Positions 1 through 50,372 of a DNA stretch of 50,372 nt are shown here, piece after piece. The position numbers and the translations under genes are program-made. Numbering within the stretch: position 1 is the first letter of the stretch; the number at the start of each line of letters is the position of its first letter. Source of the DNA: a virus. The stretch spans positions 1 through 50,372 of IMG/VR virus record IMGVR_UViG_3300023179_000160; one strand, 5' to 3'. The notes under the pieces are model-generated. The model searched no databases, was not told the DNA's origin, and worked only from the letters and a program-made list of their open reading frames with translations.

Positions 1-346
1 AGAGAACTACCCAGTTCTGAGAAGCTGGGACTTGAATGTCTGCAAGGCTGACGAAGCTTGTAAGAACTCTCTTTCTTTCGAGTCCATGAAGGTCAGTGTT
101 GAGAGCATCAATACCACGCTGCCTTCCGTTCTCGAACGCAGAAGGTGTATAAATGTTGTCATACCAGTTATCAGAGGGCATTGTGTCGCCATCTCTGTTA
201 AGAATGTTCTGAATCTGTGAACGAAGATTGTTTAAGTCTTCTTCAATTGTTGTAACTGATTCCCATAAAACATCGGGCTCTAATTTGTCATCATAAACGT
301 CAGATGAAGCAATCTGAGTACCTTGTCTAATAAAAGTTCTTGCCAT
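1..346 (-). CDS. Tail-fibre or baseplate-associated protein, N-terminal part (cut by window edge)
   Basis: The reading frame opens at an ATG at 346-344 and runs off the left edge without a stop, giving about 115 residues. It begins MARTFIRQGTQIASSDVYDD and continues with a polar region containing DNNLRSQI-like heptads. AGGAG lies just upstream of the ATG, so the start is well supported. It follows the tail-adhesin genes 1653-5486 and 418-1611 on the same strand, so a structural tail role is likely. This is inferred from position and style, not from a recognised catalytic domain. No signal peptide or membrane segment is visible. Confidence 0.75.
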   Translation of the reverse strand, partial: MARTFIRQGTQIASSDVYDDKLEPDVLWESVTTIEEDLNNLRSQIQNILNRDGDTMPSDNWYDNIYTPSAFENGRQRGIDALNTDLHGLERKRVLTSFVSLADIQVPASQNWVVL

Positions 347-354
347 GGCTTTCT

Positions 355-381
355 CCTGAGCCGAAAGAATATCGACTCAGG
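355..381 (-). promoter_or_regulatory. Stem-loop directly upstream of the ribosome binding site
   Basis: The arms 355-363 and 373-381 pair over 9 bp with one G-U and a 9-nt loop. On the minus strand the 3' arm runs straight into CAGGAGAAA, the Shine-Dalgarno region of the gene starting at 346. It lies just after the stop of 418-1611. It could stop transcription weakly, protect the mRNA or tune translation. No T-tract follows. Confidence 0.45.
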
Positions 382-417
382 GACTAATTATTAGCAAGTG
401 TGGAGATTTTCAACGAT

Positions 418-1611
418 TTAGTAAGGATATGTTGCAAGCAAGTTAGATCCAACCTTCGGAATATAGTTCATTGTGATGATTTTTCCAGATACAGTATAGT
501 CTGCAATTGCACCTTGAACTTGAAGAACACCGTTCACATACAGCATCAACGAAGTGGATGGATTAGGAGTTTCAGAAAGTGCATAGGTGTAATTTACACC
601 GTTGGACAATCCAGACGGGACATCCATCCATTTTGTTGTTGTTGGCAAGAAATATAGATAAGGATATGTTGCAAAAATATAAGATCCTGCCTTAGGAGCA
701 TCTTCGTTAAAAACAATCTCTTTGTTGACAATAGTATAGTCGTAGTTAAGTCCTTGGCGCTGCAAAACTCCGTTAACATATAGCAGCAAAGCGCTTGTAG
801 GTTCAGGTTTTTCCTCCAAATAAAAAACCATATTTACACCATCGGGCACAGTGTTGCCGTCTTCGTCCTTAGGAATCTCCATCCAAGATGTCTTTATAAG
901 AACATTTGTTCCGTACGTAGTTGCCCCTGTGTCGGCGGCGGCGGCAATGATTTCGCTTGCCATTCTTCCGACATAGACGAATGCCTTGGCAAATGCAGGA
1001 ACTTTATTTCCATTGAAATCCTGAAGGAATAGAATTCCGTTGTAGTAATCAATGCTCCAGTCTACGTTGTCGAGTAGAGGTATTTCTTCACCGGGGGCTC
1101 CATTTCCATCATCTTTGTAGATCTTGACAATATATGGATTTGGTGCGCTCCTTGAAAAGAAGGGAGGTATTAACTGTGCCTTTCCAAGAGTTTCATGAAG
1201 AAATACTCTGTTTGAAAAGACGCCGTCTCCTGCCTTTGTGTTATTTGTTAAAGTTTGATAATTTTCAGGAAATCTAAAGGCATATGCGTGTGTACCTGCA
1301 GACTGAACAATGTCTGCAGGGTCACCTCCTGATCCACCTCCAGAATCATTTGCATCGTAAGATGTTCCAGCTATTGGTATTAAATCAAATTGAACATATT
1401 CAACACTTGGAAAAGCTCCAATTCCCTGAACTGAATAGAGAGTAAGGCTGGGAGTATTTGGTATTCTGTCGCCAAAGATGATTTCAGAAGAAGTCTGGAT
1501 ATTTGATCCTATTTCTTCCTCTCCGTCTATCTTTAGGTTTGACGTATGCGCTTTTCCTAAAAGCTTTTTCTGAGCAAATAGTGTTGCGCTTGTATCGGTT
1601 TTCCCTGCCAT
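418..1611 (-). CDS. Tail-associated structural protein with two C-terminal VNGVLQ repeats
   Basis: 397 residues, with GAGGA upstream of the ATG. The C-terminal third holds two copies of a roughly 70-residue module. Each has a W-M-[ED]-[IV]-P start, a central LYVNGVLQ strand, a Y-D/A-Y-T-[IV] segment and an end at ATYPY. Such VNG-LQ beta modules are common in phage tail fibres and head decorations. A Gly/Ser/Asp linker near residues 90-98 separates an N-terminal attachment region from the repeats. It sits between the giant adhesin 1653-5486 and the fibre gene at 1-346, so it is probably part of the same distal tail structure. No enzyme motif was seen. Confidence 0.75.
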   Translation of the reverse strand: MAGKTDTSATLFAQKKLLGKAHTSNLKIDGEEEIGSNIQTSSEIIFGDRIPNTPSLTLYSVQGIGAFPSVEYVQFDLIPIAGTSYDANDSGGGSGGDPADIVQSAGTHAYAFRFPENYQTLTNNTKAGDGVFSNRVFLHETLGKAQLIPPFFSRSAPNPYIVKIYKDDGNGAPGEEIPLLDNVDWSIDYYNGILFLQDFNGNKVPAFAKAFVYVGRMASEIIAAAADTGATTYGTNVLIKTSWMEIPKDEDGNTVPDGVNMVFYLEEKPEPTSALLLYVNGVLQRQGLNYDYTIVNKEIVFNEDAPKAGSYIFATYPYLYFLPTTTKWMDVPSGLSNGVNYTYALSETPNPSTSLMLYVNGVLQVQGAIADYTVSGKIITMNYIPKVGSNLLATYPY

Positions 1612-1652
1612 TTCGGAACTGTCCTCGTTTTTAAGTTGACCTCATCTATCCT

Positions 1653-4600
1653 TTATGCCCATTCAATCTTTATTCTATTAAGATATCCTGTCCAGTCTTT
1701 GTGGGCAGTGATCCTAACAACAATTCTATCTGCACCTTTTGACTGTGTTCCTGCTTCAACACCGGGTCCATTAAAAGTACATCTGTGCTGAACTCCCGAA
1801 GAAGTGACAGCAGGAACCAAGTCTCCATTTAAGGCTCCGTCATCGTCTAGAATATTTCCGGTTCCAGCAGTAGGTCGTGCAAGATCGAGAAAACCTGTCT
1901 TTCCTGGTATGCTAATGTGTACATAAATATTTTTATTTGCACCTAGTGTCCCATAGTTCAAAGCCCCTGTTTTTGCAACGAGAGTTGCGTCTCCATAAAG
2001 AGTAACCAATATGCTTGGCCTGTCGTTAGTTGTGTTATTTCTGAAATATCTTAAATAGGTTCTGTTTGAATTGACAAGGCTACTGTAATCCGGATTACCT
2101 ACAGGGGACTCTATTGAACCTCCCTCATCGTGATTTTTGAAGTTTCCATTCGCTCCACCATATTTTGGTGGCATGAGAAATCCGTCGTAAATTAAAAGAC
2201 CCGTTGAATGCTCAGGATAATTTGCAACATCATTCATAGATGCTTGAGAATTCCAAGCCCGTGAAGGAGAAATAACGACAGATTGAGAAGAATAAGTGGT
2301 GTCAATTATTCTATAATTTTCTCCCTGAAAATATCCCTCTGTATACTCGTTGCTTCCTGCATTTGAAGGAGTCCAGACAAGCAGTCCTGTTGTTGATTGA
2401 ACCGGTGTGGTGATTGAAGACTTGAAAGGATGTAGAAAAGACATTGCAGCAGAACAGTTGTACGCTGTTGTCCTTGTGCCGGGAAGAGACTTTGATTGAG
2501 TGAAATTTATTGTTCCTTCAAAAACTGTGTCCTCATTTTGGCTATCTAAGTTCGTGTTGAGAGTCTGAAGGCTTGCAACAGATGAGTTTGTTGTTTTAGT
2601 TGCAGTTAATCCTGCTCCGGATTGGACGATTTTTGATGCAGTTGCATTGCTGAGAGAAGAGAAGGATGCTGCTGTTACACTGCTTGTGTACACATTCTTG
2701 TATAGATTTGAAATCTTTGTCGTAAGAGTTGCATAGGGAGAAGTGAAAAATTTGACACCGCTGACGTATGCGTAAGTGTCATCTTCGAATGCACTCAAGT
2801 TGTTTTCACTTGAAGAAAGAACAGAATTCTCAACAACATTCAACCACTCAACATAGTTTGTAACTCTGTCGACACCATCGACAGAATGAACAACTCTCAG
2901 ATAGTTCCATCCATCTCTCTGTTGTGCAGGAACAACCCTGTATCTTCCGGTCCTTTGGATCTCAGAATATCTTGGCACTCCATTGTCAAACATGCCCGGA
3001 GACCAAGTGCTAACAGATATGAATCCCGATCCATTTGCATTGAGGCTTGAAGCAGTACCTGCTCCTGGATTTCCTGATCCTGCAAAAGTAGAAAGATCAA
3101 GAGAATGAACGGTGGATCCGTTCACTTCAAGTCTCAAGATTCCTACATTTGCATCAGAGAAGGCATTGTCAACATAGTCACGTCCTGGAGAAACAACGGC
3201 TTCATTGAGATCTCCTTCCATTGTTGGAAAGGATGTAAAGATTCCTCTCCTGAGGTTGGCACCAGAAGATAAAATTCCGTAAGTCTCGTTCAGGCCCGTG
3301 GCAGAAAATCCTGCAGCAGTTCCTGGACTTGTGTATCCGACAATAGGTTTTGTTGATCCAAAAGAGAGAACTGCAGAAGATCCTGCATTGTCAGAATCTA
3401 TGTTGTAAAGATCGGGCACGGGTGAAAGAGTTCCTGTTCCTGCTCCGAACTTTACAGACATCAAGGATATGTTGCCAGTCCAAGACGAATCGGCCTCTAT
3501 TCTGACAACAATATACTCTCCGTTCGAAATGGAAAGATTTCCCAGATTCAAATAATTCGTGTTGTTCAAACCCGGGACAAAAGAGAGGATTCCGTTGCTC
3601 GTGTGAAGTCCTGCTCCATCTAGATAACTTGCACCAAATACATACGGCAGTGCCACATCCATCCAACCAGTCTTTCCAGGTATCTTCACGAACACCTTTA
3701 TTCTTGCCGAATTGAAGGATGTTGATGAATCTACAATGGTAGATGAGCCGTTAAGTGAAATAGACAGATCATACTGTGATGCACCAGTGTCATTCAAGAA
3801 CCATCTGTAAAAAGTTCTTGTACCTGTTACCGTTGAATAATTTGGATTTCCTGTGGGACCATTAAGTAAACCTAAAAAGTTTCCACCGTTCACAGTGTTC
3901 TTGGGAGAAACGAGGAGCTGATTGTAAAACTGCAGTCCGTCAGAATATCCAGATGTAGTAATCATGTGGACACTTGAGTCCCATGCATTGCTCACATTTG
4001 TTACGCTCGATTGAGTATCATAAGATCCAGCCTTCAATCTATAATTCTCTGCCCTGAAAGTTTCGAGAAGAGCAGTTGAAGTATTGGTGAGGTTGTACAT
4101 CAATATCTGAGAAACTGCATACCTTCCTCCGTTGACCATTGAAGATTTTAACGGATGAGTCACGTTGATTCCCACTTCAATGCTGCCATTCAAAAAGTAG
4201 TCAGCGCTCAAAGATGAGTTAGAAGACACATTTATGATCTTGTTGTGATTTTCTCCTGCAGCTATGTTTATGGGTGTCTTAGCTTGTGCTGGAAAGCTGT
4301 AAGAAATACCTGCTGCTGCATTCGAAGTATGTGTGGCAGTGAGAGTTATGTTGTTAAGATCATAAACATACTTGTAGGAGTTGTAGACTTTTACTGTATA
4401 AGCAAGGTTTGCGGTCTTGAAATATTCCACTCCTGAAATCTTAACCGATCCTGCGCCCACAAATGATAAACCGCCACCGGAAGCCAATATGCTCGTAGCA
4501 TCATCATCATTTATCCATTCAACGTAATTGGTGACGTATTGGCTAGCTCCAACAACATGGACGACTTGAGCATAATTCCATCCTCTTCTCTGGTCTGCTG

Positions 4601-5115
4601 TTGCAACCTGATATCGGCCTGTTCTGTGCTTAAAAGCAGGAAAATCGATTCCCGTAGATAACTTTCCTGGTCCTGCAACAGATAAACTGACAAAACCAGA
4701 CCCATTTGCATTAACGTGATTTCCTGTACCGGAACCAGGATTTCCTGCACCAATGCTGGGAGAAGTCAGATCTATACTGTGAATAATCGTTCCATTAACA
4801 ATAAGCCTTAACGTTCCTGCATTTGCATTGCCAAATGCCTTTGTGGAATAATTTGTAACTCCTGTGTTGTGAACGTATGCGGCAACATTATTGTTTAATG
4901 TGCCGTTGATTATGGAATCTTTTTTGTAGATTCCTTTTCTGATGTTATCTCCAGAAATTGCAGGTGCATAAGTGCCATTTACGTCAACAACAGTAAAACC
5001 GGCAGCAGTTCCGCTCGAAGTGTAGGAGGGAAGCATTCCAGACAAGTTGTTGCTTGGTCCAAATGACAAGTATGCAGTAACGCCTGATGAATTTTCACAG
5101 CTAAAATAGCTTAAA
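1653..5115 (-). repeat. Tandem duplicated adhesin unit inside the giant tail protein
   Basis: Copy 1 covers about 5115-3416 and copy 2 about 3416-1653. The copies align along their whole length at the protein level but are clearly diverged, so the duplication is old. The boundaries are approximate and were set by eye from the repeated motifs. Confidence 0.7.
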
Positions 5116-5486
5116 TTCGGAGCCGGCGGCGGAGCCAAAGCCAAAAGAACTTCATTGAATCTATCAATAGGAGTTCCTACAGGAGTAAGAGGCGTAAAAT
5201 CAGTAAATAAACCGTCACCATAAGTTCCGTCTTCTGCTTCACCAATGACAGCACCTGCAACTCCGACTGCTGTAATGACAAGATCACCTTGTGGACCTGT
5301 GTCAGTTATGCTAATACCTGATCCTGCAGCAAGAAGCCTAACATTAGGAGGTATTTCGCTGCTGTTATAGTTCCCGGAAAGCAACAAAAATGGTGTTGTG
5401 TTAATGTGGGTATCGATCTCATCGTGTGTGAGAGTCCCTATGTTGCCTAATTCGTTGTGGTCGTCTATGACTCTATAGGCCGTCAT
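1653..5486 (-). CDS. Giant tail fibre / adhesin with internal duplication
   Basis: 1277 residues. An N-terminal region of about 120 residues (including GISITDTGPQGDL and a proline-rich hinge) is followed by two copies of a unit of about 560-590 residues. Shared landmarks in each copy are a LSFG strand, GTAAGF, a [LI]R[KR]GI[YF] turn, LR[LI].VNG, NANGSGF, RTGRY.V, R.GWNY..VVH and VTNYVEW. Each copy ends with a GKTG[WF][ML]D segment and VR-type strands. The composition is rich in Ser, Thr, Asn and Gly, as expected for a beta-structured host-contact protein. A receptor-binding fibre is inferred from size, repeats and the neighbouring tail genes. The cell receptor cannot be deduced. Confidence 0.75.
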   Translation of the reverse strand: MTAYRVIDDHNELGNIGTLTHDEIDTHINTTPFLLLSGNYNSSEIPPNVRLLAAGSGISITDTGPQGDLVITAVGVAGAVIGEAEDGTYGDGLFTDFTPLTPVGTPIDRFNEVLLALAPPPAPNLSYFSCENSSGVTAYLSFGPSNNLSGMLPSYTSSGTAAGFTVVDVNGTYAPAISGDNIRKGIYKKDSIINGTLNNNVAAYVHNTGVTNYSTKAFGNANAGTLRLIVNGTIIHSIDLTSPSIGAGNPGSGTGNHVNANGSGFVSLSVAGPGKLSTGIDFPAFKHRTGRYQVATADQRRGWNYAQVVHVVGASQYVTNYVEWINDDDATSILASGGGLSFVGAGSVKISGVEYFKTANLAYTVKVYNSYKYVYDLNNITLTATHTSNAAAGISYSFPAQAKTPINIAAGENHNKIINVSSNSSLSADYFLNGSIEVGINVTHPLKSSMVNGGRYAVSQILMYNLTNTSTALLETFRAENYRLKAGSYDTQSSVTNVSNAWDSSVHMITTSGYSDGLQFYNQLLVSPKNTVNGGNFLGLLNGPTGNPNYSTVTGTRTFYRWFLNDTGASQYDLSISLNGSSTIVDSSTSFNSARIKVFVKIPGKTGWMDVALPYVFGASYLDGAGLHTSNGILSFVPGLNNTNYLNLGNLSISNGEYIVVRIEADSSWTGNISLMSVKFGAGTGTLSPVPDLYNIDSDNAGSSAVLSFGSTKPIVGYTSPGTAAGFSATGLNETYGILSSGANLRRGIFTSFPTMEGDLNEAVVSPGRDYVDNAFSDANVGILRLEVNGSTVHSLDLSTFAGSGNPGAGTASSLNANGSGFISVSTWSPGMFDNGVPRYSEIQRTGRYRVVPAQQRDGWNYLRVVHSVDGVDRVTNYVEWLNVVENSVLSSSENNLSAFEDDTYAYVSGVKFFTSPYATLTTKISNLYKNVYTSSVTAASFSSLSNATASKIVQSGAGLTATKTTNSSVASLQTLNTNLDSQNEDTVFEGTINFTQSKSLPGTRTTAYNCSAAMSFLHPFKSSITTPVQSTTGLLVWTPSNAGSNEYTEGYFQGENYRIIDTTYSSQSVVISPSRAWNSQASMNDVANYPEHSTGLLIYDGFLMPPKYGGANGNFKNHDEGGSIESPVGNPDYSSLVNSNRTYLRYFRNNTTNDRPSILVTLYGDATLVAKTGALNYGTLGANKNIYVHISIPGKTGFLDLARPTAGTGNILDDDGALNGDLVPAVTSSGVQHRCTFNGPGVEAGTQSKGADRIVVRITAHKDWTGYLNRIKIEWA

Positions 5487-5550
5487 CCATCAAATTCCCG
5501 TGTTTCACAATATACTAACTTTTTTTTAATAGTACAGAATAGCCTAAAAG

Positions 5551-5580
5551 AAATGACCTCTGCAGTATCAGAGGCCAAAA
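5551..5580 (-). terminator. Possible intrinsic terminator upstream of the adhesin gene
   Basis: A 6-bp stem (5557-5562 with 5569-5574, 6-nt loop) is followed on the minus strand by the T-rich stretch TCATTTCTTTT. It would end transcription of the small genes 5617-6019. The stem is short, so termination may be partial. Confidence 0.4.
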
Positions 5581-5616
5581 TTCTTCTGCTGAGAAGACTA
5601 AGTATTGAAAATTAGT

Positions 5617-5838
5617 CTACATGCCCGAGATTATAGATTGAACTGCAACTTTTACTCTTTCTTGGATCTCCTTGGGAAGAGCAGAGACGAGGACATAGTC
5701 CTCTGGTGTCCATGATGTCTGAGGGACTCCTCCACCAATGTATGCAGCATTGTTGCACACAACGGCACGAATGACCAGAGGAGCAGGTCCGGTCTTGGTT
5801 GCAAAAACTGGTAGATATAGATCAGCTTTATTTTCCAT
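5617..5838 (-). CDS. Small hypothetical protein (73 aa)
   Basis: A 73-residue protein beginning MENKADLYLPVFATKTGPAP. It has a GGGVPQTSWTPEDY segment and an amphipathic C-terminal helix (LPKEIQERVKVAVQSI). The stop of 5840-6019 lies 1 nt upstream of its start region, so the two are one transcription unit. AAAGG lies upstream of the ATG. I do not recognise the family. Its position between tail fibres and the tmRNA region suggests a minor structural or assembly role, which is only inference. Confidence 0.6.
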   Translation of the reverse strand: MENKADLYLPVFATKTGPAPLVIRAVVCNNAAYIGGGVPQTSWTPEDYVLVSALPKEIQERVKVAVQSIISGM

Positions 5839-5839
5839 G

Positions 5840-6019
5840 TTAACCTTTCAGAAGCGTCTTTCCTTCTGTAAGCGTCTTGTTCACTACGGCAAGTTGAGCA
5901 CGAAGATTCTCGAGTTCTTGACGAAGGAAATCAGTGGATCCTCCTTCTTCCTCTGCTTTTAGCAAGGCTGCCTCATAAACGCTTATCTTCTCACACAGTA
6001 TCTCACGAGTCGCTGACAT
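5840..6019 (-). CDS. Small coiled-coil protein (59 aa)
   Basis: An ATG at 6019-6017 opens a 59-residue frame ending at TAA 5842-5840. GGGAGAA lies about 8 nt upstream. The protein starts MSATREILCEKISVYEAAL and is almost entirely charged helix, with LRQELENLRAQLAVV forming clear heptads. A short dimer- or trimer-forming coiled coil is the best structural guess. It is immediately upstream of 5617-5838 on the same strand. No family is recognised. Confidence 0.65.
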   Translation of the reverse strand: MSATREILCEKISVYEAALLKAEEEGGSTDFLRQELENLRAQLAVVNKTLTEGKTLLKG

Positions 6020-6036
6020 TTAAATTCTCCCAAAAC

Positions 6037-6786
6037 TTAACTATTGTAACCTAGTTTCTTTACTTGTCCTGTTATTTTATCCCATTCGTCCAGGCAATTC
6101 AGCACAAATTGCTTTTGTTGCTCTACTGAAGTATTCTGATTATTCACTCTTATTAAGAGAATTCCTCTCTTTAAGGCTTCAGCTTCTTCTACTGAATCTC
6201 TTATTTTTGTAGCTTCAAAATTATGACCTTCATGAACTTTTTTAAAGTGCCAGATTCCATCAGATTCTATCCAAACTTTCTTGTCAAGAGAAACTATGTC
6301 GACATCAAAGATGATATCTTGCGTACGAATGATTTGGTGTCTCTTAAAACCGTGATCTCTAAGAGATTCAGCAAGCTCTCTTTCAGGTCTTGAAGAACAC
6401 CTCTTATTTGCTGTGATTCTTTCAATCGATCTACTTCGTAATTCAGGATTATTCCTATATGTCTCTTTGAGAGTTAAACTTTTCTTAAGATTTGATTCCT
6501 CAGAAAATTCTCTTGATTTCCAGCAGCTTAAAGAACATGTCAAGCGTCCTTTATAAGAGCGCTCAGGTGAATAAGTGACTTCAAAAGTATTTCCGCACTT
6601 ACAAGTTCTAGTCTCTGTTGTCTCAGATTTTTCTCCAAACCTCTTTAGATTTGTTGCCTTTGCTTTCTCTCTTAATTTTTCTAGGCCTTCTTGAGAGTAT
6701 TTTTCTTCTTTATGATTCCACCTGACGTGGTTAGCCTTTTGCTGAAATGTTAAAAACTCCTGATTGCATATCTCACATTTTCTCAT
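6037..6786 (-). CDS. Free-standing homing endonuclease, zinc finger plus Vsr-like (EDxHD-type) nuclease
   Basis: 249 residues from the ATG at 6786. The frame stays open upstream into the tmRNA, but that extension is artefactual because it would encode tmRNA sequence. Residues 4-25 form a C2H2 finger (C4, C7, H20, H25). A second Cys cluster (CKCGN...CSLSCW) lies near residues 65-95. The C-terminal domain has FDVDIV, then WIESDGIWHF, then an R-D...A..R.G.LL.R.V tail. This is the pattern of Vsr-like nucleases used by the EDxHD homing family. The gene begins 43 nt past the 3' end of the tmRNA on the same strand. A long inverted repeat encloses its start codon. Confidence 0.85.
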   Translation of the reverse strand: MRKCEICNQEFLTFQQKANHVRWNHKEEKYSQEGLEKLREKAKATNLKRFGEKSETTETRTCKCGNTFEVTYSPERSYKGRLTCSLSCWKSREFSEESNLKKSLTLKETYRNNPELRSRSIERITANKRCSSRPERELAESLRDHGFKRHQIIRTQDIIFDVDIVSLDKKVWIESDGIWHFKKVHEGHNFEATKIRDSVEEAEALKRGILLIRVNNQNTSVEQQKQFVLNCLDEWDKITGQVKKLGYNS

Positions 6787-6810
6787 GTGAATAAGTATGC
6801 AATCAGGAGT
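6756..6810 (-). promoter_or_regulatory. Long inverted repeat enclosing the homing endonuclease start codon
   Basis: Perfect 15-bp arms (6756-6770 and 6796-6810) enclose an inner 6-bp stem (6773-6778 with 6785-6790). In RNA form the ATG at 6786-6784 falls at the tip of the nested hairpin and no free Shine-Dalgarno is visible. One arm is the coding sequence for ICNQE, and the other lies in the leader. T4 homing endonuclease genes are known to hide their ribosome sites in hairpins from long transcripts. A similar role here is inference. Confidence 0.6.
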
Positions 6811-6828
6811 GGAACCGACAAAATTGAG

Positions 6829-7198
6829 TGGAGGTGGGGGGAATCGAACCCGCCGTCCGCCACGTGTCCTCAAGGAGCATCATCCACAAGCTTGGAATGG
6901 ATTTCTCGACTCCATCCTCGTCTAGAAGATTTCCGCTTGATTCGGGTCGATCATCTTCAACTCACCCTATCCCAGGCACCGCCCTCCTGGACATTCCACC
7001 CCTGACAACGGGGGTAACTACATTGCTTGTGACTTTCTGTTCCTAGGTTGTCACCACCCGTTGCTCAGGCCGCGAGGGCGAGAGCAGCGTAGCCGTTGTC
7101 GTTGGCAACTGGACGTCACTTGGGTTTTGAACCGGACCCTCGTGCACCGGTGCTTGCTGTTCCTCGATTCTCCGCGCCGTCGAAACCTTTACACCCCC
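6829..7198 (-). ncRNA. ssrA: Virus-encoded transfer-messenger RNA (tmRNA)
   Basis: The minus-strand RNA starts GGGGGUGUAAAGGUUUCGAC and ends in a T-arm GGGUUCGAUUCCCCC followed by CACCUCC and discriminator A at 6829. The first seven bases pair with CACCUCC over 7 bp with a G3-U70 wobble, the identity element of alanyl-tRNA synthetase. CCA is not encoded (CUC follows) and would have to be added. A 13-codon tag frame lies at 7106-7065. Several GC hairpins between tag and tRNA-like part are consistent with pseudoknots. The molecule would enter stalled ribosomes, add the tag and mark the product for proteolysis. Phage structural genes on both sides show it is viral. It lies 5 nt downstream of the stop of 7204-7461, so it may be processed from a longer transcript. 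Confidence 0.93.
7065..7106 (-). other. tmRNA proteolysis-tag reading frame
   Basis: The frame reads from resume codon GCC: ANDNGYAALALAA then TGA. Together with the alanine carried by the tmRNA the tag is A-ANDNGYAALALAA. It begins with AND as in E. coli (AANDENYALAA) and ends in LAA, the signal read by ClpXP in known systems. It is longer than the E. coli tag and carries an extra AL repeat. Confidence 0.9.
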
Positions 7199-7203
7199 TG
7201 ATC

Positions 7204-7461
7204 TTACTTCTTTGGTTTTGGAAGGTCCTTAGTTACTTCCTCGTTCTTTTGTTCCAGATCCTTAATCTTCTTTGATTGAGTCTCCTCCCATGCTTGGAAT
7301 CCGTCTGCCTTTGCCTTATCATATTCCTTCTGTAGGGCATCTAGGATGACAAGTCTGTACTTGTTGAGGAGAACCTCGTGATCTTCTGGAAAGAGCATCT
7401 GGTTCTTGATGAGGACCTCAAATGTGTGGAGGACCTCATGAGGAGTGAACATGTGAATCAT
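7204..7461 (-). CDS. Hypothetical helical protein (85 aa)
   Basis: 85 residues starting MIHMFTPHEVLHTFEVLIKN and ending in a lysine- and proline-rich tail. It is mostly predicted helix, with KKIKDLEQKNEEV looking like coiled coil. Its start overlaps the stop of 7458-8024 by the ATGA arrangement, so translation is probably coupled. A second in-frame ATG at codon 4 is possible. The stop lies 5 nt from the mature 5' end of the tmRNA. No family recognised. Confidence 0.65.
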   Translation of the reverse strand: MIHMFTPHEVLHTFEVLIKNQMLFPEDHEVLLNKYRLVILDALQKEYDKAKADGFQAWEETQSKKIKDLEQKNEEVTKDLPKPKK

Positions 7462-8024
7462 TCTTCATCTTCTCCATGAAATCCGACAACCATGTCGCTT
7501 GGGAAAGTCTTCTTCCACATCTTTGGAAGCTTCACTACCTTAAAGGGATGCCACTGTTCACCGTCATAGACTGAAACCCATTCCTTCTTCAGCATTATCT
7601 TGCTGATCCCATCGAGGATGACAGCACCGTCGTCCACAAGAATGTCAACAGTGCTTTCCTCACCAACGTCTTCAAACTCTAGGGAGACCGTAGAACCATC
7701 TGGTGCCATTACCTTTGCCGGAGACAAATTCGACGCGGCACTTGGAGAAATGTAGAGCTCTACTGGTTCGGTCTGATCGTCGTCTTCCTCTTCTTCAGAA
7801 TCTTCTTCGTCTTCTTCTTCGTCATCGAAGTCTTCTTCATCGTGTGTGCACTCGGCACATTCCTCGTGCTCATCACTTTCTTCACGTCCAAGAACATATT
7901 CTCTCAGCCGAGCCTGCAAAACTTCAAGATGTTCAGCATCTTCTTCGCTGAAAGTTACATCCGAGTTCGAATAAGCGAACAAAACTGAATAAACTAAGAA
8001 TGCATCTGACTTATCGAGCTTCAT
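7458..8024 (-). CDS. Acidic hypothetical protein (188 aa)
   Basis: GGAG precedes the ATG. The protein has three parts. The N-terminal helical region (residues 1-45) is followed by a segment of about 40 residues that is nearly all Asp and Glu and contains CAEC. A C-terminal beta-rich part ends WHPFKVVKLPKMW...GFHGEDEE. Acidic tracts like this occur in DNA-mimic, scaffold-associated and histone-binding proteins, but no specific family is recognised. The gene lies downstream of a strong terminator at 8041-8070, so it needs its own promoter or read-through. It overlaps 7204-7461. Confidence 0.65.
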   Translation of the reverse strand: MKLDKSDAFLVYSVLFAYSNSDVTFSEEDAEHLEVLQARLREYVLGREESDEHEECAECTHDEEDFDDEEEDEEDSEEEEDDDQTEPVELYISPSAASNLSPAKVMAPDGSTVSLEFEDVGEESTVDILVDDGAVILDGISKIMLKKEWVSVYDGEQWHPFKVVKLPKMWKKTFPSDMVVGFHGEDEE

Positions 8025-8040
8025 GTTGTCTCCATTTAAT

Positions 8041-8070
8041 AAGAAAAACGGGAGGTTTTACCCTCCCGTT
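8041..8070 (-). terminator. Rho-independent terminator
   Basis: A 9-bp GC-rich stem (8047-8055 with 8062-8070, loop of 6) is followed on the minus strand by TTTCTT. The total run after the CCTCCCG arm is TTTTTCTT. It lies 17 nt past the stop of 8087-8353 and ends that gene. Confidence 0.85.
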
Positions 8071-8086
8071 CATTACTACAATTTAA

Positions 8087-8353
8087 TCAGTAGGACTTGT
8101 TGGCCGCCTGATAGTGCTTCTGCAACGTACGATAAAGAGTTCTTGCAGTTCGACCGTCGAATCGGAACGTGCTGCCCTCCGACGTATTAATGAAAAGCAT
8201 CGTCGAATCGTTCTTTGGATCCGTGCTTACGCTGACATTAACACTGTTTTCGTCTCGACGAAATGTCTCGGTGCGAAGACGACCGCGGCGGTCCTCACGG
8301 GTACGGATCGATGCATTCTTGTTCTGCGAAACGGTGTTGTTCTTGCTTGCCAT
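8087..8353 (-). CDS. Small basic hypothetical protein (88 aa)
   Basis: 88 residues. The N-terminal half is rich in Asn, Arg and Thr and looks disordered. The C-terminal half has a beta-turn-helix pattern (STMLFINTSEG, FRFDGRTARTLYRTLQKHY). AGGAG lies upstream of the ATG and a stem-loop sits just before it. A strong terminator follows. The basic, arginine-rich character would suit nucleic-acid or capsid binding, but the function is unknown. Confidence 0.65.
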   Translation of the reverse strand: MASKNNTVSQNKNASIRTREDRRGRLRTETFRRDENSVNVSVSTDPKNDSTMLFINTSEGSTFRFDGRTARTLYRTLQKHYQAANKSY

Positions 8354-8370
8354 AATCTAGTTTCTCCTGA

Positions 8371-8391
8371 GAGGCATATTGCTGATGCCTC
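8371..8391 (-). promoter_or_regulatory. Stem-loop upstream of ribosome binding site
   Basis: A 7-bp perfect stem (8371-8377 with 8385-8391, loop of 7) is followed on the minus strand by TCAGGAGAAA and then the ATG of 8087-8353. The same layout, hairpin then CAGGAGAAA, precedes the gene at 1-346. Confidence 0.45.
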
Positions 8392-8453
8392 GTTGGACTA
8401 GATACTAGCAACACAGGGAATGCATGTTCAACAGAATAATCGCAGACGATTTA

Positions 8454-8759
8454 TTATTTTTCTGTCACCTTCTTGAGGGCATTCATGACCTTGACTGTGT
8501 CGTTCGGATTTGCCTCCATGAGCTTCACAAAGACGTCTCCAAGGATTGCATTGTGGTTCGACGTCCTGTTTCCCGCCTTCGCGGCGCGGACGGCCTCGTT
8601 GAACTTGGCGGGATCAACTCCCAGGGTCGACGCAATCGTCTTGACGTCAAGTGTTCCCTTTGTGTCGGCCTGCTCTTTGCCAGGTTTTTCAGGGGCTTCG
8701 ACGACGGAGAAAAGCTCTTCTTTGATTATTCTTCTAAGTTGGGACTCTGTGATCTTCAT
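8454..8759 (-). CDS. Small head-associated protein with putative capsid-targeting leader
   Basis: 101 residues starting MKITESQLRRIIKEEL. The same amphipathic leader occurs on four other proteins in the window and ends in I-K-E, matching the hydrophobic-x-Glu cleavage rule of T4-type prohead proteases. The rest is a small helical domain (TIASTLGVDPAKFNEAVRAAK, then LGDVFVKLMEAN). It may be an internal virion protein packaged with the DNA. The leader is seen directly; packaging is inferred. It is divergent from the plus-strand island that starts at 8820. Confidence 0.7.
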   Translation of the reverse strand: MKITESQLRRIIKEELFSVVEAPEKPGKEQADTKGTLDVKTIASTLGVDPAKFNEAVRAAKAGNRTSNHNAILGDVFVKLMEANPNDTVKVMNALKKVTEK

Positions 8760-8819
8760 GAAAATTAAGTATCAACAAAGAGTGAAACAAACGAAGCAAA
8801 GTTGGCTTATAACTGACAA
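8760..8819. promoter_or_regulatory. Divergent intergenic region
   Basis: These 60 AT-rich bases separate two outward-facing genes and must supply at least the plus-strand promoter for the island 8820-10764. I see loosely TATA-like stretches (GCTTATAAC on plus, GATACTTAAT on minus) but no convincing -35/-10 pair. Confidence 0.3.
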
Positions 8820-9293
8820 GTGAACATTTTCGTCCTCTCTGAAGACCCTGAGGAAGCAGCGAGAATGCAGTGCGACAAACACGTCGTGCAGATGATCCTC
8901 GAGAGCGGACAAATGCTTTGTGCTGCTCATGAGCCCAACACTGCACCGTGGAAGAGGACGCACTACAACCATCCTTGCACTGTGTGGACACGAGCATCCA
9001 CTGAGAACTACAAGTGGTTGGCGGCACACGGCCTCACTCTCTGCGACGAGTACACGAAGAGGTACGGTCGAGTCCACAAGGCCGAGGAGGTGCTTCTGTG
9101 GTGTGCCGAGAATATTCCAAAGAATGTTCCCATCGGTCAACTCACTCCATTTGCCGTCGCAATTAAGGACCCATCGTACCACAAGGAAACGGCCGTGGAG
9201 TCGTACCGGGCATACTACAGAGGTGAGAAGTCGAGGTTCGCAAAGTGGAAGCACTGCGACCCGCCAGATTGGTGGAATTCAGGCCGATGTTGA
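8820..9293 (+). CDS. Conserved phage protein of the MNIFVLxxDPxxAAxxxxDKHVVxMILE type
   Basis: 157 residues with a GTG start, which is the position that begins the conserved MNIFVLSEDP motif. Conserved landmarks are CDKHVVQMILESGQML, THYNHPCTVW, a C-D-E-Y...RYG..HK segment, LTPFA and SYRAYYRGEK followed by a tryptophan-rich end. From memory, similar proteins occur widely in cyanophages and other marine phages without a proven function. The pattern of invariant His, Cys, Asp and Trp residues suggests an enzyme. It is the first gene of a GC-rich plus-strand block. Confidence 0.8.
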   Translation: MNIFVLSEDPEEAARMQCDKHVVQMILESGQMLCAAHEPNTAPWKRTHYNHPCTVWTRASTENYKWLAAHGLTLCDEYTKRYGRVHKAEEVLLWCAENIPKNVPIGQLTPFAVAIKDPSYHKETAVESYRAYYRGEKSRFAKWKHCDPPDWWNSGRC

Positions 9294-9312
9294 TTGAATC
9301 GATCATATAATT

Positions 9313-9993
9313 ATGATCATGAACGATTCTAAGAGGTGGCGGACAATGATGAAGCGCCTCGCGTGGCTCAGGGCGGAGGCGCAGGAGGCCGTGGAATCTT
9401 TCGAAGAATCTGTCAAAGAGATAGAAGACAAGATAAAAGTGGGGGCCGAGGGAGTCGATCCTGCAGCCGGTGCACAAGCGGCGTCGAAGGAGATCATCAC
9501 GATGAAGGACGTCGTGATAGACGAGACAAGCCCAGAGTGGAAGGAGAGGAAGAAGGCATACGAGCCTCCGCCTCCTCCCAAGGATGTCCCTCCGGCAGAA
9601 AAGAATGTTCAGGTTGAAGAAGACAAGAAAGAAGATGAGCTGAAGCCGCACTACAAGAGGCTCTGGAGGGTTGTGGCCCGGCTCACTCACCCAGACGTGT
9701 CAGGCAACGACCCAGAGATGACGGCGCTCTACAAGGCGGCAGTGGAGGCGTACGAGAAAGACAAGAGGGCCGAACTTCTCGACGTGGCGTCCGAAGTGAA
9801 TGCTCAGCTCGACGGGCCTCATCCAAGGATGTTCGAGGACCTCAGCGGAAGATGCATCCACTACGAGAACCTCATCAAGAAGCTCAGGTCTTCCGTGGCG
9901 TGGCAGTGGAAGGACGCCTCTGAGCAGTCCAAGTCTGAGATCGTGAAGCTGATCAGAGAGAGGCGAGAGAAGAAGAAATCAGAAGGGGAGTGA
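9313..9993 (+). CDS. J-domain (DnaJ-like) protein
   Basis: 226 residues. The start could be the first ATG or the one two codons later. Residues 10-45 are a charged helix, about 85-95 are proline-rich, and 110-160 carry a J-like segment. The His-Pro-Asp tripeptide is at 126-128, between a basic helix (HYKRLWRVVARLT) and a helix ending AYEKDKRAELL. J-domains use HPD to stimulate Hsp70 ATPase. No Gly/Phe region or zinc module is present, so this is a minimal J-protein that could redirect host DnaK. It lies between 8820-9293 and the kinase-like gene on the same strand, with short gaps suggesting one operon. Confidence 0.75.
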   Translation: MIMNDSKRWRTMMKRLAWLRAEAQEAVESFEESVKEIEDKIKVGAEGVDPAAGAQAASKEIITMKDVVIDETSPEWKERKKAYEPPPPPKDVPPAEKNVQVEEDKKEDELKPHYKRLWRVVARLTHPDVSGNDPEMTALYKAAVEAYEKDKRAELLDVASEVNAQLDGPHPRMFEDLSGRCIHYENLIKKLRSSVAWQWKDASEQSKSEIVKLIRERREKKKSEGE

Positions 9994-10035
9994 CGAAATT
10001 CTCCTCCTTCGTGGCGGGAGGACATATTTAAGCGG

Positions 10036-10764
10036 ATGAACACAAGACTGCTTAGAAATTACGTCAGGTCCATCCTCCGCGAGATGTCATACGAGGACGT
10101 GAAAGAATCGAATGACCCCCTGGACTGGATCGCCGCGGCGTACCACGACCCCGAGGAATGGGGTGCAGACGACCCCTACGCAGGAATGCTCAATGCGGCC
10201 GAGGCGGTAGGACTGAACATGATAGGGCGACCTGGGTCGTCGAGAGTGGCCTTCGAGCTGGACGGTAACAAGGTGGTGAAGCTCGCGAGGAACAACAAGG
10301 GGATAGAGCAGAACAAGCTCGAGGCGTTCGCAGGAAAGGATCCGTTCGTCCACAAGATCCTCGCGGCGGTGCATGACTACTCAGATGAGTTTGCCTGGAT
10401 AGTTGCCGACAAGGTTCGTCCGCTCGACGACGGAGACGGAGCAATTGCCGAGAAGATCATTGGGATACCGTGGAGCCGAGTCAGGGACCTCATCGGTGTG
10501 GGCACGAGCTCCGACGAAGAGGCGACCGAGGTGGAGACCCCGAAGGCAGGTGCCCCAAAGTCTCAAAAGGCGGGAGGCGGAGGCCGAGGATGCCTCACAG
10601 GAGATGCATTCCTGTCGTATGTCGACGACTTCACGACCAGATACCAGGACATGCTCCCCGGCGACCTCGCGAAGCTCTCGTCTTGGGGTGTGACCCCGAA
10701 GGGCTGCCTCGTGCTACTGGACTACGGGATCACGAGGAAGAAGTTCAGAGAACTGTACAGGTAA
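10036..10764 (+). CDS. Kinase-like fold protein with putative capsid-targeting leader
   Basis: 242 residues. The N-terminus MNTRLLRNYVRSILREM resembles the leader found on small head proteins and contains L-R-E. Residues 62-100 look like a protein-kinase N-lobe: GRPGSSRVAFEL followed by a lysine strand (NKVVKLARN, Lys 82) and a helix with Glu. The C-terminal LLDYGI (about 227-232) resembles the DFG metal-binding motif. A Gly/Ala/Pro-rich linker lies near residues 168-185. The HRD loop is not obvious, so it may be inactive or an atypical kinase. If the leader works, this protein would be packaged and injected, like Alt in T4. That role is inference. Confidence 0.6.
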   Translation: MNTRLLRNYVRSILREMSYEDVKESNDPLDWIAAAYHDPEEWGADDPYAGMLNAAEAVGLNMIGRPGSSRVAFELDGNKVVKLARNNKGIEQNKLEAFAGKDPFVHKILAAVHDYSDEFAWIVADKVRPLDDGDGAIAEKIIGIPWSRVRDLIGVGTSSDEEATEVETPKAGAPKSQKAGGGGRGCLTGDAFLSYVDDFTTRYQDMLPGDLAKLSSWGVTPKGCLVLLDYGITRKKFRELYR

Positions 10765-10772
10765 GCCTGCGA

Positions 10773-10985
10773 TCACACTCCCGCAGGCATCCGACCGAGG
10801 GATCGATTCCACTGGACTCGGATCTCTGGATTGGGATGCCACCACACCTCGCCCGTGTCGTCGTACACCACGCCCCAATAGGGATGATGCTCGGGGCCGT
10901 AGTGGATCACCCAGGAGGCGACGCCGCTTCGACCAGTGGAGGGAACGAAGACGGGAACGGGCGGAACGAGGTCGTGGAAGATCAT
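10773..10985 (-). CDS. Small Trp/His-rich hypothetical protein (70 aa)
   Basis: The frame is open further upstream, but the ATG at 10985 overlaps the stop of the homing endonuclease by ATGA, making it the likely start. The protein is beta-rich with WVIHYGPEHHPYWGVVYDD and GEVWWHPNPEIRVQW. It is GC-rich like the plus-strand island it faces. It is convergent with 10036-10764 (stops 8 nt apart). No family recognised. Confidence 0.5.
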   Translation of the reverse strand: MIFHDLVPPVPVFVPSTGRSGVASWVIHYGPEHHPYWGVVYDDTGEVWWHPNPEIRVQWNRSLGRMPAGV

Positions 10986-11932
10986 TGATTTACCACATAG
11001 AAAGAGGATAAATCGTCGCCTGAGGACCACGCGACGTACCTCCAGCCATTCCTCTTACAGAATTCGATAGCAGACCTCCTCTTCGCCTCGTTTACCTGGG
11101 TGTCTGTCAGGGTAGGCGGCTTTACTTCGACGAGGTAGTCCTGATTGCTGGTCACCACTTGAAAATCTGGTATGTAACGTCGTGTCTGATTCTCATAGAT
11201 GTATGAAAGTGACATGGGTTCGTATTTCCACGTCTCGACGATAGGATCGCTGTCAAGCAACTCCATTAGTTCTTTCTCCCAAGAAGATCGATAGTTGCAT
11301 GTGACTCCCGTCTTAGTGGAGATGTACTGACCCGTCGACCACTCGAAGCCGCCGTCGAGGTAGCGCTGCGTGATGGAGGCAGAGATCTTGTCGTTTCTTT
11401 CTGTGAAGTCGTATTCTCTTGAGGCGAAGCGTTGTCTGAATGTCTCGGCGGCTTTTGCTCGAGCTACAACGAGAGTTCCGTCATTCCACAACTCTTTGGT
11501 GTGATCAGAGAACTTCTGTTTGTCTTCGAGAGACATGGAATCGTATGTGGCATGAACTGATTCCGTTCTCTTTCTTCGAGATTCTTCTCCTTGATTAACA
11601 GCATTCATGTCCTGAACACGCTTCTTTGCAACATCAGGATGTCTTGCCATCCAAGCCGTCATGTTGGCTCTGTTCTTCTCACCAATGCGTCGCTTCTCGT
11701 CTTCTGATTTAATCCTGCCTTTGGCAGAATGTCCTTTAATAAATGTCGTGTAATTTCTCATACCAACATTCCAAGCAGTATTCTTGCCACATCCGCAGGC
11801 ACACAGCGGTTCTCTTCCATTGTGTTGCCATTTAAGGACATATTCTCTCGAAGTCATCTTGTGGCTTCTCATGTGACGAAAGACTGATTCCAAAGAGTCG
11901 AAACCCTGATTGCACTCTCTACAAGTTTCCAT
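10982..11932 (-). CDS. Homing-type endonuclease: zinc finger, NUMOD-like middle, gp4/TnsA-like nuclease domain
   Basis: 316 residues. Residues 4-24 form a C2H2 finger (C4, C7, H20, H24). A second Cys cluster (LCACGCGKN) is followed by basic helices with SEDEKRRIGEKNRANMT, which resembles NUMOD3-type DNA-binding helices. The C-terminal 100 residues carry a PD-(D/E)xK core: YRSSWEKELMELLDSDP, RRYIPDFQVV, YLVEVKPP and a final FCKRNGWRYVAW. This core closely resembles the head-completion nuclease at 30520-30930 in this window. It sits just downstream of the capsid terminator. A homing role is inferred from the modular layout and position next to a conserved gene. Confidence 0.75.
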   Translation of the reverse strand: METCRECNQGFDSLESVFRHMRSHKMTSREYVLKWQHNGREPLCACGCGKNTAWNVGMRNYTTFIKGHSAKGRIKSEDEKRRIGEKNRANMTAWMARHPDVAKKRVQDMNAVNQGEESRRKRTESVHATYDSMSLEDKQKFSDHTKELWNDGTLVVARAKAAETFRQRFASREYDFTERNDKISASITQRYLDGGFEWSTGQYISTKTGVTCNYRSSWEKELMELLDSDPIVETWKYEPMSLSYIYENQTRRYIPDFQVVTSNQDYLVEVKPPTLTDTQVNEAKRRSAIEFCKRNGWRYVAWSSGDDLSSFYVVNQ

Positions 11933-11967
11933 ATGTATATTATATGTATGTCAACTGATAAATGTAA

Positions 11968-12020
11968 ACAAAGAAGGCCACCTTTCGGCGGCCTCCTCGG
12001 TGTTAACTATTCAGTTAACA
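11968..12020 (-). terminator. Terminator of the major capsid gene (double hairpin)
   Basis: Directly after the capsid stop lies a 7-bp AT hairpin (12001-12007 with 12014-12020). It is followed on the minus strand by an 8-bp GC stem (11975-11982 with 11987-11994, one G-U) closed by a GAAA tetraloop and then TCTTTGTTT. The second hairpin is a good intrinsic terminator for a highly expressed gene. Confidence 0.8.
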
Positions 12021-12027
12021 TACATAC

Positions 12028-13890
12028 TCAGATCACGTTCATGTCCAAGACAGTCACGGTCCCGTAAAAATCACTGCGAACAGTTTTCTTCCCGTATCTT
12101 GTCATTACGCCCTTACGTGGTGTGAAGTCTTCGGGTGCGAAGATCGTCGGTGTCACGATGAGTGGAACGTATGGTGCGTACACGTAGCCCGTCTCGAGGT
12201 AGCTTCCGCCCTTGTAGCCGACGAGGATCTTGTTACGTGCGAAGTAAGGATCCTTGTAGACCGTGAAGCGGTTCGAGAGGGTACCGACTGCCTCTGCGCC
12301 GATCGTGAATGGCGAGCCGACCTGTCCCTCGCCGTCGAGCGAGAACTTGGGCTTGTAGAGGACCGAAGCCTCGAGGATCGTGCAGACGTCGGGTCCTGTG
12401 ACCATGAAGTTTGCCGAGCCGCGGAGGGTCTTGCGGTGGATGGTGTTGGCAACGTCGATGACGGTCTCGATGAGGGTCTCGTACCACTCACGGACTGTAC
12501 CCGTGAACTGTGGTCCGATCTGGTATGCATCGGCGAGGTTCTGGCGTGCGCCTGTGACCTTGTTGACGAAGCGACCAGGTGAGCGGCTCCAGTAGTAGTT
12601 GGCGCCGTTGGCCTGCGAGACGAGGTCGTTGAGGATCTCGCGGTCGATCTCGAGGGCGATCTGCTCCGAGAGGATCGATGTGAGCTCGACTTCAGCGTCC
12701 ATCGAGTGATAGGCGTTGAGGTCCTGTGCGAGCTCGGGGCTCCACTTGGCGCGGAGCTTGCGGGTCTCGGCTGTGATGCTGATGGCCTCGATCTTGATGT
12801 CGATCTCGGGGATGACGGGCGAGGGTGTTGCACCGAAGTCCGTCTCGAACGATGGGATCGTGACCGTGGCACCTGTGCCGCTGTCGACCGAGAGGGCCGA
12901 CGAGAGCGAGAAGGCGACGTCGACTGCACCTGCCGAACCTGAGACGAGGGCTCCATTGGCTCCCTTGACGAGCATGAGGACGTGCGTACCGTTGAGTGCG
13001 TCTGGTGTGAAGACACCGGCGTTCCAGTTACCGCGCTTGTTGAGGCGGCGGAGGTTGAGGACGCCTGTTCCACCCTGGTACGTCTCGCCCCAAGCTGTGC
13101 CTGGGCCTGCGACTCCCTGGAAGACGGCGAGCTGGTTGACGGCGAGCTTGTCCATGTTGTTGAATGACGCGCCGTTGATCGCGAGGACTGCGAAGGCGGC
13201 GTCGAGCGAGTTGCTGGCGAGAGCATTCTCAACGTCTCCGTCGTAATCGGCGAAGCGGGCGTTCGAACCGCTGAAGTCAGTGGCCGAGGCAAGCATGCCA
13301 CCTGATGTCCAGGTGTCGCCGTTTGCGCCCTTCCAGGCGCCGACCGCTGCGAACGAGAGGTTGAGGGCCGAACCTGTCACGCGGCTGTAGCCGGTGTTGA
13401 CGAGGTCGTACATACCGCCGGTGGCGAGCGATCCGCTCTGGACGCCCTTGCCGGTTGGGTTGTTGTAGAGCGACTGACCGCGGGTGTAGGTCGAGCCCGA
13501 CTCACCGGCTGGCTGACCGACGTTCGAACCGTAGGTGTAGTCCAGATAGAAGATGAGGCCCGAGGGGAGGCTCATTGGCTGGATCGAGACGAGCTCGTTG
13601 GCGACGAGGCCACCGAAGACTCTGCGAACGATCGGGAATGCGATGTTCGAGAAGCCCTGGATCTGACCCGAGCCGGCGAGGTTGCCGCCGCCCGACGAAA
13701 GGGCGTTCGACTCCTTGAGGACCTGGGCTGCCTGGTTCTCGAGGAGCTGGGCCATGACTTCACGGCGCTGGCCTTCGAGGCCACGGAGGAGACCTGTGCG
13801 GCTCCACTTCTCTGTGAGGCGGGCTCTCTCGGCTCCGACGTGCTTTTCGCGGATGCCCTGAGCGAGCTGTTCAAGACTAAAATGCTTCAT
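12028..13890 (-). CDS. Major capsid protein, T4 gp23-like
   Basis: 620 residues with AGGAG upstream. The region FPIVRRVFGGLVANELVSIQPM (about residues 82-103) followed by SLPSGLIFYLDYTYGS matches the start of the T4 gp23 core. The C-terminal half contains the expected long helices and ends with YGKKTVRSDFYGTVTV. Residues 1-60 form a charged helical propeptide. L-K-E at 58-60, followed by Ser-Asn-Ala, fits the prohead protease rule and predicts removal of 60 residues. The central 150-330 region is Gly/Ala/Ser-rich and may form the surface insertion. It is strongly GC-rich, in line with codon adaptation of an abundant protein. The scaffold and protease genes lie upstream. Confidence 0.92.
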   Translation of the reverse strand: MKHFSLEQLAQGIREKHVGAERARLTEKWSRTGLLRGLEGQRREVMAQLLENQAAQVLKESNALSSGGGNLAGSGQIQGFSNIAFPIVRRVFGGLVANELVSIQPMSLPSGLIFYLDYTYGSNVGQPAGESGSTYTRGQSLYNNPTGKGVQSGSLATGGMYDLVNTGYSRVTGSALNLSFAAVGAWKGANGDTWTSGGMLASATDFSGSNARFADYDGDVENALASNSLDAAFAVLAINGASFNNMDKLAVNQLAVFQGVAGPGTAWGETYQGGTGVLNLRRLNKRGNWNAGVFTPDALNGTHVLMLVKGANGALVSGSAGAVDVAFSLSSALSVDSGTGATVTIPSFETDFGATPSPVIPEIDIKIEAISITAETRKLRAKWSPELAQDLNAYHSMDAEVELTSILSEQIALEIDREILNDLVSQANGANYYWSRSPGRFVNKVTGARQNLADAYQIGPQFTGTVREWYETLIETVIDVANTIHRKTLRGSANFMVTGPDVCTILEASVLYKPKFSLDGEGQVGSPFTIGAEAVGTLSNRFTVYKDPYFARNKILVGYKGGSYLETGYVYAPYVPLIVTPTIFAPEDFTPRKGVMTRYGKKTVRSDFYGTVTVLDMNVI

Positions 13891-13930
13891 GATAAATTCT
13901 CCTAAATAATTGTGTTGGTTTTAAATCGAA

Positions 13931-15847
13931 TCACTTGATTAATCCAGCGAGGCGTGCCCAACGATCAGCCTCAAATCCCTCGTTGAGGGTATTGGTGGCC
14001 GAGGCAGGACGTGCCGGGCGTGACGATGAACCGATGACTCCTCTGTCGGCCGACTCCGTGATCTTTGTCGTCGATGCCGAAAGAGTCTTCACGAGGCTCT
14101 CGTACACTAGCTTTACCTCACGCTCCGACTTCGCCTCATCGAGTCTCTCAATTACCTCAGCCTTTTGACGCTTCGTGAGGGACTCGTTCTGGAGAAGCTT
14201 GTTCGTGAAGAGCAGCTTCGCGTTGAACAGATTCGTTTCTGCCAACTTATTGCGGAGATTGGTCTCATCCGCCGACTTCTTTGGAGCACCATTGAGGGTG
14301 GCTCCCTTGCGGGTTGCCTCTGCGAGCATACCCTTGAGCTTGTTGGTGCGAGCAACAGACTCGTTGAACTTGGTTGCATAGTAGTTGTAAGCTTCCTTGA
14401 GATTATTGGCCTTCTTAGCAGCGGCGGCCTTGTCCTTTGGATTCTTCGACTTCTTGGCCTTATCCTGAACTTCCTTTTTCATCGCTGCAGCCTTCTTGGC
14501 CTTCTTCTTGGCCTCGGTTTGAAGAGCGAGCTCTGCAGAGATCTTGCGGCGGAGGGCCTCAGTGGGCATGCGGTCCTGCTTGTTGGTCTGAGGATCGTCG
14601 TCGCTGTGGTCTGTGGCCTGATGCTTCATGTCATCGCCTTCACCGTAGGCCTGATCGAGCTCATCCATTTCATCCATGGATTCTTCCATCTCGTCGAGCT
14701 CATCAAGTTCTTTCTTCACTTCCTCGTCATCTGACTCAGTGGTCAACTCAACGTCGGTGAATGGGTCACCGAGGTCATCGTCTTCAAAACCGTCGGCAAC
14801 TTCGCCGGCGCCATTGCCCTTTTCGGCATTCTTCGGCATGTCGGCGGCCTCGCGGAGGGCCTTCATGCGTCCAATCTCACGACGAAGCATGTTCTCGTCG
14901 ATCTCGACGACTGTGTCGTCGCTAAGTGTCTTTGATTCCATTTGATGTCCTTCTTCCTCAAGATCCTCGTCAGAGTCTTCGTCTCCTCCGAGGTCGAGAT
15001 CATCTCCACCCTCTTCGGACTCACCTTCATCTCCGCCCTCTTCGTCGTCGCCGAGGTCAAGGTCGTCGCCTTCCTCGCCGCCTTCATCACCAGACTCCTC
15101 TTCGCCTTCCTCACCCGTGATGAGGTCGACTCCGATCGAATCGAGGTCCAGTTCATCGGGCATGCCGGTGAGCTTAAGTGTTACGTCTGCTTCTGAAAGT
15201 GTTTTCTTGTTGGTCATCTTCTGCTCCATGAGCTGCTTTAGGGTTGAGTAGTGTTTTTCAAGAATAGACTCGTATGATTCTTTCTTGTTAGAGTCCTGCA
15301 TTTTGTTCTGCAAGTACGAATACGTATCTTCTACCTCAGAAATGAGCGTAGAAATCACATTTGAGTATGAATTGGTCTCTTTGATGATTCGACCTGCAGA
15401 AGAAATCAGATTAATTCTCTGACCGAGGTTTGCCAAACTATTTTCAAAAACCTTGGCAGGACCTTCAGGAGACATGTCACCAAGAGCATTTACTGCATCA
15501 AGGCTGAGCTCATATTGTTCTCCAGAATCAGCATTAAGAGCATCAAGGTCAAGTGTGACCTTTCCTTCTTCGTCGGGCATCGAAATAGCAGATGCAGCCA
15601 AATCCGAGTCACCAACAGAAGAAACAGCAGAAACTGGTGTAACTTCTTCGGGAAGCTCATCCATTAAAAGATTTTCTGGATTGGCTTCAAGCTCTTCAAA
15701 ATTTGACTCACCAAGAAGCTGATTCTCTATGAGATCTCTTATTCTTGGAGTAACTGCCTCAAGAAGGGCTCTTTTGGCATTGTCTTCTGCTACTTCCTTA
15801 AGCTTTTTAACGTCGGCCAAGGCCTCTTCATACAGTTGCTTTGTCAT
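13931..15847 (-). CDS. Prohead scaffold / core protein
   Basis: 638 residues, between the prohead protease group and the major capsid gene, where T4 has the gp22 scaffold. The N-terminus is helical (MTKQLYEEALADVKKLKEVA). The middle has a long Asp/Glu/Gly tract (about residues 235-300) and a second acidic tract. A lysine/alanine helix (KKAKKAAAMKKEVQDKAKK) follows, and the end is EGFEADRWARLAGLIK. Several hydrophobic-x-Glu sites (for example LLESN-like and LGES) would be protease targets. Large charged helical scaffolds degraded on maturation fit this well. The GC content rises sharply inside the gene near 15190. Confidence 0.82.
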   Translation of the reverse strand: MTKQLYEEALADVKKLKEVAEDNAKRALLEAVTPRIRDLIENQLLGESNFEELEANPENLLMDELPEEVTPVSAVSSVGDSDLAASAISMPDEEGKVTLDLDALNADSGEQYELSLDAVNALGDMSPEGPAKVFENSLANLGQRINLISSAGRIIKETNSYSNVISTLISEVEDTYSYLQNKMQDSNKKESYESILEKHYSTLKQLMEQKMTNKKTLSEADVTLKLTGMPDELDLDSIGVDLITGEEGEEESGDEGGEEGDDLDLGDDEEGGDEGESEEGGDDLDLGGDEDSDEDLEEEGHQMESKTLSDDTVVEIDENMLRREIGRMKALREAADMPKNAEKGNGAGEVADGFEDDDLGDPFTDVELTTESDDEEVKKELDELDEMEESMDEMDELDQAYGEGDDMKHQATDHSDDDPQTNKQDRMPTEALRRKISAELALQTEAKKKAKKAAAMKKEVQDKAKKSKNPKDKAAAAKKANNLKEAYNYYATKFNESVARTNKLKGMLAEATRKGATLNGAPKKSADETNLRNKLAETNLFNAKLLFTNKLLQNESLTKRQKAEVIERLDEAKSEREVKLVYESLVKTLSASTTKITESADRGVIGSSSRPARPASATNTLNEGFEADRWARLAGLIK

Positions 15848-15877
15848 GTCTATTCTTTCTGGGTTTCTAACTTTTAA

Positions 15878-16432
15878 TTATACTCCTGATTTACCGGGTT
15901 CGAGAGTCTTTGTAAGAGGAGACGATCCAACGACACCGCTTGTTGTGTGAGGTGACGTTGTTCCCGTGCCTGGAGCAGCTGGGACGTAATTGGGTTTAAA
16001 GTCTGCAGGAGAAAGACCTGGGTCGACGTCCTTGTCGATTCCTTGTGCTCTACCTGGTCCTGGAGATGAAACGTCGGGAACATATGCATTCGACGGATCT
16101 CCAGGATTTTTCCACTCAACGTCATTTAAATTGGGAACAGAAACAGTTGAAGTCCCTTGATAATTTAAGTTGACTCCTTCAGGAAAGATTGAAGAATCTC
16201 CTGCCTGCTTTCCATCGGCAGGAAGCAGTCCTCCAACTCCATTCGAGACATTTGATGTCGCTCGAGCCACTGCAGCAGCTGCAGCAGCCGAATTTGAAGA
16301 CGGTTCCTGACCACCATAAAAAGCTCCGGCGTCGTTAGGAGCCTTCTTGTTGAAGAGCTTCCAGAGAAGAGTGTTTCTAGCACTCGCCTTATCGACGTAC
16401 ATTGTATATCTACCTTTTCCTGGTCCGCTCAT
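15878..16432 (-). CDS. Hypothetical structural protein (184 aa), Gly/Pro/Ser-rich
   Basis: GGGAG precedes the ATG. It starts MSGPGKGRYTMYVDKASARN, then RNTLLWKLFNKKAP, followed by an alanine tract and long disordered Pro/Gly/Ser segments including VSSPGPGRAQG. A related SPGP segment ends the small protein at 23103-23405. Its position in the head block, between scaffold and the leader-bearing proteins, makes it a likely minor head component. No family function is known to me. Confidence 0.65.
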   Translation of the reverse strand: MSGPGKGRYTMYVDKASARNTLLWKLFNKKAPNDAGAFYGGQEPSSNSAAAAAAVARATSNVSNGVGGLLPADGKQAGDSSIFPEGVNLNYQGTSTVSVPNLNDVEWKNPGDPSNAYVPDVSSPGPGRAQGIDKDVDPGLSPADFKPNYVPAAPGTGTTSPHTTSGVVGSSPLTKTLEPGKSGV

Positions 16433-16467
16433 GACTTAAACTCCCTATTATAAATTAAAAATAAAAA

Positions 16468-16713
16468 TTAGATTTTCTTTGAGAGACGCTTCTTTGTCTC
16501 TTCAATCTTGGCAAGACGACGACGAAGTCTTGATTCTTCAATCTTGAGTGCCTTCATGAAGTCGATGTGCTTCTCAGCAGCCTTGTCTGTTCCGAACTCG
16601 TCCGCGTCGACCTCTTCTGTGTCCTTGGCGCGCTTGACGGTGTCTTCCATGTCACCAAACTTGGCGACTTCTTCTTCAATGATTCTGCGAAGTAATTGAG
16701 ATGTAAGCTTCAT
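16468..16713 (-). CDS. Small charged protein with capsid-targeting-like leader (81 aa)
   Basis: Begins MKLTSQLLRRIIEEEVAKFG, with the shared amphipathic leader ending I-E-E. The rest is a charged helix: DFMKALKIEESRLRRRLAKI is coiled coil with a lysine-rich tail. GAGGA precedes the ATG. T4 has small prohead core proteins (gp67, gp68) in this part of the head operon, and this may be an analogue. That is inferred from size, charge and place. Confidence 0.68.
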   Translation of the reverse strand: MKLTSQLLRRIIEEEVAKFGDMEDTVKRAKDTEEVDADEFGTDKAAEKHIDFMKALKIEESRLRRRLAKIEETKKRLSKKI

Positions 16714-16764
16714 ACTAAATCCTCATTATGGTCTAAGCGTAAGTATGCATATTTTTAAAGAATT

Positions 16765-17199
16765 TTATTTCTTTGTTGGCGATCCCATGAATGCAAGTGA
16801 AGCCCATTTTGAAGTAACATCATCTCCAAATAGGTCTTCTGGGTTGGCCTGAGAGACAACTTGTTCAACAAGTCCTCCTCCTGCCATTGGAATTGAATTT
16901 TTTCCTTCACCGGCTTGTAAAAATTTTGGAAGAGTAGATGCTGCAGTATCAGCAAGAATTGACTCCAAAATTTTATCTCCACCTGATTCTCTTCTGATGG
17001 CCTCTTTTAGCTGAGGTGTCTGCTGAGGGAAATTCTGACGTGGAGCCTGTCTCTTGTGACTGTCAGAAAGAGACGTTGAAACAGGAAATTGAGCCTTTGT
17101 AGGAAAAGACGAATGTGTCTTTTCTCCGAGGCCTTCACTCAGCAATTCAACTAGACACTCTTTGACAATATTTTTAAGATCAGACTTAGAAATCTTCAT
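16765..17199 (-). CDS. Small head-block protein with capsid-targeting-like leader (144 aa)
   Basis: Starts MKISKSDLKNIVKECLVELL, matching the shared leader with V-K-E at the predicted cleavage point. The middle is polar and disordered (QAPRQNFPQQTPQLKEA). The C-terminal part has ADTAASTLPKFLQAG, VVSQANPEDLFGDDVTSKWASLAF and ends MGSPTKK. GAGG sits 6 nt before the ATG, and the gene lies 8 nt from the protease stop. It may be an internal head protein; no specific family recognised. Confidence 0.68.
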   Translation of the reverse strand: MKISKSDLKNIVKECLVELLSEGLGEKTHSSFPTKAQFPVSTSLSDSHKRQAPRQNFPQQTPQLKEAIRRESGGDKILESILADTAASTLPKFLQAGEGKNSIPMAGGGLVEQVVSQANPEDLFGDDVTSKWASLAFMGSPTKK

Positions 17200-17207
17200 T
17201 AGTTACC

Positions 17208-17819
17208 TCACTTCTTAGACGACAAGATGTCGTTTACTATACGATCTATTCTGTCAGACTTATTGAATATATTGCGTAATTCTTTGGAATTTATTGTTCT
17301 ACCCTCAGGAAGCATGAATGCACCAGGAGTTGAAGGCTCTGAGACGTAGTCCCAGCAGATGAGCTGGAAATCGTCCTGAACGATGTGATAATCGCCTTGC
17401 TTCTTGACGGAACCGACGCCGCGCGAGGAGATTCCGAGTTTGACTCCGCTCTCGACGAGAGACTGAAGGATCTTGCCTGAAGGTGTGTCAAGTAGTTCGA
17501 CTGTTCCATATACGACGCCGCGGTCGAGGTAGGCCTCCTTAATGACGTGTGACACATTCTTGAGGTTGACCACGGATGAGTCCGGGTGGTCCAACTCACC
17601 GAGAGCACGGTTCTCAGCGATGAACTTCTGATAGTTTCTAATCTCTCTTTCAAGAACGTTCATCGGATAGATGCGACCGTTCTGATTGAGCGTGTCGGCC
17701 TTCTGAAGGATGCCCTTCATGACGACCTTGCCGTTGTTCTTGTCCCGAGACTCCTTGATCATGTCAGGAGTGTAGTCGAAGACCTCGTATGAGTTGAGTA
17801 GTTTTAGATCCTGTGCCAT
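17208..17819 (-). CDS. Prohead maturation protease, T4 gp21-like
   Basis: 203 residues from the ATG at 17819. An upstream in-frame ATG exists, but AAGGAG is correctly spaced only for this one and removes a 23-nt overlap. The motif ALGELDHPDSS holds the predicted catalytic His (about residue 78). LGISSRGVGSV holds the nucleophilic Ser (131-132). Both are hallmarks of the herpesvirus-type assembly protease fold used by T4 gp21. It would cleave scaffold, capsid and leader peptides after hydrophobic-x-Glu inside the prohead. It lies between the portal block and the scaffold, as in T4. The last 40 codons are AT-rich while the catalytic part is GC-rich. Confidence 0.9.
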   Translation of the reverse strand: MAQDLKLLNSYEVFDYTPDMIKESRDKNNGKVVMKGILQKADTLNQNGRIYPMNVLEREIRNYQKFIAENRALGELDHPDSSVVNLKNVSHVIKEAYLDRGVVYGTVELLDTPSGKILQSLVESGVKLGISSRGVGSVKKQGDYHIVQDDFQLICWDYVSEPSTPGAFMLPEGRTINSKELRNIFNKSDRIDRIVNDILSSKK

Positions 17820-17823
17820 GACA

Positions 17824-18678
17824 TCACTCCTTCGTTTCCAGCTCATCTCTGAGCTTTGAGTAGAGCATGAAGCGAGTCACCGTCTCGTCGTCCACGAGCT
17901 CGAGGCTCTCGCCGAGGAGAGTGCTCTTGGTCTCCTCTAACTTGTTCTTAAGATAATCGTTTTGAACTTCTGTCTCGTAGCCGTCGATGAGGCTCACGAG
18001 CTCGGACTTGATCTCCTGTAACTTGAGCTTGATGGAGGTCTGGTCCTCTGAAGCAGTCGAGTAAGCATATGCTTTTATGAGAGACTTCTGTTGTTCATTG
18101 AGAACACCGTTGTATTTCTCATTAAGTTTCTTTGTCATAACTTTCATGAGAAGGCGTGCAGTACCAGAAGTGTCTTCAGAAATTGTCGAATCTTCTTTTT
18201 GAACCTTCTCGGTGACCAAATGTTTCATGATCTGATCTTCATATTGAGCCACCCTGTAAAGATCTTTATTGTCTGAACGCCATTCATTTAAAAGAGTTTG
18301 AATTGTTGCAAAAGTTCTATATTCTCCGATATGATGATCATAAAAATTTTCATCATTAAGAACGTGATTTATGTTTCTAATAAGAATAGATTTTTCTCGA
18401 TCAAGTTTGTCTGAATCAATTTTTGAAACTGCATTTTTAGCTTCACTTAATATTGATGCAGCAGTATGCTCTGACGACACTGTTGTCTTTGCAATTGAGT
18501 TCATGAGCCGAAACTCTTTATAGAGCTCAGTTCCGGGCTTAAAATGACGCTTTAAGATTTTTAAAGCCGAAGATGATTTCTTTTTATCATCTTCAACAAT
18601 AGATCTTGAGATGGTCCTCACGAGAAACTCGTAGATGAGGAGGCTGTTTCTTCTCTTGTTATGCTTGCTGGCGGTCAT
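17824..18678 (-). CDS. Alpha-helical protein between portal and protease (possible prohead core protein)
   Basis: 284 residues, almost fully helical and charged, starting MTASKHNKRRNSLLIYEFL. Landmarks are LKILKRHFKPGTELYKEFRLMNSI, ILIRNINHVLNDENFYDHH and a C-terminal ETVTRFMLYSKLRDELETKE. It ends 1 nt from the portal start region and is followed by the protease. T4 places its core proteins gp67 and gp68 in this interval, but no sequence similarity is evident to me. Base composition alternates: GC-rich ends and an AT-rich middle (about 18060-18600). Confidence 0.68.
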   Translation of the reverse strand: MTASKHNKRRNSLLIYEFLVRTISRSIVEDDKKKSSSALKILKRHFKPGTELYKEFRLMNSIAKTTVSSEHTAASILSEAKNAVSKIDSDKLDREKSILIRNINHVLNDENFYDHHIGEYRTFATIQTLLNEWRSDNKDLYRVAQYEDQIMKHLVTEKVQKEDSTISEDTSGTARLLMKVMTKKLNEKYNGVLNEQQKSLIKAYAYSTASEDQTSIKLKLQEIKSELVSLIDGYETEVQNDYLKNKLEETKSTLLGESLELVDDETVTRFMLYSKLRDELETKE

Positions 18679-18679
18679 T

Positions 18680-21600
18680 TCACTTGCTCCCGTCGTCGTC
18701 TATTATGAGGACTTCTTTGTGTTCGCGTGCGTCGGCCTCATTGAAATTATCTGATTCTTTGAGGATTTGTGCTGTTTGATCAGTATTTTTAACAAAATTC
18801 TTAAATCTGTTAGACTGAACCATCTGTCTTAATGACGAAACTACATCGTTGCCTATAGGTGTTTTGTAAATGGTCCGGTTGGCAGATTCTCCAAATGGAT
18901 TTCTTACATAAGAAGATGTCCACTCTTTGTCGTAAGGGTCAGAATACGATTTGTTGTCATAATCAGTCATCTTTTTTAAGTCAGGCATGTGAGTTTTTGC
19001 AGGCCCATTGTGACGTATTCTGGATCTGTTATAGAGGGCTCTATCAAGCTGACGTTGCGCCTTAACAGGAACTTCAACGTCCTTAAGTGAAAACTTAACA
19101 GGGACATCTTCGTCATCAGGATCGTCTCCGGCCGTCAATAGGTCGAGGTAAGGATTCTTTTGAGTTGCATCATCTCCTGCAAAGAGATCTCCACCTTCTT
19201 CCTCACCTTCTGCACCGCCGGCTTCGGCTTTTTCTTCACCCGTCTCTTCTTCTGATCCACCAGTTTCTTCTCCACTGCCGCCAGCAGGTTCAGCACTCTC
19301 AATTGCTTGATCGACCAATTTTTCTTTAAGGCGCTGATCATCAATTTCCTTGCACTGATCATCATTGAGGCCCCAGATCTCCTTGCGAATGAACTCCTTG
19401 GACATCTGTCCTTCGGGCGCTGAACCTGCAATCTCGAATTTGGATCTCCACAGTTCAAGTTTCTGTTGCTGGGCAACAGTGGATGGGTTAGACATACGCA
19501 GGGCAAAGTTCTGTAAATCTTCAGAATCAAAGCCATGGGCATAAAGGTGAATAATAGCGAGTTTATTCAGCTCAGCCACGATTGTCTTCTGAATAACGTT
19601 GATCGTGCGAGAGAACCTGATGTCTTCCTGGGCGAGTGTGGCCTTGCTGGAGAGGGCTTCATCGTAACCGAGGTAGGCACGAGGAATCTTGAGGGCTGCG
19701 AAGAGCTTCTTCTGGATGTAAGCAACATCTTCTACTGCCGCAGTGTTTTGTCCACCTGCAAGAGTGTCGATGCGAGTGCCGGAATCCCCGCCTCTGACGG
19801 GGATGAAGTAGTCCTCATCGACAGAGAGAGGATTGTAACGAAGATCAACTCGCCCCGTGTTTCTGTCGATGACCTGAGAGGATCGAAGGTTCTTCCTCTG
19901 TTCCTCAACGTACATGGGAACGTTCTCGGGAGGAATGTTGGCAACATCGATGTAGAACACTCTTCTCTCGGGAGCTCGGACAACGCGGTACACCAACATG
20001 GCATCCTCGATGAGGATCAATTGGCGCCAGATCCTGCGTGCCGGTTCGATGATTGATGAACCGTAGGGAAGGAACATGTCGTTGCCGAGGAGGCGGAAGT
20101 GGGTGACTTCCCAGTTCTCTAAGGTCCTGTTTCCGAGAGTGACCCAACGGTAACGGACCGCCATGGGGTCGTTTGGATCGTAGTTCTCTTCGCGCTCTAT
20201 CTCATTGACGGGAATGGGAAAGGCACTGATCACACCGTGCTCAGGTGACACGTCGTTGTAGAGGAACATGTCTCCGTACTTGACGAGGTTGCGAACCCAA
20301 GAGCGGAGGTTGAACTCCACGTTGAGCGTGTTGTAGAAGAGGTCTTCTAGAATCTCTCTGATCTTCTCGTTGTCCGAGTAGATGTGGAGGACACGACCCT
20401 TTTCGTCCTGGGCGCAGTTGTGAACAAAAACATAAGAATGATTGTGAGGATTTGTGGATGCTGCAAAATTATGCCAGTTCCTTACTTCAAGGTCAAATAC
20501 ATCTTCTACACCGTCTTCTTCAATGGAAATTATTCTATGATTGGTTCTAGAAAGATAATCGTCCCAATTCTTGTAACCGCTATTTTCAAGTGCAACGTAT
20601 GCTTGCTTTCGAGTTATTCCAATGTCTCGACATGCTTTTGACAAAAAACGACGAAGATCAACAGATTCTGGTTGACACTTTATCCAATCTCTGATATTAC
20701 CAACTATTAATTGGGAATCAACGACATATTTCTTTGACCATTTTTTAATACCAAAGTCGGTCATCAATCGCTTCATATCTGTGTCACGAATCGGAATTTC
20801 TGAACAAACTTGTTTTTTGCTCTTTCCGGACATGATCCAGCAAATGATTTGATCTTTCGACACGCTTCTTATGAAATCAGGTCTCCAGCGACCATTCTTG
20901 TCGCCAAATATCTTTTCACCTTTACCGTACATTCCGTTCTGTGAACCTTTGCGTCCAAAAAGACGTTTTTTAGTTTCAGTATCGTAACTGGAAAATACTT
21001 CATTTCGTCGTTTCAAGAAAAAATCAGTAAACCCGGGCGTTTCATGTAGTCTTTTTGCATGATCTTTGAAGATTCCTGTCATCTTTTCAGCATACTTGCG
21101 ATCAACTTTCCACTTGTAAGAGTTGCTTGAAGCATGTAGTAATTGATGATCCTTTCGAGACATAAAACTAAGATTTGAAGGGTTGTTGTTAAGTTTGTTA
21201 AAATCTGCGTGATGAACGACGCCTTTCTCGTTAGGATTCGTGTGTTCTGCGACAATCCTATGTGTGTATTTCCATCCTGAAGATGTTAAAACTTTTTCAT
21301 ATCCGTCTAACTTGTCTCCAAATGCTGTAGAAGATGTAGACGTATGTAAAGATCTAATACTGTCTCCGACTTTTAGATCTCTTGCATGAACATATCGACC
21401 GTCACTGAAGAGAACCCTATGGTTGTCAGTCAGCCTAATGTAAGTTCCATCGTCAAATGTAAACTTATAGAGTTTCTTTGTTCCTGTCTTTACGGCGTAC
21501 GTAGCATGCCCAGGAACTATTTCATTTTTCTCTAGATCGTATGAGTAGACCCAAAAATCTTTTTTTTCCTCTTCATAAATCTGTTTAATTGTCGGTCTTG

Positions 21601-23056
21601 TTCCATCAAGAAGAGGAACAACAGTGTCTCCGGATAGACAAGTTTCATCTGCATATATATCGAGGGCGGCTGCCAACTCAGGAGTGTTGTGAGAGATGAC
21701 AGTGTCTGTTGCAAAGTTCTTGTAACCATCTACCGTGAGGTCATAGAGAGGAATCACACCGTGAGGTTCCACGGAGACGACTTTGAGGTTGTCATAGGAA
21801 GACGAGAAGTCTGAGTAGTTCTTGTAACCTCTCTCTTTGACTCTTCCCTCAATGACGTGAACTGTAGTCCCTAAGGACTCTGCTAACTGTTTGTTCGACA
21901 TTCCCTTAGAAAAATGCGAACATATTTTATCAAAGGTAATTGATCTGACATAACGAGGATTCTTCTCACCTCTGTTGTCCCATCCACCGTTGCACCAGTC
22001 TGGGTTGTATGCACGGGCAAATGTTTCGAAGTTCTGGTAACCGTGCTTGCGAAGTCTGCATTTGATCACGTTTGGATCTGTGTCAAGAACTTCGCACATC
22101 TTGCGAGAGTTGAAACCTGTCCTCTCTGCAACTTCGAGGATCCTTCCGAATGTGATGTCTTTTCGCTCGGCGGGATTGTTCTCGGACATGAACTTTGAGT
22201 GGTTCGCCTTAAACTGTTGGATCCACTGAGAGTTGCCTTCTGACCACTTGACACCGTTAATGATCTTGGAATGAAGTTCTCGATGTGCCTCTTCGGTCAT
22301 GACCTCGAGGTTCTCAGGTCGATTGTCGTGCTTCACGAAGTTCCTGTGATGGACCACCTCACCCTCATCAAGAGGAGAACCCTTGATCATCTCACCGATC
22401 ACTCTGTGCTCAGCGACCCATCCGTTCATCTTGGACCGCCTGTCCATTGTATAGATCCATCGATAACCTTCTCCCTCTTCTTTGCATCCACTGAAGAGGT
22501 CTCTCCTGTAGAAAGGCATCATCGCATCGCCAGGTTTGAGGTCCTCAATCTTGCAGAACGTCCCATCGCGCTTCATTAGGCGATGATTCGGAGTGCCGAT
22601 GATCTTCTGACCATTGTCAAAAGTGACTGTGAAAGATTCATCTACTCGAGTCTGTCGGGCTTGCTTTCCAAGTGCAGGGACGATCCTCTGCAGGTTGTGA
22701 TCATAAGCATACACGAGGAACGTGTGGTCAGGCCTTCCTTCGCATTCTTTTGCAAGTTCCGTGAGAGTCTTGTATCCACCCGGAACTGCAATCTTTGTGT
22801 CACCATGGAGACAATATTCCATCTCTGCGAAATCTTGATATCTCATCAATCTCTCAGACAAATTGTACGCGTTCGCCGTGATGGTGGCGTATGTGGGTGC
22901 CATCGACTTCTGAAAGAGGAGGGCACCAGAGCTCTTTGTCTTGTCAGCAACTGCTATGGTAGTGTCGAGCGCCCTGATCTTTCTCTTGACCACGGGACCA
23001 CTTCTGAATAACTTTGTGAGCTTCTGAAAGAGGTTTTGTTCTTCTTTTTTCGCCAT
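18680..23056 (-). CDS. Portal protein, T4 gp20-like, interrupted by two inteins
   Basis: 1458 codons. Removing the inteins at residues 82-457 and 473-880 leaves a mature portal of 674 residues. Joined exteins read YQDFAEMEY-TPELAAALDIYADET-CAQDEKGRV, a conserved T4-type portal stretch. Downstream come LRSWVRNLVKYGDMFL, FRLLGNDMFLPYGSSIIEPARRIWRQL, YRVVRAPERRVFYIDV and YLGYDEALSSKATLAQEDIRFSRTI. All fit gp20-type portals, which form the dodecameric DNA channel. The C-terminal end has an acidic Gly/Glu tail near mature residues 470-530. Splicing must occur twice to make a functional protein. It lies between terminase and prohead core genes. Confidence 0.93.
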   Translation of the reverse strand: MAKKEEQNLFQKLTKLFRSGPVVKRKIRALDTTIAVADKTKSSGALLFQKSMAPTYATITANAYNLSERLMRYQDFAEMEYCLHGDTKIAVPGGYKTLTELAKECEGRPDHTFLVYAYDHNLQRIVPALGKQARQTRVDESFTVTFDNGQKIIGTPNHRLMKRDGTFCKIEDLKPGDAMMPFYRRDLFSGCKEEGEGYRWIYTMDRRSKMNGWVAEHRVIGEMIKGSPLDEGEVVHHRNFVKHDNRPENLEVMTEEAHRELHSKIINGVKWSEGNSQWIQQFKANHSKFMSENNPAERKDITFGRILEVAERTGFNSRKMCEVLDTDPNVIKCRLRKHGYQNFETFARAYNPDWCNGGWDNRGEKNPRYVRSITFDKICSHFSKGMSNKQLAESLGTTVHVIEGRVKERGYKNYSDFSSSYDNLKVVSVEPHGVIPLYDLTVDGYKNFATDTVISHNTPELAAALDIYADETCLSGDTVVPLLDGTRPTIKQIYEEEKKDFWVYSYDLEKNEIVPGHATYAVKTGTKKLYKFTFDDGTYIRLTDNHRVLFSDGRYVHARDLKVGDSIRSLHTSTSSTAFGDKLDGYEKVLTSSGWKYTHRIVAEHTNPNEKGVVHHADFNKLNNNPSNLSFMSRKDHQLLHASSNSYKWKVDRKYAEKMTGIFKDHAKRLHETPGFTDFFLKRRNEVFSSYDTETKKRLFGRKGSQNGMYGKGEKIFGDKNGRWRPDFIRSVSKDQIICWIMSGKSKKQVCSEIPIRDTDMKRLMTDFGIKKWSKKYVVDSQLIVGNIRDWIKCQPESVDLRRFLSKACRDIGITRKQAYVALENSGYKNWDDYLSRTNHRIISIEEDGVEDVFDLEVRNWHNFAASTNPHNHSYVFVHNCAQDEKGRVLHIYSDNEKIREILEDLFYNTLNVEFNLRSWVRNLVKYGDMFLYNDVSPEHGVISAFPIPVNEIEREENYDPNDPMAVRYRWVTLGNRTLENWEVTHFRLLGNDMFLPYGSSIIEPARRIWRQLILIEDAMLVYRVVRAPERRVFYIDVANIPPENVPMYVEEQRKNLRSSQVIDRNTGRVDLRYNPLSVDEDYFIPVRGGDSGTRIDTLAGGQNTAAVEDVAYIQKKLFAALKIPRAYLGYDEALSSKATLAQEDIRFSRTINVIQKTIVAELNKLAIIHLYAHGFDSEDLQNFALRMSNPSTVAQQQKLELWRSKFEIAGSAPEGQMSKEFIRKEIWGLNDDQCKEIDDQRLKEKLVDQAIESAEPAGGSGEETGGSEEETGEEKAEAGGAEGEEEGGDLFAGDDATQKNPYLDLLTAGDDPDDEDVPVKFSLKDVEVPVKAQRQLDRALYNRSRIRHNGPAKTHMPDLKKMTDYDNKSYSDPYDKEWTSSYVRNPFGESANRTIYKTPIGNDVVSSLRQMVQSNRFKNFVKNTDQTAQILKESDNFNEADAREHKEVLIIDDDGSK
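20417..21640 (-). mobile_element. Portal intein 2 (408 aa) with HNH homing domain
   Basis: Starts at Cys 473 (CLSGDT). Block B is LTDNHRVLF. Block F is VFDLEVRNWHNFAAS. It ends VFVHN before extein Cys. HNH signature: VVHHADFNKLNNNPSNLSFM with a later H-x3-H. A NUMOD-like SQNGMYGKGEKIFGDKNGRW segment and a repeat ending GYKNWDDY follow. It is AT-rich compared with the flanking extein, which suggests independent arrival. The insertion point is 15 residues after intein 1. Confidence 0.93.
21686..22813 (-). mobile_element. Portal intein 1 (376 aa) with HNH homing domain
   Basis: Starts at Cys 82 (CLHGDT, block A). Block B is GTPNHRLM. Block F is LYDLTVDGYKNF. The end is VISHN followed by extein Thr. 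The central part has an HNH signature VVHHRNFVKHDNRPENLEVM with a later His. After it come two related helix-turn-helix-like repeats ending GYQNFETF and GYKNYSDF, probably for DNA recognition. All class-1 splicing residues (Cys1, block-B His, penultimate His, terminal Asn, +1 Thr) are present, so it should splice and cleave. Confidence 0.93.
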
Positions 23057-23102
23057 TTTTCTATTGCCTCTCCATTAGGGAAGAGGCCCTTGGTGTTCTA
23101 CT

Positions 23103-23405
23103 TTACACTACTTCTTTCTTCTCAGGTTTAAGAGTCACCTTTTTTGGACCAGGAGAAGTGACGTCAACATACTGCATCGGCGATGCAACAACTCTCTTCA
23201 AGAGCTGCTCAACTCCGTCGAGGTTTGATCCAATCTCTGCCTTGACCTTCTCACTGGCAGACTCCTTGAAGCTCTCTATTGCATTGAGGAGCTTTGTGGC
23301 TCCACTCATAATTTTAGAAGCAGAATCTTCATCTGCTCCCTCGTAAATGTTCTGCAATTCCTCTTGAATGATCTTCTTAAGTCTCGATATACCGATCTTG
23401 GCCAT
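23103..23405 (-). CDS. Small head protein with capsid-targeting-like leader (100 aa)
   Basis: The frame opens further upstream, but the ATG at 23405 has AGAGGA before it and avoids overlapping the terminase. It begins MAKIGISRLKKIIQEELQNI, with the shared leader and I-Q-E at the cleavage position. Then come helices (SKIMSGATKLLNAIESF, LDGVEQLLKRVV) and a tail VDVTSPGPKKVTLKP. It sits between terminase and portal genes. It may be a packaged internal or prohead core protein. No known family assigned. Confidence 0.7.
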   Translation of the reverse strand: MAKIGISRLKKIIQEELQNIYEGADEDSASKIMSGATKLLNAIESFKESASEKVKAEIGSNLDGVEQLLKRVVASPMQYVDVTSPGPKKVTLKPEKKEVV

Positions 23406-23436
23406 TTTGTCCTCTGGTGCGAATATATGTATCTGG

Positions 23437-25053
23437 TCACTTAAAGAGCCAAGAAAAATCTGAAACATCTACGTGTTTAATGTCTTCCGGCTTTCTTGGC
23501 TGATGCAATCTGTCAGGCGTAAATCCTTGTATTTGTGCATTGGGGACAGGTCTTACCTGATTAATACCACCAGGTAGATCATTTATTTTTCTATTTCCTA
23601 CGGCAGTAGCTTTTAGCATTGCCATCGCCATTTCCATTCCCTGCTCATTGCTCGAAGAGTCGCCTAATGATATCCATACACCTATTGCAAGGCTCATGAT
23701 CAAATCATCGTGGGCATCTTTTGAAGCTTGAGCTTTTGCACCGTTCCAAATGAATGCCTGCAATTGATCGTAAAGTCTCTGAGAATATGTTTTCAGACGT
23801 CCATTTCTTATTGATTCTTCAAGTTTTGCAAGAATTTGATTTCTTGTTTTTGCCTGCGTAGAAAATCCAGGAAGAGCTTCTGGGTCTTTTGGCCTGTAGT
23901 CAAAAACATTTCCTCCGCTTGAAGAATAATAAAGTCTTGGGTAACCTTCGTCTCTCAGCTTAACGCAGGTAAAATAACCGAAAGTGTTTTGCTCTGGACA
24001 AATTAAGGCGTCATTGTATCTTTTTCCATAGTGAGAAAGAATGTCAGCAAGCCTATCGGGAGGAATTTTTCCCATAAATTCTGCACACACTTCACATGTC
24101 TCATAATCTATGACGTGAAAAGTAGAAAAGTCAGAAGAGTCACCTCTGGCAACATCAGAAGATATGACGTACCTTCTTCCCATTTCTGGGTTTTTCCATA
24201 CCCAGACTCCATTTTGATGTCCTTCTTTTGAAATTGGTTGAGCTATTGAGGCTCTCAATTTTTCAAAATCTACGGGCTGTAAAAATGTGTCTCCCGAAGA
24301 AACGAAGTCACAAAGAAACTCTTGGGCTATTTGTCTTTTTGTTAAGTTTCTTGTCTCTTTGTCGAACCATGCTTGATCATGTTCTGGATGCACATCCCAT
24401 GAAAGTCTTATGGGATTAAAGTCGTTAGCACCAGTTTCTGCTTCTGTCCACAGCTTATAATATTGTCCTCCAACTCCGTTAGGTGTTGATAGAATGATAG
24501 CAGAACCACCAGTAGACAGTGTTGGATAAAGAGATGTCCAGATTTCATCAAAGTCTCTGATGAATGCCGCCTCGTCGACTATAAGAAGAGCCAAAGCTTC
24601 AGAACGACCTGCGTCTGGAGATGTTGGAACGGCAGTAATAGAAGATCCGTTATCGAATCTTATAGATTGTTTTGTTGGTTCAAATTTAGTAAGAAGAAGC
24701 CACGGAGGAAGCCCGTCCAGCATTGTCTTCACCTTCTTGATGAAGTTGATTGCTGTGTTGAGCTTTGTTGCGATGACAAGGATGTTCTTGTCCTTCTTGA
24801 AGATCGCATACCAAACGACATAGGCAGCAGAAACCGTGGAGAGTCCCAGCTGCCTAGACTTTAGAACAATATTAAAACGATGTTGCTGAAACTGCTTTAC
24901 ACAGTCGTCCTGAAAACCATATGTTTCAAAAGGAATAAGCCCTCTTAATTGATGTTGGATCTTGCAATACTTCTTCATGAAGTATGTTGGATCTTTACCG
25001 CATTTTAATATCTCGGCGACTACTGCTTGTCTTGACGGTGTACCAGTTGTCAT
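23437..25053 (-). CDS. terL: Terminase large subunit (DNA-packaging ATPase/nuclease)
   Basis: 538 residues. The adenine and Walker A region is VLKSRQLGLST (63-73), a deviant Walker A with the lysine shifted upstream, as in many phage terminases. Walker B is LALLIVDEAAF (154-163). The coupling motif is LSTPNG (about 188-193). RNase H-like nuclease motifs follow: SSDVARGDSSDF, CPEQNTFGY and DAHDDLIMSLAIG. All catalytic elements of a T4 gp17-type motor are present. It overlaps the stop of 25050-25439 by ATGA. No intein is present. The Walker A segment (about 24690-24860) is GC-richer than the rest of the gene. The C-terminal 70 residues form a Pro-rich tail. Confidence 0.95.
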   Translation of the reverse strand: MTTGTPSRQAVVAEILKCGKDPTYFMKKYCKIQHQLRGLIPFETYGFQDDCVKQFQQHRFNIVLKSRQLGLSTVSAAYVVWYAIFKKDKNILVIATKLNTAINFIKKVKTMLDGLPPWLLLTKFEPTKQSIRFDNGSSITAVPTSPDAGRSEALALLIVDEAAFIRDFDEIWTSLYPTLSTGGSAIILSTPNGVGGQYYKLWTEAETGANDFNPIRLSWDVHPEHDQAWFDKETRNLTKRQIAQEFLCDFVSSGDTFLQPVDFEKLRASIAQPISKEGHQNGVWVWKNPEMGRRYVISSDVARGDSSDFSTFHVIDYETCEVCAEFMGKIPPDRLADILSHYGKRYNDALICPEQNTFGYFTCVKLRDEGYPRLYYSSSGGNVFDYRPKDPEALPGFSTQAKTRNQILAKLEESIRNGRLKTYSQRLYDQLQAFIWNGAKAQASKDAHDDLIMSLAIGVWISLGDSSSNEQGMEMAMAMLKATAVGNRKINDLPGGINQVRPVPNAQIQGFTPDRLHQPRKPEDIKHVDVSDFSWLFK

Positions 25054-25439
25054 GCAATCTCAAAAATTACCTTACGTCTATAGTACGCAGTTCTCTTTGG
25101 ATTGTGAACATTAAAATTGATTATCTCAAGAGAATCTGTTGAACTACCTTTTTCCTCTTTTAGCATGAGTGTGTCACCTGTCAGCTGCTTATAAGAGTCT
25201 TTCACAAACTTGACATGCTCTGCGATTACTGACTCTGATTCTTCTTGGCAGCTTCTCTTCATGAGAATCATTTCTTTTTCGGAAACGAAATTCATAATAA
25301 CCTTATAGGAAGCAACTAACCTAGTCTCACCCATGAATGAAAATTTGACAGAATAAGAAGAGGATTTTGGCGTTGAGGATCTTCCCCAAGTTGAGTCAAT
25401 GGCTTGTCCGAGTGCGTTAATATCAATTGTCTTGGGCAT
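25050..25439 (-). CDS. Hypothetical protein upstream of terminase (129 aa)
   Basis: 129 residues with beta strands near KFSFMGETRLVASYKVIMNF, a long charged helix (KEMILMKRSCQEESESVIAEH) and an end HNPKRTAYYRRKVIFEIA. It is translationally coupled to the terminase by ATGA. The small terminase subunit is usually found in this place, but I see no helix-turn-helix or central coiled coil typical of it, so that identity is unproven. No other family recognised. Confidence 0.6.
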   Translation of the reverse strand: MPKTIDINALGQAIDSTWGRSSTPKSSSYSVKFSFMGETRLVASYKVIMNFVSEKEMILMKRSCQEESESVIAEHVKFVKDSYKQLTGDTLMLKEEKGSSTDSLEIINFNVHNPKRTAYYRRKVIFEIA

Positions 25440-25455
25440 TATAGGGGCTCCCCTT

Positions 25456-25737
25456 TTAAATATGATCGATCACGTATTTGTTCCTCACTTCTTCCGAAGT
25501 AGGTCTCCAACCTTTTTGCCACTTTTCTTTATTGGGATATGCCCAAGTGGTTGAACATGAGTCGCAACAGTTGAATTTCAAAAAAGAGTCTTGGTCGAAA
25601 GAGCTTCTCATTATTCGATTGCAAACTGGACAGAAGATAGGTTGATGTTCCTGTCTGTCTTTGGGGGCTATCACGTAAAAGCCCGACGGGTTTTCAGATA
25701 TAATTCTATTTTCTGTATAGTCTTTCCAGGTTGTCAA
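25456..25737 (-). CDS. Zinc-ribbon protein (93 aa)
   Basis: Starts at TTG, whose TTGA overlaps the stop of the SbcCD-like gene, so translation is coupled. Two Cys pairs (FCPVCN and CCDSCSTTW) form a zinc ribbon of about 22 residues between the pairs. The N-terminus MTTWKDYTENRIISENPSGFY and C-terminal GWRPTSEEVRNKYVIDH are helical. Small phage zinc ribbons often act in transcription or nuclease complexes. A specific role cannot be assigned. Confidence 0.65.
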   Translation of the reverse strand: MTTWKDYTENRIISENPSGFYVIAPKDRQEHQPIFCPVCNRIMRSSFDQDSFLKFNCCDSCSTTWAYPNKEKWQKGWRPTSEEVRNKYVIDHI

Positions 25738-28700
25738 TTGAATTCCACCTTTGAGTCTTTTTCAATTTTTGTAATTTCAAGAACATGGTCTGCAGAATCT
25801 TTGATTCCATCGACGTGAGTTATGACAAGAACAACCCTAAAATATCTTTTTAGAGAAGTTAAAAATCTTCCGCATGCCTCAACTGAAGAACTGTCAAGAG
25901 TCCCAAATCCTTCATCGATTATTAAAAAATCTGGTCTTGGAAGTGAAGAAATATTTACCATTGCAACCCTTAATGCAATTGAAGATATTGTTTTTTCCAT
26001 TCCGCTGCAAAGCTCAATTATTCTTCTTGAATCACCATAATTTATGTAGATTTCAAGTGAATCTGTGTCTTCATCAAATTCTACTTCAACAGTAAAATCT
26101 ACAATTCCTTGTAAAATTTGAGAAATTTCAGAATTAATGACAGGTAGTTGAGACTTTATGACGAGAAGTGGAATGCCCTTTTTTGAGAATGCATTTGAAA
26201 TAAGTTCATGAACCTTGATGTTTTGAAGCAACAGGTCTCTCGATCTTTTTTCTTCTTCTAGTTTTTCAACAGTAGACTGAATTTTTCCAAGCTGAGATGC
26301 TATCTCAAGCTTTTTTAAATCGTAGTCTTTTGTCTGGTTAGTTATTTCTTGTATCTTTTGCTTTATTGTAATGACTTCTTCAGCTTCTTCGCTGTCAATT
26401 GATTTCTTTAAATTGTCAAGTTTTTTAAGAGATTCTTCAAGTGAAGAATTTATTGTCTCACAAGAAGAAGAAATTTTCAGCAATTCTGTTTCTTTTTTTG
26501 ATATCTCAAAACCAAACTTTGTAAAAAGCTGCAAAGCCTTCTCGTGTTTTTCAAGTTTTTCAGAAACTGATTCATCTTTAGACTTTTCAAGAGCATCCTG
26601 GGCATCATTGAGAAGCTCTAAAGCCTTGACAGTCTTTTTCTCTTGCTCAGGCATTTCGGCCTTATTTAAATGAGCATCCTTTATGAATTTGCATGAAGGA
26701 TAATCGTCTCCGCACGGAACTTCATCTAATATCTTTAGAGATTTTTTTTGTTGCTGAAGCAAAGAAAGCTCTTTGTCGTGAACATGCTTTAGTTCAACAA
26801 TTGAATTTTGTAACTTTCTTTGAGACTCTTGTTTATCTTTTAGGGCTGCAACATCTATTGAATCAATCAAATTCTGAAGAACAACTTGTTTATTCTGAAG
26901 AACTCTGATTTCTTCTTCAAGAGTCTCAATCGACTGCTTACAAGAACTAAATTTCTCTTTATAAGACAAAACTTTTTTTTCTTGAAAGTCGACATCTTGT
27001 TGGGTAACAGGAGATGCATTTAGCTTTGAAAGATCGGCAGTTAAAAGAGAAAGAGAAGAACGATTCTCTTCTATTTTTTCGTCAATTTCTTTTAAAGATT
27101 CTTTAAGGCGTGCTGAAGTATTTAAATTTTGCTCTTTTAGGTGGTCCCAATCTCTTTCTGGGAAATTCTTTAGCTGAGACTTGACAGACGAGACTTCTTT
27201 GGAAGAAAGATCGTGCATCTTGTCAAAAATGTCAAGGTCCAAAAATTTCGACAGTATTGATCTCCTCTTGGTGGATCCTTGCGCAAGAAATAAATTTGTC
27301 TCTCCTTGCGCAGAAAGAGAAGTCATCAAAAAATCTTCATTGCTTCCAAAAAGTGACTTAATTGTTTTTTCTGTGTCAACTCTTTGTTCACCACAAAGGT
27401 CTTCCATTTCTTCTTCACCTGGCTTCATCCTAAAAAGATTTAAAGCCGTACTTGCGCTTACAACACCTTTTTTGTTGACTGTTTTGACTGTCTGGCGTTC
27501 TATTACGTAAGTTGATCCATCGTGATCAAGAATTGCCTGAGCAGAGCAATAGTCTTTTCTAACATTGCAAATGTTGATATTTTTTATGGGTCCTCTGTCT
27601 GTAGAATTGAAAAGTGAATACATCAAAGTGCCGACAATTGACGACTTTCCAGTTCTGTTGGGACCAAAAATTCCAACTATTCCATTTAATTTTTCAAAAT
27701 TGATGATGTTTCCTTCTCCATAAGAGAAGAGATTGTTCCATTCAAGCCTTCTTAAAGACCACTTGGAATTTCTGCAAACGTCTTCTGAAGTAGAAGCTTG
27801 TGAAAGATAAACTTTTGAAGTTTCAGAAAGAGCTTCTAGTTCCTTGTCTGAAATCTTTAGGTCTCTATAATAGTCTTTTAGAAGAGCAGAAACAACATCG
27901 GGAGATCTTAAATCTGTTTTTGCAATAGAAGCAGTAGTTGTTTTTACGACCTGCTGATCAACTTGAGAACCTGTTTTATAGGTAACCTCAGATGCCTCTT
28001 TGGAAGATTTAAGGGCTTCAGAAAGAACATGTACTTCGTCCTGAGTAATTGAAGTATTTGATCTAATTCTGAATCGAGAACCTTGGGGGTAAGATTTTGC
28101 AATCTGAATTATCTTTTCTGTATTTCCTTCCCAGTCTATTGTTACAAATGGCTTAATGTTAGGAAGAGGCCGGTTGACTACAGTCCAATCTGAAGAGCTT
28201 TCAATATTCCAAAGATAATATCCGTGGTTTAATTCTTCGGCATAATTCTGTTGGATCGGAGTCCCAGGATACCCTATCCACGGTTTTTCGCTTCTATATC
28301 CAAGGAACTGCTGCCTGTGAATGTCACCAAGCATGCAAAAATCAAAATCTTTAAAGAAGTCAACGGTAATTCTATCTTCTTCAATGTCCCATCCAGTCTC
28401 AGTGACAGATCCTCTAACAGGGCCATGAAATGTGGCTATGTTGACATCTCCAGAGACTGGGCGTACATCTTTCCAACCTTCCTCATCAAAACATGAGAAA
28501 ACGCACCAGTTGTAGCCTGGTGCGAAGTTATAGGTCCCGCTCTTCTTGTAGAGGAAGACACGCGGATTCTTCATGGCCTCCACGATTGGAGTAACGGCGT
28601 CCTGACGCGATAGATTTGAGAGATTCCCGTCATGATTTCCCAGGACCATGTGGACAGGTGCAACCTTGGACATCTCGTTCAGCCACCAAGTTAGGAGCTC

Positions 28701-28874
28701 GATGTACTCAGGAGATATTCCTGTCACCTTCGTGTGGAAGATGTCACCGCCGATGAAGATGTGATCAACTTTTTGTGACCTACAATCGCCAATGAAAGCA
28801 TTAAAAACCTGTCTATACTCGTCGTGGCGAGAAAGTGCTCGGATATGAACGTCCGCAGTGTGTGCTATACGCAT
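25734..28874 (-). CDS. Fused Mre11/SbcD nuclease and Rad50/SbcC ATPase (T4 gp47-gp46-type)
   Basis: 1046 residues. Residues 1-250 have phosphoesterase motifs ADVH, GGDIFH, GNHD, TFHG and GDIHRQ. A linker leads to the Rad50 part: Walker A GPNRTGKSS (404-412), long coiled coils with a widened hook Cys-x6-Cys (CGDDYPSC, about residue 710), signature LCSGMEK, Walker B FLIIDEGFGTLD and H-loop ITHVD. All motifs look intact. In T4 the two subunits (gp47 and gp46) are separate. Here they are one chain. It would resect DNA ends for recombination-dependent replication. The first 125 codons are GC-richer than the rest. Confidence 0.93.
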   Translation of the reverse strand: MRIAHTADVHIRALSRHDEYRQVFNAFIGDCRSQKVDHIFIGGDIFHTKVTGISPEYIELLTWWLNEMSKVAPVHMVLGNHDGNLSNLSRQDAVTPIVEAMKNPRVFLYKKSGTYNFAPGYNWCVFSCFDEEGWKDVRPVSGDVNIATFHGPVRGSVTETGWDIEEDRITVDFFKDFDFCMLGDIHRQQFLGYRSEKPWIGYPGTPIQQNYAEELNHGYYLWNIESSSDWTVVNRPLPNIKPFVTIDWEGNTEKIIQIAKSYPQGSRFRIRSNTSITQDEVHVLSEALKSSKEASEVTYKTGSQVDQQVVKTTTASIAKTDLRSPDVVSALLKDYYRDLKISDKELEALSETSKVYLSQASTSEDVCRNSKWSLRRLEWNNLFSYGEGNIINFEKLNGIVGIFGPNRTGKSSIVGTLMYSLFNSTDRGPIKNINICNVRKDYCSAQAILDHDGSTYVIERQTVKTVNKKGVVSASTALNLFRMKPGEEEMEDLCGEQRVDTEKTIKSLFGSNEDFLMTSLSAQGETNLFLAQGSTKRRSILSKFLDLDIFDKMHDLSSKEVSSVKSQLKNFPERDWDHLKEQNLNTSARLKESLKEIDEKIEENRSSLSLLTADLSKLNASPVTQQDVDFQEKKVLSYKEKFSSCKQSIETLEEEIRVLQNKQVVLQNLIDSIDVAALKDKQESQRKLQNSIVELKHVHDKELSLLQQQKKSLKILDEVPCGDDYPSCKFIKDAHLNKAEMPEQEKKTVKALELLNDAQDALEKSKDESVSEKLEKHEKALQLFTKFGFEISKKETELLKISSSCETINSSLEESLKKLDNLKKSIDSEEAEEVITIKQKIQEITNQTKDYDLKKLEIASQLGKIQSTVEKLEEEKRSRDLLLQNIKVHELISNAFSKKGIPLLVIKSQLPVINSEISQILQGIVDFTVEVEFDEDTDSLEIYINYGDSRRIIELCSGMEKTISSIALRVAMVNISSLPRPDFLIIDEGFGTLDSSSVEACGRFLTSLKRYFRVVLVITHVDGIKDSADHVLEITKIEKDSKVEFN

Positions 28875-28907
28875 TATTCACATAATATACATAAAGAGTA
28901 TCAAAGT

Positions 28908-29912
28908 TCAAATTCCAAGAGATGAAGTATTAACCGCTCTATTGAGTCTAATAAGGAAGTTGTCATTCCAGTCATGATGACGAGCTTCAGCAAGCGCGAT
29001 CTCGAACTCCGCGCGGGACATTGAACCGGGATCTCCCCAGGGGCGAACGTCCACGATCACCACATCGATGTTGTACTCCTGAAGTTTCTTCGCGATCTTG
29101 GGGGTCTTCCTGTCCCACATGTCGCCGTCCATCGCCAGGGCCACGGGCGTTCCGTGGAGGAGGATTCTATTGAAGAGTTCGTGGCGTTCATCGAGGTCTG
29201 ATCCCAACATCGCGGTGGTGTTCTCGGGGCACTTCACGAGGTCGAAGGGACCCTCCACGAGGACTATCTGGCGATCCCACTTGAGGTTGATCTCGTTGAA
29301 GATGATGGGGTTCTTGTCCACCTCTGGATTGTCGTACTTGGGGCGCCGGTCCTTGTCTATCGCCCTCGCGGTGAAGTAGTTGAGTTCCCCCTTGAAGTTG
29401 AAGGAGGGCATGAGGACGCGCCTCTTCCACCGAGGTTCGTTCGAGATCCCGAACTTGAAGTACCACGCATCCTTCTCCGTGAGTCCGCGCCCGAAGAGGT
29501 AACGCCAGGTCGCCTTCACGTCCGGATCGTTCTGGTTGGCGAGGGGTAGGAGGGTGAAGTCCTTGGGAAGTTCGAGTCTCTGTACTTCGGTCCTCTCCCC
29601 CGTGACCATCTCGTTGGGATTCTCGGGCCCACCGAATATCTCCCTGTAACGGGCCAATTGACCTTGGGTGCCATATTTCCGAATTAACGGCGCCATGGTG
29701 CGGGTCTTGTAACCACACACCCAACAGTGGGCCGCATCACAATCTGTCTTGATCGACAACTTCTTCTTCGTCACATCGGAAGGGGCACAGATTGGGCAAC
29801 GAATATCGAAGTTCTTCCCGTTTCCCGATAGGCGCCCCTTTCCGAAAACGCTCTCGAAGAAGGCGAGTTTATCACTGATACTGTAGATGGCCACGGTACA
29901 ACCGTACCACAC
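28908..29912 (-). CDS. DNA primase (DnaG/TOPRIM-type)
   Basis: 334 residues from a GTG. Another GTG six codons later (VAIYSIS) is equally possible and neither has a clear Shine-Dalgarno. A zinc site C-P-I-C ... C-W-V-C lies near residues 39-67. The TOPRIM core is IVLVEGPFDL, then AMLGSDLD and ALAMDGDMWDRKT. An RNA-polymerase-like basic region (KRRVLMPSFNFKGELNYFTARAI) precedes it. It would make primers for lagging-strand synthesis. It is uniformly GC-rich. It follows the RuvC-like gene by 6 nt. Confidence 0.9.
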   Translation of the reverse strand: MWYGCTVAIYSISDKLAFFESVFGKGRLSGNGKNFDIRCPICAPSDVTKKKLSIKTDCDAAHCWVCGYKTRTMAPLIRKYGTQGQLARYREIFGGPENPNEMVTGERTEVQRLELPKDFTLLPLANQNDPDVKATWRYLFGRGLTEKDAWYFKFGISNEPRWKRRVLMPSFNFKGELNYFTARAIDKDRRPKYDNPEVDKNPIIFNEINLKWDRQIVLVEGPFDLVKCPENTTAMLGSDLDERHELFNRILLHGTPVALAMDGDMWDRKTPKIAKKLQEYNIDVVIVDVRPWGDPGSMSRAEFEIALAEARHHDWNDNFLIRLNRAVNTSSLGI

Positions 29913-29918
29913 ACGCGT

Positions 29919-30479
29919 TCAACTGTTCACGAGGCACGCAGCTCGGGAGATCACGTAGGCATCGCATGCATCTCGAGACCACGAAACGATCGCTCCCGAC
30001 TTAGGCGTGAGGGGCCACACAACGTGGGACAGGTCGTGTTCGCACATGTGTTTGAATACTTGTTCTTTATGTGACATGCCGGCCACCGAGGTCTTCTGCA
30101 ACTTCACACCACACAACTTGCGGGCATGGGCAGCCGAGATGTATGTAGGTTCGAGGCCGAACACCTCTCGCCCGATGTACGACACGATACCGTTGAACCT
30201 CATCAGGGTGGTGATGGTGGCGGCGGAACTCATTCCCTTGGAAAATCCGAGGAGGGGTTCCTCGAGGGCGAAAGTGGCAACATTTGGAAATCTTGTCTTA
30301 AGCATCTGAAGCTCAGACTTGACACGGTCAGCTTTGTCCCACAAGGTGACACATTTTTTGAATTCGATGCGATCAAGGTGGGAAATGTTCGATCCATCTC
30401 CGGGATTTAAGTCTCGATCTACAATCGAAACACCCGTGACCGAAGTAGACACATCGAGGCCTAGTACCAGGTTTGACAT
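29919..30479 (-). CDS. RuvC-like Holliday junction resolvase
   Basis: 186 residues. RNase H-fold acidic motifs are visible: LGLDVSTSVTG (Asp 9), FALEEPLLG (Glu) and a C-terminal SRDACDAYVI (Asp pair). A basic, glycine-rich middle (LLGFSKGMSSAATI) fits the DNA-binding helix of RuvC. It would cut branched DNA before packaging, the role played by gp49 in T4. It lies between the head-completion nuclease and primase genes. Confidence 0.85.
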   Translation of the reverse strand: MSNLVLGLDVSTSVTGVSIVDRDLNPGDGSNISHLDRIEFKKCVTLWDKADRVKSELQMLKTRFPNVATFALEEPLLGFSKGMSSAATITTLMRFNGIVSYIGREVFGLEPTYISAAHARKLCGVKLQKTSVAGMSHKEQVFKHMCEHDLSHVVWPLTPKSGAIVSWSRDACDAYVISRAACLVNS

Positions 30480-30519
30480 GGATTGATTGTTACATCAGGA
30501 TGCATTTGGTAAAATCCAA

Positions 30520-30930
30520 TTAAAGAAGACCTAGTTCCTTTAATTGAACTTCTGTCATTATTCTGTATGTCATTCCGTGCTCGGAGCACCACAACATGGC
30601 AGCAGTCATCTTCTTCTTCACAGTGAGCTGTTCCAGTTTTCTCTTCGGTTTCACCTCGATCAACTCGGACCGTCCGTCCTTATACTTCACGAAGAAGTCC
30701 GGATAGTACTTTCGAATCTTCTTTGTCTTCACATTCGAGACATATTCAATTACGATCTTCTCATAGGACCAGAACTCTACTTCTGGGTTCTCGTCGAGGT
30801 GAACCATGATTTTAAGTTCCCACCCACTGCGGTACCTGCACTCTCCTGCGACTGGAGAAGTGTAGGTGCCACGGATGTAGTGGCCCTTCCTCTTCTTTTT
30901 CTTTCGCTTCTTCTTAAGAGATGTGACCAA
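30520..30930 (-). CDS. Head-completion nuclease, T4 gp4-like (PD-(D/E)xK)
   Basis: 136 residues with a TTG start (a stop codon lies just upstream in frame, so no ATG is available). The N-terminus is very basic (KKKRKKKKRKG). The core is RYRSGWELKIMVHLDENPEV, then RKYYPDFFVKY and ELIEVKPKRKL (catalytic PD...E-x-K), ending WCSEHGMTYRIMTE. This matches T4 gp4-type proteins with a TnsA-like fold, needed to finish DNA-filled heads. The same core recurs in the homing gene 10982-11932. Confidence 0.82.
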   Translation of the reverse strand: MVTSLKKKRKKKKRKGHYIRGTYTSPVAGECRYRSGWELKIMVHLDENPEVEFWSYEKIVIEYVSNVKTKKIRKYYPDFFVKYKDGRSELIEVKPKRKLEQLTVKKKMTAAMLWCSEHGMTYRIMTEVQLKELGLL

Positions 30931-30953
30931 AATATTCTCGAATTAGTAGAAGG

Positions 30954-33437
30954 TCAAAAATCAAACGCCACCTTGAAAAGTATGCGATCTCCTTCTCTTT
31001 TTATGATGGGCTGGGCAAGCCGAGCCTTTGCCACCACGTTCATGTTCTCGTCGTGGAAGTTGAGTCCTGAAATGTAAACAAAAGGTTCAGTGTCTGAAGG
31101 ATCACTAGAAGCCTTAAGATTATCCTGATTTTCAATATATGTCGGATTTGAAGAAGAATTAAGCAGACCTGATCCAGCAAGTATCTCGTACTTTGACGAG
31201 TATATGTTTTTGACGCCCTTGAACGACATCTCATACTGATGCTTCCCAAAGAAGTATAGATGTGGGCTCTTAATGAGAACTATTCCTTCATCATAGAAGA
31301 TGTTTCCAACAGAATTTTTTGTGTCATGTGAAGTACGAGAGTCGGCCCTGTAAATGTTACCTTGTTTGTCGTCTCTTAAAGTAATTCCAATTGATCCAAA
31401 AGATCCTGAGATCGAAGAGTCTTTAATTTCAAAAGATCCAGGAAGAATTCTTCTTCCATAGTACAGGTTACTAATATTGAATATTGTTACTTGATTTGAC
31501 GATGGGTCACCTGTTCTATAATAGATCGCAAGTGGGGCACCTCTTTGTATTCCTCTGTTGAATTGTGAGTCTTCAGTTGCACCTGCAAGAGATGAAGACA
31601 CAGCAGACATGTAATTCAAATATGCAGTCCCGGGTGGTAGACCAGGTTTTTCATCGTTTGGACCATAAAGCTGCTCAAGATATGTGTCATTATCGTCGTC
31701 AGCAGATCCAACAGTAGAAGGCATTCCTCCGTTCATAATGGAATTCATTGAAACAAGATTATCCAAGTTTACGTAGTTGTACCCTTCTGAAAACTTGTTG
31801 CTCATTGTCTCGTTGGACAACACTGAATAGTTGGGTGAAAAATTGCCGTCGTCGCATGGGAGAATCGACAAGTTTCTTTTCGCAACCTCATTAAAATCGT
31901 AAAGAAAATCGTTTGCAGATCTTGCCTGAGTCGTGTAATTCACCGTAGAAGCTGATAGACTCATAAGTCTTGGAAATCTACCCGTGGAGAAATCTTTTGT
32001 GAAGTTTTCAAGATTTATGTAGTGACCATTCACACCAAATGCCATTGCAACGTTAAATGGGTCGTCTGTAGTGCCGTCTATCTCAAAAAAAGGAGTCTGA
32101 AGTATCCCACCTCTGTCGCCAACATATCTTCTTACTTGAGTATTTTCCACAAAAAATGGAGGCAAATAGAATGCAATCTTAGATTTATCGAAAGCATAAG
32201 TTCCAATTCCTACAGACCCAGAAGAATTTAATTCAGAGTCTGTCATGAAATATCTTCTTATTGAAAGATCATGAATTTCAGCTTTAAGTGGGTGCTTAAA
32301 TGAACCTGAATCAGGTTGATCAAAAGTGTCTTCAGATGTTAATCTATCTAATCCTTCTCTTCTTGAAGGCCTAAGAGCAAAGAAAAGACTTTGTGAGGAA
32401 GACCCTTTGTTTGTTCCTTCATAAAAATTCCCTACGCAGAGGACGTCAGGATTTCCTGATCCTACAAATGATTTTGGCATTATCGTGCCAGAAGGAACAA
32501 CGAAGTCACCTCTGTTTGTTCCATCGACGATAAAAGAACCTGTGCCATTGTTGACCAGGTTTGTTCCCCACCTAATTGTCACATGATGCCAGCTGTTATA
32601 AAAAAGAGAATTGTCGTCAGACAAAAAAGTGAGATTGTGAGGATAGGACCCTGGATTTGACAATGAAGGAGGGTAGTCAGCACTGTGGCTTAACTGCAAT
32701 TTAAGCCTAAAACCTTCTGGATTTCCGTTTACATCTTTTAGCGTTCCGGTCACAAGCGATAAGGCGTAGCTTGAAGACAGATGAACTATTGTCCCGTCCT
32801 TAAAGTGTCCTGCATCTATTCCGTCTTGTTTATATCGTGGATTCACATAAAAGTCAAAACTGAATGCTCCTGAAAGGCAATATGATCCAGAAACGTATCC
32901 AACGTGCTGAATGCTTTCATCCACTGAATTTGGATAAAGAAAAACTGACCCCGTAGGGACATTAAGTCCTGATGTGAAAAAGTTTAAAGAATGATAATTT
33001 GTATATGCCCAATTTGCTTGCGGGTACTGCACTTTGTAAGTGGGAATTAAAACGTCTTTAATGTTGTTCTTTATTAAAGTGTACTTTGTCAAACTTGTTG
33101 TAGGTGTAAATCTTTCAACATCAAGAACTATTTTGTTCTTGGAGGAATATCTTGATATAAGGTCAAAATAAGCGTCTGTGCTGCCAGTAATTGCAGAATT
33201 TGAAGACCTTAAAGATCTTGAAGATGCAACCAATGAAGAAAATGACTTGTCAAAATTGTCATCTGCAACTGAAAGATCACTAAATTCAGGTGAGGTATCT
33301 TTTTCTAAGTCAGTCTGCCTAGGAAAAACCTTAACTGATCCAGTGACCCCCAATGAGCTCGACACATAATGTCGAGCAGGAGTAGTCACTATAGTAAAGT
33401 TTTCTATGTCGTTCTTGGTTACTCGAATAACTGACAT
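30954..33437 (-). CDS. Tail/baseplate structural protein with lectin-like domain (827 aa)
   Basis: The N-terminus is MSVIRVTKNDIENFTIVTTP. Residues about 170-400 resemble a concanavalin/LamG sandwich: GAFSFDFYVNP, then SLFYNSWHHVTIRWG and IVDGTNRG. The C-terminal 120 residues (S..SNPTYIENQ, EPFVYISGL, NVVAKARLAQP, FKVAFDF) are homologous to the end of 33456-34739. Position at the start of the tail block supports a virion role. No enzyme motif is visible. Confidence 0.78.
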   Translation of the reverse strand: MSVIRVTKNDIENFTIVTTPARHYVSSSLGVTGSVKVFPRQTDLEKDTSPEFSDLSVADDNFDKSFSSLVASSRSLRSSNSAITGSTDAYFDLISRYSSKNKIVLDVERFTPTTSLTKYTLIKNNIKDVLIPTYKVQYPQANWAYTNYHSLNFFTSGLNVPTGSVFLYPNSVDESIQHVGYVSGSYCLSGAFSFDFYVNPRYKQDGIDAGHFKDGTIVHLSSSYALSLVTGTLKDVNGNPEGFRLKLQLSHSADYPPSLSNPGSYPHNLTFLSDDNSLFYNSWHHVTIRWGTNLVNNGTGSFIVDGTNRGDFVVPSGTIMPKSFVGSGNPDVLCVGNFYEGTNKGSSSQSLFFALRPSRREGLDRLTSEDTFDQPDSGSFKHPLKAEIHDLSIRRYFMTDSELNSSGSVGIGTYAFDKSKIAFYLPPFFVENTQVRRYVGDRGGILQTPFFEIDGTTDDPFNVAMAFGVNGHYINLENFTKDFSTGRFPRLMSLSASTVNYTTQARSANDFLYDFNEVAKRNLSILPCDDGNFSPNYSVLSNETMSNKFSEGYNYVNLDNLVSMNSIMNGGMPSTVGSADDDNDTYLEQLYGPNDEKPGLPPGTAYLNYMSAVSSSLAGATEDSQFNRGIQRGAPLAIYYRTGDPSSNQVTIFNISNLYYGRRILPGSFEIKDSSISGSFGSIGITLRDDKQGNIYRADSRTSHDTKNSVGNIFYDEGIVLIKSPHLYFFGKHQYEMSFKGVKNIYSSKYEILAGSGLLNSSSNPTYIENQDNLKASSDPSDTEPFVYISGLNFHDENMNVVAKARLAQPIIKREGDRILFKVAFDF

Positions 33438-33455
33438 GAGATTCCATTTTAACCA

Positions 33456-34739
33456 TCAGAAGTCTAGACGGACTCTGAAAGTAAGATCTCTTCCAGGATT
33501 CTTTTCAACAGGTCTGCTCAGCTTTGCAACTGCAACCAAGTTGTCAGTATCATCATACAGACCTATGGTTGTCACATATGTGAACGGCTCTTGGTTGTTG
33601 TCGTCAATAGAGGCATCATAAATAGAGAGCCTTCCTTGGTTGCTTGTGTCTATGTAAGTGGGATTTGTAGAAAAGTTAAAATCATCTGCAGAAGCCCTAC
33701 AAAACACAAGAGAAGAATTTATGTTTGTCACGTTTTGGAATGTGATAGAAGTAGAATCTTCTTTTCCGAATCTGGCATAACAGAAGTGATCTACTATGTT
33801 GTCAATGCTGCCTGAAGTAACAAAATCTGGTAGGAATTTAGCAGTACGCGCGGTAGCTGTTCCGGCTGACCCAAGTGTAAGCTGACCCGTAGGAGTCATT
33901 CCTGAAATTGTTCCTGACATGAATTGTGAACCTGATATTGCTTTAGCGACATCAAGGACAACAATTCCATGATCATAATAAATTAATCCGACCTTGCTTG
34001 AAACATTAGAAGCATTCACCAGATAACCAAATTGACCACCTGCACTGAAATATCTCTCACTGGAGGATCCTATGTCTGTAAAAACAGAAGACCCTGAAAC
34101 AGAATTTGAATAAAGATTTGAAACTCCATTTGCGGGACTTGCAGGCGGTACATCTCCCTTGCCTGATCCTCCTCCAAAATTTTTGTCAACAAACGATGCA
34201 GACTGATAAAATCTCATTGCAAATGTCTCTCTTTTTATCTGGTCTCTTGAAAAGAGACGCTTAAAAGATATAAAGAGGGCTGCATCAATGCTTTCTTCGC
34301 TCCCGGCCGTAGATGTTGGCAGCTTGAAAAGCTCCCTGCTTCCTAAAAGAGTTTGAGCAAACTGACTGTAGACGTCAGTTTTCTCTCTCATCATCAAGGA
34401 ACTGCTTGGATAAAGATATTTCCCTGAAGTGTCAACTGCAGTTTTCGTCTTAAAAGCAATACCATCTGTAAGTTTGTCGGGTGGGGCAAGTCCAAAAGTG
34501 ACATCAAAGACTGGATTGGATGTCTGCAAAGTAAAGTCTTGGTCATATACTGTTTGAAAAAGGGAAGACGTTACTCCGGGTCCTATTCCTCCAGTGACAA
34601 AGACTTGATATTTTCTTCTAGAAATTGACTGGCTGACATCTTCAGCTATGACGTCAATTAACTGATTGAGAAATGACTTTGTTGTCTTTTGGCTACCGGC
34701 AGCCTGTGAATTTGAAAGTGATATAAAGGATGTTGCCAT
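33456..34739 (-). CDS. Tail/baseplate structural protein (427 aa)
   Basis: Begins MATSFISLSNSQAAGSQKTT and contains RRKYQVFVTGGIGPGVTSSLF and LIYYDHGIVVLDVAKAISGSQF. The C-terminal module (FSTNPTYIDTSNQ, EPFTYVTTIGLYDD, NLVAVAKLSRPVEKN, FRVRLDF) is shared with 30954-33437. It also resembles that protein in the preceding YYDHGIVVLD / FYDEGIVLIK segment. A baseplate wedge or neck role is possible but unproven. Confidence 0.75.
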   Translation of the reverse strand: MATSFISLSNSQAAGSQKTTKSFLNQLIDVIAEDVSQSISRRKYQVFVTGGIGPGVTSSLFQTVYDQDFTLQTSNPVFDVTFGLAPPDKLTDGIAFKTKTAVDTSGKYLYPSSSLMMREKTDVYSQFAQTLLGSRELFKLPTSTAGSEESIDAALFISFKRLFSRDQIKRETFAMRFYQSASFVDKNFGGGSGKGDVPPASPANGVSNLYSNSVSGSSVFTDIGSSSERYFSAGGQFGYLVNASNVSSKVGLIYYDHGIVVLDVAKAISGSQFMSGTISGMTPTGQLTLGSAGTATARTAKFLPDFVTSGSIDNIVDHFCYARFGKEDSTSITFQNVTNINSSLVFCRASADDFNFSTNPTYIDTSNQGRLSIYDASIDDNNQEPFTYVTTIGLYDDTDNLVAVAKLSRPVEKNPGRDLTFRVRLDF

Positions 34740-34749
34740 TTTAATTCCA

Positions 34750-35478
34750 TCAAGGTGTTGCAGTATATGTTACAGGATACGAGTATCTTATTCCAATTTC
34801 GTTTGTCAAAGTAACATAAGTTGTTATCTGGCGCTGATTTGAAGATGTAAGTTTGCCGTATATTGCCAGCACTGTTGAGTCTATAGATTGAGCAGTTATG
34901 TTTATTGAAAAATTTGGGCCGGTAGTCACAACATCATATTTTGTTGTCCTATTTGAATCTTGCAACGTAGAAGAAATAGAAACAGAGCTTGTTCCAGTTC
35001 CTGCAGAAACCTGAAGGAATCTGCCAGAAACTTCAAGAGTATACTTTCTTAAAGTGCTGCTAAAGTTGGTGTTTAGATCAGAATCTGTAGGAGTTGATCC
35101 TTTGAATTTTAGTTGAAAACTTAAAGTTTGACTGTTGTTGGGGCTTGAATTTGTCAAAGAAAGATTATTTGAATTTGAAAGCTCAAGGGTTGGAAGATAA
35201 ATTGTTCTTAGTGTTGCACCTGAAGAGCTTAATCCGATCAACTTGTACTTAAGAGCTATACTTTCGTTTGTCAAGGCTTCAAATATGGGAGTGTTTTTCT
35301 CTATCTTTTCTTTCCCCACTGTCCTTCCATACTTTTTAATAACAGTGTAATCAACTTCGTCATCACCGAGAGCAAATTTTGAAATTTTAAAAGCTCCTGA
35401 AGCAAGCTTGCTTCTTCCATAGTCAGTTAACACTGCGTCAAGTATGATGTTATTTGTAGAGTGATCAAGATATCCCAT
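34750..35478 (-). CDS. Structural protein with ILDAVLTDYGR N-terminal module (242 aa)
   Basis: The N-terminus NIILDAVLTDYGRSKLASG followed by FKISKFALGDDEVDY is a module also seen at the start of 43611-45065. The rest is Ser/Thr-rich beta sequence with no recognised domain. Such an N-terminal module probably docks the protein to a common tail partner. This is inference from the shared sequence. Confidence 0.72.
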   Translation of the reverse strand: MGYLDHSTNNIILDAVLTDYGRSKLASGAFKISKFALGDDEVDYTVIKKYGRTVGKEKIEKNTPIFEALTNESIALKYKLIGLSSSGATLRTIYLPTLELSNSNNLSLTNSSPNNSQTLSFQLKFKGSTPTDSDLNTNFSSTLRKYTLEVSGRFLQVSAGTGTSSVSISSTLQDSNRTTKYDVVTTGPNFSINITAQSIDSTVLAIYGKLTSSNQRQITTYVTLTNEIGIRYSYPVTYTATP

Positions 35479-35529
35479 AGTTCCTCTAAAATTTCCTTAA
35501 TCTTAATTCCTAATTATACAGTCAATTTT

Positions 35530-37371
35530 TTATACCAACGTGATATTGTTGGGGTCTTCGATGTTTATCTTTATCTGCTGCATCTTTTGATTATCAAGAT
35601 TGATAAATTGAAGCAAATAGTATGAATTTTTATTGCTCATGTTTTGAGCCTCAACAACTTTGAATTTCTGATTTCTGCCGTCAGACAATCTTAGATATTC
35701 AGGAGTAAAGTAAACTGAAAGCTTCTTGGAAATGTCGCCTGATACATTTATGGCGTCTTTGAATGTGTCGATTCTCAGCTTTAAATTTGGATACTGCTTA
35801 GGACAACCAGAGTCACAAACGACAGAAGACACAATTCTATTTTTTATGCTGTCAAATTTTACCTGATATTGAGTCGAATAATTCGATATCATGCCATGTG
35901 CATCTATGCTGCAGACAGAATAAATGTATTCAGAAGATTCATAAAATTCAGAATCAACAACAAAATCTTCGTCAATATGGCTGAAAACCGGATTGCCGTA
36001 GACTTGCTTTACCAAGATTTTTAAGTCCGATCTCATGTTTTCGTAGTCATTGGCATCAACTTCCTCACCCGTTTTATACTTGGTGTCTCCGACTTCAATA
36101 ACTGAGTCATCAAATCCATATTGAGCTATCAGCTCAAATGGATGCTTTATACTTTTTCTTCTAAAGATCTGAAACTGCTTAATGTCTTTTTGTTCATTTA
36201 TTGGCATATTCCAATTAATGATTAACTTTCTCTTCAAAAAGTCATACTGAAATTTGATGTCAGTGGGTTCAGGAGGCGGAACTATTTCCGTTGTTTCAAT
36301 TTTTGCAGTTGATGCTCTTGAAGCAACCCACATTTCTACTTTGTCAACATATCCTGTTCCACCTCTGTACATGAGCATTTTAACTGAGGCGATTGTTTTT
36401 ATTGAATAAAAATAGATTGCACCATACCTGACGTTCTTGTCAACAAAAAGAGTATTGTCGGAACCATCTTTATAGTAAGTTCCAATCTTAAAAAAAGATC
36501 CATCTTTATAAATGTATTTGTCTATGGAGTAACCCAGAATTTTTATGCTGTCATCAGCTATTGAATTTTCACCAGCTTGATCTGTAATTGTGATGAAAAC
36601 AGAGCCGTCGGTTTCTCTTGCATAAGAAATCCCTTGAACGGAATTTTCAGAGCTAACTTTAAGAGAATTTAAGTCTAAAGGTCTGCTAATAGTGGCATCC
36701 CTAAAGACGTCATTGATAACAGAATTGTTGATTTTTACTCCTAAGGTAAGTGAATCCGAAATAGATCTGATTAAATCATCTTTGTCTGAAATTTCTTTTT
36801 TCTCATTAAAAACTTTTAACCCTAAAGAGTCTGAAGGAAAATCTGCAAGCTTAGAATAGGCACTAGAGATTTTTGATAAAGTCTGTGAATTTGACAAAGG
36901 TGAACTTTGTTTGTCAAGCATTCTTTTTATTTGATATCTTGACATCTTCATCATGCTTTCGGCATCATAATTTGAAATTCTGCTATAATTTTCTAAATCA
37001 GAAGCTCCTTGTTCTATTGAAGACACATTAGAAAATGTGTGTGTTACATAGCCGAGATTAAAGAAATTATCTTCAGATATTATATTTTGAGAATACTTGT
37101 CCAGTGTTTCGCTTTGAACAACTGAATTACTGCTCAGAGCAAGTGAGCTCAGATCAGGTTTTTTCCACGTCAACGTGACGTATCTTGCCAATTTATTTAA
37201 GCTTAACTGAGACAAATATCTTTCATTGTCTTTTTCGACAGGTATGTCTGACACTCTTTCATTTTTTATATAAAAATTGTAAGTAAAAACAGCTTTTTGA
37301 TCGTACGGCTCTGGAATGTTGACAAAATCTAAAGATTCAGATGGGTCTGATGTAATAGTGTTGATTGGCAT
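35530..37371 (-). CDS. Tail structural protein with fibronectin-like domain (613 aa)
   Basis: Contains PPPEPTDIKFQYDFLKRKLIINW, a proline hinge before a FnIII-like strand set (IKQFQIFRRKSIKHPFELI, EYIYSVCSIDAHG). The N-terminal part (MPINTITSDPSESLDFVNIP) is helical and polar. The C-terminus has a CDSGCPKQYPNLKLRI segment with paired Cys. It is AT-rich like its neighbours and is separated from them by very short gaps, so it is part of one long tail operon. Confidence 0.7.
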   Translation of the reverse strand: MPINTITSDPSESLDFVNIPEPYDQKAVFTYNFYIKNERVSDIPVEKDNERYLSQLSLNKLARYVTLTWKKPDLSSLALSSNSVVQSETLDKYSQNIISEDNFFNLGYVTHTFSNVSSIEQGASDLENYSRISNYDAESMMKMSRYQIKRMLDKQSSPLSNSQTLSKISSAYSKLADFPSDSLGLKVFNEKKEISDKDDLIRSISDSLTLGVKINNSVINDVFRDATISRPLDLNSLKVSSENSVQGISYARETDGSVFITITDQAGENSIADDSIKILGYSIDKYIYKDGSFFKIGTYYKDGSDNTLFVDKNVRYGAIYFYSIKTIASVKMLMYRGGTGYVDKVEMWVASRASTAKIETTEIVPPPEPTDIKFQYDFLKRKLIINWNMPINEQKDIKQFQIFRRKSIKHPFELIAQYGFDDSVIEVGDTKYKTGEEVDANDYENMRSDLKILVKQVYGNPVFSHIDEDFVVDSEFYESSEYIYSVCSIDAHGMISNYSTQYQVKFDSIKNRIVSSVVCDSGCPKQYPNLKLRIDTFKDAINVSGDISKKLSVYFTPEYLRLSDGRNQKFKVVEAQNMSNKNSYYLLQFINLDNQKMQQIKINIEDPNNITLV

Positions 37372-37392
37372 AACGGTGACCCCCCTTGGTCT

Positions 37393-40300
37393 CTAAGCTG
37401 AGTAAGGTTCTATAGTAACAAATAGCTCATAGAACGATGCATCGTCTTGTTTCATGTTTTTCATGCTAATCAATCCTGTCTGATCATTTTTTATAAAAAT
37501 TCCTGTATTCAACAGATCGACGATTCTTGAGTTTCCAAGTGAGCTTTTTTCAACCAAAAAATCGTCTGGGTCTATTATCAGATTAAATACTCTGTCGAAC
37601 TTCTTTGGATACACTAATTTCTTTTTTAGAATATTGACGTCATTGAAGAGTGTGGGTGTCTTTAAGTAAGAGAAAAGAGTATCAGACATGTCGAGAACGA
37701 CAGGAGTATTTACAGTAGGCAAATTAGTCTGTCCTTGCGACGGTCTGTTGACAGGAAGTGTAACAATGTCTCCTGTCAGTTGATCGAAAAATTGAACTGA
37801 ATTTGAATTCCCATTTGTGACAATGTTTTCATTTTTTATTTGACTTACAACTCTAGAGTAAGGATTTGAATCAACAGGATTATTTGAAATTTTTGAATAA
37901 TTGAAGTATTGAGACTCACTAAAATCTGTATCAGTATACCAATAAAGGTATTCTTCTGCAATAAAGCTCAAAACTTGATTTTTGTAGCTCTCGTTAAGAA
38001 TTTTTTCAACTTCAGAAGAGCTTCCTATCGAAAAAAGATTTAGCGAGTCTGTAATTTGCTGAAATTGCTGAATATCAGTGGGTTTTTTGTGAACAAAAAA
38101 CTTTTTGACTGAGGGGCTGTAGTACTTGGTAGGAACATTTAAAAGATCAAAATCTTCTGAATTAGGGTCTAAAAGATTTAAATCCCAATGCACAATAGAT
38201 CTTGTAGAAAATCTATTCATGTCAAAAAGATATTCTTTTGGCTTAAAAAGAATATCTGGGAAGACTCTGTCTATTTTCCAGACTTTTATCTTTACAAGAT
38301 TAGAAAGAACTGAATTGTCGATATTGCTCGACCTTATCTTTTTCAAGAGCCCATTTGGGATTCCTACAGATAAAATTCTTTTATTGATGCCTCTGAGAGG
38401 CAAGAAATCATTATTTTTATAATATTTTGAAAATGATTGGTGACTGAACAGCTTTAAAACATCTATTGGTAAATAATCTAAAAAGTCACCTGATAAAAGA
38501 TTGGAAATGTTGGGAATAGCCGACAAAGACTGTGCAGACGTCTGATTTAGCTCTAACCTATCTTTTAGTTCGCTGTAGGAATATTCAAGCATTCTGATTT
38601 GTTCAGAGCTAAAAGAGAGTTTAAGAAGTCTGTTCTTGAGCTGTGATTTTTCTTTTATCAGAGAAGACTCTAACTCAGAGTCAAAAATTGAATTAAATTG
38701 ATCTATGTGTACCCTGACGTCTCCGTTCACTATAGAAGACTTGACGTTAGAAGCACCATCCAAAATTTTGACAAGAAACCGTCTAAGAAAACTAAGATAC
38801 TTGAATTTTTCATCCATGTCACTCAAGACATCTTGTTTTATCAATTTTAGCTTTGGAAGAAAATCTATTGCCGGTCCTGAACCAGAATATCCTGGTTTGT
38901 AATAGGCGGTCGAAGATGTTTCTTTTAACTTAAGTCCGCATATAAAAACAGGCCCCTTTGGCTCTATATAGAAATTTTCAATAAACTCATTAGATTGAGA
39001 CGAAATAAGCCTTATCATCGCATCAAAATACAGAAACATCAATTGATTTTTTGAAAGCCCGGAATAAGTCGTCTTTTCATTTACGTATATTTCGTTTAAA
39101 TCTTTAATTGTCTTAAGAACATCTGAGACATTCTTTAAAATAGGACCATTTAAAGCATCACTAAGCTCCTTTTTTACCTTGTATTTAAGGAGATTCTTTG
39201 CTGAATTAATGTCAACATTTTCTGCCGTTCTTGATCTTAAAAGATCTGACTCATTCAACAAGAAAGATTGTATTTCATTTGTTCCAAGATAGTTTCTTGA
39301 ATATCCGTCAACAAGAACGTCTGATATTTTGTTAATAATTCTGTCCAAAGAAAGAAAATATGTGGCTGACTGTTCTTCAGAAGACTCTTTTCTTTTTATG
39401 TTTGTCATTATGAAACAAAAGAGCAAATATTTTAAAAATTTACTGTCTCTAGAATAAACCCTTGTATCTCTTTTTAGTGACAATTTAAAGATTGATGAAA
39501 TAAATCTTGAGTTTTGAGTCCTTGAATTAGAAATTTCCTTTAATTGATCAGCTCCTGGCATGTCCTCTGAAGAAAATGTGTCAAATATTCCTTCTGTTAT
39601 TTTTGTCTGGAAGATTTTATACTGGGTGTAATCTTCATTTGAACCAATTAGATTCAGCAAAATCTCTGTAGTATCTTTTGCTTTTCTAATTTTTTCTATA
39701 AATTCATCAATTTTTCCAATTGAATTTGTAGACAAAAGGTCTGTGAGCGAATTTTCAACATAGTAGCTGTATCCTGAAACGTATTCAGTATTTGAAAAAT
39801 CTGGGTCTTCAAAAGTAACAATTTTTGAACCTTGAGATTTTGAATAGTCTTGGCAAATAGAAGAAATAGATTTTGAATCAAATCCATCAGTGGGACTATA
39901 TGGATCCAATTTGTTGAAACATATTCCAGGTATTTTTCCTATAAGAGCATCCCAGACTTTGTAACCTTTCTTTTCAAGAATTGGAAAAGAGTAAACAGCG
40001 TCCAAAATTATTCTTTTTGAAGTGTCGCTTAAATAAGAAGAATATCTTATTTCCTTAAAAAGATTGGATAAAGATATCTTTGCTATGTTGACATCTCCGT
40101 CGTCTTCGTCAACAACGTCCATAAATCTTTGAAAATCTGATTCAACAACATTTTCATAATTGTGAATCACAGAATACATTTTTGAATTGTAATCATAGTA
40201 GGATTCAGATCCTTGAAAAGGATTGCTTGGATTAATGTCGGGTAGATCAAATGGAATTGAGTTTATTACGCTTCTTGGTTCTCCCGATCTGTCTATTGAT

Positions 40301-41094
40301 TTTTCATCAAGATCAAGCGAGTAACTTGAATAAGATCTTCTTTTTAATTTCCCAACAATCTGAGTGGTCGAAAATAAGTCTCTCTTTAGTTCATAAAGTG
40401 ACTGAAGCCATATTTTGGTTTCTTTAAATTTTTGAATATCCTCTTTTCTATATCCTCTTAATTCAAGAAATTTTGAAAATGTCCCAAATTCGGTACCGAG
40501 ATAAAAGTCACCAAAAGATGAAGGTGTAAACAGAGAATTTGAAGAATCCATAATGGAGCTAATTTTGCTTATCTTTGTTTGTCCTTGTCCACCGTCCAAC
40601 AAAGAGATAAAATTAAAAAGATCCTGCTTGTTATTCTTTATAATGTTTTTTAATGATGTGCTTTGCTGAATAACATTTATTGCAGTGACAGCTGTAAGAA
40701 TCTTTGACTGTTCTTTAAGATTAAGAGCATCACCCTGAAGCGTATCTGTATATTTGTCAGTTTCTTCACTGTCATAAAGTGGGAAAAATTCTGACGTCAA
40801 AACAATTGATGGCTCTCCATCTTTTAACCCAGTCACGAAAGTGTAATCACTATTTGGATTGCTGAGAGTTTGTGAATTTTGTGAAGAATTTTGCTGTGTC
40901 TGAAGATTTTGAACATCAGCTTGAACATTTTTTGTCTCAACAGGAAGAGAAATATTTATTAGTTTTTGATTCTGAGCCTGAGAAATTATGGGAACAGCAT
41001 GAATAGCAGAACTTGGAGCAGCAGACTTTGTTGATGTTGCTGAAACCAATCTTGTACTCGAATTTAGCTGATTTTTAAAAATATTTCTGGGCAT
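37393..41094 (-). CDS. Large structural protein (1233 aa)
   Basis: Starts MPRNIFKNQLNSSTRLVSAT. The first 85 residues are low-complexity Gln/Asn/Ser. The central 900 residues are mostly helical with Lys/Asp/Ser repeats and no transmembrane span. The C-terminal end includes VVLDMSDTLFSYLKTP and YELFVTIEPYSA. Size and position suggest a tail-hub or baseplate wedge protein. It is not a tape measure as far as I can see (no extended Ala/Gly helix and no muramidase motif). Confidence 0.7.
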   Translation of the reverse strand: MPRNIFKNQLNSSTRLVSATSTKSAAPSSAIHAVPIISQAQNQKLINISLPVETKNVQADVQNLQTQQNSSQNSQTLSNPNSDYTFVTGLKDGEPSIVLTSEFFPLYDSEETDKYTDTLQGDALNLKEQSKILTAVTAINVIQQSTSLKNIIKNNKQDLFNFISLLDGGQGQTKISKISSIMDSSNSLFTPSSFGDFYLGTEFGTFSKFLELRGYRKEDIQKFKETKIWLQSLYELKRDLFSTTQIVGKLKRRSYSSYSLDLDEKSIDRSGEPRSVINSIPFDLPDINPSNPFQGSESYYDYNSKMYSVIHNYENVVESDFQRFMDVVDEDDGDVNIAKISLSNLFKEIRYSSYLSDTSKRIILDAVYSFPILEKKGYKVWDALIGKIPGICFNKLDPYSPTDGFDSKSISSICQDYSKSQGSKIVTFEDPDFSNTEYVSGYSYYVENSLTDLLSTNSIGKIDEFIEKIRKAKDTTEILLNLIGSNEDYTQYKIFQTKITEGIFDTFSSEDMPGADQLKEISNSRTQNSRFISSIFKLSLKRDTRVYSRDSKFLKYLLFCFIMTNIKRKESSEEQSATYFLSLDRIINKISDVLVDGYSRNYLGTNEIQSFLLNESDLLRSRTAENVDINSAKNLLKYKVKKELSDALNGPILKNVSDVLKTIKDLNEIYVNEKTTYSGLSKNQLMFLYFDAMIRLISSQSNEFIENFYIEPKGPVFICGLKLKETSSTAYYKPGYSGSGPAIDFLPKLKLIKQDVLSDMDEKFKYLSFLRRFLVKILDGASNVKSSIVNGDVRVHIDQFNSIFDSELESSLIKEKSQLKNRLLKLSFSSEQIRMLEYSYSELKDRLELNQTSAQSLSAIPNISNLLSGDFLDYLPIDVLKLFSHQSFSKYYKNNDFLPLRGINKRILSVGIPNGLLKKIRSSNIDNSVLSNLVKIKVWKIDRVFPDILFKPKEYLFDMNRFSTRSIVHWDLNLLDPNSEDFDLLNVPTKYYSPSVKKFFVHKKPTDIQQFQQITDSLNLFSIGSSSEVEKILNESYKNQVLSFIAEEYLYWYTDTDFSESQYFNYSKISNNPVDSNPYSRVVSQIKNENIVTNGNSNSVQFFDQLTGDIVTLPVNRPSQGQTNLPTVNTPVVLDMSDTLFSYLKTPTLFNDVNILKKKLVYPKKFDRVFNLIIDPDDFLVEKSSLGNSRIVDLLNTGIFIKNDQTGLISMKNMKQDDASFYELFVTIEPYSA

Positions 41095-41106
41095 TTTTGT
41101 CTCTGG

Positions 41107-43611
41107 TTAGGGAACAACAGTTGGTTGCAATATTCCAATAGTGTCTATTGTAAAGGGCTCAGAATGAGCAACATCATCTAAGTCGAACTCAAGTGTGACT
41201 GGTACTACCGTGTAGTAAATTGTGCCTAGGTCACTTTCATTGATCTCATGATATATGTAGTTGCTTTTAGTTCTTCCGACGAAAGACCTTGTTCCATTGA
41301 CTGTCTTTAGGACGACAAATGAATCATAAATTTTTTGATAGTCAAAAACATCAAATTCCCACGATACTTTGATTGTATTTTTGTCTATTCTTTCTCCAGA
41401 GACTTTTGTCACTGATGCAAACTCACTGAGTCCATTGATTTGAAATGAAGCAGTTTGCCCTATAGGATTTGAAGTAAAAACATCCTTTATTCCTGCTATA
41501 GGAATTCCATTTTCATCAGTTTCGGGTGTTGTAGGGCTGAATAAATGGTTGTCCCACTTGTAAGGTAGGTAAAAATATTCTTTTCCTAAATCGTCTCTAA
41601 CTTTTTTGATGTAATTTTTCAATATCGTCAACGGGTCTTTGACGTAGGTTATGACCTGATAAAGATATTCATGATATTGATTTATTGGATTTATGCCCAA
41701 AGAAGATCTTGAGTCAGGACTGTCCAAAAATAAACCATCGGTAACTAGATCAAATACGGATCTTTCTCCTGTCAAAAGATCTGTTCTTATTATCTCGTGA
41801 ACATATAGATCTGAATAAACTGATGCCTGTTTTCCGTCAGTGTTGACTGCATTTGAAGCATTATTTGACGCATTTATCAACTGGTCGTAAATCTCTTTGT
41901 ATTCAGGTTTATCCTTAAAAGTGTTTATAATTCTTTGATTTTCTTGAGGAGTTACATTTGTTGAAATGTTAAAAGAAACAAAAAATTCGTCGTCGATGAG
42001 CTCCTTTTTTATGTTTCCTATTCCTACCGAGATGTTACTGGGCGTTATTTGGTTGTCTGTTCCGATGTTTTTTAGTGTAACTGAATTTGTACCTATAATT
42101 GATCCATTATCGAGAAAAACAGAGACTGAATATTCGACAAATCCAGAAGATGTGTTGCCAGCATCGACATAAGAAAAGTAATCTGGTTTTTCAAAAATGT
42201 CATAAGACTGTATCGTCTCATACTGTTCTAAAGAGCTTTTTCTTTTTTTAAATTGAATTTTAGTTGAATTATCTGGGATGTTATGAATCGTTAGAACATG
42301 CCTGAGGTCTCGAAAAGACGGTTGACATGTAAGAGAAGGAGACCCAAATTGATCATAAGAATTGCCCGAAATAATATTCGTATATACGTTTGATTCATTA
42401 TTAAGTGAATTTATTGGAACAACTCTGACAACAGTAACAGGAGAGTCTGCATCTATTTTATAGGAGGTGCTTTCTCCAACTTTGTCTACAGATGCAACAA
42501 ATCTATAGGGAGTAACGCTTTCATTTTGATTGATTTTTTTTGTGTATATCGCGAATTTCTTTACTTTGTTTTGATTCTTAGGGTCATCAGATATCGACAA
42601 AAATATAAAGCCATTAAAGAAAATTGAACTAACTTTTGGAGGAAACTTGATGTTTTCAAATGCATCAACGTGTTTTTGAAAATCAAAATTTTTGACTATC
42701 GTTTCCGTAGGAGAATTTGTACCTCTTTTATAGAGATCAAATTGAATTTCAAGTTTTTCAGAAATAAGACTGTCAGAAAGCCTAAAAGATGATCCAAACT
42801 GAAATTCATCTAGTTTTTTTACTGAAGAGCTCCTTGAAAATCTTGAAAGATTATTTTCGTTAGAAATCCTGGGAGTTAGATCTATGAAGTGTTTGGCCAT
42901 AGAGGAATACAAAGATTTCTGTATTTTACCTCTGTTTGTTTGTGAAAAATTATCGATATACTGAGAGTCAACTGGAGATGACAATCCGTCCGGGATTCCA
43001 AAATTGTCAAGGACTGATTCCGTTACATCTGTTAACTCTTTATTGACATTTTTTAAAAGCGATTTGACGTCCAGTGCAACCAAAGGAAGAGACAAATTTT
43101 GAATCTGAATGCTATTTTCAGGAATTTGAGAAATAGAAGGTACGCTGTATTGAGCATTTGCTGAAGAAAAAGAAAGATAGACTTCTTTTTTTAGAATATT
43201 TTCATCTATTTTTTTTGAATCAGATACAATCTGAATACCAGAGTAAGCTCTATTTTCTATTGAAGTTCTAAGGGGTGGAAGATTAATTCCAAGATTTGAA
43301 CTTAAATTTCTTGAAATTGGCTGTTGCACAGTGCTGTTGACCGACGTATTTGCCACTCCAGTTGAAACAAATGGTGAAATCAACAAATTTGTCGTCTTTA
43401 GTGTTGTAGAAGGAGTCTTTTTTCTAATCGTAACAACGACTTTTTCATAATCTTGAATAACAGATTGATTGTTGGATATCCTAAAAATTGTTTCAAAAGA
43501 ATATGATGAACCAATTGAAGAAGTAGATTTTCCAACTAATTCAACATAGTCTTCTTCTCTTATTCTTAAAACTGAACTGATAGGCTGAACTGGTCTGTAT
43601 CTAGTCAACAT
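41107..43611 (-). CDS. Structural protein with fibronectin-type regions (834 aa)
   Basis: The start ATG overlaps the upstream stop in TAATG. Regions such as ERIDKNTIKVSWEFDVFDYQ, followed by YDSFVVLKTVNGTRSFVG and YYTVVPVTLEF near the C-terminus, have the strand pattern of FnIII. A similar set lies near residues 330-420 (FNGFIFLSISDDPKNQNKVK). The composition is Ser/Asn/Ile-rich. It is probably a peripheral baseplate or tail component. Confidence 0.7.
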   Translation of the reverse strand: MLTRYRPVQPISSVLRIREEDYVELVGKSTSSIGSSYSFETIFRISNNQSVIQDYEKVVVTIRKKTPSTTLKTTNLLISPFVSTGVANTSVNSTVQQPISRNLSSNLGINLPPLRTSIENRAYSGIQIVSDSKKIDENILKKEVYLSFSSANAQYSVPSISQIPENSIQIQNLSLPLVALDVKSLLKNVNKELTDVTESVLDNFGIPDGLSSPVDSQYIDNFSQTNRGKIQKSLYSSMAKHFIDLTPRISNENNLSRFSRSSSVKKLDEFQFGSSFRLSDSLISEKLEIQFDLYKRGTNSPTETIVKNFDFQKHVDAFENIKFPPKVSSIFFNGFIFLSISDDPKNQNKVKKFAIYTKKINQNESVTPYRFVASVDKVGESTSYKIDADSPVTVVRVVPINSLNNESNVYTNIISGNSYDQFGSPSLTCQPSFRDLRHVLTIHNIPDNSTKIQFKKRKSSLEQYETIQSYDIFEKPDYFSYVDAGNTSSGFVEYSVSVFLDNGSIIGTNSVTLKNIGTDNQITPSNISVGIGNIKKELIDDEFFVSFNISTNVTPQENQRIINTFKDKPEYKEIYDQLINASNNASNAVNTDGKQASVYSDLYVHEIIRTDLLTGERSVFDLVTDGLFLDSPDSRSSLGINPINQYHEYLYQVITYVKDPLTILKNYIKKVRDDLGKEYFYLPYKWDNHLFSPTTPETDENGIPIAGIKDVFTSNPIGQTASFQINGLSEFASVTKVSGERIDKNTIKVSWEFDVFDYQKIYDSFVVLKTVNGTRSFVGRTKSNYIYHEINESDLGTIYYTVVPVTLEFDLDDVAHSEPFTIDTIGILQPTVVP

Positions 43612-45065
43612 TATCTTGCCTCATCAGTATTTGGATTTGAAAATATCAATGTAAAAATATTGACAAAGCATGTTGTTCCTCTGTCGTCAATAAAAGTTTT
43701 TCCAACAAAAAATATTCTTTTGGAGTCTGACGATAAATCTTGTGAACTCTCTTTAATTTCACCGAAGTCTACAATGTCAAGCTTTGTAACTTGTCTGTCT
43801 GATACTTCAAACATTTGTCCAATCAATTTATTATTAACTGAAGTTTTTGTGAAAACTATAGGTGGCTTAACGTCTTTGTAAGACTCAACATGTTTTTTAA
43901 GATTGCTGTATGTGAGCTTTTTCTCGTTGTCTCCCCAAGAAGGATAATTTGCTAAAGCATAATCTTTAATAAGGTCTAAATTTGACTTGTCAGGTATTTC
44001 TGCATCGGAAGTCTTGACTATAGGTGGAAGATATAGAAAATTGTCAAGATGACTTAATTTGTCATCACTGAAAAGAGAGTCAATTGAATTAACTGTAGGA
44101 GGAGAAAAGTTTAGTGCAAGAACTTCGCTGGGAGACGTGTATCCCACATCGAAATTAATTTCATTTGAAGAAATTTCAAATTGATCGTCTTCAAATAGTC
44201 TGTTTTTTGTTGCAATAATTTGATGTTCAAGAAAATTATCAAAAGAAGATGTCAATATTCCTTTTATTTCTGTCGCAAATGAAGCATTGACAATTTCTTC
44301 TTTAAGAAGAGTACCACCGATCGGCGACTCTTTTAATATTAATTTCGATGAAAGAGAATTAGATCCAGTAAAGAATATAGGAAGATTGAACGAGTCAATT
44401 CCTTGTTCATCGAAATAGACAGTATTTCCTGAAGAAAAACAAGTTATTTTGGGTCCAATTGAAGAGCTGAGCAATCTCACAGACCCTGTTATCAAAGAGA
44501 CAAATTCTTCTACAGAAATTCCGTCTTTTGTTCCAATGTAAGCTTTGACTGGATTTGAAGAAGTATTGACTAAAATTTGTCTAGAATTTAAGCTTGAATC
44601 AAGAAGTATACTTCCGCTTACACCAGAAGAATCCTTATAATAAAAGCCCGTGTCTTTATATTGGTTGTTTTTTTCTATTCCACCAAGAGCTTTAATGTTT
44701 CTGCCGTTAAAATATCTGTAAACAGATAACTCCCCGTCTTCAATTGATCCTTGAACAGAAAAATTCCCAGAAGAAGACGGAAATAAACTGTAGTCTAATT
44801 TTATGTTTTGATCTCTAAAAGGAACAATCTTCCCAGAATCATTTGCTTCAAAAGTTATCTGATCATGCGGAAGGCTACATGCTTCAAAGTAAATTTTATC
44901 TGTGGGATCTTGATGACCATTTTCTGAATCTGGAAGATAAGGTACTCCCCAGTCAGAGAATGAAGCATATGAAATATCAAAAGTACCTTCTGCCATTTGG
45001 CGGCGGCCTTCAATAGTCAGTATGGCGTCTATTACTCTTGATTTGCTATTTAAAATTCCGCTCAT
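43611..45065 (-). CDS. Structural protein with VIDAILTIEGR N-terminal module (484 aa)
   Basis: Starts MSGILNSKSRVIDAILTIEG, then RRQMAEGTFDISYASFSDWG, the same N-terminal module as 34750-35478. The middle is beta-rich. The C-terminus has VSDRQVTKLDIVDFGEIKE and a strand FVGKTFIDDRGTTCFVNIFTL. It is the first gene of the long tail operon that runs leftwards. No Shine-Dalgarno is obvious. Confidence 0.7.
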   Translation of the reverse strand: MSGILNSKSRVIDAILTIEGRRQMAEGTFDISYASFSDWGVPYLPDSENGHQDPTDKIYFEACSLPHDQITFEANDSGKIVPFRDQNIKLDYSLFPSSSGNFSVQGSIEDGELSVYRYFNGRNIKALGGIEKNNQYKDTGFYYKDSSGVSGSILLDSSLNSRQILVNTSSNPVKAYIGTKDGISVEEFVSLITGSVRLLSSSIGPKITCFSSGNTVYFDEQGIDSFNLPIFFTGSNSLSSKLILKESPIGGTLLKEEIVNASFATEIKGILTSSFDNFLEHQIIATKNRLFEDDQFEISSNEINFDVGYTSPSEVLALNFSPPTVNSIDSLFSDDKLSHLDNFLYLPPIVKTSDAEIPDKSNLDLIKDYALANYPSWGDNEKKLTYSNLKKHVESYKDVKPPIVFTKTSVNNKLIGQMFEVSDRQVTKLDIVDFGEIKESSQDLSSDSKRIFFVGKTFIDDRGTTCFVNIFTLIFSNPNTDEAR

Positions 45066-45090
45066 ATCAATATGAAAATTATGGTTAAGG

Positions 45091-45120
45091 CATCAGAATT
45101 AACCTGAAATTATTCTGATG
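45091..45120 (-). terminator. Inverted repeat between PhoH-like gene and tail operon
   Basis: Perfect 9-bp arms (45091-45099 and 45112-45120) with a 12-nt loop lie 10 nt after the PhoH stop. No strong T-tract follows, so it could be a weak terminator or mRNA-stabilising hairpin. Confidence 0.4.
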
Positions 45121-45130
45121 TCTTATTTGG

Positions 45131-46534
45131 TCACAATATCTTAGAAGCTAAAGTTGCCAGCTCGCTTCTCTCACCTTTGAGAAGGGTTACGTGTCCTGAT
45201 ATGTCTTGGTCTTTGAATCTTTCTACGGCATGGGTTAGACCATTGGTGAATGTATCAACATGAACATTGTCAATCTGTTCAACATCACCTGTAAGAACAA
45301 TCTTTGTTCCCTCTCCGGCGCGGGTCACAATGGTCTTAAGTTCGTGCATCGAGAGGTTCTGGGCCTCATCGATGATGATGAAGGCGTTGGGGATGGAACG
45401 GCCTCTGATGAAGGTGATCGCCTCCACCTCTATGAGACCCTTTGACTGCATTAACTCGAGGAAGGGATCCTTGGAAAGACCAGAGACTCCGCTACCTCCC
45501 ATAAGCTCGTCAGACTTCTTCCTACCCCTCGATTGACCCTTCTTACCAGACTTGCTGCTGAGGAGATACTCGAGGTTGTCGCGAATGGGAGCGATCCACG
45601 GTTCCATCTTCTCGGCAAGGGTGCCAGGAAGGAATCCGATGTCTCGACCGACTGGTTGGACTGGGCGTGATACGATGAGCTTCTGGTAAGGTCCATCATT
45701 ACCCATGGCTTCAAGCTGTTCCAGGCCTGCCGCAATAGCAAGGAGGGTCTTTCCGCATCCTGCCTTTCCTGTGAGGGTCAACAGTTTGATGCTGGGGTCC
45801 ATCAGGAGTTCAACAGAAAATGTCTGTTCTTTGTTGCGTGGTTTCACACCAAAGATTTGATCGATTTTTCTGAAGTGGATCAGTTGGTCTCCCTTGACTC
45901 GACCGATCGCAGACTTGATGGTGTTGCCCTCAGGATCCACGCACTTGATCACGAAGATCTGGTTTGGAAATGTCTTTTCTTCAGTGATGTCACTGAGATA
46001 GATCGAATCCTTCGCGTAGAACTTCTCCACAATGTCATAGGGAACCACGAGTACCTTTACACCAGTGTACAGGTGTTCAGCACTGTCTGTTGCACGGTTG
46101 GACAAGTAGTCCTGCGCCTCGATTCCGAGAGAGGAACACTTCACACGAACGTTGATGTCCTTGGAGACGAGAATCGCATCAGGTGTGTCCCGCTTGAGCA
46201 TCAGGACGAACCCAATGATCATGTTGTCCACAGAAGACCCGAGGACGAGCTCGGGAGGAAGCAAAGCACTGTAACCTGTAGGTGAGGACATCACCCTGAG
46301 AGTGCCACCCGAAGGAAGAGAGACACCGTCGCGAAGCGATCCACCTTCACCTATCTTGTCTAGGATCCTATTGACTTCTCTTGCTGTTCTCCCCACTTCG
46401 TCCGAACGAACTTTGTGTTTGTCAAGCTCTTCCAGGACGAGAATCGGAAGAATCAGATCATTGTCTTGGAAGTTGTTGAAGCAATTAGGGTCACTCAGGA
46501 GGACGTTGGTGTCGAGGACGTAAGTTTTTTTCAT
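45131..46534 (-). CDS. phoH: PIN-PhoH family RNase/ATPase
   Basis: 467 residues. Residues 1-140 form a PIN nuclease domain: YVLDTNVLL (Asp 8), VLEELDKHK and ILVSKDINVR. Residues 230-467 are the PhoH ATPase: Walker A GKAGCGKT (256-263), SRPVQPVGRDIGFLPG, Walker B AFIIIDEAQN and TGDVEQID. PIN-PhoH proteins are RNA-unwinding nucleases in bacteria. PhoH-like genes are common in marine phages, where the role is unclear. It is divergent from the small sigma-like gene at 46596. Confidence 0.92.
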   Translation of the reverse strand: MKKTYVLDTNVLLSDPNCFNNFQDNDLILPILVLEELDKHKVRSDEVGRTAREVNRILDKIGEGGSLRDGVSLPSGGTLRVMSSPTGYSALLPPELVLGSSVDNMIIGFVLMLKRDTPDAILVSKDINVRVKCSSLGIEAQDYLSNRATDSAEHLYTGVKVLVVPYDIVEKFYAKDSIYLSDITEEKTFPNQIFVIKCVDPEGNTIKSAIGRVKGDQLIHFRKIDQIFGVKPRNKEQTFSVELLMDPSIKLLTLTGKAGCGKTLLAIAAGLEQLEAMGNDGPYQKLIVSRPVQPVGRDIGFLPGTLAEKMEPWIAPIRDNLEYLLSSKSGKKGQSRGRKKSDELMGGSGVSGLSKDPFLELMQSKGLIEVEAITFIRGRSIPNAFIIIDEAQNLSMHELKTIVTRAGEGTKIVLTGDVEQIDNVHVDTFTNGLTHAVERFKDQDISGHVTLLKGERSELATLASKIL

Positions 46535-46565
46535 GTTGTTTAAGGGTTCGTCTTATACAAAAGAT

Positions 46566-46594
46566 GTTCCTTGCTAAATTATCATACAAGGAAC
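46566..46594. promoter_or_regulatory. 8-bp inverted repeat in the divergent promoter region
   Basis: GTTCCTTG (46566-46573) and CAAGGAAC (46587-46594) flank an AT-rich 13-nt spacer. The right arm overlaps the AAGGA ribosome site of the plus-strand gene whose ATG is at 46596. It could be an operator or an RNA hairpin hiding that site. Confidence 0.45.
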
Positions 46595-46595
46595 T

Positions 46596-46862
46596 ATGGA
46601 AGACAACCAGAAAAAAATTAAACTACCGATCGTTCAAACAAAATGCTTTGAAGCAATTGAAAAATTCAATTCAAAATGTGAAAGAAAAACATGCAAAAAT
46701 TGGATTGACTTTTCTCAAGGTAAAAATTGTTTGCTGTTAACAGCTCAGGCCGGACCTTTGACCCTAAATGAGATAGGAAAGATCTACGGCCTGACGAGAA
46801 TGAGAATTTGTCAAATAGAGAAGAACATCTATCAAAAGATTAGAGGTTTTATTCTTCGGTAA
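46596..46862 (+). CDS. Sigma-70 region 4-like protein (88 aa)
   Basis: Residues 54-84 (GPLTLNEIGKIYGLTRMRIC, then QIEKNIYQKIR) match the helix-turn-helix of sigma region 4.2, including the T-R-x-R-I-x-Q-I-E core. Upstream are Cys residues 17, 28, 33 and 45 that could bind zinc. No region 2 is present. In sigma this domain contacts the -35 element and the beta flap. It could act with another factor, like the gp55/gp33 pair of T4. It is the only plus-strand gene in the right half of the window and meets 46864-47121 tail to tail. Confidence 0.8.
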   Translation: MEDNQKKIKLPIVQTKCFEAIEKFNSKCERKTCKNWIDFSQGKNCLLLTAQAGPLTLNEIGKIYGLTRMRICQIEKNIYQKIRGFILR

Positions 46863-46863
46863 T

Positions 46864-47121
46864 TTATTCAGAAGTCTTCTTCTTCTTTGGAGGAAGGTTA
46901 TTCTTTTTCTTTGGAGCCAAAGTCGCCTCTGGTTCAGTTTTTTCTTCTTGAACTTCCAAAGTCTCTTCGTTGTTTTCTACGTTGACTTTCTTGTCAATTT
47001 TTTCGTTTCTATTTTTTATAGATTCAACAACGATATCAAAATTCTCTTTTAAAGAAGGGTCGAGGCCCATTTTTTTAGATTCTTCAGATATTATTCTGAT
47101 AATTCTCTCTCTGTTTCTCAT
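46864..47121 (-). CDS. Small Lys/Glu-rich hypothetical protein (85 aa)
   Basis: The ATG at 47121 has GGAGAG 7 nt upstream. The frame is open further back but that part overlaps the histone-like gene and a terminator. It starts MRNRERIIRIISEESKKMG and ends in a Lys/Pro-rich tail (KKKNNLPPKKKKTSE). The highly charged tail suggests nucleic-acid contact. No family recognised. Confidence 0.6.
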   Translation of the reverse strand: MRNRERIIRIISEESKKMGLDPSLKENFDIVVESIKNRNEKIDKKVNVENNEETLEVQEEKTEPEATLAPKKKNNLPPKKKKTSE

Positions 47122-47134
47122 TTTTTCTCTCCAG

Positions 47135-47170
47135 AAAAAAGAAAAGGATAGGAACCTCCTATCTTTTTTA
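47135..47170 (-). terminator. Rho-independent terminator of the histone-like gene
   Basis: A 7-bp stem (47147-47153 with 47157-47163), extended by a G-U and A-U pairs, is followed on the minus strand by CTTTTCTTTTTT. It ends the transcript of 47180-47377. The plus-strand side is also T-rich, so it may stop both directions. Confidence 0.82.
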
Positions 47171-47179
47171 TTTCTTTTG

Positions 47180-47377
47180 TTACTTCTCTTCCTTTTTTTC
47201 GGTCTCAAGGGTGAGCTTGACAAGCTCCTTGGCGCTTGCTTGAAGCTGTCGAAGTCCCTTGCGGGCTCGAACACCTGCGGCAGCAACTCCCTTTGCATTC
47301 TTGGCAACGTCTGCCTCGAGGTTCTCCACGAGGGCCTTCAATTCATTCCACTTCGATACGATTGGGTTATCACTCAT
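47180..47377 (-). CDS. Histone H1-like (Hc1-type) DNA-binding protein
   Basis: 65 residues. The sequence WNELKALVENLEADVAKNAK followed by AAAGVRARKGLRQLQASAKEL has the helical pattern and the G-x-x-A-A-G-x-R-x-R-K signature of bacterial Hc1-type proteins. The C-terminus is Lys/Glu-rich. Such proteins bind and compact DNA. In a phage it could compact viral DNA or replace host nucleoid proteins. It has a strong AGGAGG site inside a predicted hairpin and its own terminator, so it is an independent, regulated unit. Confidence 0.75.
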   Translation of the reverse strand: MSDNPIVSKWNELKALVENLEADVAKNAKGVAAAGVRARKGLRQLQASAKELVKLTLETEKKEEK

Positions 47378-47423
47378 TTGTTAATGTGACCTCCTGATTC
47401 AGGAATATATGGTCACACAAATG
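47375..47423 (-). promoter_or_regulatory. Structured leader of the histone-like gene
   Basis: Nested inverted repeats: CATTTGT (47375-47381) with ACAAATG (47417-47423), GTGACC (47386-47391) with GGTCAC (47411-47416), and TCCTGA with TCAGGA in the tip. The AGGAGG site lies in the inner hairpin and the ATG in the outer arm. This would hide the start from ribosomes unless opened. Confidence 0.55.
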
Positions 47424-47432
47424 AAAGTAAAC

Positions 47433-49076
47433 CTACTTGGTGAAGGAATCCCTGAATTCTTGGGGAAACATGTGGATGTTTCTAGAGTAGAACCTGTCCC
47501 AGTCTGAATCGAGTATATAGGAAATTGCATGGTCAGATTCATTTCTGATTGACCGTCCGAACGCCTGAATCACGGACTTCGCAGTGGTGTATGGATACCA
47601 CATTTTGTTCTTCTCCATCCTCTTCTTGATCACGAGGTCACCGAGGTACGGGAAGGGAACCTTGCAGAGGATCTGGAATCGGGAGGCATCGTCCGCGAGG
47701 TCCACGCCCTCCATCATCGATGGAGACAGGAGGACGGTGGGTTCCTCACAAGTCAGGTGCTTGCGGAGTACTTCATCTCTATTACCCGACTCGTGGGTGA
47801 GGAATCGATTGGTCCTGATGTTCTCCTGAAGGTACTTCGCCACCTTGTAGTTCACGGAGTGGATGACGCCCTTCTCTTTCGGATGTTTGTCCAGGATCAT
47901 CTTGACCGCCTCCGCCATGATGGGCAGTGTCTTGTCGATGGAGTCCTTCCCCATGGAACCTACGGGGAGGAGGTGGATGGGCCTGTTCTCCACGGGGAAC
48001 GGAGACCCGATGCGGAGGTACGCGACCTCCTCAGGAACCAGTCCGATCGATTTACAGAACACCTCGTGGTCCACCACCGTGGCGCTCATCATGAGGATCC
48101 GGGCGCCGTTCTTGAGGAAGGTCTTCTGAGAGTACGGGGCCACATCCACGGGTTTGAACTCGAACTTGCGGGCACCCCTCCGGTTTCCCTCCTGGGGGTA
48201 CGCCACGTTCATCACCCAGTTCTCTCCGTTGTACACCTCGATGAACTGATCGATCTTAGAAGAGTGTTTCTCGAGAAGTTCGTACTGTTTGGAGTAATCC
48301 CCGTAACCCTCGATGTTCTCGGAGAGTTTCACGAGGTTCTTCTCGAGGTCGCGAACGTACTTATTCACGGCCTTCCTGTAGGGGCCCTTCACCCACTCAT
48401 ACACGGCGAGTTGCGTGTCCAACTTAGGGATCTTGCACTTGAGGGTGTCTCGGGCGAACTTCTCGGAGAAACTCACCTCGATGAACTTGCCCAGTTCGGT
48501 CTCCGTGTTGTGGCACTCGTCCACCACCAAGAGGGCCCTCGGAGTAAGCTTTCCTGCATACGTGGTCTCCGCCAGAAAATAGGAGAAATTAGTGATGGAG
48601 ATTGGACACTCAATAAAGTCCTGTTTTTCTAGGGTGTACGTGCATTCGTTCTTGCAGGTCTTTGCGAAGTCCGTTCCTGCCAACTGTTTCCCCAGTTTCA
48701 CGAGAAGGCGTTTCGATTCCGCGCAAGAGTTATCCTCGTAGTGCTTGCACCGGTAGTTCGAGGATGATTTAAGAGTTTTAACTATAGAATTAAAATCTCT
48801 AACATATTGATCAACAAGAAGCTTTTGTGTGCTTAAAAAGTAAGATCCAGTGAGCGGAATACCTTCTTCATCTTTTTCCTTGACTGGAAGGTGGGCTTCG
48901 AGATATCTCGCAATGCAGATTCCTATCGCTGATTTTCCCACTCCTGTTGCAAGCTCTAGAATTACTGTTCTTTTGCCAGCTGCATATTCATTAAGGGCAA
49001 AATTAATTGCTTTCTCTTGCTGAAGTCTTACGTGATCAAATGGGAAATATTTTTTCCAATCATCAATTTTAATCAA
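47433..49076 (-). CDS. DinG/XPD-family superfamily 2 helicase
   Basis: 547 residues. Walker A is LATGVGKSA (42-50), and the DEAH-type box is VVDECHN (184-190). Cysteines at 110, 118, 141, 145 and 157 lie where XPD/DinG helicases hold an Fe-S cluster. Motifs LSPSMMEGVDL, KVPFPYLGD and QAFGRSIRNESDHA complete the C-terminal helicase core. It should unwind DNA 5' to 3' like DinG. The first about 103 codons are AT-rich and the rest GC-rich. The start overlaps the stop of the homing endonuclease 49073-50137 by ATGA. Confidence 0.9.
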   Translation of the reverse strand: MIKIDDWKKYFPFDHVRLQQEKAINFALNEYAAGKRTVILELATGVGKSAIGICIARYLEAHLPVKEKDEEGIPLTGSYFLSTQKLLVDQYVRDFNSIVKTLKSSSNYRCKHYEDNSCAESKRLLVKLGKQLAGTDFAKTCKNECTYTLEKQDFIECPISITNFSYFLAETTYAGKLTPRALLVVDECHNTETELGKFIEVSFSEKFARDTLKCKIPKLDTQLAVYEWVKGPYRKAVNKYVRDLEKNLVKLSENIEGYGDYSKQYELLEKHSSKIDQFIEVYNGENWVMNVAYPQEGNRRGARKFEFKPVDVAPYSQKTFLKNGARILMMSATVVDHEVFCKSIGLVPEEVAYLRIGSPFPVENRPIHLLPVGSMGKDSIDKTLPIMAEAVKMILDKHPKEKGVIHSVNYKVAKYLQENIRTNRFLTHESGNRDEVLRKHLTCEEPTVLLSPSMMEGVDLADDASRFQILCKVPFPYLGDLVIKKRMEKNKMWYPYTTAKSVIQAFGRSIRNESDHAISYILDSDWDRFYSRNIHMFPQEFRDSFTK

Positions 49077-50137
49077 AGAAGTTCTCCTTTGTAATCCACA
49101 ATTCTCAAAAGAGTCATTCCTTTTTCTTCAAAATACTTTTTCTGCTCGAGATCTCTAAGATAAGTTTTGTAGATCGTCTTGTCTGTAGGATTTTTAAACT
49201 TGAATATTTCATCAACAGGTCTATCAAGACCGTGGTGATAAGACCCGTCATGTTGAATGTAATAGTTTAAAGACTTAACATGAATGTCAATTTCCCAGCC
49301 ATTTACGATAACATGTCTCTCAACATCATTTTCTCCAAATATGAAACATAAATGTTCATATAGAAGATTTTCAGGCCTAGATGTTCCATGTTTTCTGCTC
49401 TTCTTGAGAGTTTCTAACCTCTTGTCTTTAAAAGGCTGAGAATTCATGGGGTTAAGACACCCGTATCTTTCGAAGAGCGTTTTTTTGATTTTTTCTTTTA
49501 TCTCTTCTACAGTGAAGAGATTAGATGTTCCATATTTCTTTATAAGAGATTCTTCATATTTCTTTTTGATATCTTCATTCAACATGGGTGTCGAATAACC
49601 GTATCTTTCAATGTTTGTTTTTTCTCTTTTTTTCTTCGCAGCAGGAGAAGAGTTAGATTCTGAAATCTTTTTTCTTATCTCTTGATTCTGATTTGGATGA
49701 GCAGTTCCATATCTCTCATATGAAGTATTTCGAAATTTTTCTTTGCCTAAGTCAGATTGAAGTATGTGTTCAACACCATACCTCTCAAGAGATGTATTTT
49801 TTGCTTTCTCTCTTGTTGAAGGAACTTGACCAGTAAATTCAACACCATACTTTTTTAAGCAGGTAGATTTTGATCTTTCTTTGACCTGTTCATTCTTTGC
49901 AGGACTATCAGTGCCATATTTTTCCAGGCAAGAATTTCTAGTTTTTTCAAAAAGAATACCACCCCGTCTTTGAGAGTCTGATTTACAGACTATGGAACAA
50001 AAATCTTTTCTATCATCCGAATCTTTCCTATGAAAGATTTCATATTCTTTTCCGCAAGAATCACACTTGACAGAATAAGCTTTTCTAGTTCCGGTCCAGG
50101 GCTTCTTTCTCTCGACATCTCGAACATCTAACAGCAT
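49073..50137 (-). CDS. Homing endonuclease with KYG repeats and Vsr-like nuclease
   Basis: 354 residues. The N-terminal zinc site is CDSCGKEYEIF...FCSIVC. Residues about 70-240 hold seven tandem repeats of 25-30 residues with [KR]YG[TVYC] and a charged helix, a DNA-recognition array also seen in other phage homing enzymes. The C-terminus has GWEIDIHV, IQHDGSYHHG and YLRDLEQKKYF...GMTLLRIVD, the Vsr-like EDxHD pattern. It lies between ClpP and the DinG-like gene in an AT-rich island. Transcription probably starts after the hairpin at 50145-50187. Confidence 0.82.
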   Translation of the reverse strand: MLLDVRDVERKKPWTGTRKAYSVKCDSCGKEYEIFHRKDSDDRKDFCSIVCKSDSQRRGGILFEKTRNSCLEKYGTDSPAKNEQVKERSKSTCLKKYGVEFTGQVPSTREKAKNTSLERYGVEHILQSDLGKEKFRNTSYERYGTAHPNQNQEIRKKISESNSSPAAKKKREKTNIERYGYSTPMLNEDIKKKYEESLIKKYGTSNLFTVEEIKEKIKKTLFERYGCLNPMNSQPFKDKRLETLKKSRKHGTSRPENLLYEHLCFIFGENDVERHVIVNGWEIDIHVKSLNYYIQHDGSYHHGLDRPVDEIFKFKNPTDKTIYKTYLRDLEQKKYFEEKGMTLLRIVDYKGELL

Positions 50138-50144
50138 ACTTTAA

Positions 50145-50187
50145 ATATATTGCGTGGTGAACTATTTGTATTCACCACGCAATATAT
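50145..50187 (-). terminator. Perfect 17-bp inverted repeat after ClpP
   Basis: Arms 50145-50161 and 50171-50187 are perfectly complementary, with a 9-nt loop. It lies 13 nt past the ClpP stop and 8 nt before the homing gene start. The T-run after it is weak (TTTAAAG). A terminator or transcript-end stabiliser for ClpP is likely. It could also reduce expression of the homing gene. Confidence 0.6.
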
Positions 50188-50199
50188 GCTTAAGAACAA

Positions 50200-50372
50200 T
50201 CATTCACCGATGATCTTGTCCACGATGCCCATGCGGACTGCCTGTTCAGGGAGGAGGTAGAAATCGTGGCCGGACTTCATGATCTTCTCAATCTCGGCGC
50301 GGGTGGCCTTGGTCTCCTTCACGATCGCGTCCACCATCTGGTCCTGCATGCGCTTGTGTTCCTTGGACTCGT
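50200..50372 (-). CDS. clpP: ClpP-type serine protease, C-terminal end (cut by window edge)
   Basis: A frame ending at TGA 50202-50200 encodes about 57 C-terminal residues: RAEIEKIMKSGHDFYLLPEQ then AVRMGIVDKIIGE. The pattern helix, D/H-x-Y/F-L-x-x-x-x-A-x-x-x-G-I-V-D-K-I-I is typical of the ClpP C-terminal end. The catalytic Ser and His lie outside the window, so activity cannot be judged. It is GC-rich. Phage ClpP-like proteases can serve head maturation or protein turnover. Here a T4-type maturation protease exists separately, which leaves turnover as the likelier job. Confidence 0.82.
   Translation of the reverse strand, partial: ESKEHKRMQDQMVDAIVKETKATRAEIEKIMKSGHDFYLLPEQAVRMGIVDKIIGE

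Follow-up and report, generated by a model that had tools for sequence, protein, structure and literature searches.

A probable working one-piece tmRNA in a large T4-like phage and its viral relatives

The window analyzed here, a virus contig of 50 kb from IMG/VR (50,372 nucleotides), carries a single tmRNA gene on its minus strand (7198-6828), which ARAGORN calls as one-piece and complete, with the tag ANDNGYAALALAA. We consider it probable (about 0.82) that this is a working tmRNA of a large T4-like phage, which would rely on the SmpB of the host to rescue ribosomes and to tag proteins for host proteases. Phage tmRNAs are already known: they occur in ~2.3% of 18,146 phage genomes (PMC9004378), a database of 2025 holds 79 unique ones (PMC11915505), and huge phages with both tmRNA and SmpB have been reported (PMC7162821). 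What is new is a family of relatives in large phages and the variation of the parts of the RNA among them.

Anatomy, tag and conservation of the tmRNA

The gene (6828..7198, mature RNA from about 7198 to 6829; all features below are on the minus strand) matches the Rfam tmRNA model RF00023 between 7198 and 6826, over model positions 1-374 of 374, with 68.9 bits (E 7.7e-25) for a curated cut-off of 47 bits. It starts with GGUUUCGACGG. The two strands of the acceptor stem, GGGGGUG (7192..7198) and CACCUCC (6830..6836, with the discriminator A at 6829), form 7 of 7 pairs and include the alanine identity pair G3-U70, as seen in the sequence and in a comparison of 19 viral sequences. The T-arm (6837..6854), placed by the Rfam model and the viral comparison, has a canonical UUCGAUU loop and a stem with a single bulged C that is shared with the relative L004. 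The CCA end is absent from the gene (..CACCUCC-A-CUC) and is encoded by about half of the relatives. The tag frame, ANDNGYAALALAA-stop (7065..7106), was located by ARAGORN, a pattern scan and the tags of relatives; it has 13 residues, a degradation-type C-terminus and a TGA stop. The order of the parts (5' half, tag, 3' half) is not permuted, and the permuted families RF01849 and RF04321 have no match in the window at their cut-offs in the Rfam scan. A sequence-only reading of this DNA had proposed a virus-encoded tmRNA with a 7-bp acceptor, G3-U70, a T-arm, a tmRNA-like 5' start, a tag frame and no CCA. All of these are present, with the T-stem bulge to be added, and the two programs agree with the proposal, as does the conservation of the tRNA-like and mRNA-like parts across relatives.

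The same reading regarded the tag as unusual, which is not what we find. Judged from its sequence, the tag is ordinary in length and alphaproteobacterial in style (ANDN...LAA), since the tags of the alphaproteobacterial type that we sampled have 10-13 residues and follow an ANDN...AA style. More precisely, the permuted tmRNAs sampled from Pseudomonadota (n=30) have tags of 10-13 residues that start with ANDN in 28 cases, and the sampled one-piece tmRNAs have tags starting with ANDE or ANDD, with the exception of L112, which entered that sample by tag-pattern selection. Close viral relatives have the tag ANDNG[x]APLALAA and variants of it. Across the clade, the viral tags begin with ANDN, save for L314 (ANGIASAPALAA), and their last residues are xAA or xVA, of the degradation type. 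A degenerate tag pattern occurs once in the window and in none of 100 shuffles. It was also suggested that comparison with bacterial tags could reveal the host, but the exact tag ANDNGYAALALAA is absent from all bacterial genomes scanned (one per species, 84,980 species). We thus rejected the idea that the tag was copied from a known host: the sole match of the scan, run with a degenerate pattern that admits the window tag and its near variants, is in Paludibacterium purpuratum, a one-piece tmRNA with a different tag, ANDNVYAPTALAA.

The structure is supported by covariation and not by fold energy, because thermodynamic folding of the window RNA alone is no better than that of shuffles (z 0.08). 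In the 19 viral sequences, the acceptor stem is fully paired in 18, G3-U70 is kept in 18, and two-sided changes occur at positions 2, 4, 5, 6 and 7. Covariation places the pseudoknot PK1 at 7117..7151, with stem 1 ACCGG/CCGGU and stem 2 CAC.GA.GGGU/ACCC.AA.GUG. Two-sided changes affect 4 of the 5 pairs of stem 1 and 3 of the 7 pairs of stem 2, and in the viral alignment 97.6% and 90.8% of the cells, respectively, are paired. The covariation score of PK1, in counts that include a poorly aligned third helix, is reached by 0 of 500 shuffles, a control that ignores the relatedness of the sequences, and exceeds those of all slid versions. The pairing of the pseudoknot, whose absence the earlier reading would have counted against a tmRNA, is thus both present and covarying. 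After the tag lies a hairpin (7029..7053), GUGAC-[AACCUAGGAACAGAAA]-GUCAC, recognized by the loop motif CCUnGnAACAGAA and by pairing flanks in viral relatives. The motif is found in 12 of 14 viral relatives, where the loop is fixed and the stem sequences differ yet pair. Of the region that holds the pseudoknots PK2-PK4 in a standard tmRNA, this hairpin is the element that the comparison supports. Since acceptor stem, PK1 and post-tag hairpin are all kept by compensatory changes, the RNA is under selection.

Relation to bacterial one-piece and permuted tmRNAs

Alphaproteobacteria have a permuted, two-piece tmRNA, in contrast with the one-piece form of the window phage and its relatives. With the standard bacterial one-piece tmRNA (RF00023), the window gene shares the order of the parts, the G3-U70 acceptor, the UUCGA T-loop, the 5' GG.UUCGAC, the tag frame, PK1 and the conserved AAGC.UGU on the 3' side. 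It differs from it by its ANDN tag, by the CCUnGnAACAGAA post-tag hairpin and by its score of 68.9 bits, which is so far below the 105-287 bits of the one-piece tmRNAs sampled from Pseudomonadota that we regard it as divergent. The resemblance to the permuted tmRNAs (RF01849/RF04321) lies in the ANDN...AA tags and in the post-tag hairpin loop CCU[AG]GnAACAGAA, whereas the viral gene is unpermuted and retains a spacing of ~140 nt from the hairpin to the conserved 3'-side AAGC.UGU.

The elbow of the RNA varies within the viral family. The permuted sample combines the T-loop GGC[AG]GUA with A12 in the D-loop, next to the post-tag hairpin that it has in common with the viral tmRNAs. The window lacks this elbow and has UUCGAUU and G12 instead. 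The two loops go together: UUCRA T-loops occur with G12 in 39 of 39 scored tmRNAs and GGCRGUA with A12 in 55 of 60. Two one-piece viral tmRNAs, L087:1501-1876 (-) and L088:1501-1876 (+), have the permuted-type GGCAGUA T-loop and D-loop A12. In the tmRNA DNA tree they nest among the viral relatives near the window, so the D-loop/T-loop elbow appears to have changed as a unit inside the viral lineage. Both were found by Rfam and missed by ARAGORN, which also misses the diverged L079. Censuses based on ARAGORN are therefore likely to be low.

Other phages encode tmRNAs of both forms. The permuted form occurs in Rhodobacter phage RcRudolph, Caulobacter phage CcrSC and Methylophilales phage Melnitz. 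That of RcRudolph (L350:924-1338) has the tag ANDNVRMDAQALAA and the same hairpin; it overlaps an annotated hypothetical gene, in a record without tmRNA annotation. One-piece tmRNAs with the hairpin motif are found in Streptomyces phage Daubenski and in large phages with long tags (L291, L293, L307, L313, L316, L317). Their tags do not start with ANDN, being ANSNVAFALAA in Daubenski and 23-31 residues long in the others. The long-tag tmRNAs cluster with the window group in the tmRNA tree, from which Daubenski was left out, and no gp23 match was found in the examined part of their loci. Given the hairpin in Daubenski and in the long-tag phages, we rejected an origin of this element restricted to alphaproteobacteria.

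The tmRNA DNA tree joins the viral one-piece tmRNAs (95/90), separate from those of Pseudomonadota, and is weak on the question of origin owing to alignment noise, cut-down de-permuted rows and missing phyla. The AACAGAA motif also occurs in a one-piece group of Pseudomonadota (tags of the kind ANDEHYAPALAAA), which an RpoB tree places as sister to the permuted group (97); the sampling pattern suggests that this one-piece group corresponds to Magnetococcia. The viral tmRNA may descend from an old one-piece viral lineage, may be a remnant that predates the permutation, or may be a re-joined form, and all three origins stand because the hairpin is not limited to the alphaproteobacterial-related group. 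Re-permutation has been documented for a mitochondrial tmRNA (PMC11915505). We regard as tentative, and rather doubtful, the more specific reading in which an unpermuted relative of the alphaproteobacterial two-piece tmRNA, either pre-permutation or re-joined, serves in alphaproteobacterial hosts with a two-piece tmRNA of their own, its tag and elbow having been tuned separately to the host.

Genomic position and the neighbouring endonuclease

The window encodes a T4-type capsid, portal, protease and terminase, and its capsid-based relatives reach contigs of 370 kb, from which we conclude that it represents part of the genome of a large T4-like phage. The major capsid protein (12028..13890) belongs to the T4 gp23 family (Pfam PF07068, E 1.2e-75; PHROG 138), and the nearest named capsids, from Flavobacterium, Microcystis and Rhodothermus phages, have 34-48% identity. 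Further along (18680-23056), the portal frame of 1458 aa is broken up by HNH-type sequence, which probably represents at least one intein.

In at least 13 relatives (L004, L009, L024, L049, L054, L055, L062, L065, L066, L071, L072, L074, L079), the tmRNA is on the same strand as the gp23 gene and follows it at a distance of a few kb. Eleven of these loci were found by ARAGORN and L079 by nhmmer, whose profile served for the search of the viral family; the remaining one, L024, carries the same RNA as L087, with its non-canonical T-loop. L082 is the same contig as L004. In G010 the tmRNA is elsewhere in the genome (L088) and not in the capsid-side slot. The other capsid-related loci examined have no tmRNA at this place, and none was found close to the capsid genes of Microcystis phage Mel-JY01 and of LR756508, a huge uncultured phage. 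At least one of the absences reflects a loss: in L013, a stump of 48 nt (6710-6757, tmRNA nucleotides 1-48) follows immediately on the slot gene, and neither the remainder of the tmRNA nor the endonuclease gene is present. In L058, a tRNA-Gln(TTG) (17089-17162) occupies the slot. On the capsid tree, whose labels predate the finding of the L079 tmRNA, presence is scattered yet clustered, with 9 changes against 12.2 in shuffles.

Comparison of relatives identifies two conserved genes upstream. One, of 88 aa (8087..8353), lies between the capsid gene and the tmRNA in nearly all of them. The other is small, ends 6 nt before the tmRNA (7204..7461) and marks the slot in near relatives; the window tmRNA is probably co-transcribed with it. 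In six relatives (L062, L066, L072, L074, L065, L295), a TTGACAnCCUA-like element absent from the window lies ~35 nt upstream of the tmRNA and, going by its sequence, is possibly a promoter of the tmRNA itself.

Directly 3' of the tmRNA is a probable free-standing homing endonuclease gene (6037..6786), placed by its position in relatives and whose class we infer. The protein has an N-terminal zinc finger and a C-terminal core FDVDIV...WIESDGxxHF. It matches Pfam DUF559 weakly (E 0.006), and a search of solved structures gave nothing useful. The gene is found at the same place in L004 (71%), L009/L300 (51%) and L299 (50%, broken frame). Sequence and folding of the stretch reveal a perfect 15-bp inverted repeat around its start codon (6756..6810), which, with the start codon in the loop, may control translation of the gene. 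Such a neighbour raises the possibility that tmRNA and endonuclease form a homing cassette that spreads by cutting phages lacking the pair. The adjacency in the window, L004, L009 and L299 fits this scenario, as do the patchy distribution of the tmRNA on the capsid tree and the repetition of CACCUCCAC, the tmRNA 3' end, some 10-20 nt downstream in L004 (15890-15930), L009 (17040-17080) and L299, which is seen only where the endonuclease gene follows the tmRNA. We nevertheless find it unlikely: most relatives, L302 among them, have the tmRNA without the endonuclease, which makes insertion of the endonuclease beside a pre-existing tmRNA the more probable course of events, and the stump in L013 represents a loss and not an empty site.

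Proposed function, host and significance

We found no test in the literature of what tmRNAs do for a phage. Gene, anatomy, compensatory changes, position and tag style are computed; charging, use of SmpB, tagging, proteolysis and the benefit to the phage are what we infer. Host tRNA-processing enzymes would cut the tmRNA out of the transcript, the host nucleotidyltransferase would add CCA, and the host alanyl-tRNA synthetase would recognize G3-U70 and charge it with alanine. Bound to host SmpB and EF-Tu, the charged tmRNA would enter ribosomes stalled on broken messages, where A-ANDNGYAALALAA would be added to the unfinished protein, to be destroyed by host proteases such as ClpXP. The phage would gain freed ribosomes while messages break during infection. 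The remaining mechanism would be that of the established trans-translation pathway. A role in ribosome rescue during infection, as the sequence-only reading had supposed, is consistent with the intact parts of the RNA and their conservation across relatives; that the phage would need rescue because it breaks host mRNA is a conjecture of that reading.

The SmpB used is most likely that of the host, since none was found in the window contig or in 11 related viral records of up to 369 kb, which may be fragments. One large phage with a long-tag tmRNA (L354, in the 158-kb contig G229 that also holds L307) also encodes SmpB (157 bits). Without a viral SmpB, the viral tmRNA must compete with that of the host for the protein, and it could act mainly as a decoy or sponge that, by binding SmpB or ribosomes, blocks host rescue or alters the fate of tagged proteins; the tRNA-like-domain-only form of phage DS6A, a type for which inhibition of tmRNA has been demonstrated, is a precedent (PMC4131195). 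This is improbable here, because relatives conserve the full mRNA-like part, the tag frame with its stop and the degradation-type C-terminus, none of which a pure decoy would require. A functionless passenger, be it a gene taken from a host or the remains of an integration into ssrA, is improbable too: ssrA is a common integration site, and the stump in L013 indicates that some phages can dispense with the tmRNA, but the gene is full-length, with compensatory changes across deep divergence and a fixed position down to ~70% capsid identity, and no integrase was seen among the PHROG annotations.

For the working tmRNA that we favour, alphaproteobacterial hosts are our best guess, at roughly even odds. 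The ANDN tag style and the alphaproteobacterial elbow in two relatives suggest such hosts, without amounting to proof. However, the nearest named capsids are not from alphaproteobacterial phages, and a phage with an alphaproteobacterial-type tmRNA that infects another class has been published (PMC9004378).

The family offers many aligned examples of a tmRNA in one phage lineage, with variants of the tag, a loss in L013 and a concerted D-loop/T-loop switch in two members. Such variation allows one to ask directly which parts of a tmRNA must match the host, the candidates being the tag, for proteases and adaptors, and the elbow, for SmpB or processing.

Follow-up and report, generated by a model that had tools for sequence, protein, structure and literature searches.

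The portal gene of a T4-like phage encodes two complete class 1 inteins, each with its own HNH domain, at the two edges of a conserved 15-residue stretch. It very probably acquired them in two independent homing events by separate site-specific HNH lineages, with two independent cis-splicing reactions then restoring the portal. The gene lies in the window, by which we mean the whole 50,372-base stretch analysed here, an IMG/VR contig from a virus of bacteria with a T4-like head cassette. The two adjacent inteins, already called in a first-pass annotation, are correctly identified, uncommon and of a kind already known. The portal family as a hot spot for inteins is a stronger result than the window's pair itself.

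The reading frame of the portal gene is uninterrupted across all 1458 aa (Table 1), and removal of both inteins leaves a T4-like portal of 674 aa. The PF07230 match, together with the gene order terminase-portal-protease-capsid, identifies it as a T4-like portal (gp20). Searches of the precursor with Pfam returned, besides Portal_T4, two stretches each of Intein_splicing (102 bits) and HNH_3 (69 bits). Each intein by itself cleared the Pfam cut-offs for these two families, and in each the TIGR01445 match (intein_Nterm) starts at residue 1, which excludes chance as the source of the two calls. The inteins span 20417-22813, with C82, N457, T458, T472, C473, N880 and C881 as key residues. The junctions first annotated, Cys82...Asn457/Thr and Cys473...Asn880/Cys, were exact in residues and coordinates, as were the lengths given for the middle extein and the spliced portal. 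The annotation had also proposed that both inteins invade a conserved stretch; the stretch is indeed conserved, but the inteins flank TPELAAALDIYADET rather than lying inside it. Intein a sits before T458, at the upstream edge (site EMEY/T), and intein b after T472, at the downstream edge (site DE(T)/C), 45 bp from the site of a. Sequence profiles align to the T4 gp20 structure only beyond residue 226-229, and both intein sites fall outside this region.

Table 1. Features of the portal gene and of the head cassette in the window.
Feature	Position in window	Strand	Evidence
Portal (gp20-like) gene, encoding a precursor of 1458 aa from an ATG	18680..23056	-	ORF; PF07230 (Portal_T4) E 2.3e-70; phrog_213 portal
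N-extein, residues 1-81	22814..23056	-	matches intein-free relatives as far as ...EMEY
Intein a, residues 82-457 (376 aa), CLHGDT...VISHN/T, class 1	21686..22813	-	junctions, profiles, Hint fold
HNH_3 domain within intein a, at residues 136-177 of the intein	22283..22408	-	PF13392 E 1.9e-11
Middle extein, 15 residues, TPELAAALDIYADET	21641..21685	-	contiguous with flanks in intein-free relatives, e.g. L106
Intein b, residues 473-880 (408 aa), CLSGDT...VFVHN/C, class 1	20417..21640	-	junctions, profiles, Hint fold
HNH_3 domain within intein b, at residues 124-166 of the intein	21143..21271	-	PF13392 E 5.6e-9
C-extein, residues 881-1458 and stop	18680..20416	-	PF07230 across precursor residues 895-1245
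Large terminase (T4 gp17 type)	23437..25053	-	PF03237 E 3.7e-15
Prohead protease (T4 gp21 type)	17208..17846	-	PF03420 E 2.1e-26
Major capsid protein (gp23)	12028..13890	-	PF07068 E 1.2e-75

Three further features of the window were observed, all on the minus strand. A tmRNA gene is predicted at 6828-7198, with the tag ANDNGYAALALAA. An ORF of 1046 aa at 25734-28874 combines a calcineurin-like phosphoesterase with following AAA/SbcC-like domains, a fusion of the SbcD-SbcC (gp47-gp46) type, and a PhoH-like ATPase is fused to a PIN domain at 45131-46534.

Both inteins have the residues of class 1: in intein a, Cys1 (C82), a TPNH block B and the end SHN/T, and in intein b, Cys1 (C473), a TDNH block B and the end VHN/C. 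The block B His is invariant in the family alignment of a (A1), and the block B Thr and His are invariant in that of b (A2). In place of the block F His that is usual in many inteins, a has a Lys (YKNF), which is invariant in 22 aligned family members. AlphaFold models had a mean pLDDT of 84 for a and 78 for b (pTM 0.65 for each; the stretch after the HNH domain of b is poorly modelled), and Foldseek comparison with solved inteins assigned both to the Hint fold (probability 1.00; best E 1e-6 for a and 1e-8 for b). The Ssp and Npu DnaB inteins (1mi8, 6frg, 4o1r), which differ in being mini-inteins with DnaB hosts, were among the closest solved structures for both models; further matches included Npu DnaE and PI-PfuI. 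The first-pass call of two complete class 1 HNH inteins in a phage portal is supported.

The portal protein is an essential ring of twelve subunits, so inteins within it must splice cleanly. Decay of one or both inteins, which would yield a portal fragment without function or the relic of an HNH domain, is very unlikely here, even though related pairs do decay (one relative, L104, has a and b without HNH, and another, L100, has two mini-inteins). The nucleophiles, block B Thr and His, terminal His-Asn and HNH motif are all found in both inteins of the window, the frame is open, and there is no sign that either is split or inactive. Purifying selection acts on intein a, with a dN/dS, where measurable, of 0.03-0.05 against four relatives, HEN part included (a rough estimate, as dS is near saturation), and both splicing and HEN therefore appear to be under constraint. 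The extein is 94% identical to that of intein-free relatives, which argues that the portal is still in use.

To map insertion points, we aligned portal ORFs to the 674-residue spliced sequence with a splice-aware method. A search with the C-extein, which does not select for presence of a or b, collected 79 close portals: 45 were intein-free, 31 carried a, two had an intein at position 76 and one at position 140, and none of the 79 carried an intein b. Both inteins are absent from L106 (extein 94% identical), whereas L005 (94%), L004 and L007 carry a only. At the DNA level, L005 aligns to 15534-20416 and 21638-24539 of the window, with only b missing, and L106 to 15801-20416 and 22814-28868, lacking both inteins; L106 does have the 45-bp middle extein, which is too short for a separate DNA match. 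The breaks coincide with the intein edges within a few ambiguous bases, and precise absence of inteins from homologous alleles was found in L005, L106, L114 and others. The relatives without b are all more distant, at about 73-92% DNA identity.

Joining of an intein from another phage into the contig during assembly is extremely unlikely. The contig is metagenomic and the GC3 of intein b (0.31) lies below that of the exteins (0.53-0.59), but the inserts keep the reading frame to the base and have exact splice residues, and the same pair occurs on an independent contig (L104). Nor does the GC3 of b mark it as foreign: most genes of the window have values of 0.24-0.38, and those above 0.5 are confined to some structural genes, so we rejected a foreign origin inferred from low GC3. 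Across the window's genes GC3 ranges from 0.24 to 0.79, with the capsid gene (12028-13890) and some others far above the rest. A search of genome contigs for a cellular donor of b gave distant relatives only (best segments 23-36% identity, among 79 loci listed).

The exact pair at the same sites was found in 2 of all portals judged, the window and L104, whose pair consists of mini-inteins of 218 and 145 aa that both lack HNH by length and sequence. The pair is therefore uncommon but not unique. The first-pass annotation had regarded two inteins this close in a phage portal as rare; this holds for the exact pair, which only one other virus shares, but does not extend to near-uniqueness. Both sites are occupied in other phage portals: that of a in 31 of the 79 close relatives (with relatives of a encoded at 70 loci, up to 92% identical), and site 95/96, where the b lineage inserts, in dozens of divergent phages.

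To trace the ancestry of the inteins, we built a tree of 93 Hint domains (quick search, SH-aLRT support), in which inteins cluster by site, with 16 label changes for 15 sites versus 60 in shuffles. All site-81 inteins, including a, form one group (98*). The window b has L104 b as its sister (95*), and the two adjoin 24 further site-95/96 inteins (group support 94). Judged by these groupings, a and b, which are 25% identical to each other, each belong to their own site-specific lineage. The site-96 intein of another portal, L102, is of a lineage distinct from that of b, so at least two invasions of the site are probable. Positions 95 and 96 are one residue apart in a variable loop, and their distinction may be alignment noise.

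Intein a has turned over recently. L005 and L006, which carry a, match L106, which does not, at 99.6-99.7% identity along one flank of the site and 97.2-97.5% along the other. Presence of a does not track the extein tree, across which it changes 29 times (shuffled mean 31), with at least nine changes forced by starred branches, counted under strict coverage and with de-duplicated loci. Such a pattern is what an intein that homes often would leave, and points to an active nuclease. In the clade a is common and b rare, and b probably joined an a-carrying allele.

A different account would treat a and b as a coordinated unit, spreading together through co-conversion across the 45 bp of the middle extein, and splicing in a set order that times portal assembly. 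We consider this improbable. The three b-lineage carriers of the window's clade (the window, L104 and L503) all carry a as well, and gene conversion at one site would be expected to cover 45 bp readily. The association between a and b is weak, however (p about 0.07, n=3), and only suggestive of co-transfer. Over the Hint part, identity between the window b and L104 b is only 47-50%, and the a copies of these viruses find their nearest kin elsewhere. No co-conversion tract is visible beside b, and the middle-extein codons of the window are as close to those of b-free L004 as to those of L104. Joint spread is also doubtful because neighbouring active HENs co-home poorly in haloarchaea, the sole experimental case we found (PMC10643990). 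With regard to splicing, every flanking residue that each intein needs is there without the other. Removal of one intein leaves the neighbours of the other unchanged (Tyr/Thr for a, Thr/Cys for b), so each junction keeps its own -1 and +1 residues and either order should work; as read from these residues, the chemistry does not demand ordered splicing, which the first-pass annotation had raised as a possibility.

Under the preferred reading of two independent homing events, EMEY/T would be the homing site of a and the adjacent DE(T)/C that of b, and the gene would be translated as the full-length precursor. Each intein would then excise itself by the class 1 route: Cys1 would undergo an N-S acyl shift, transesterification would follow at the +1 residue (Thr for a, Cys for b), and Asn cyclisation and then ligation would yield the spliced portal, which would assemble. 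The low identity between a and b should limit mispairing of their halves, which would lose the middle extein. Each HNH domain would be predicted to cut empty alleles in co-infecting phages, thereby spreading its own intein.

Examining T4-like portals more broadly, we found insertions at sites 76/77, 80/81, 86, 92, 95/96, 140, 216, 229, 243, 293, 318, 351/352 and 354. Each is occupied in one virus or another, and there are a few further sites; positions come from one alignment method, and those of single-case sites may be off by at least one residue. The tightest spacings among these portals are 0 (L102), 11 (L503 and L511), 13 (L100) and 15 residues (the window and L104), so the window's spacing is not the tightest. 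In L102 (IMGVR_UViG_3300010379_000183, 4562-7096, minus strand), two of the five inteins of one portal ORF abut at site 293 (...SNSWILLHN|CFQGST...) with zero extein residues between them; the first resembles the site-293 inteins of L081, L188 and L291, and the second that of L060 (50%). L503 (1713-7898) and L511 (899-7084), contigs of two different metagenomes with nearly the same portal, encode a 2484-aa ORF with five inteins, at sites 81, 92, 140, 293 and 352. They include a variant of the window's pair, in which a is followed by a b-lineage intein (46% identical to the window b over the first 144 residues) inserted four residues upstream of the window b's site, giving an 11-residue middle extein. 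L100 (LR756508.1, an unannotated record of a 484-kb uncultured phage) has three portal inteins, among them two mini-inteins (150 and 141 aa) separated by 13 residues.

Inteins at site 140 (L102 7556-8779, L121 5663-7000 and others) resemble class 3 inteins, which have a non-nucleophilic residue 1, a block F Cys and a block B Trp: Pro1 and the block F Cys occur in 14 of the 14 listed, but the block B Trp, two residues after the His, is inconsistent, being found in only some and replaced by Tyr or Phe in others.

It is possible, at a little under an even chance in our judgement, that the portal gene ranks among the most intein-loaded families known, with about a dozen sites, several of them within 20 residues, up to five inteins per gene, back-to-back stacking in L102, where Cys1 of the second intein also serves as the +1 nucleophile of the first, and a build-up of neighbouring lineages, a and b among them, through one single homing event after another. 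The family offers many empty, single and multiple alleles, some with nearly identical flanks, that make homing, co-homing interference and multi-intein splicing testable. The window's pair, two divergent HNH inteins around a short middle extein, is a handy test of splicing independence and of whether the 45-bp segment permits co-conversion.

The window's arrangement has several counterparts in known systems. The haloarchaeal MCM-a and MCM-d inteins (PMC10643990) likewise look active for homing and share one gene, in which they occupy adjacent conserved sites with a separate intein lineage at each, and alleles carry either, both or none; unlike the window's, these inteins are LAGLIDADG rather than HNH inteins and reside in a cellular helicase rather than a phage portal. 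In experiments on these inteins, having two active nucleases side by side impeded their joint entry into an empty allele, so that most double alleles derive from alleles that already had one intein (PMC10643990), a pattern that the window fits. Mycobacteriophage inteins (PMC5050341) also occupy phage packaging genes, with six in a portal protein and seven sites in terminases, but that portal belongs to a cluster C1 phage, and we saw no multi-intein portal described in PMC5050341. Close pairs are known from archaea, 85 residues apart in T. kodakarensis Pol and 48 in P. abyssi CDC21 (PMC8966425). In each, as in the window, a single ORF holds two inteins around a short middle extein, but that extein is three to six times longer than the window's, a comparison that covers these two spacings from mostly non-subscription literature. 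In the same, mostly non-subscription search, the highest count found for a single gene was that of Trichodesmium ribonucleotide reductase, for which the citing passage of PMC1635734 gives four inteins. That gene resembles the portals in holding many inteins, yet it has four together with group II introns, whereas the portals of L102 and of L503 and L511 have five inteins.
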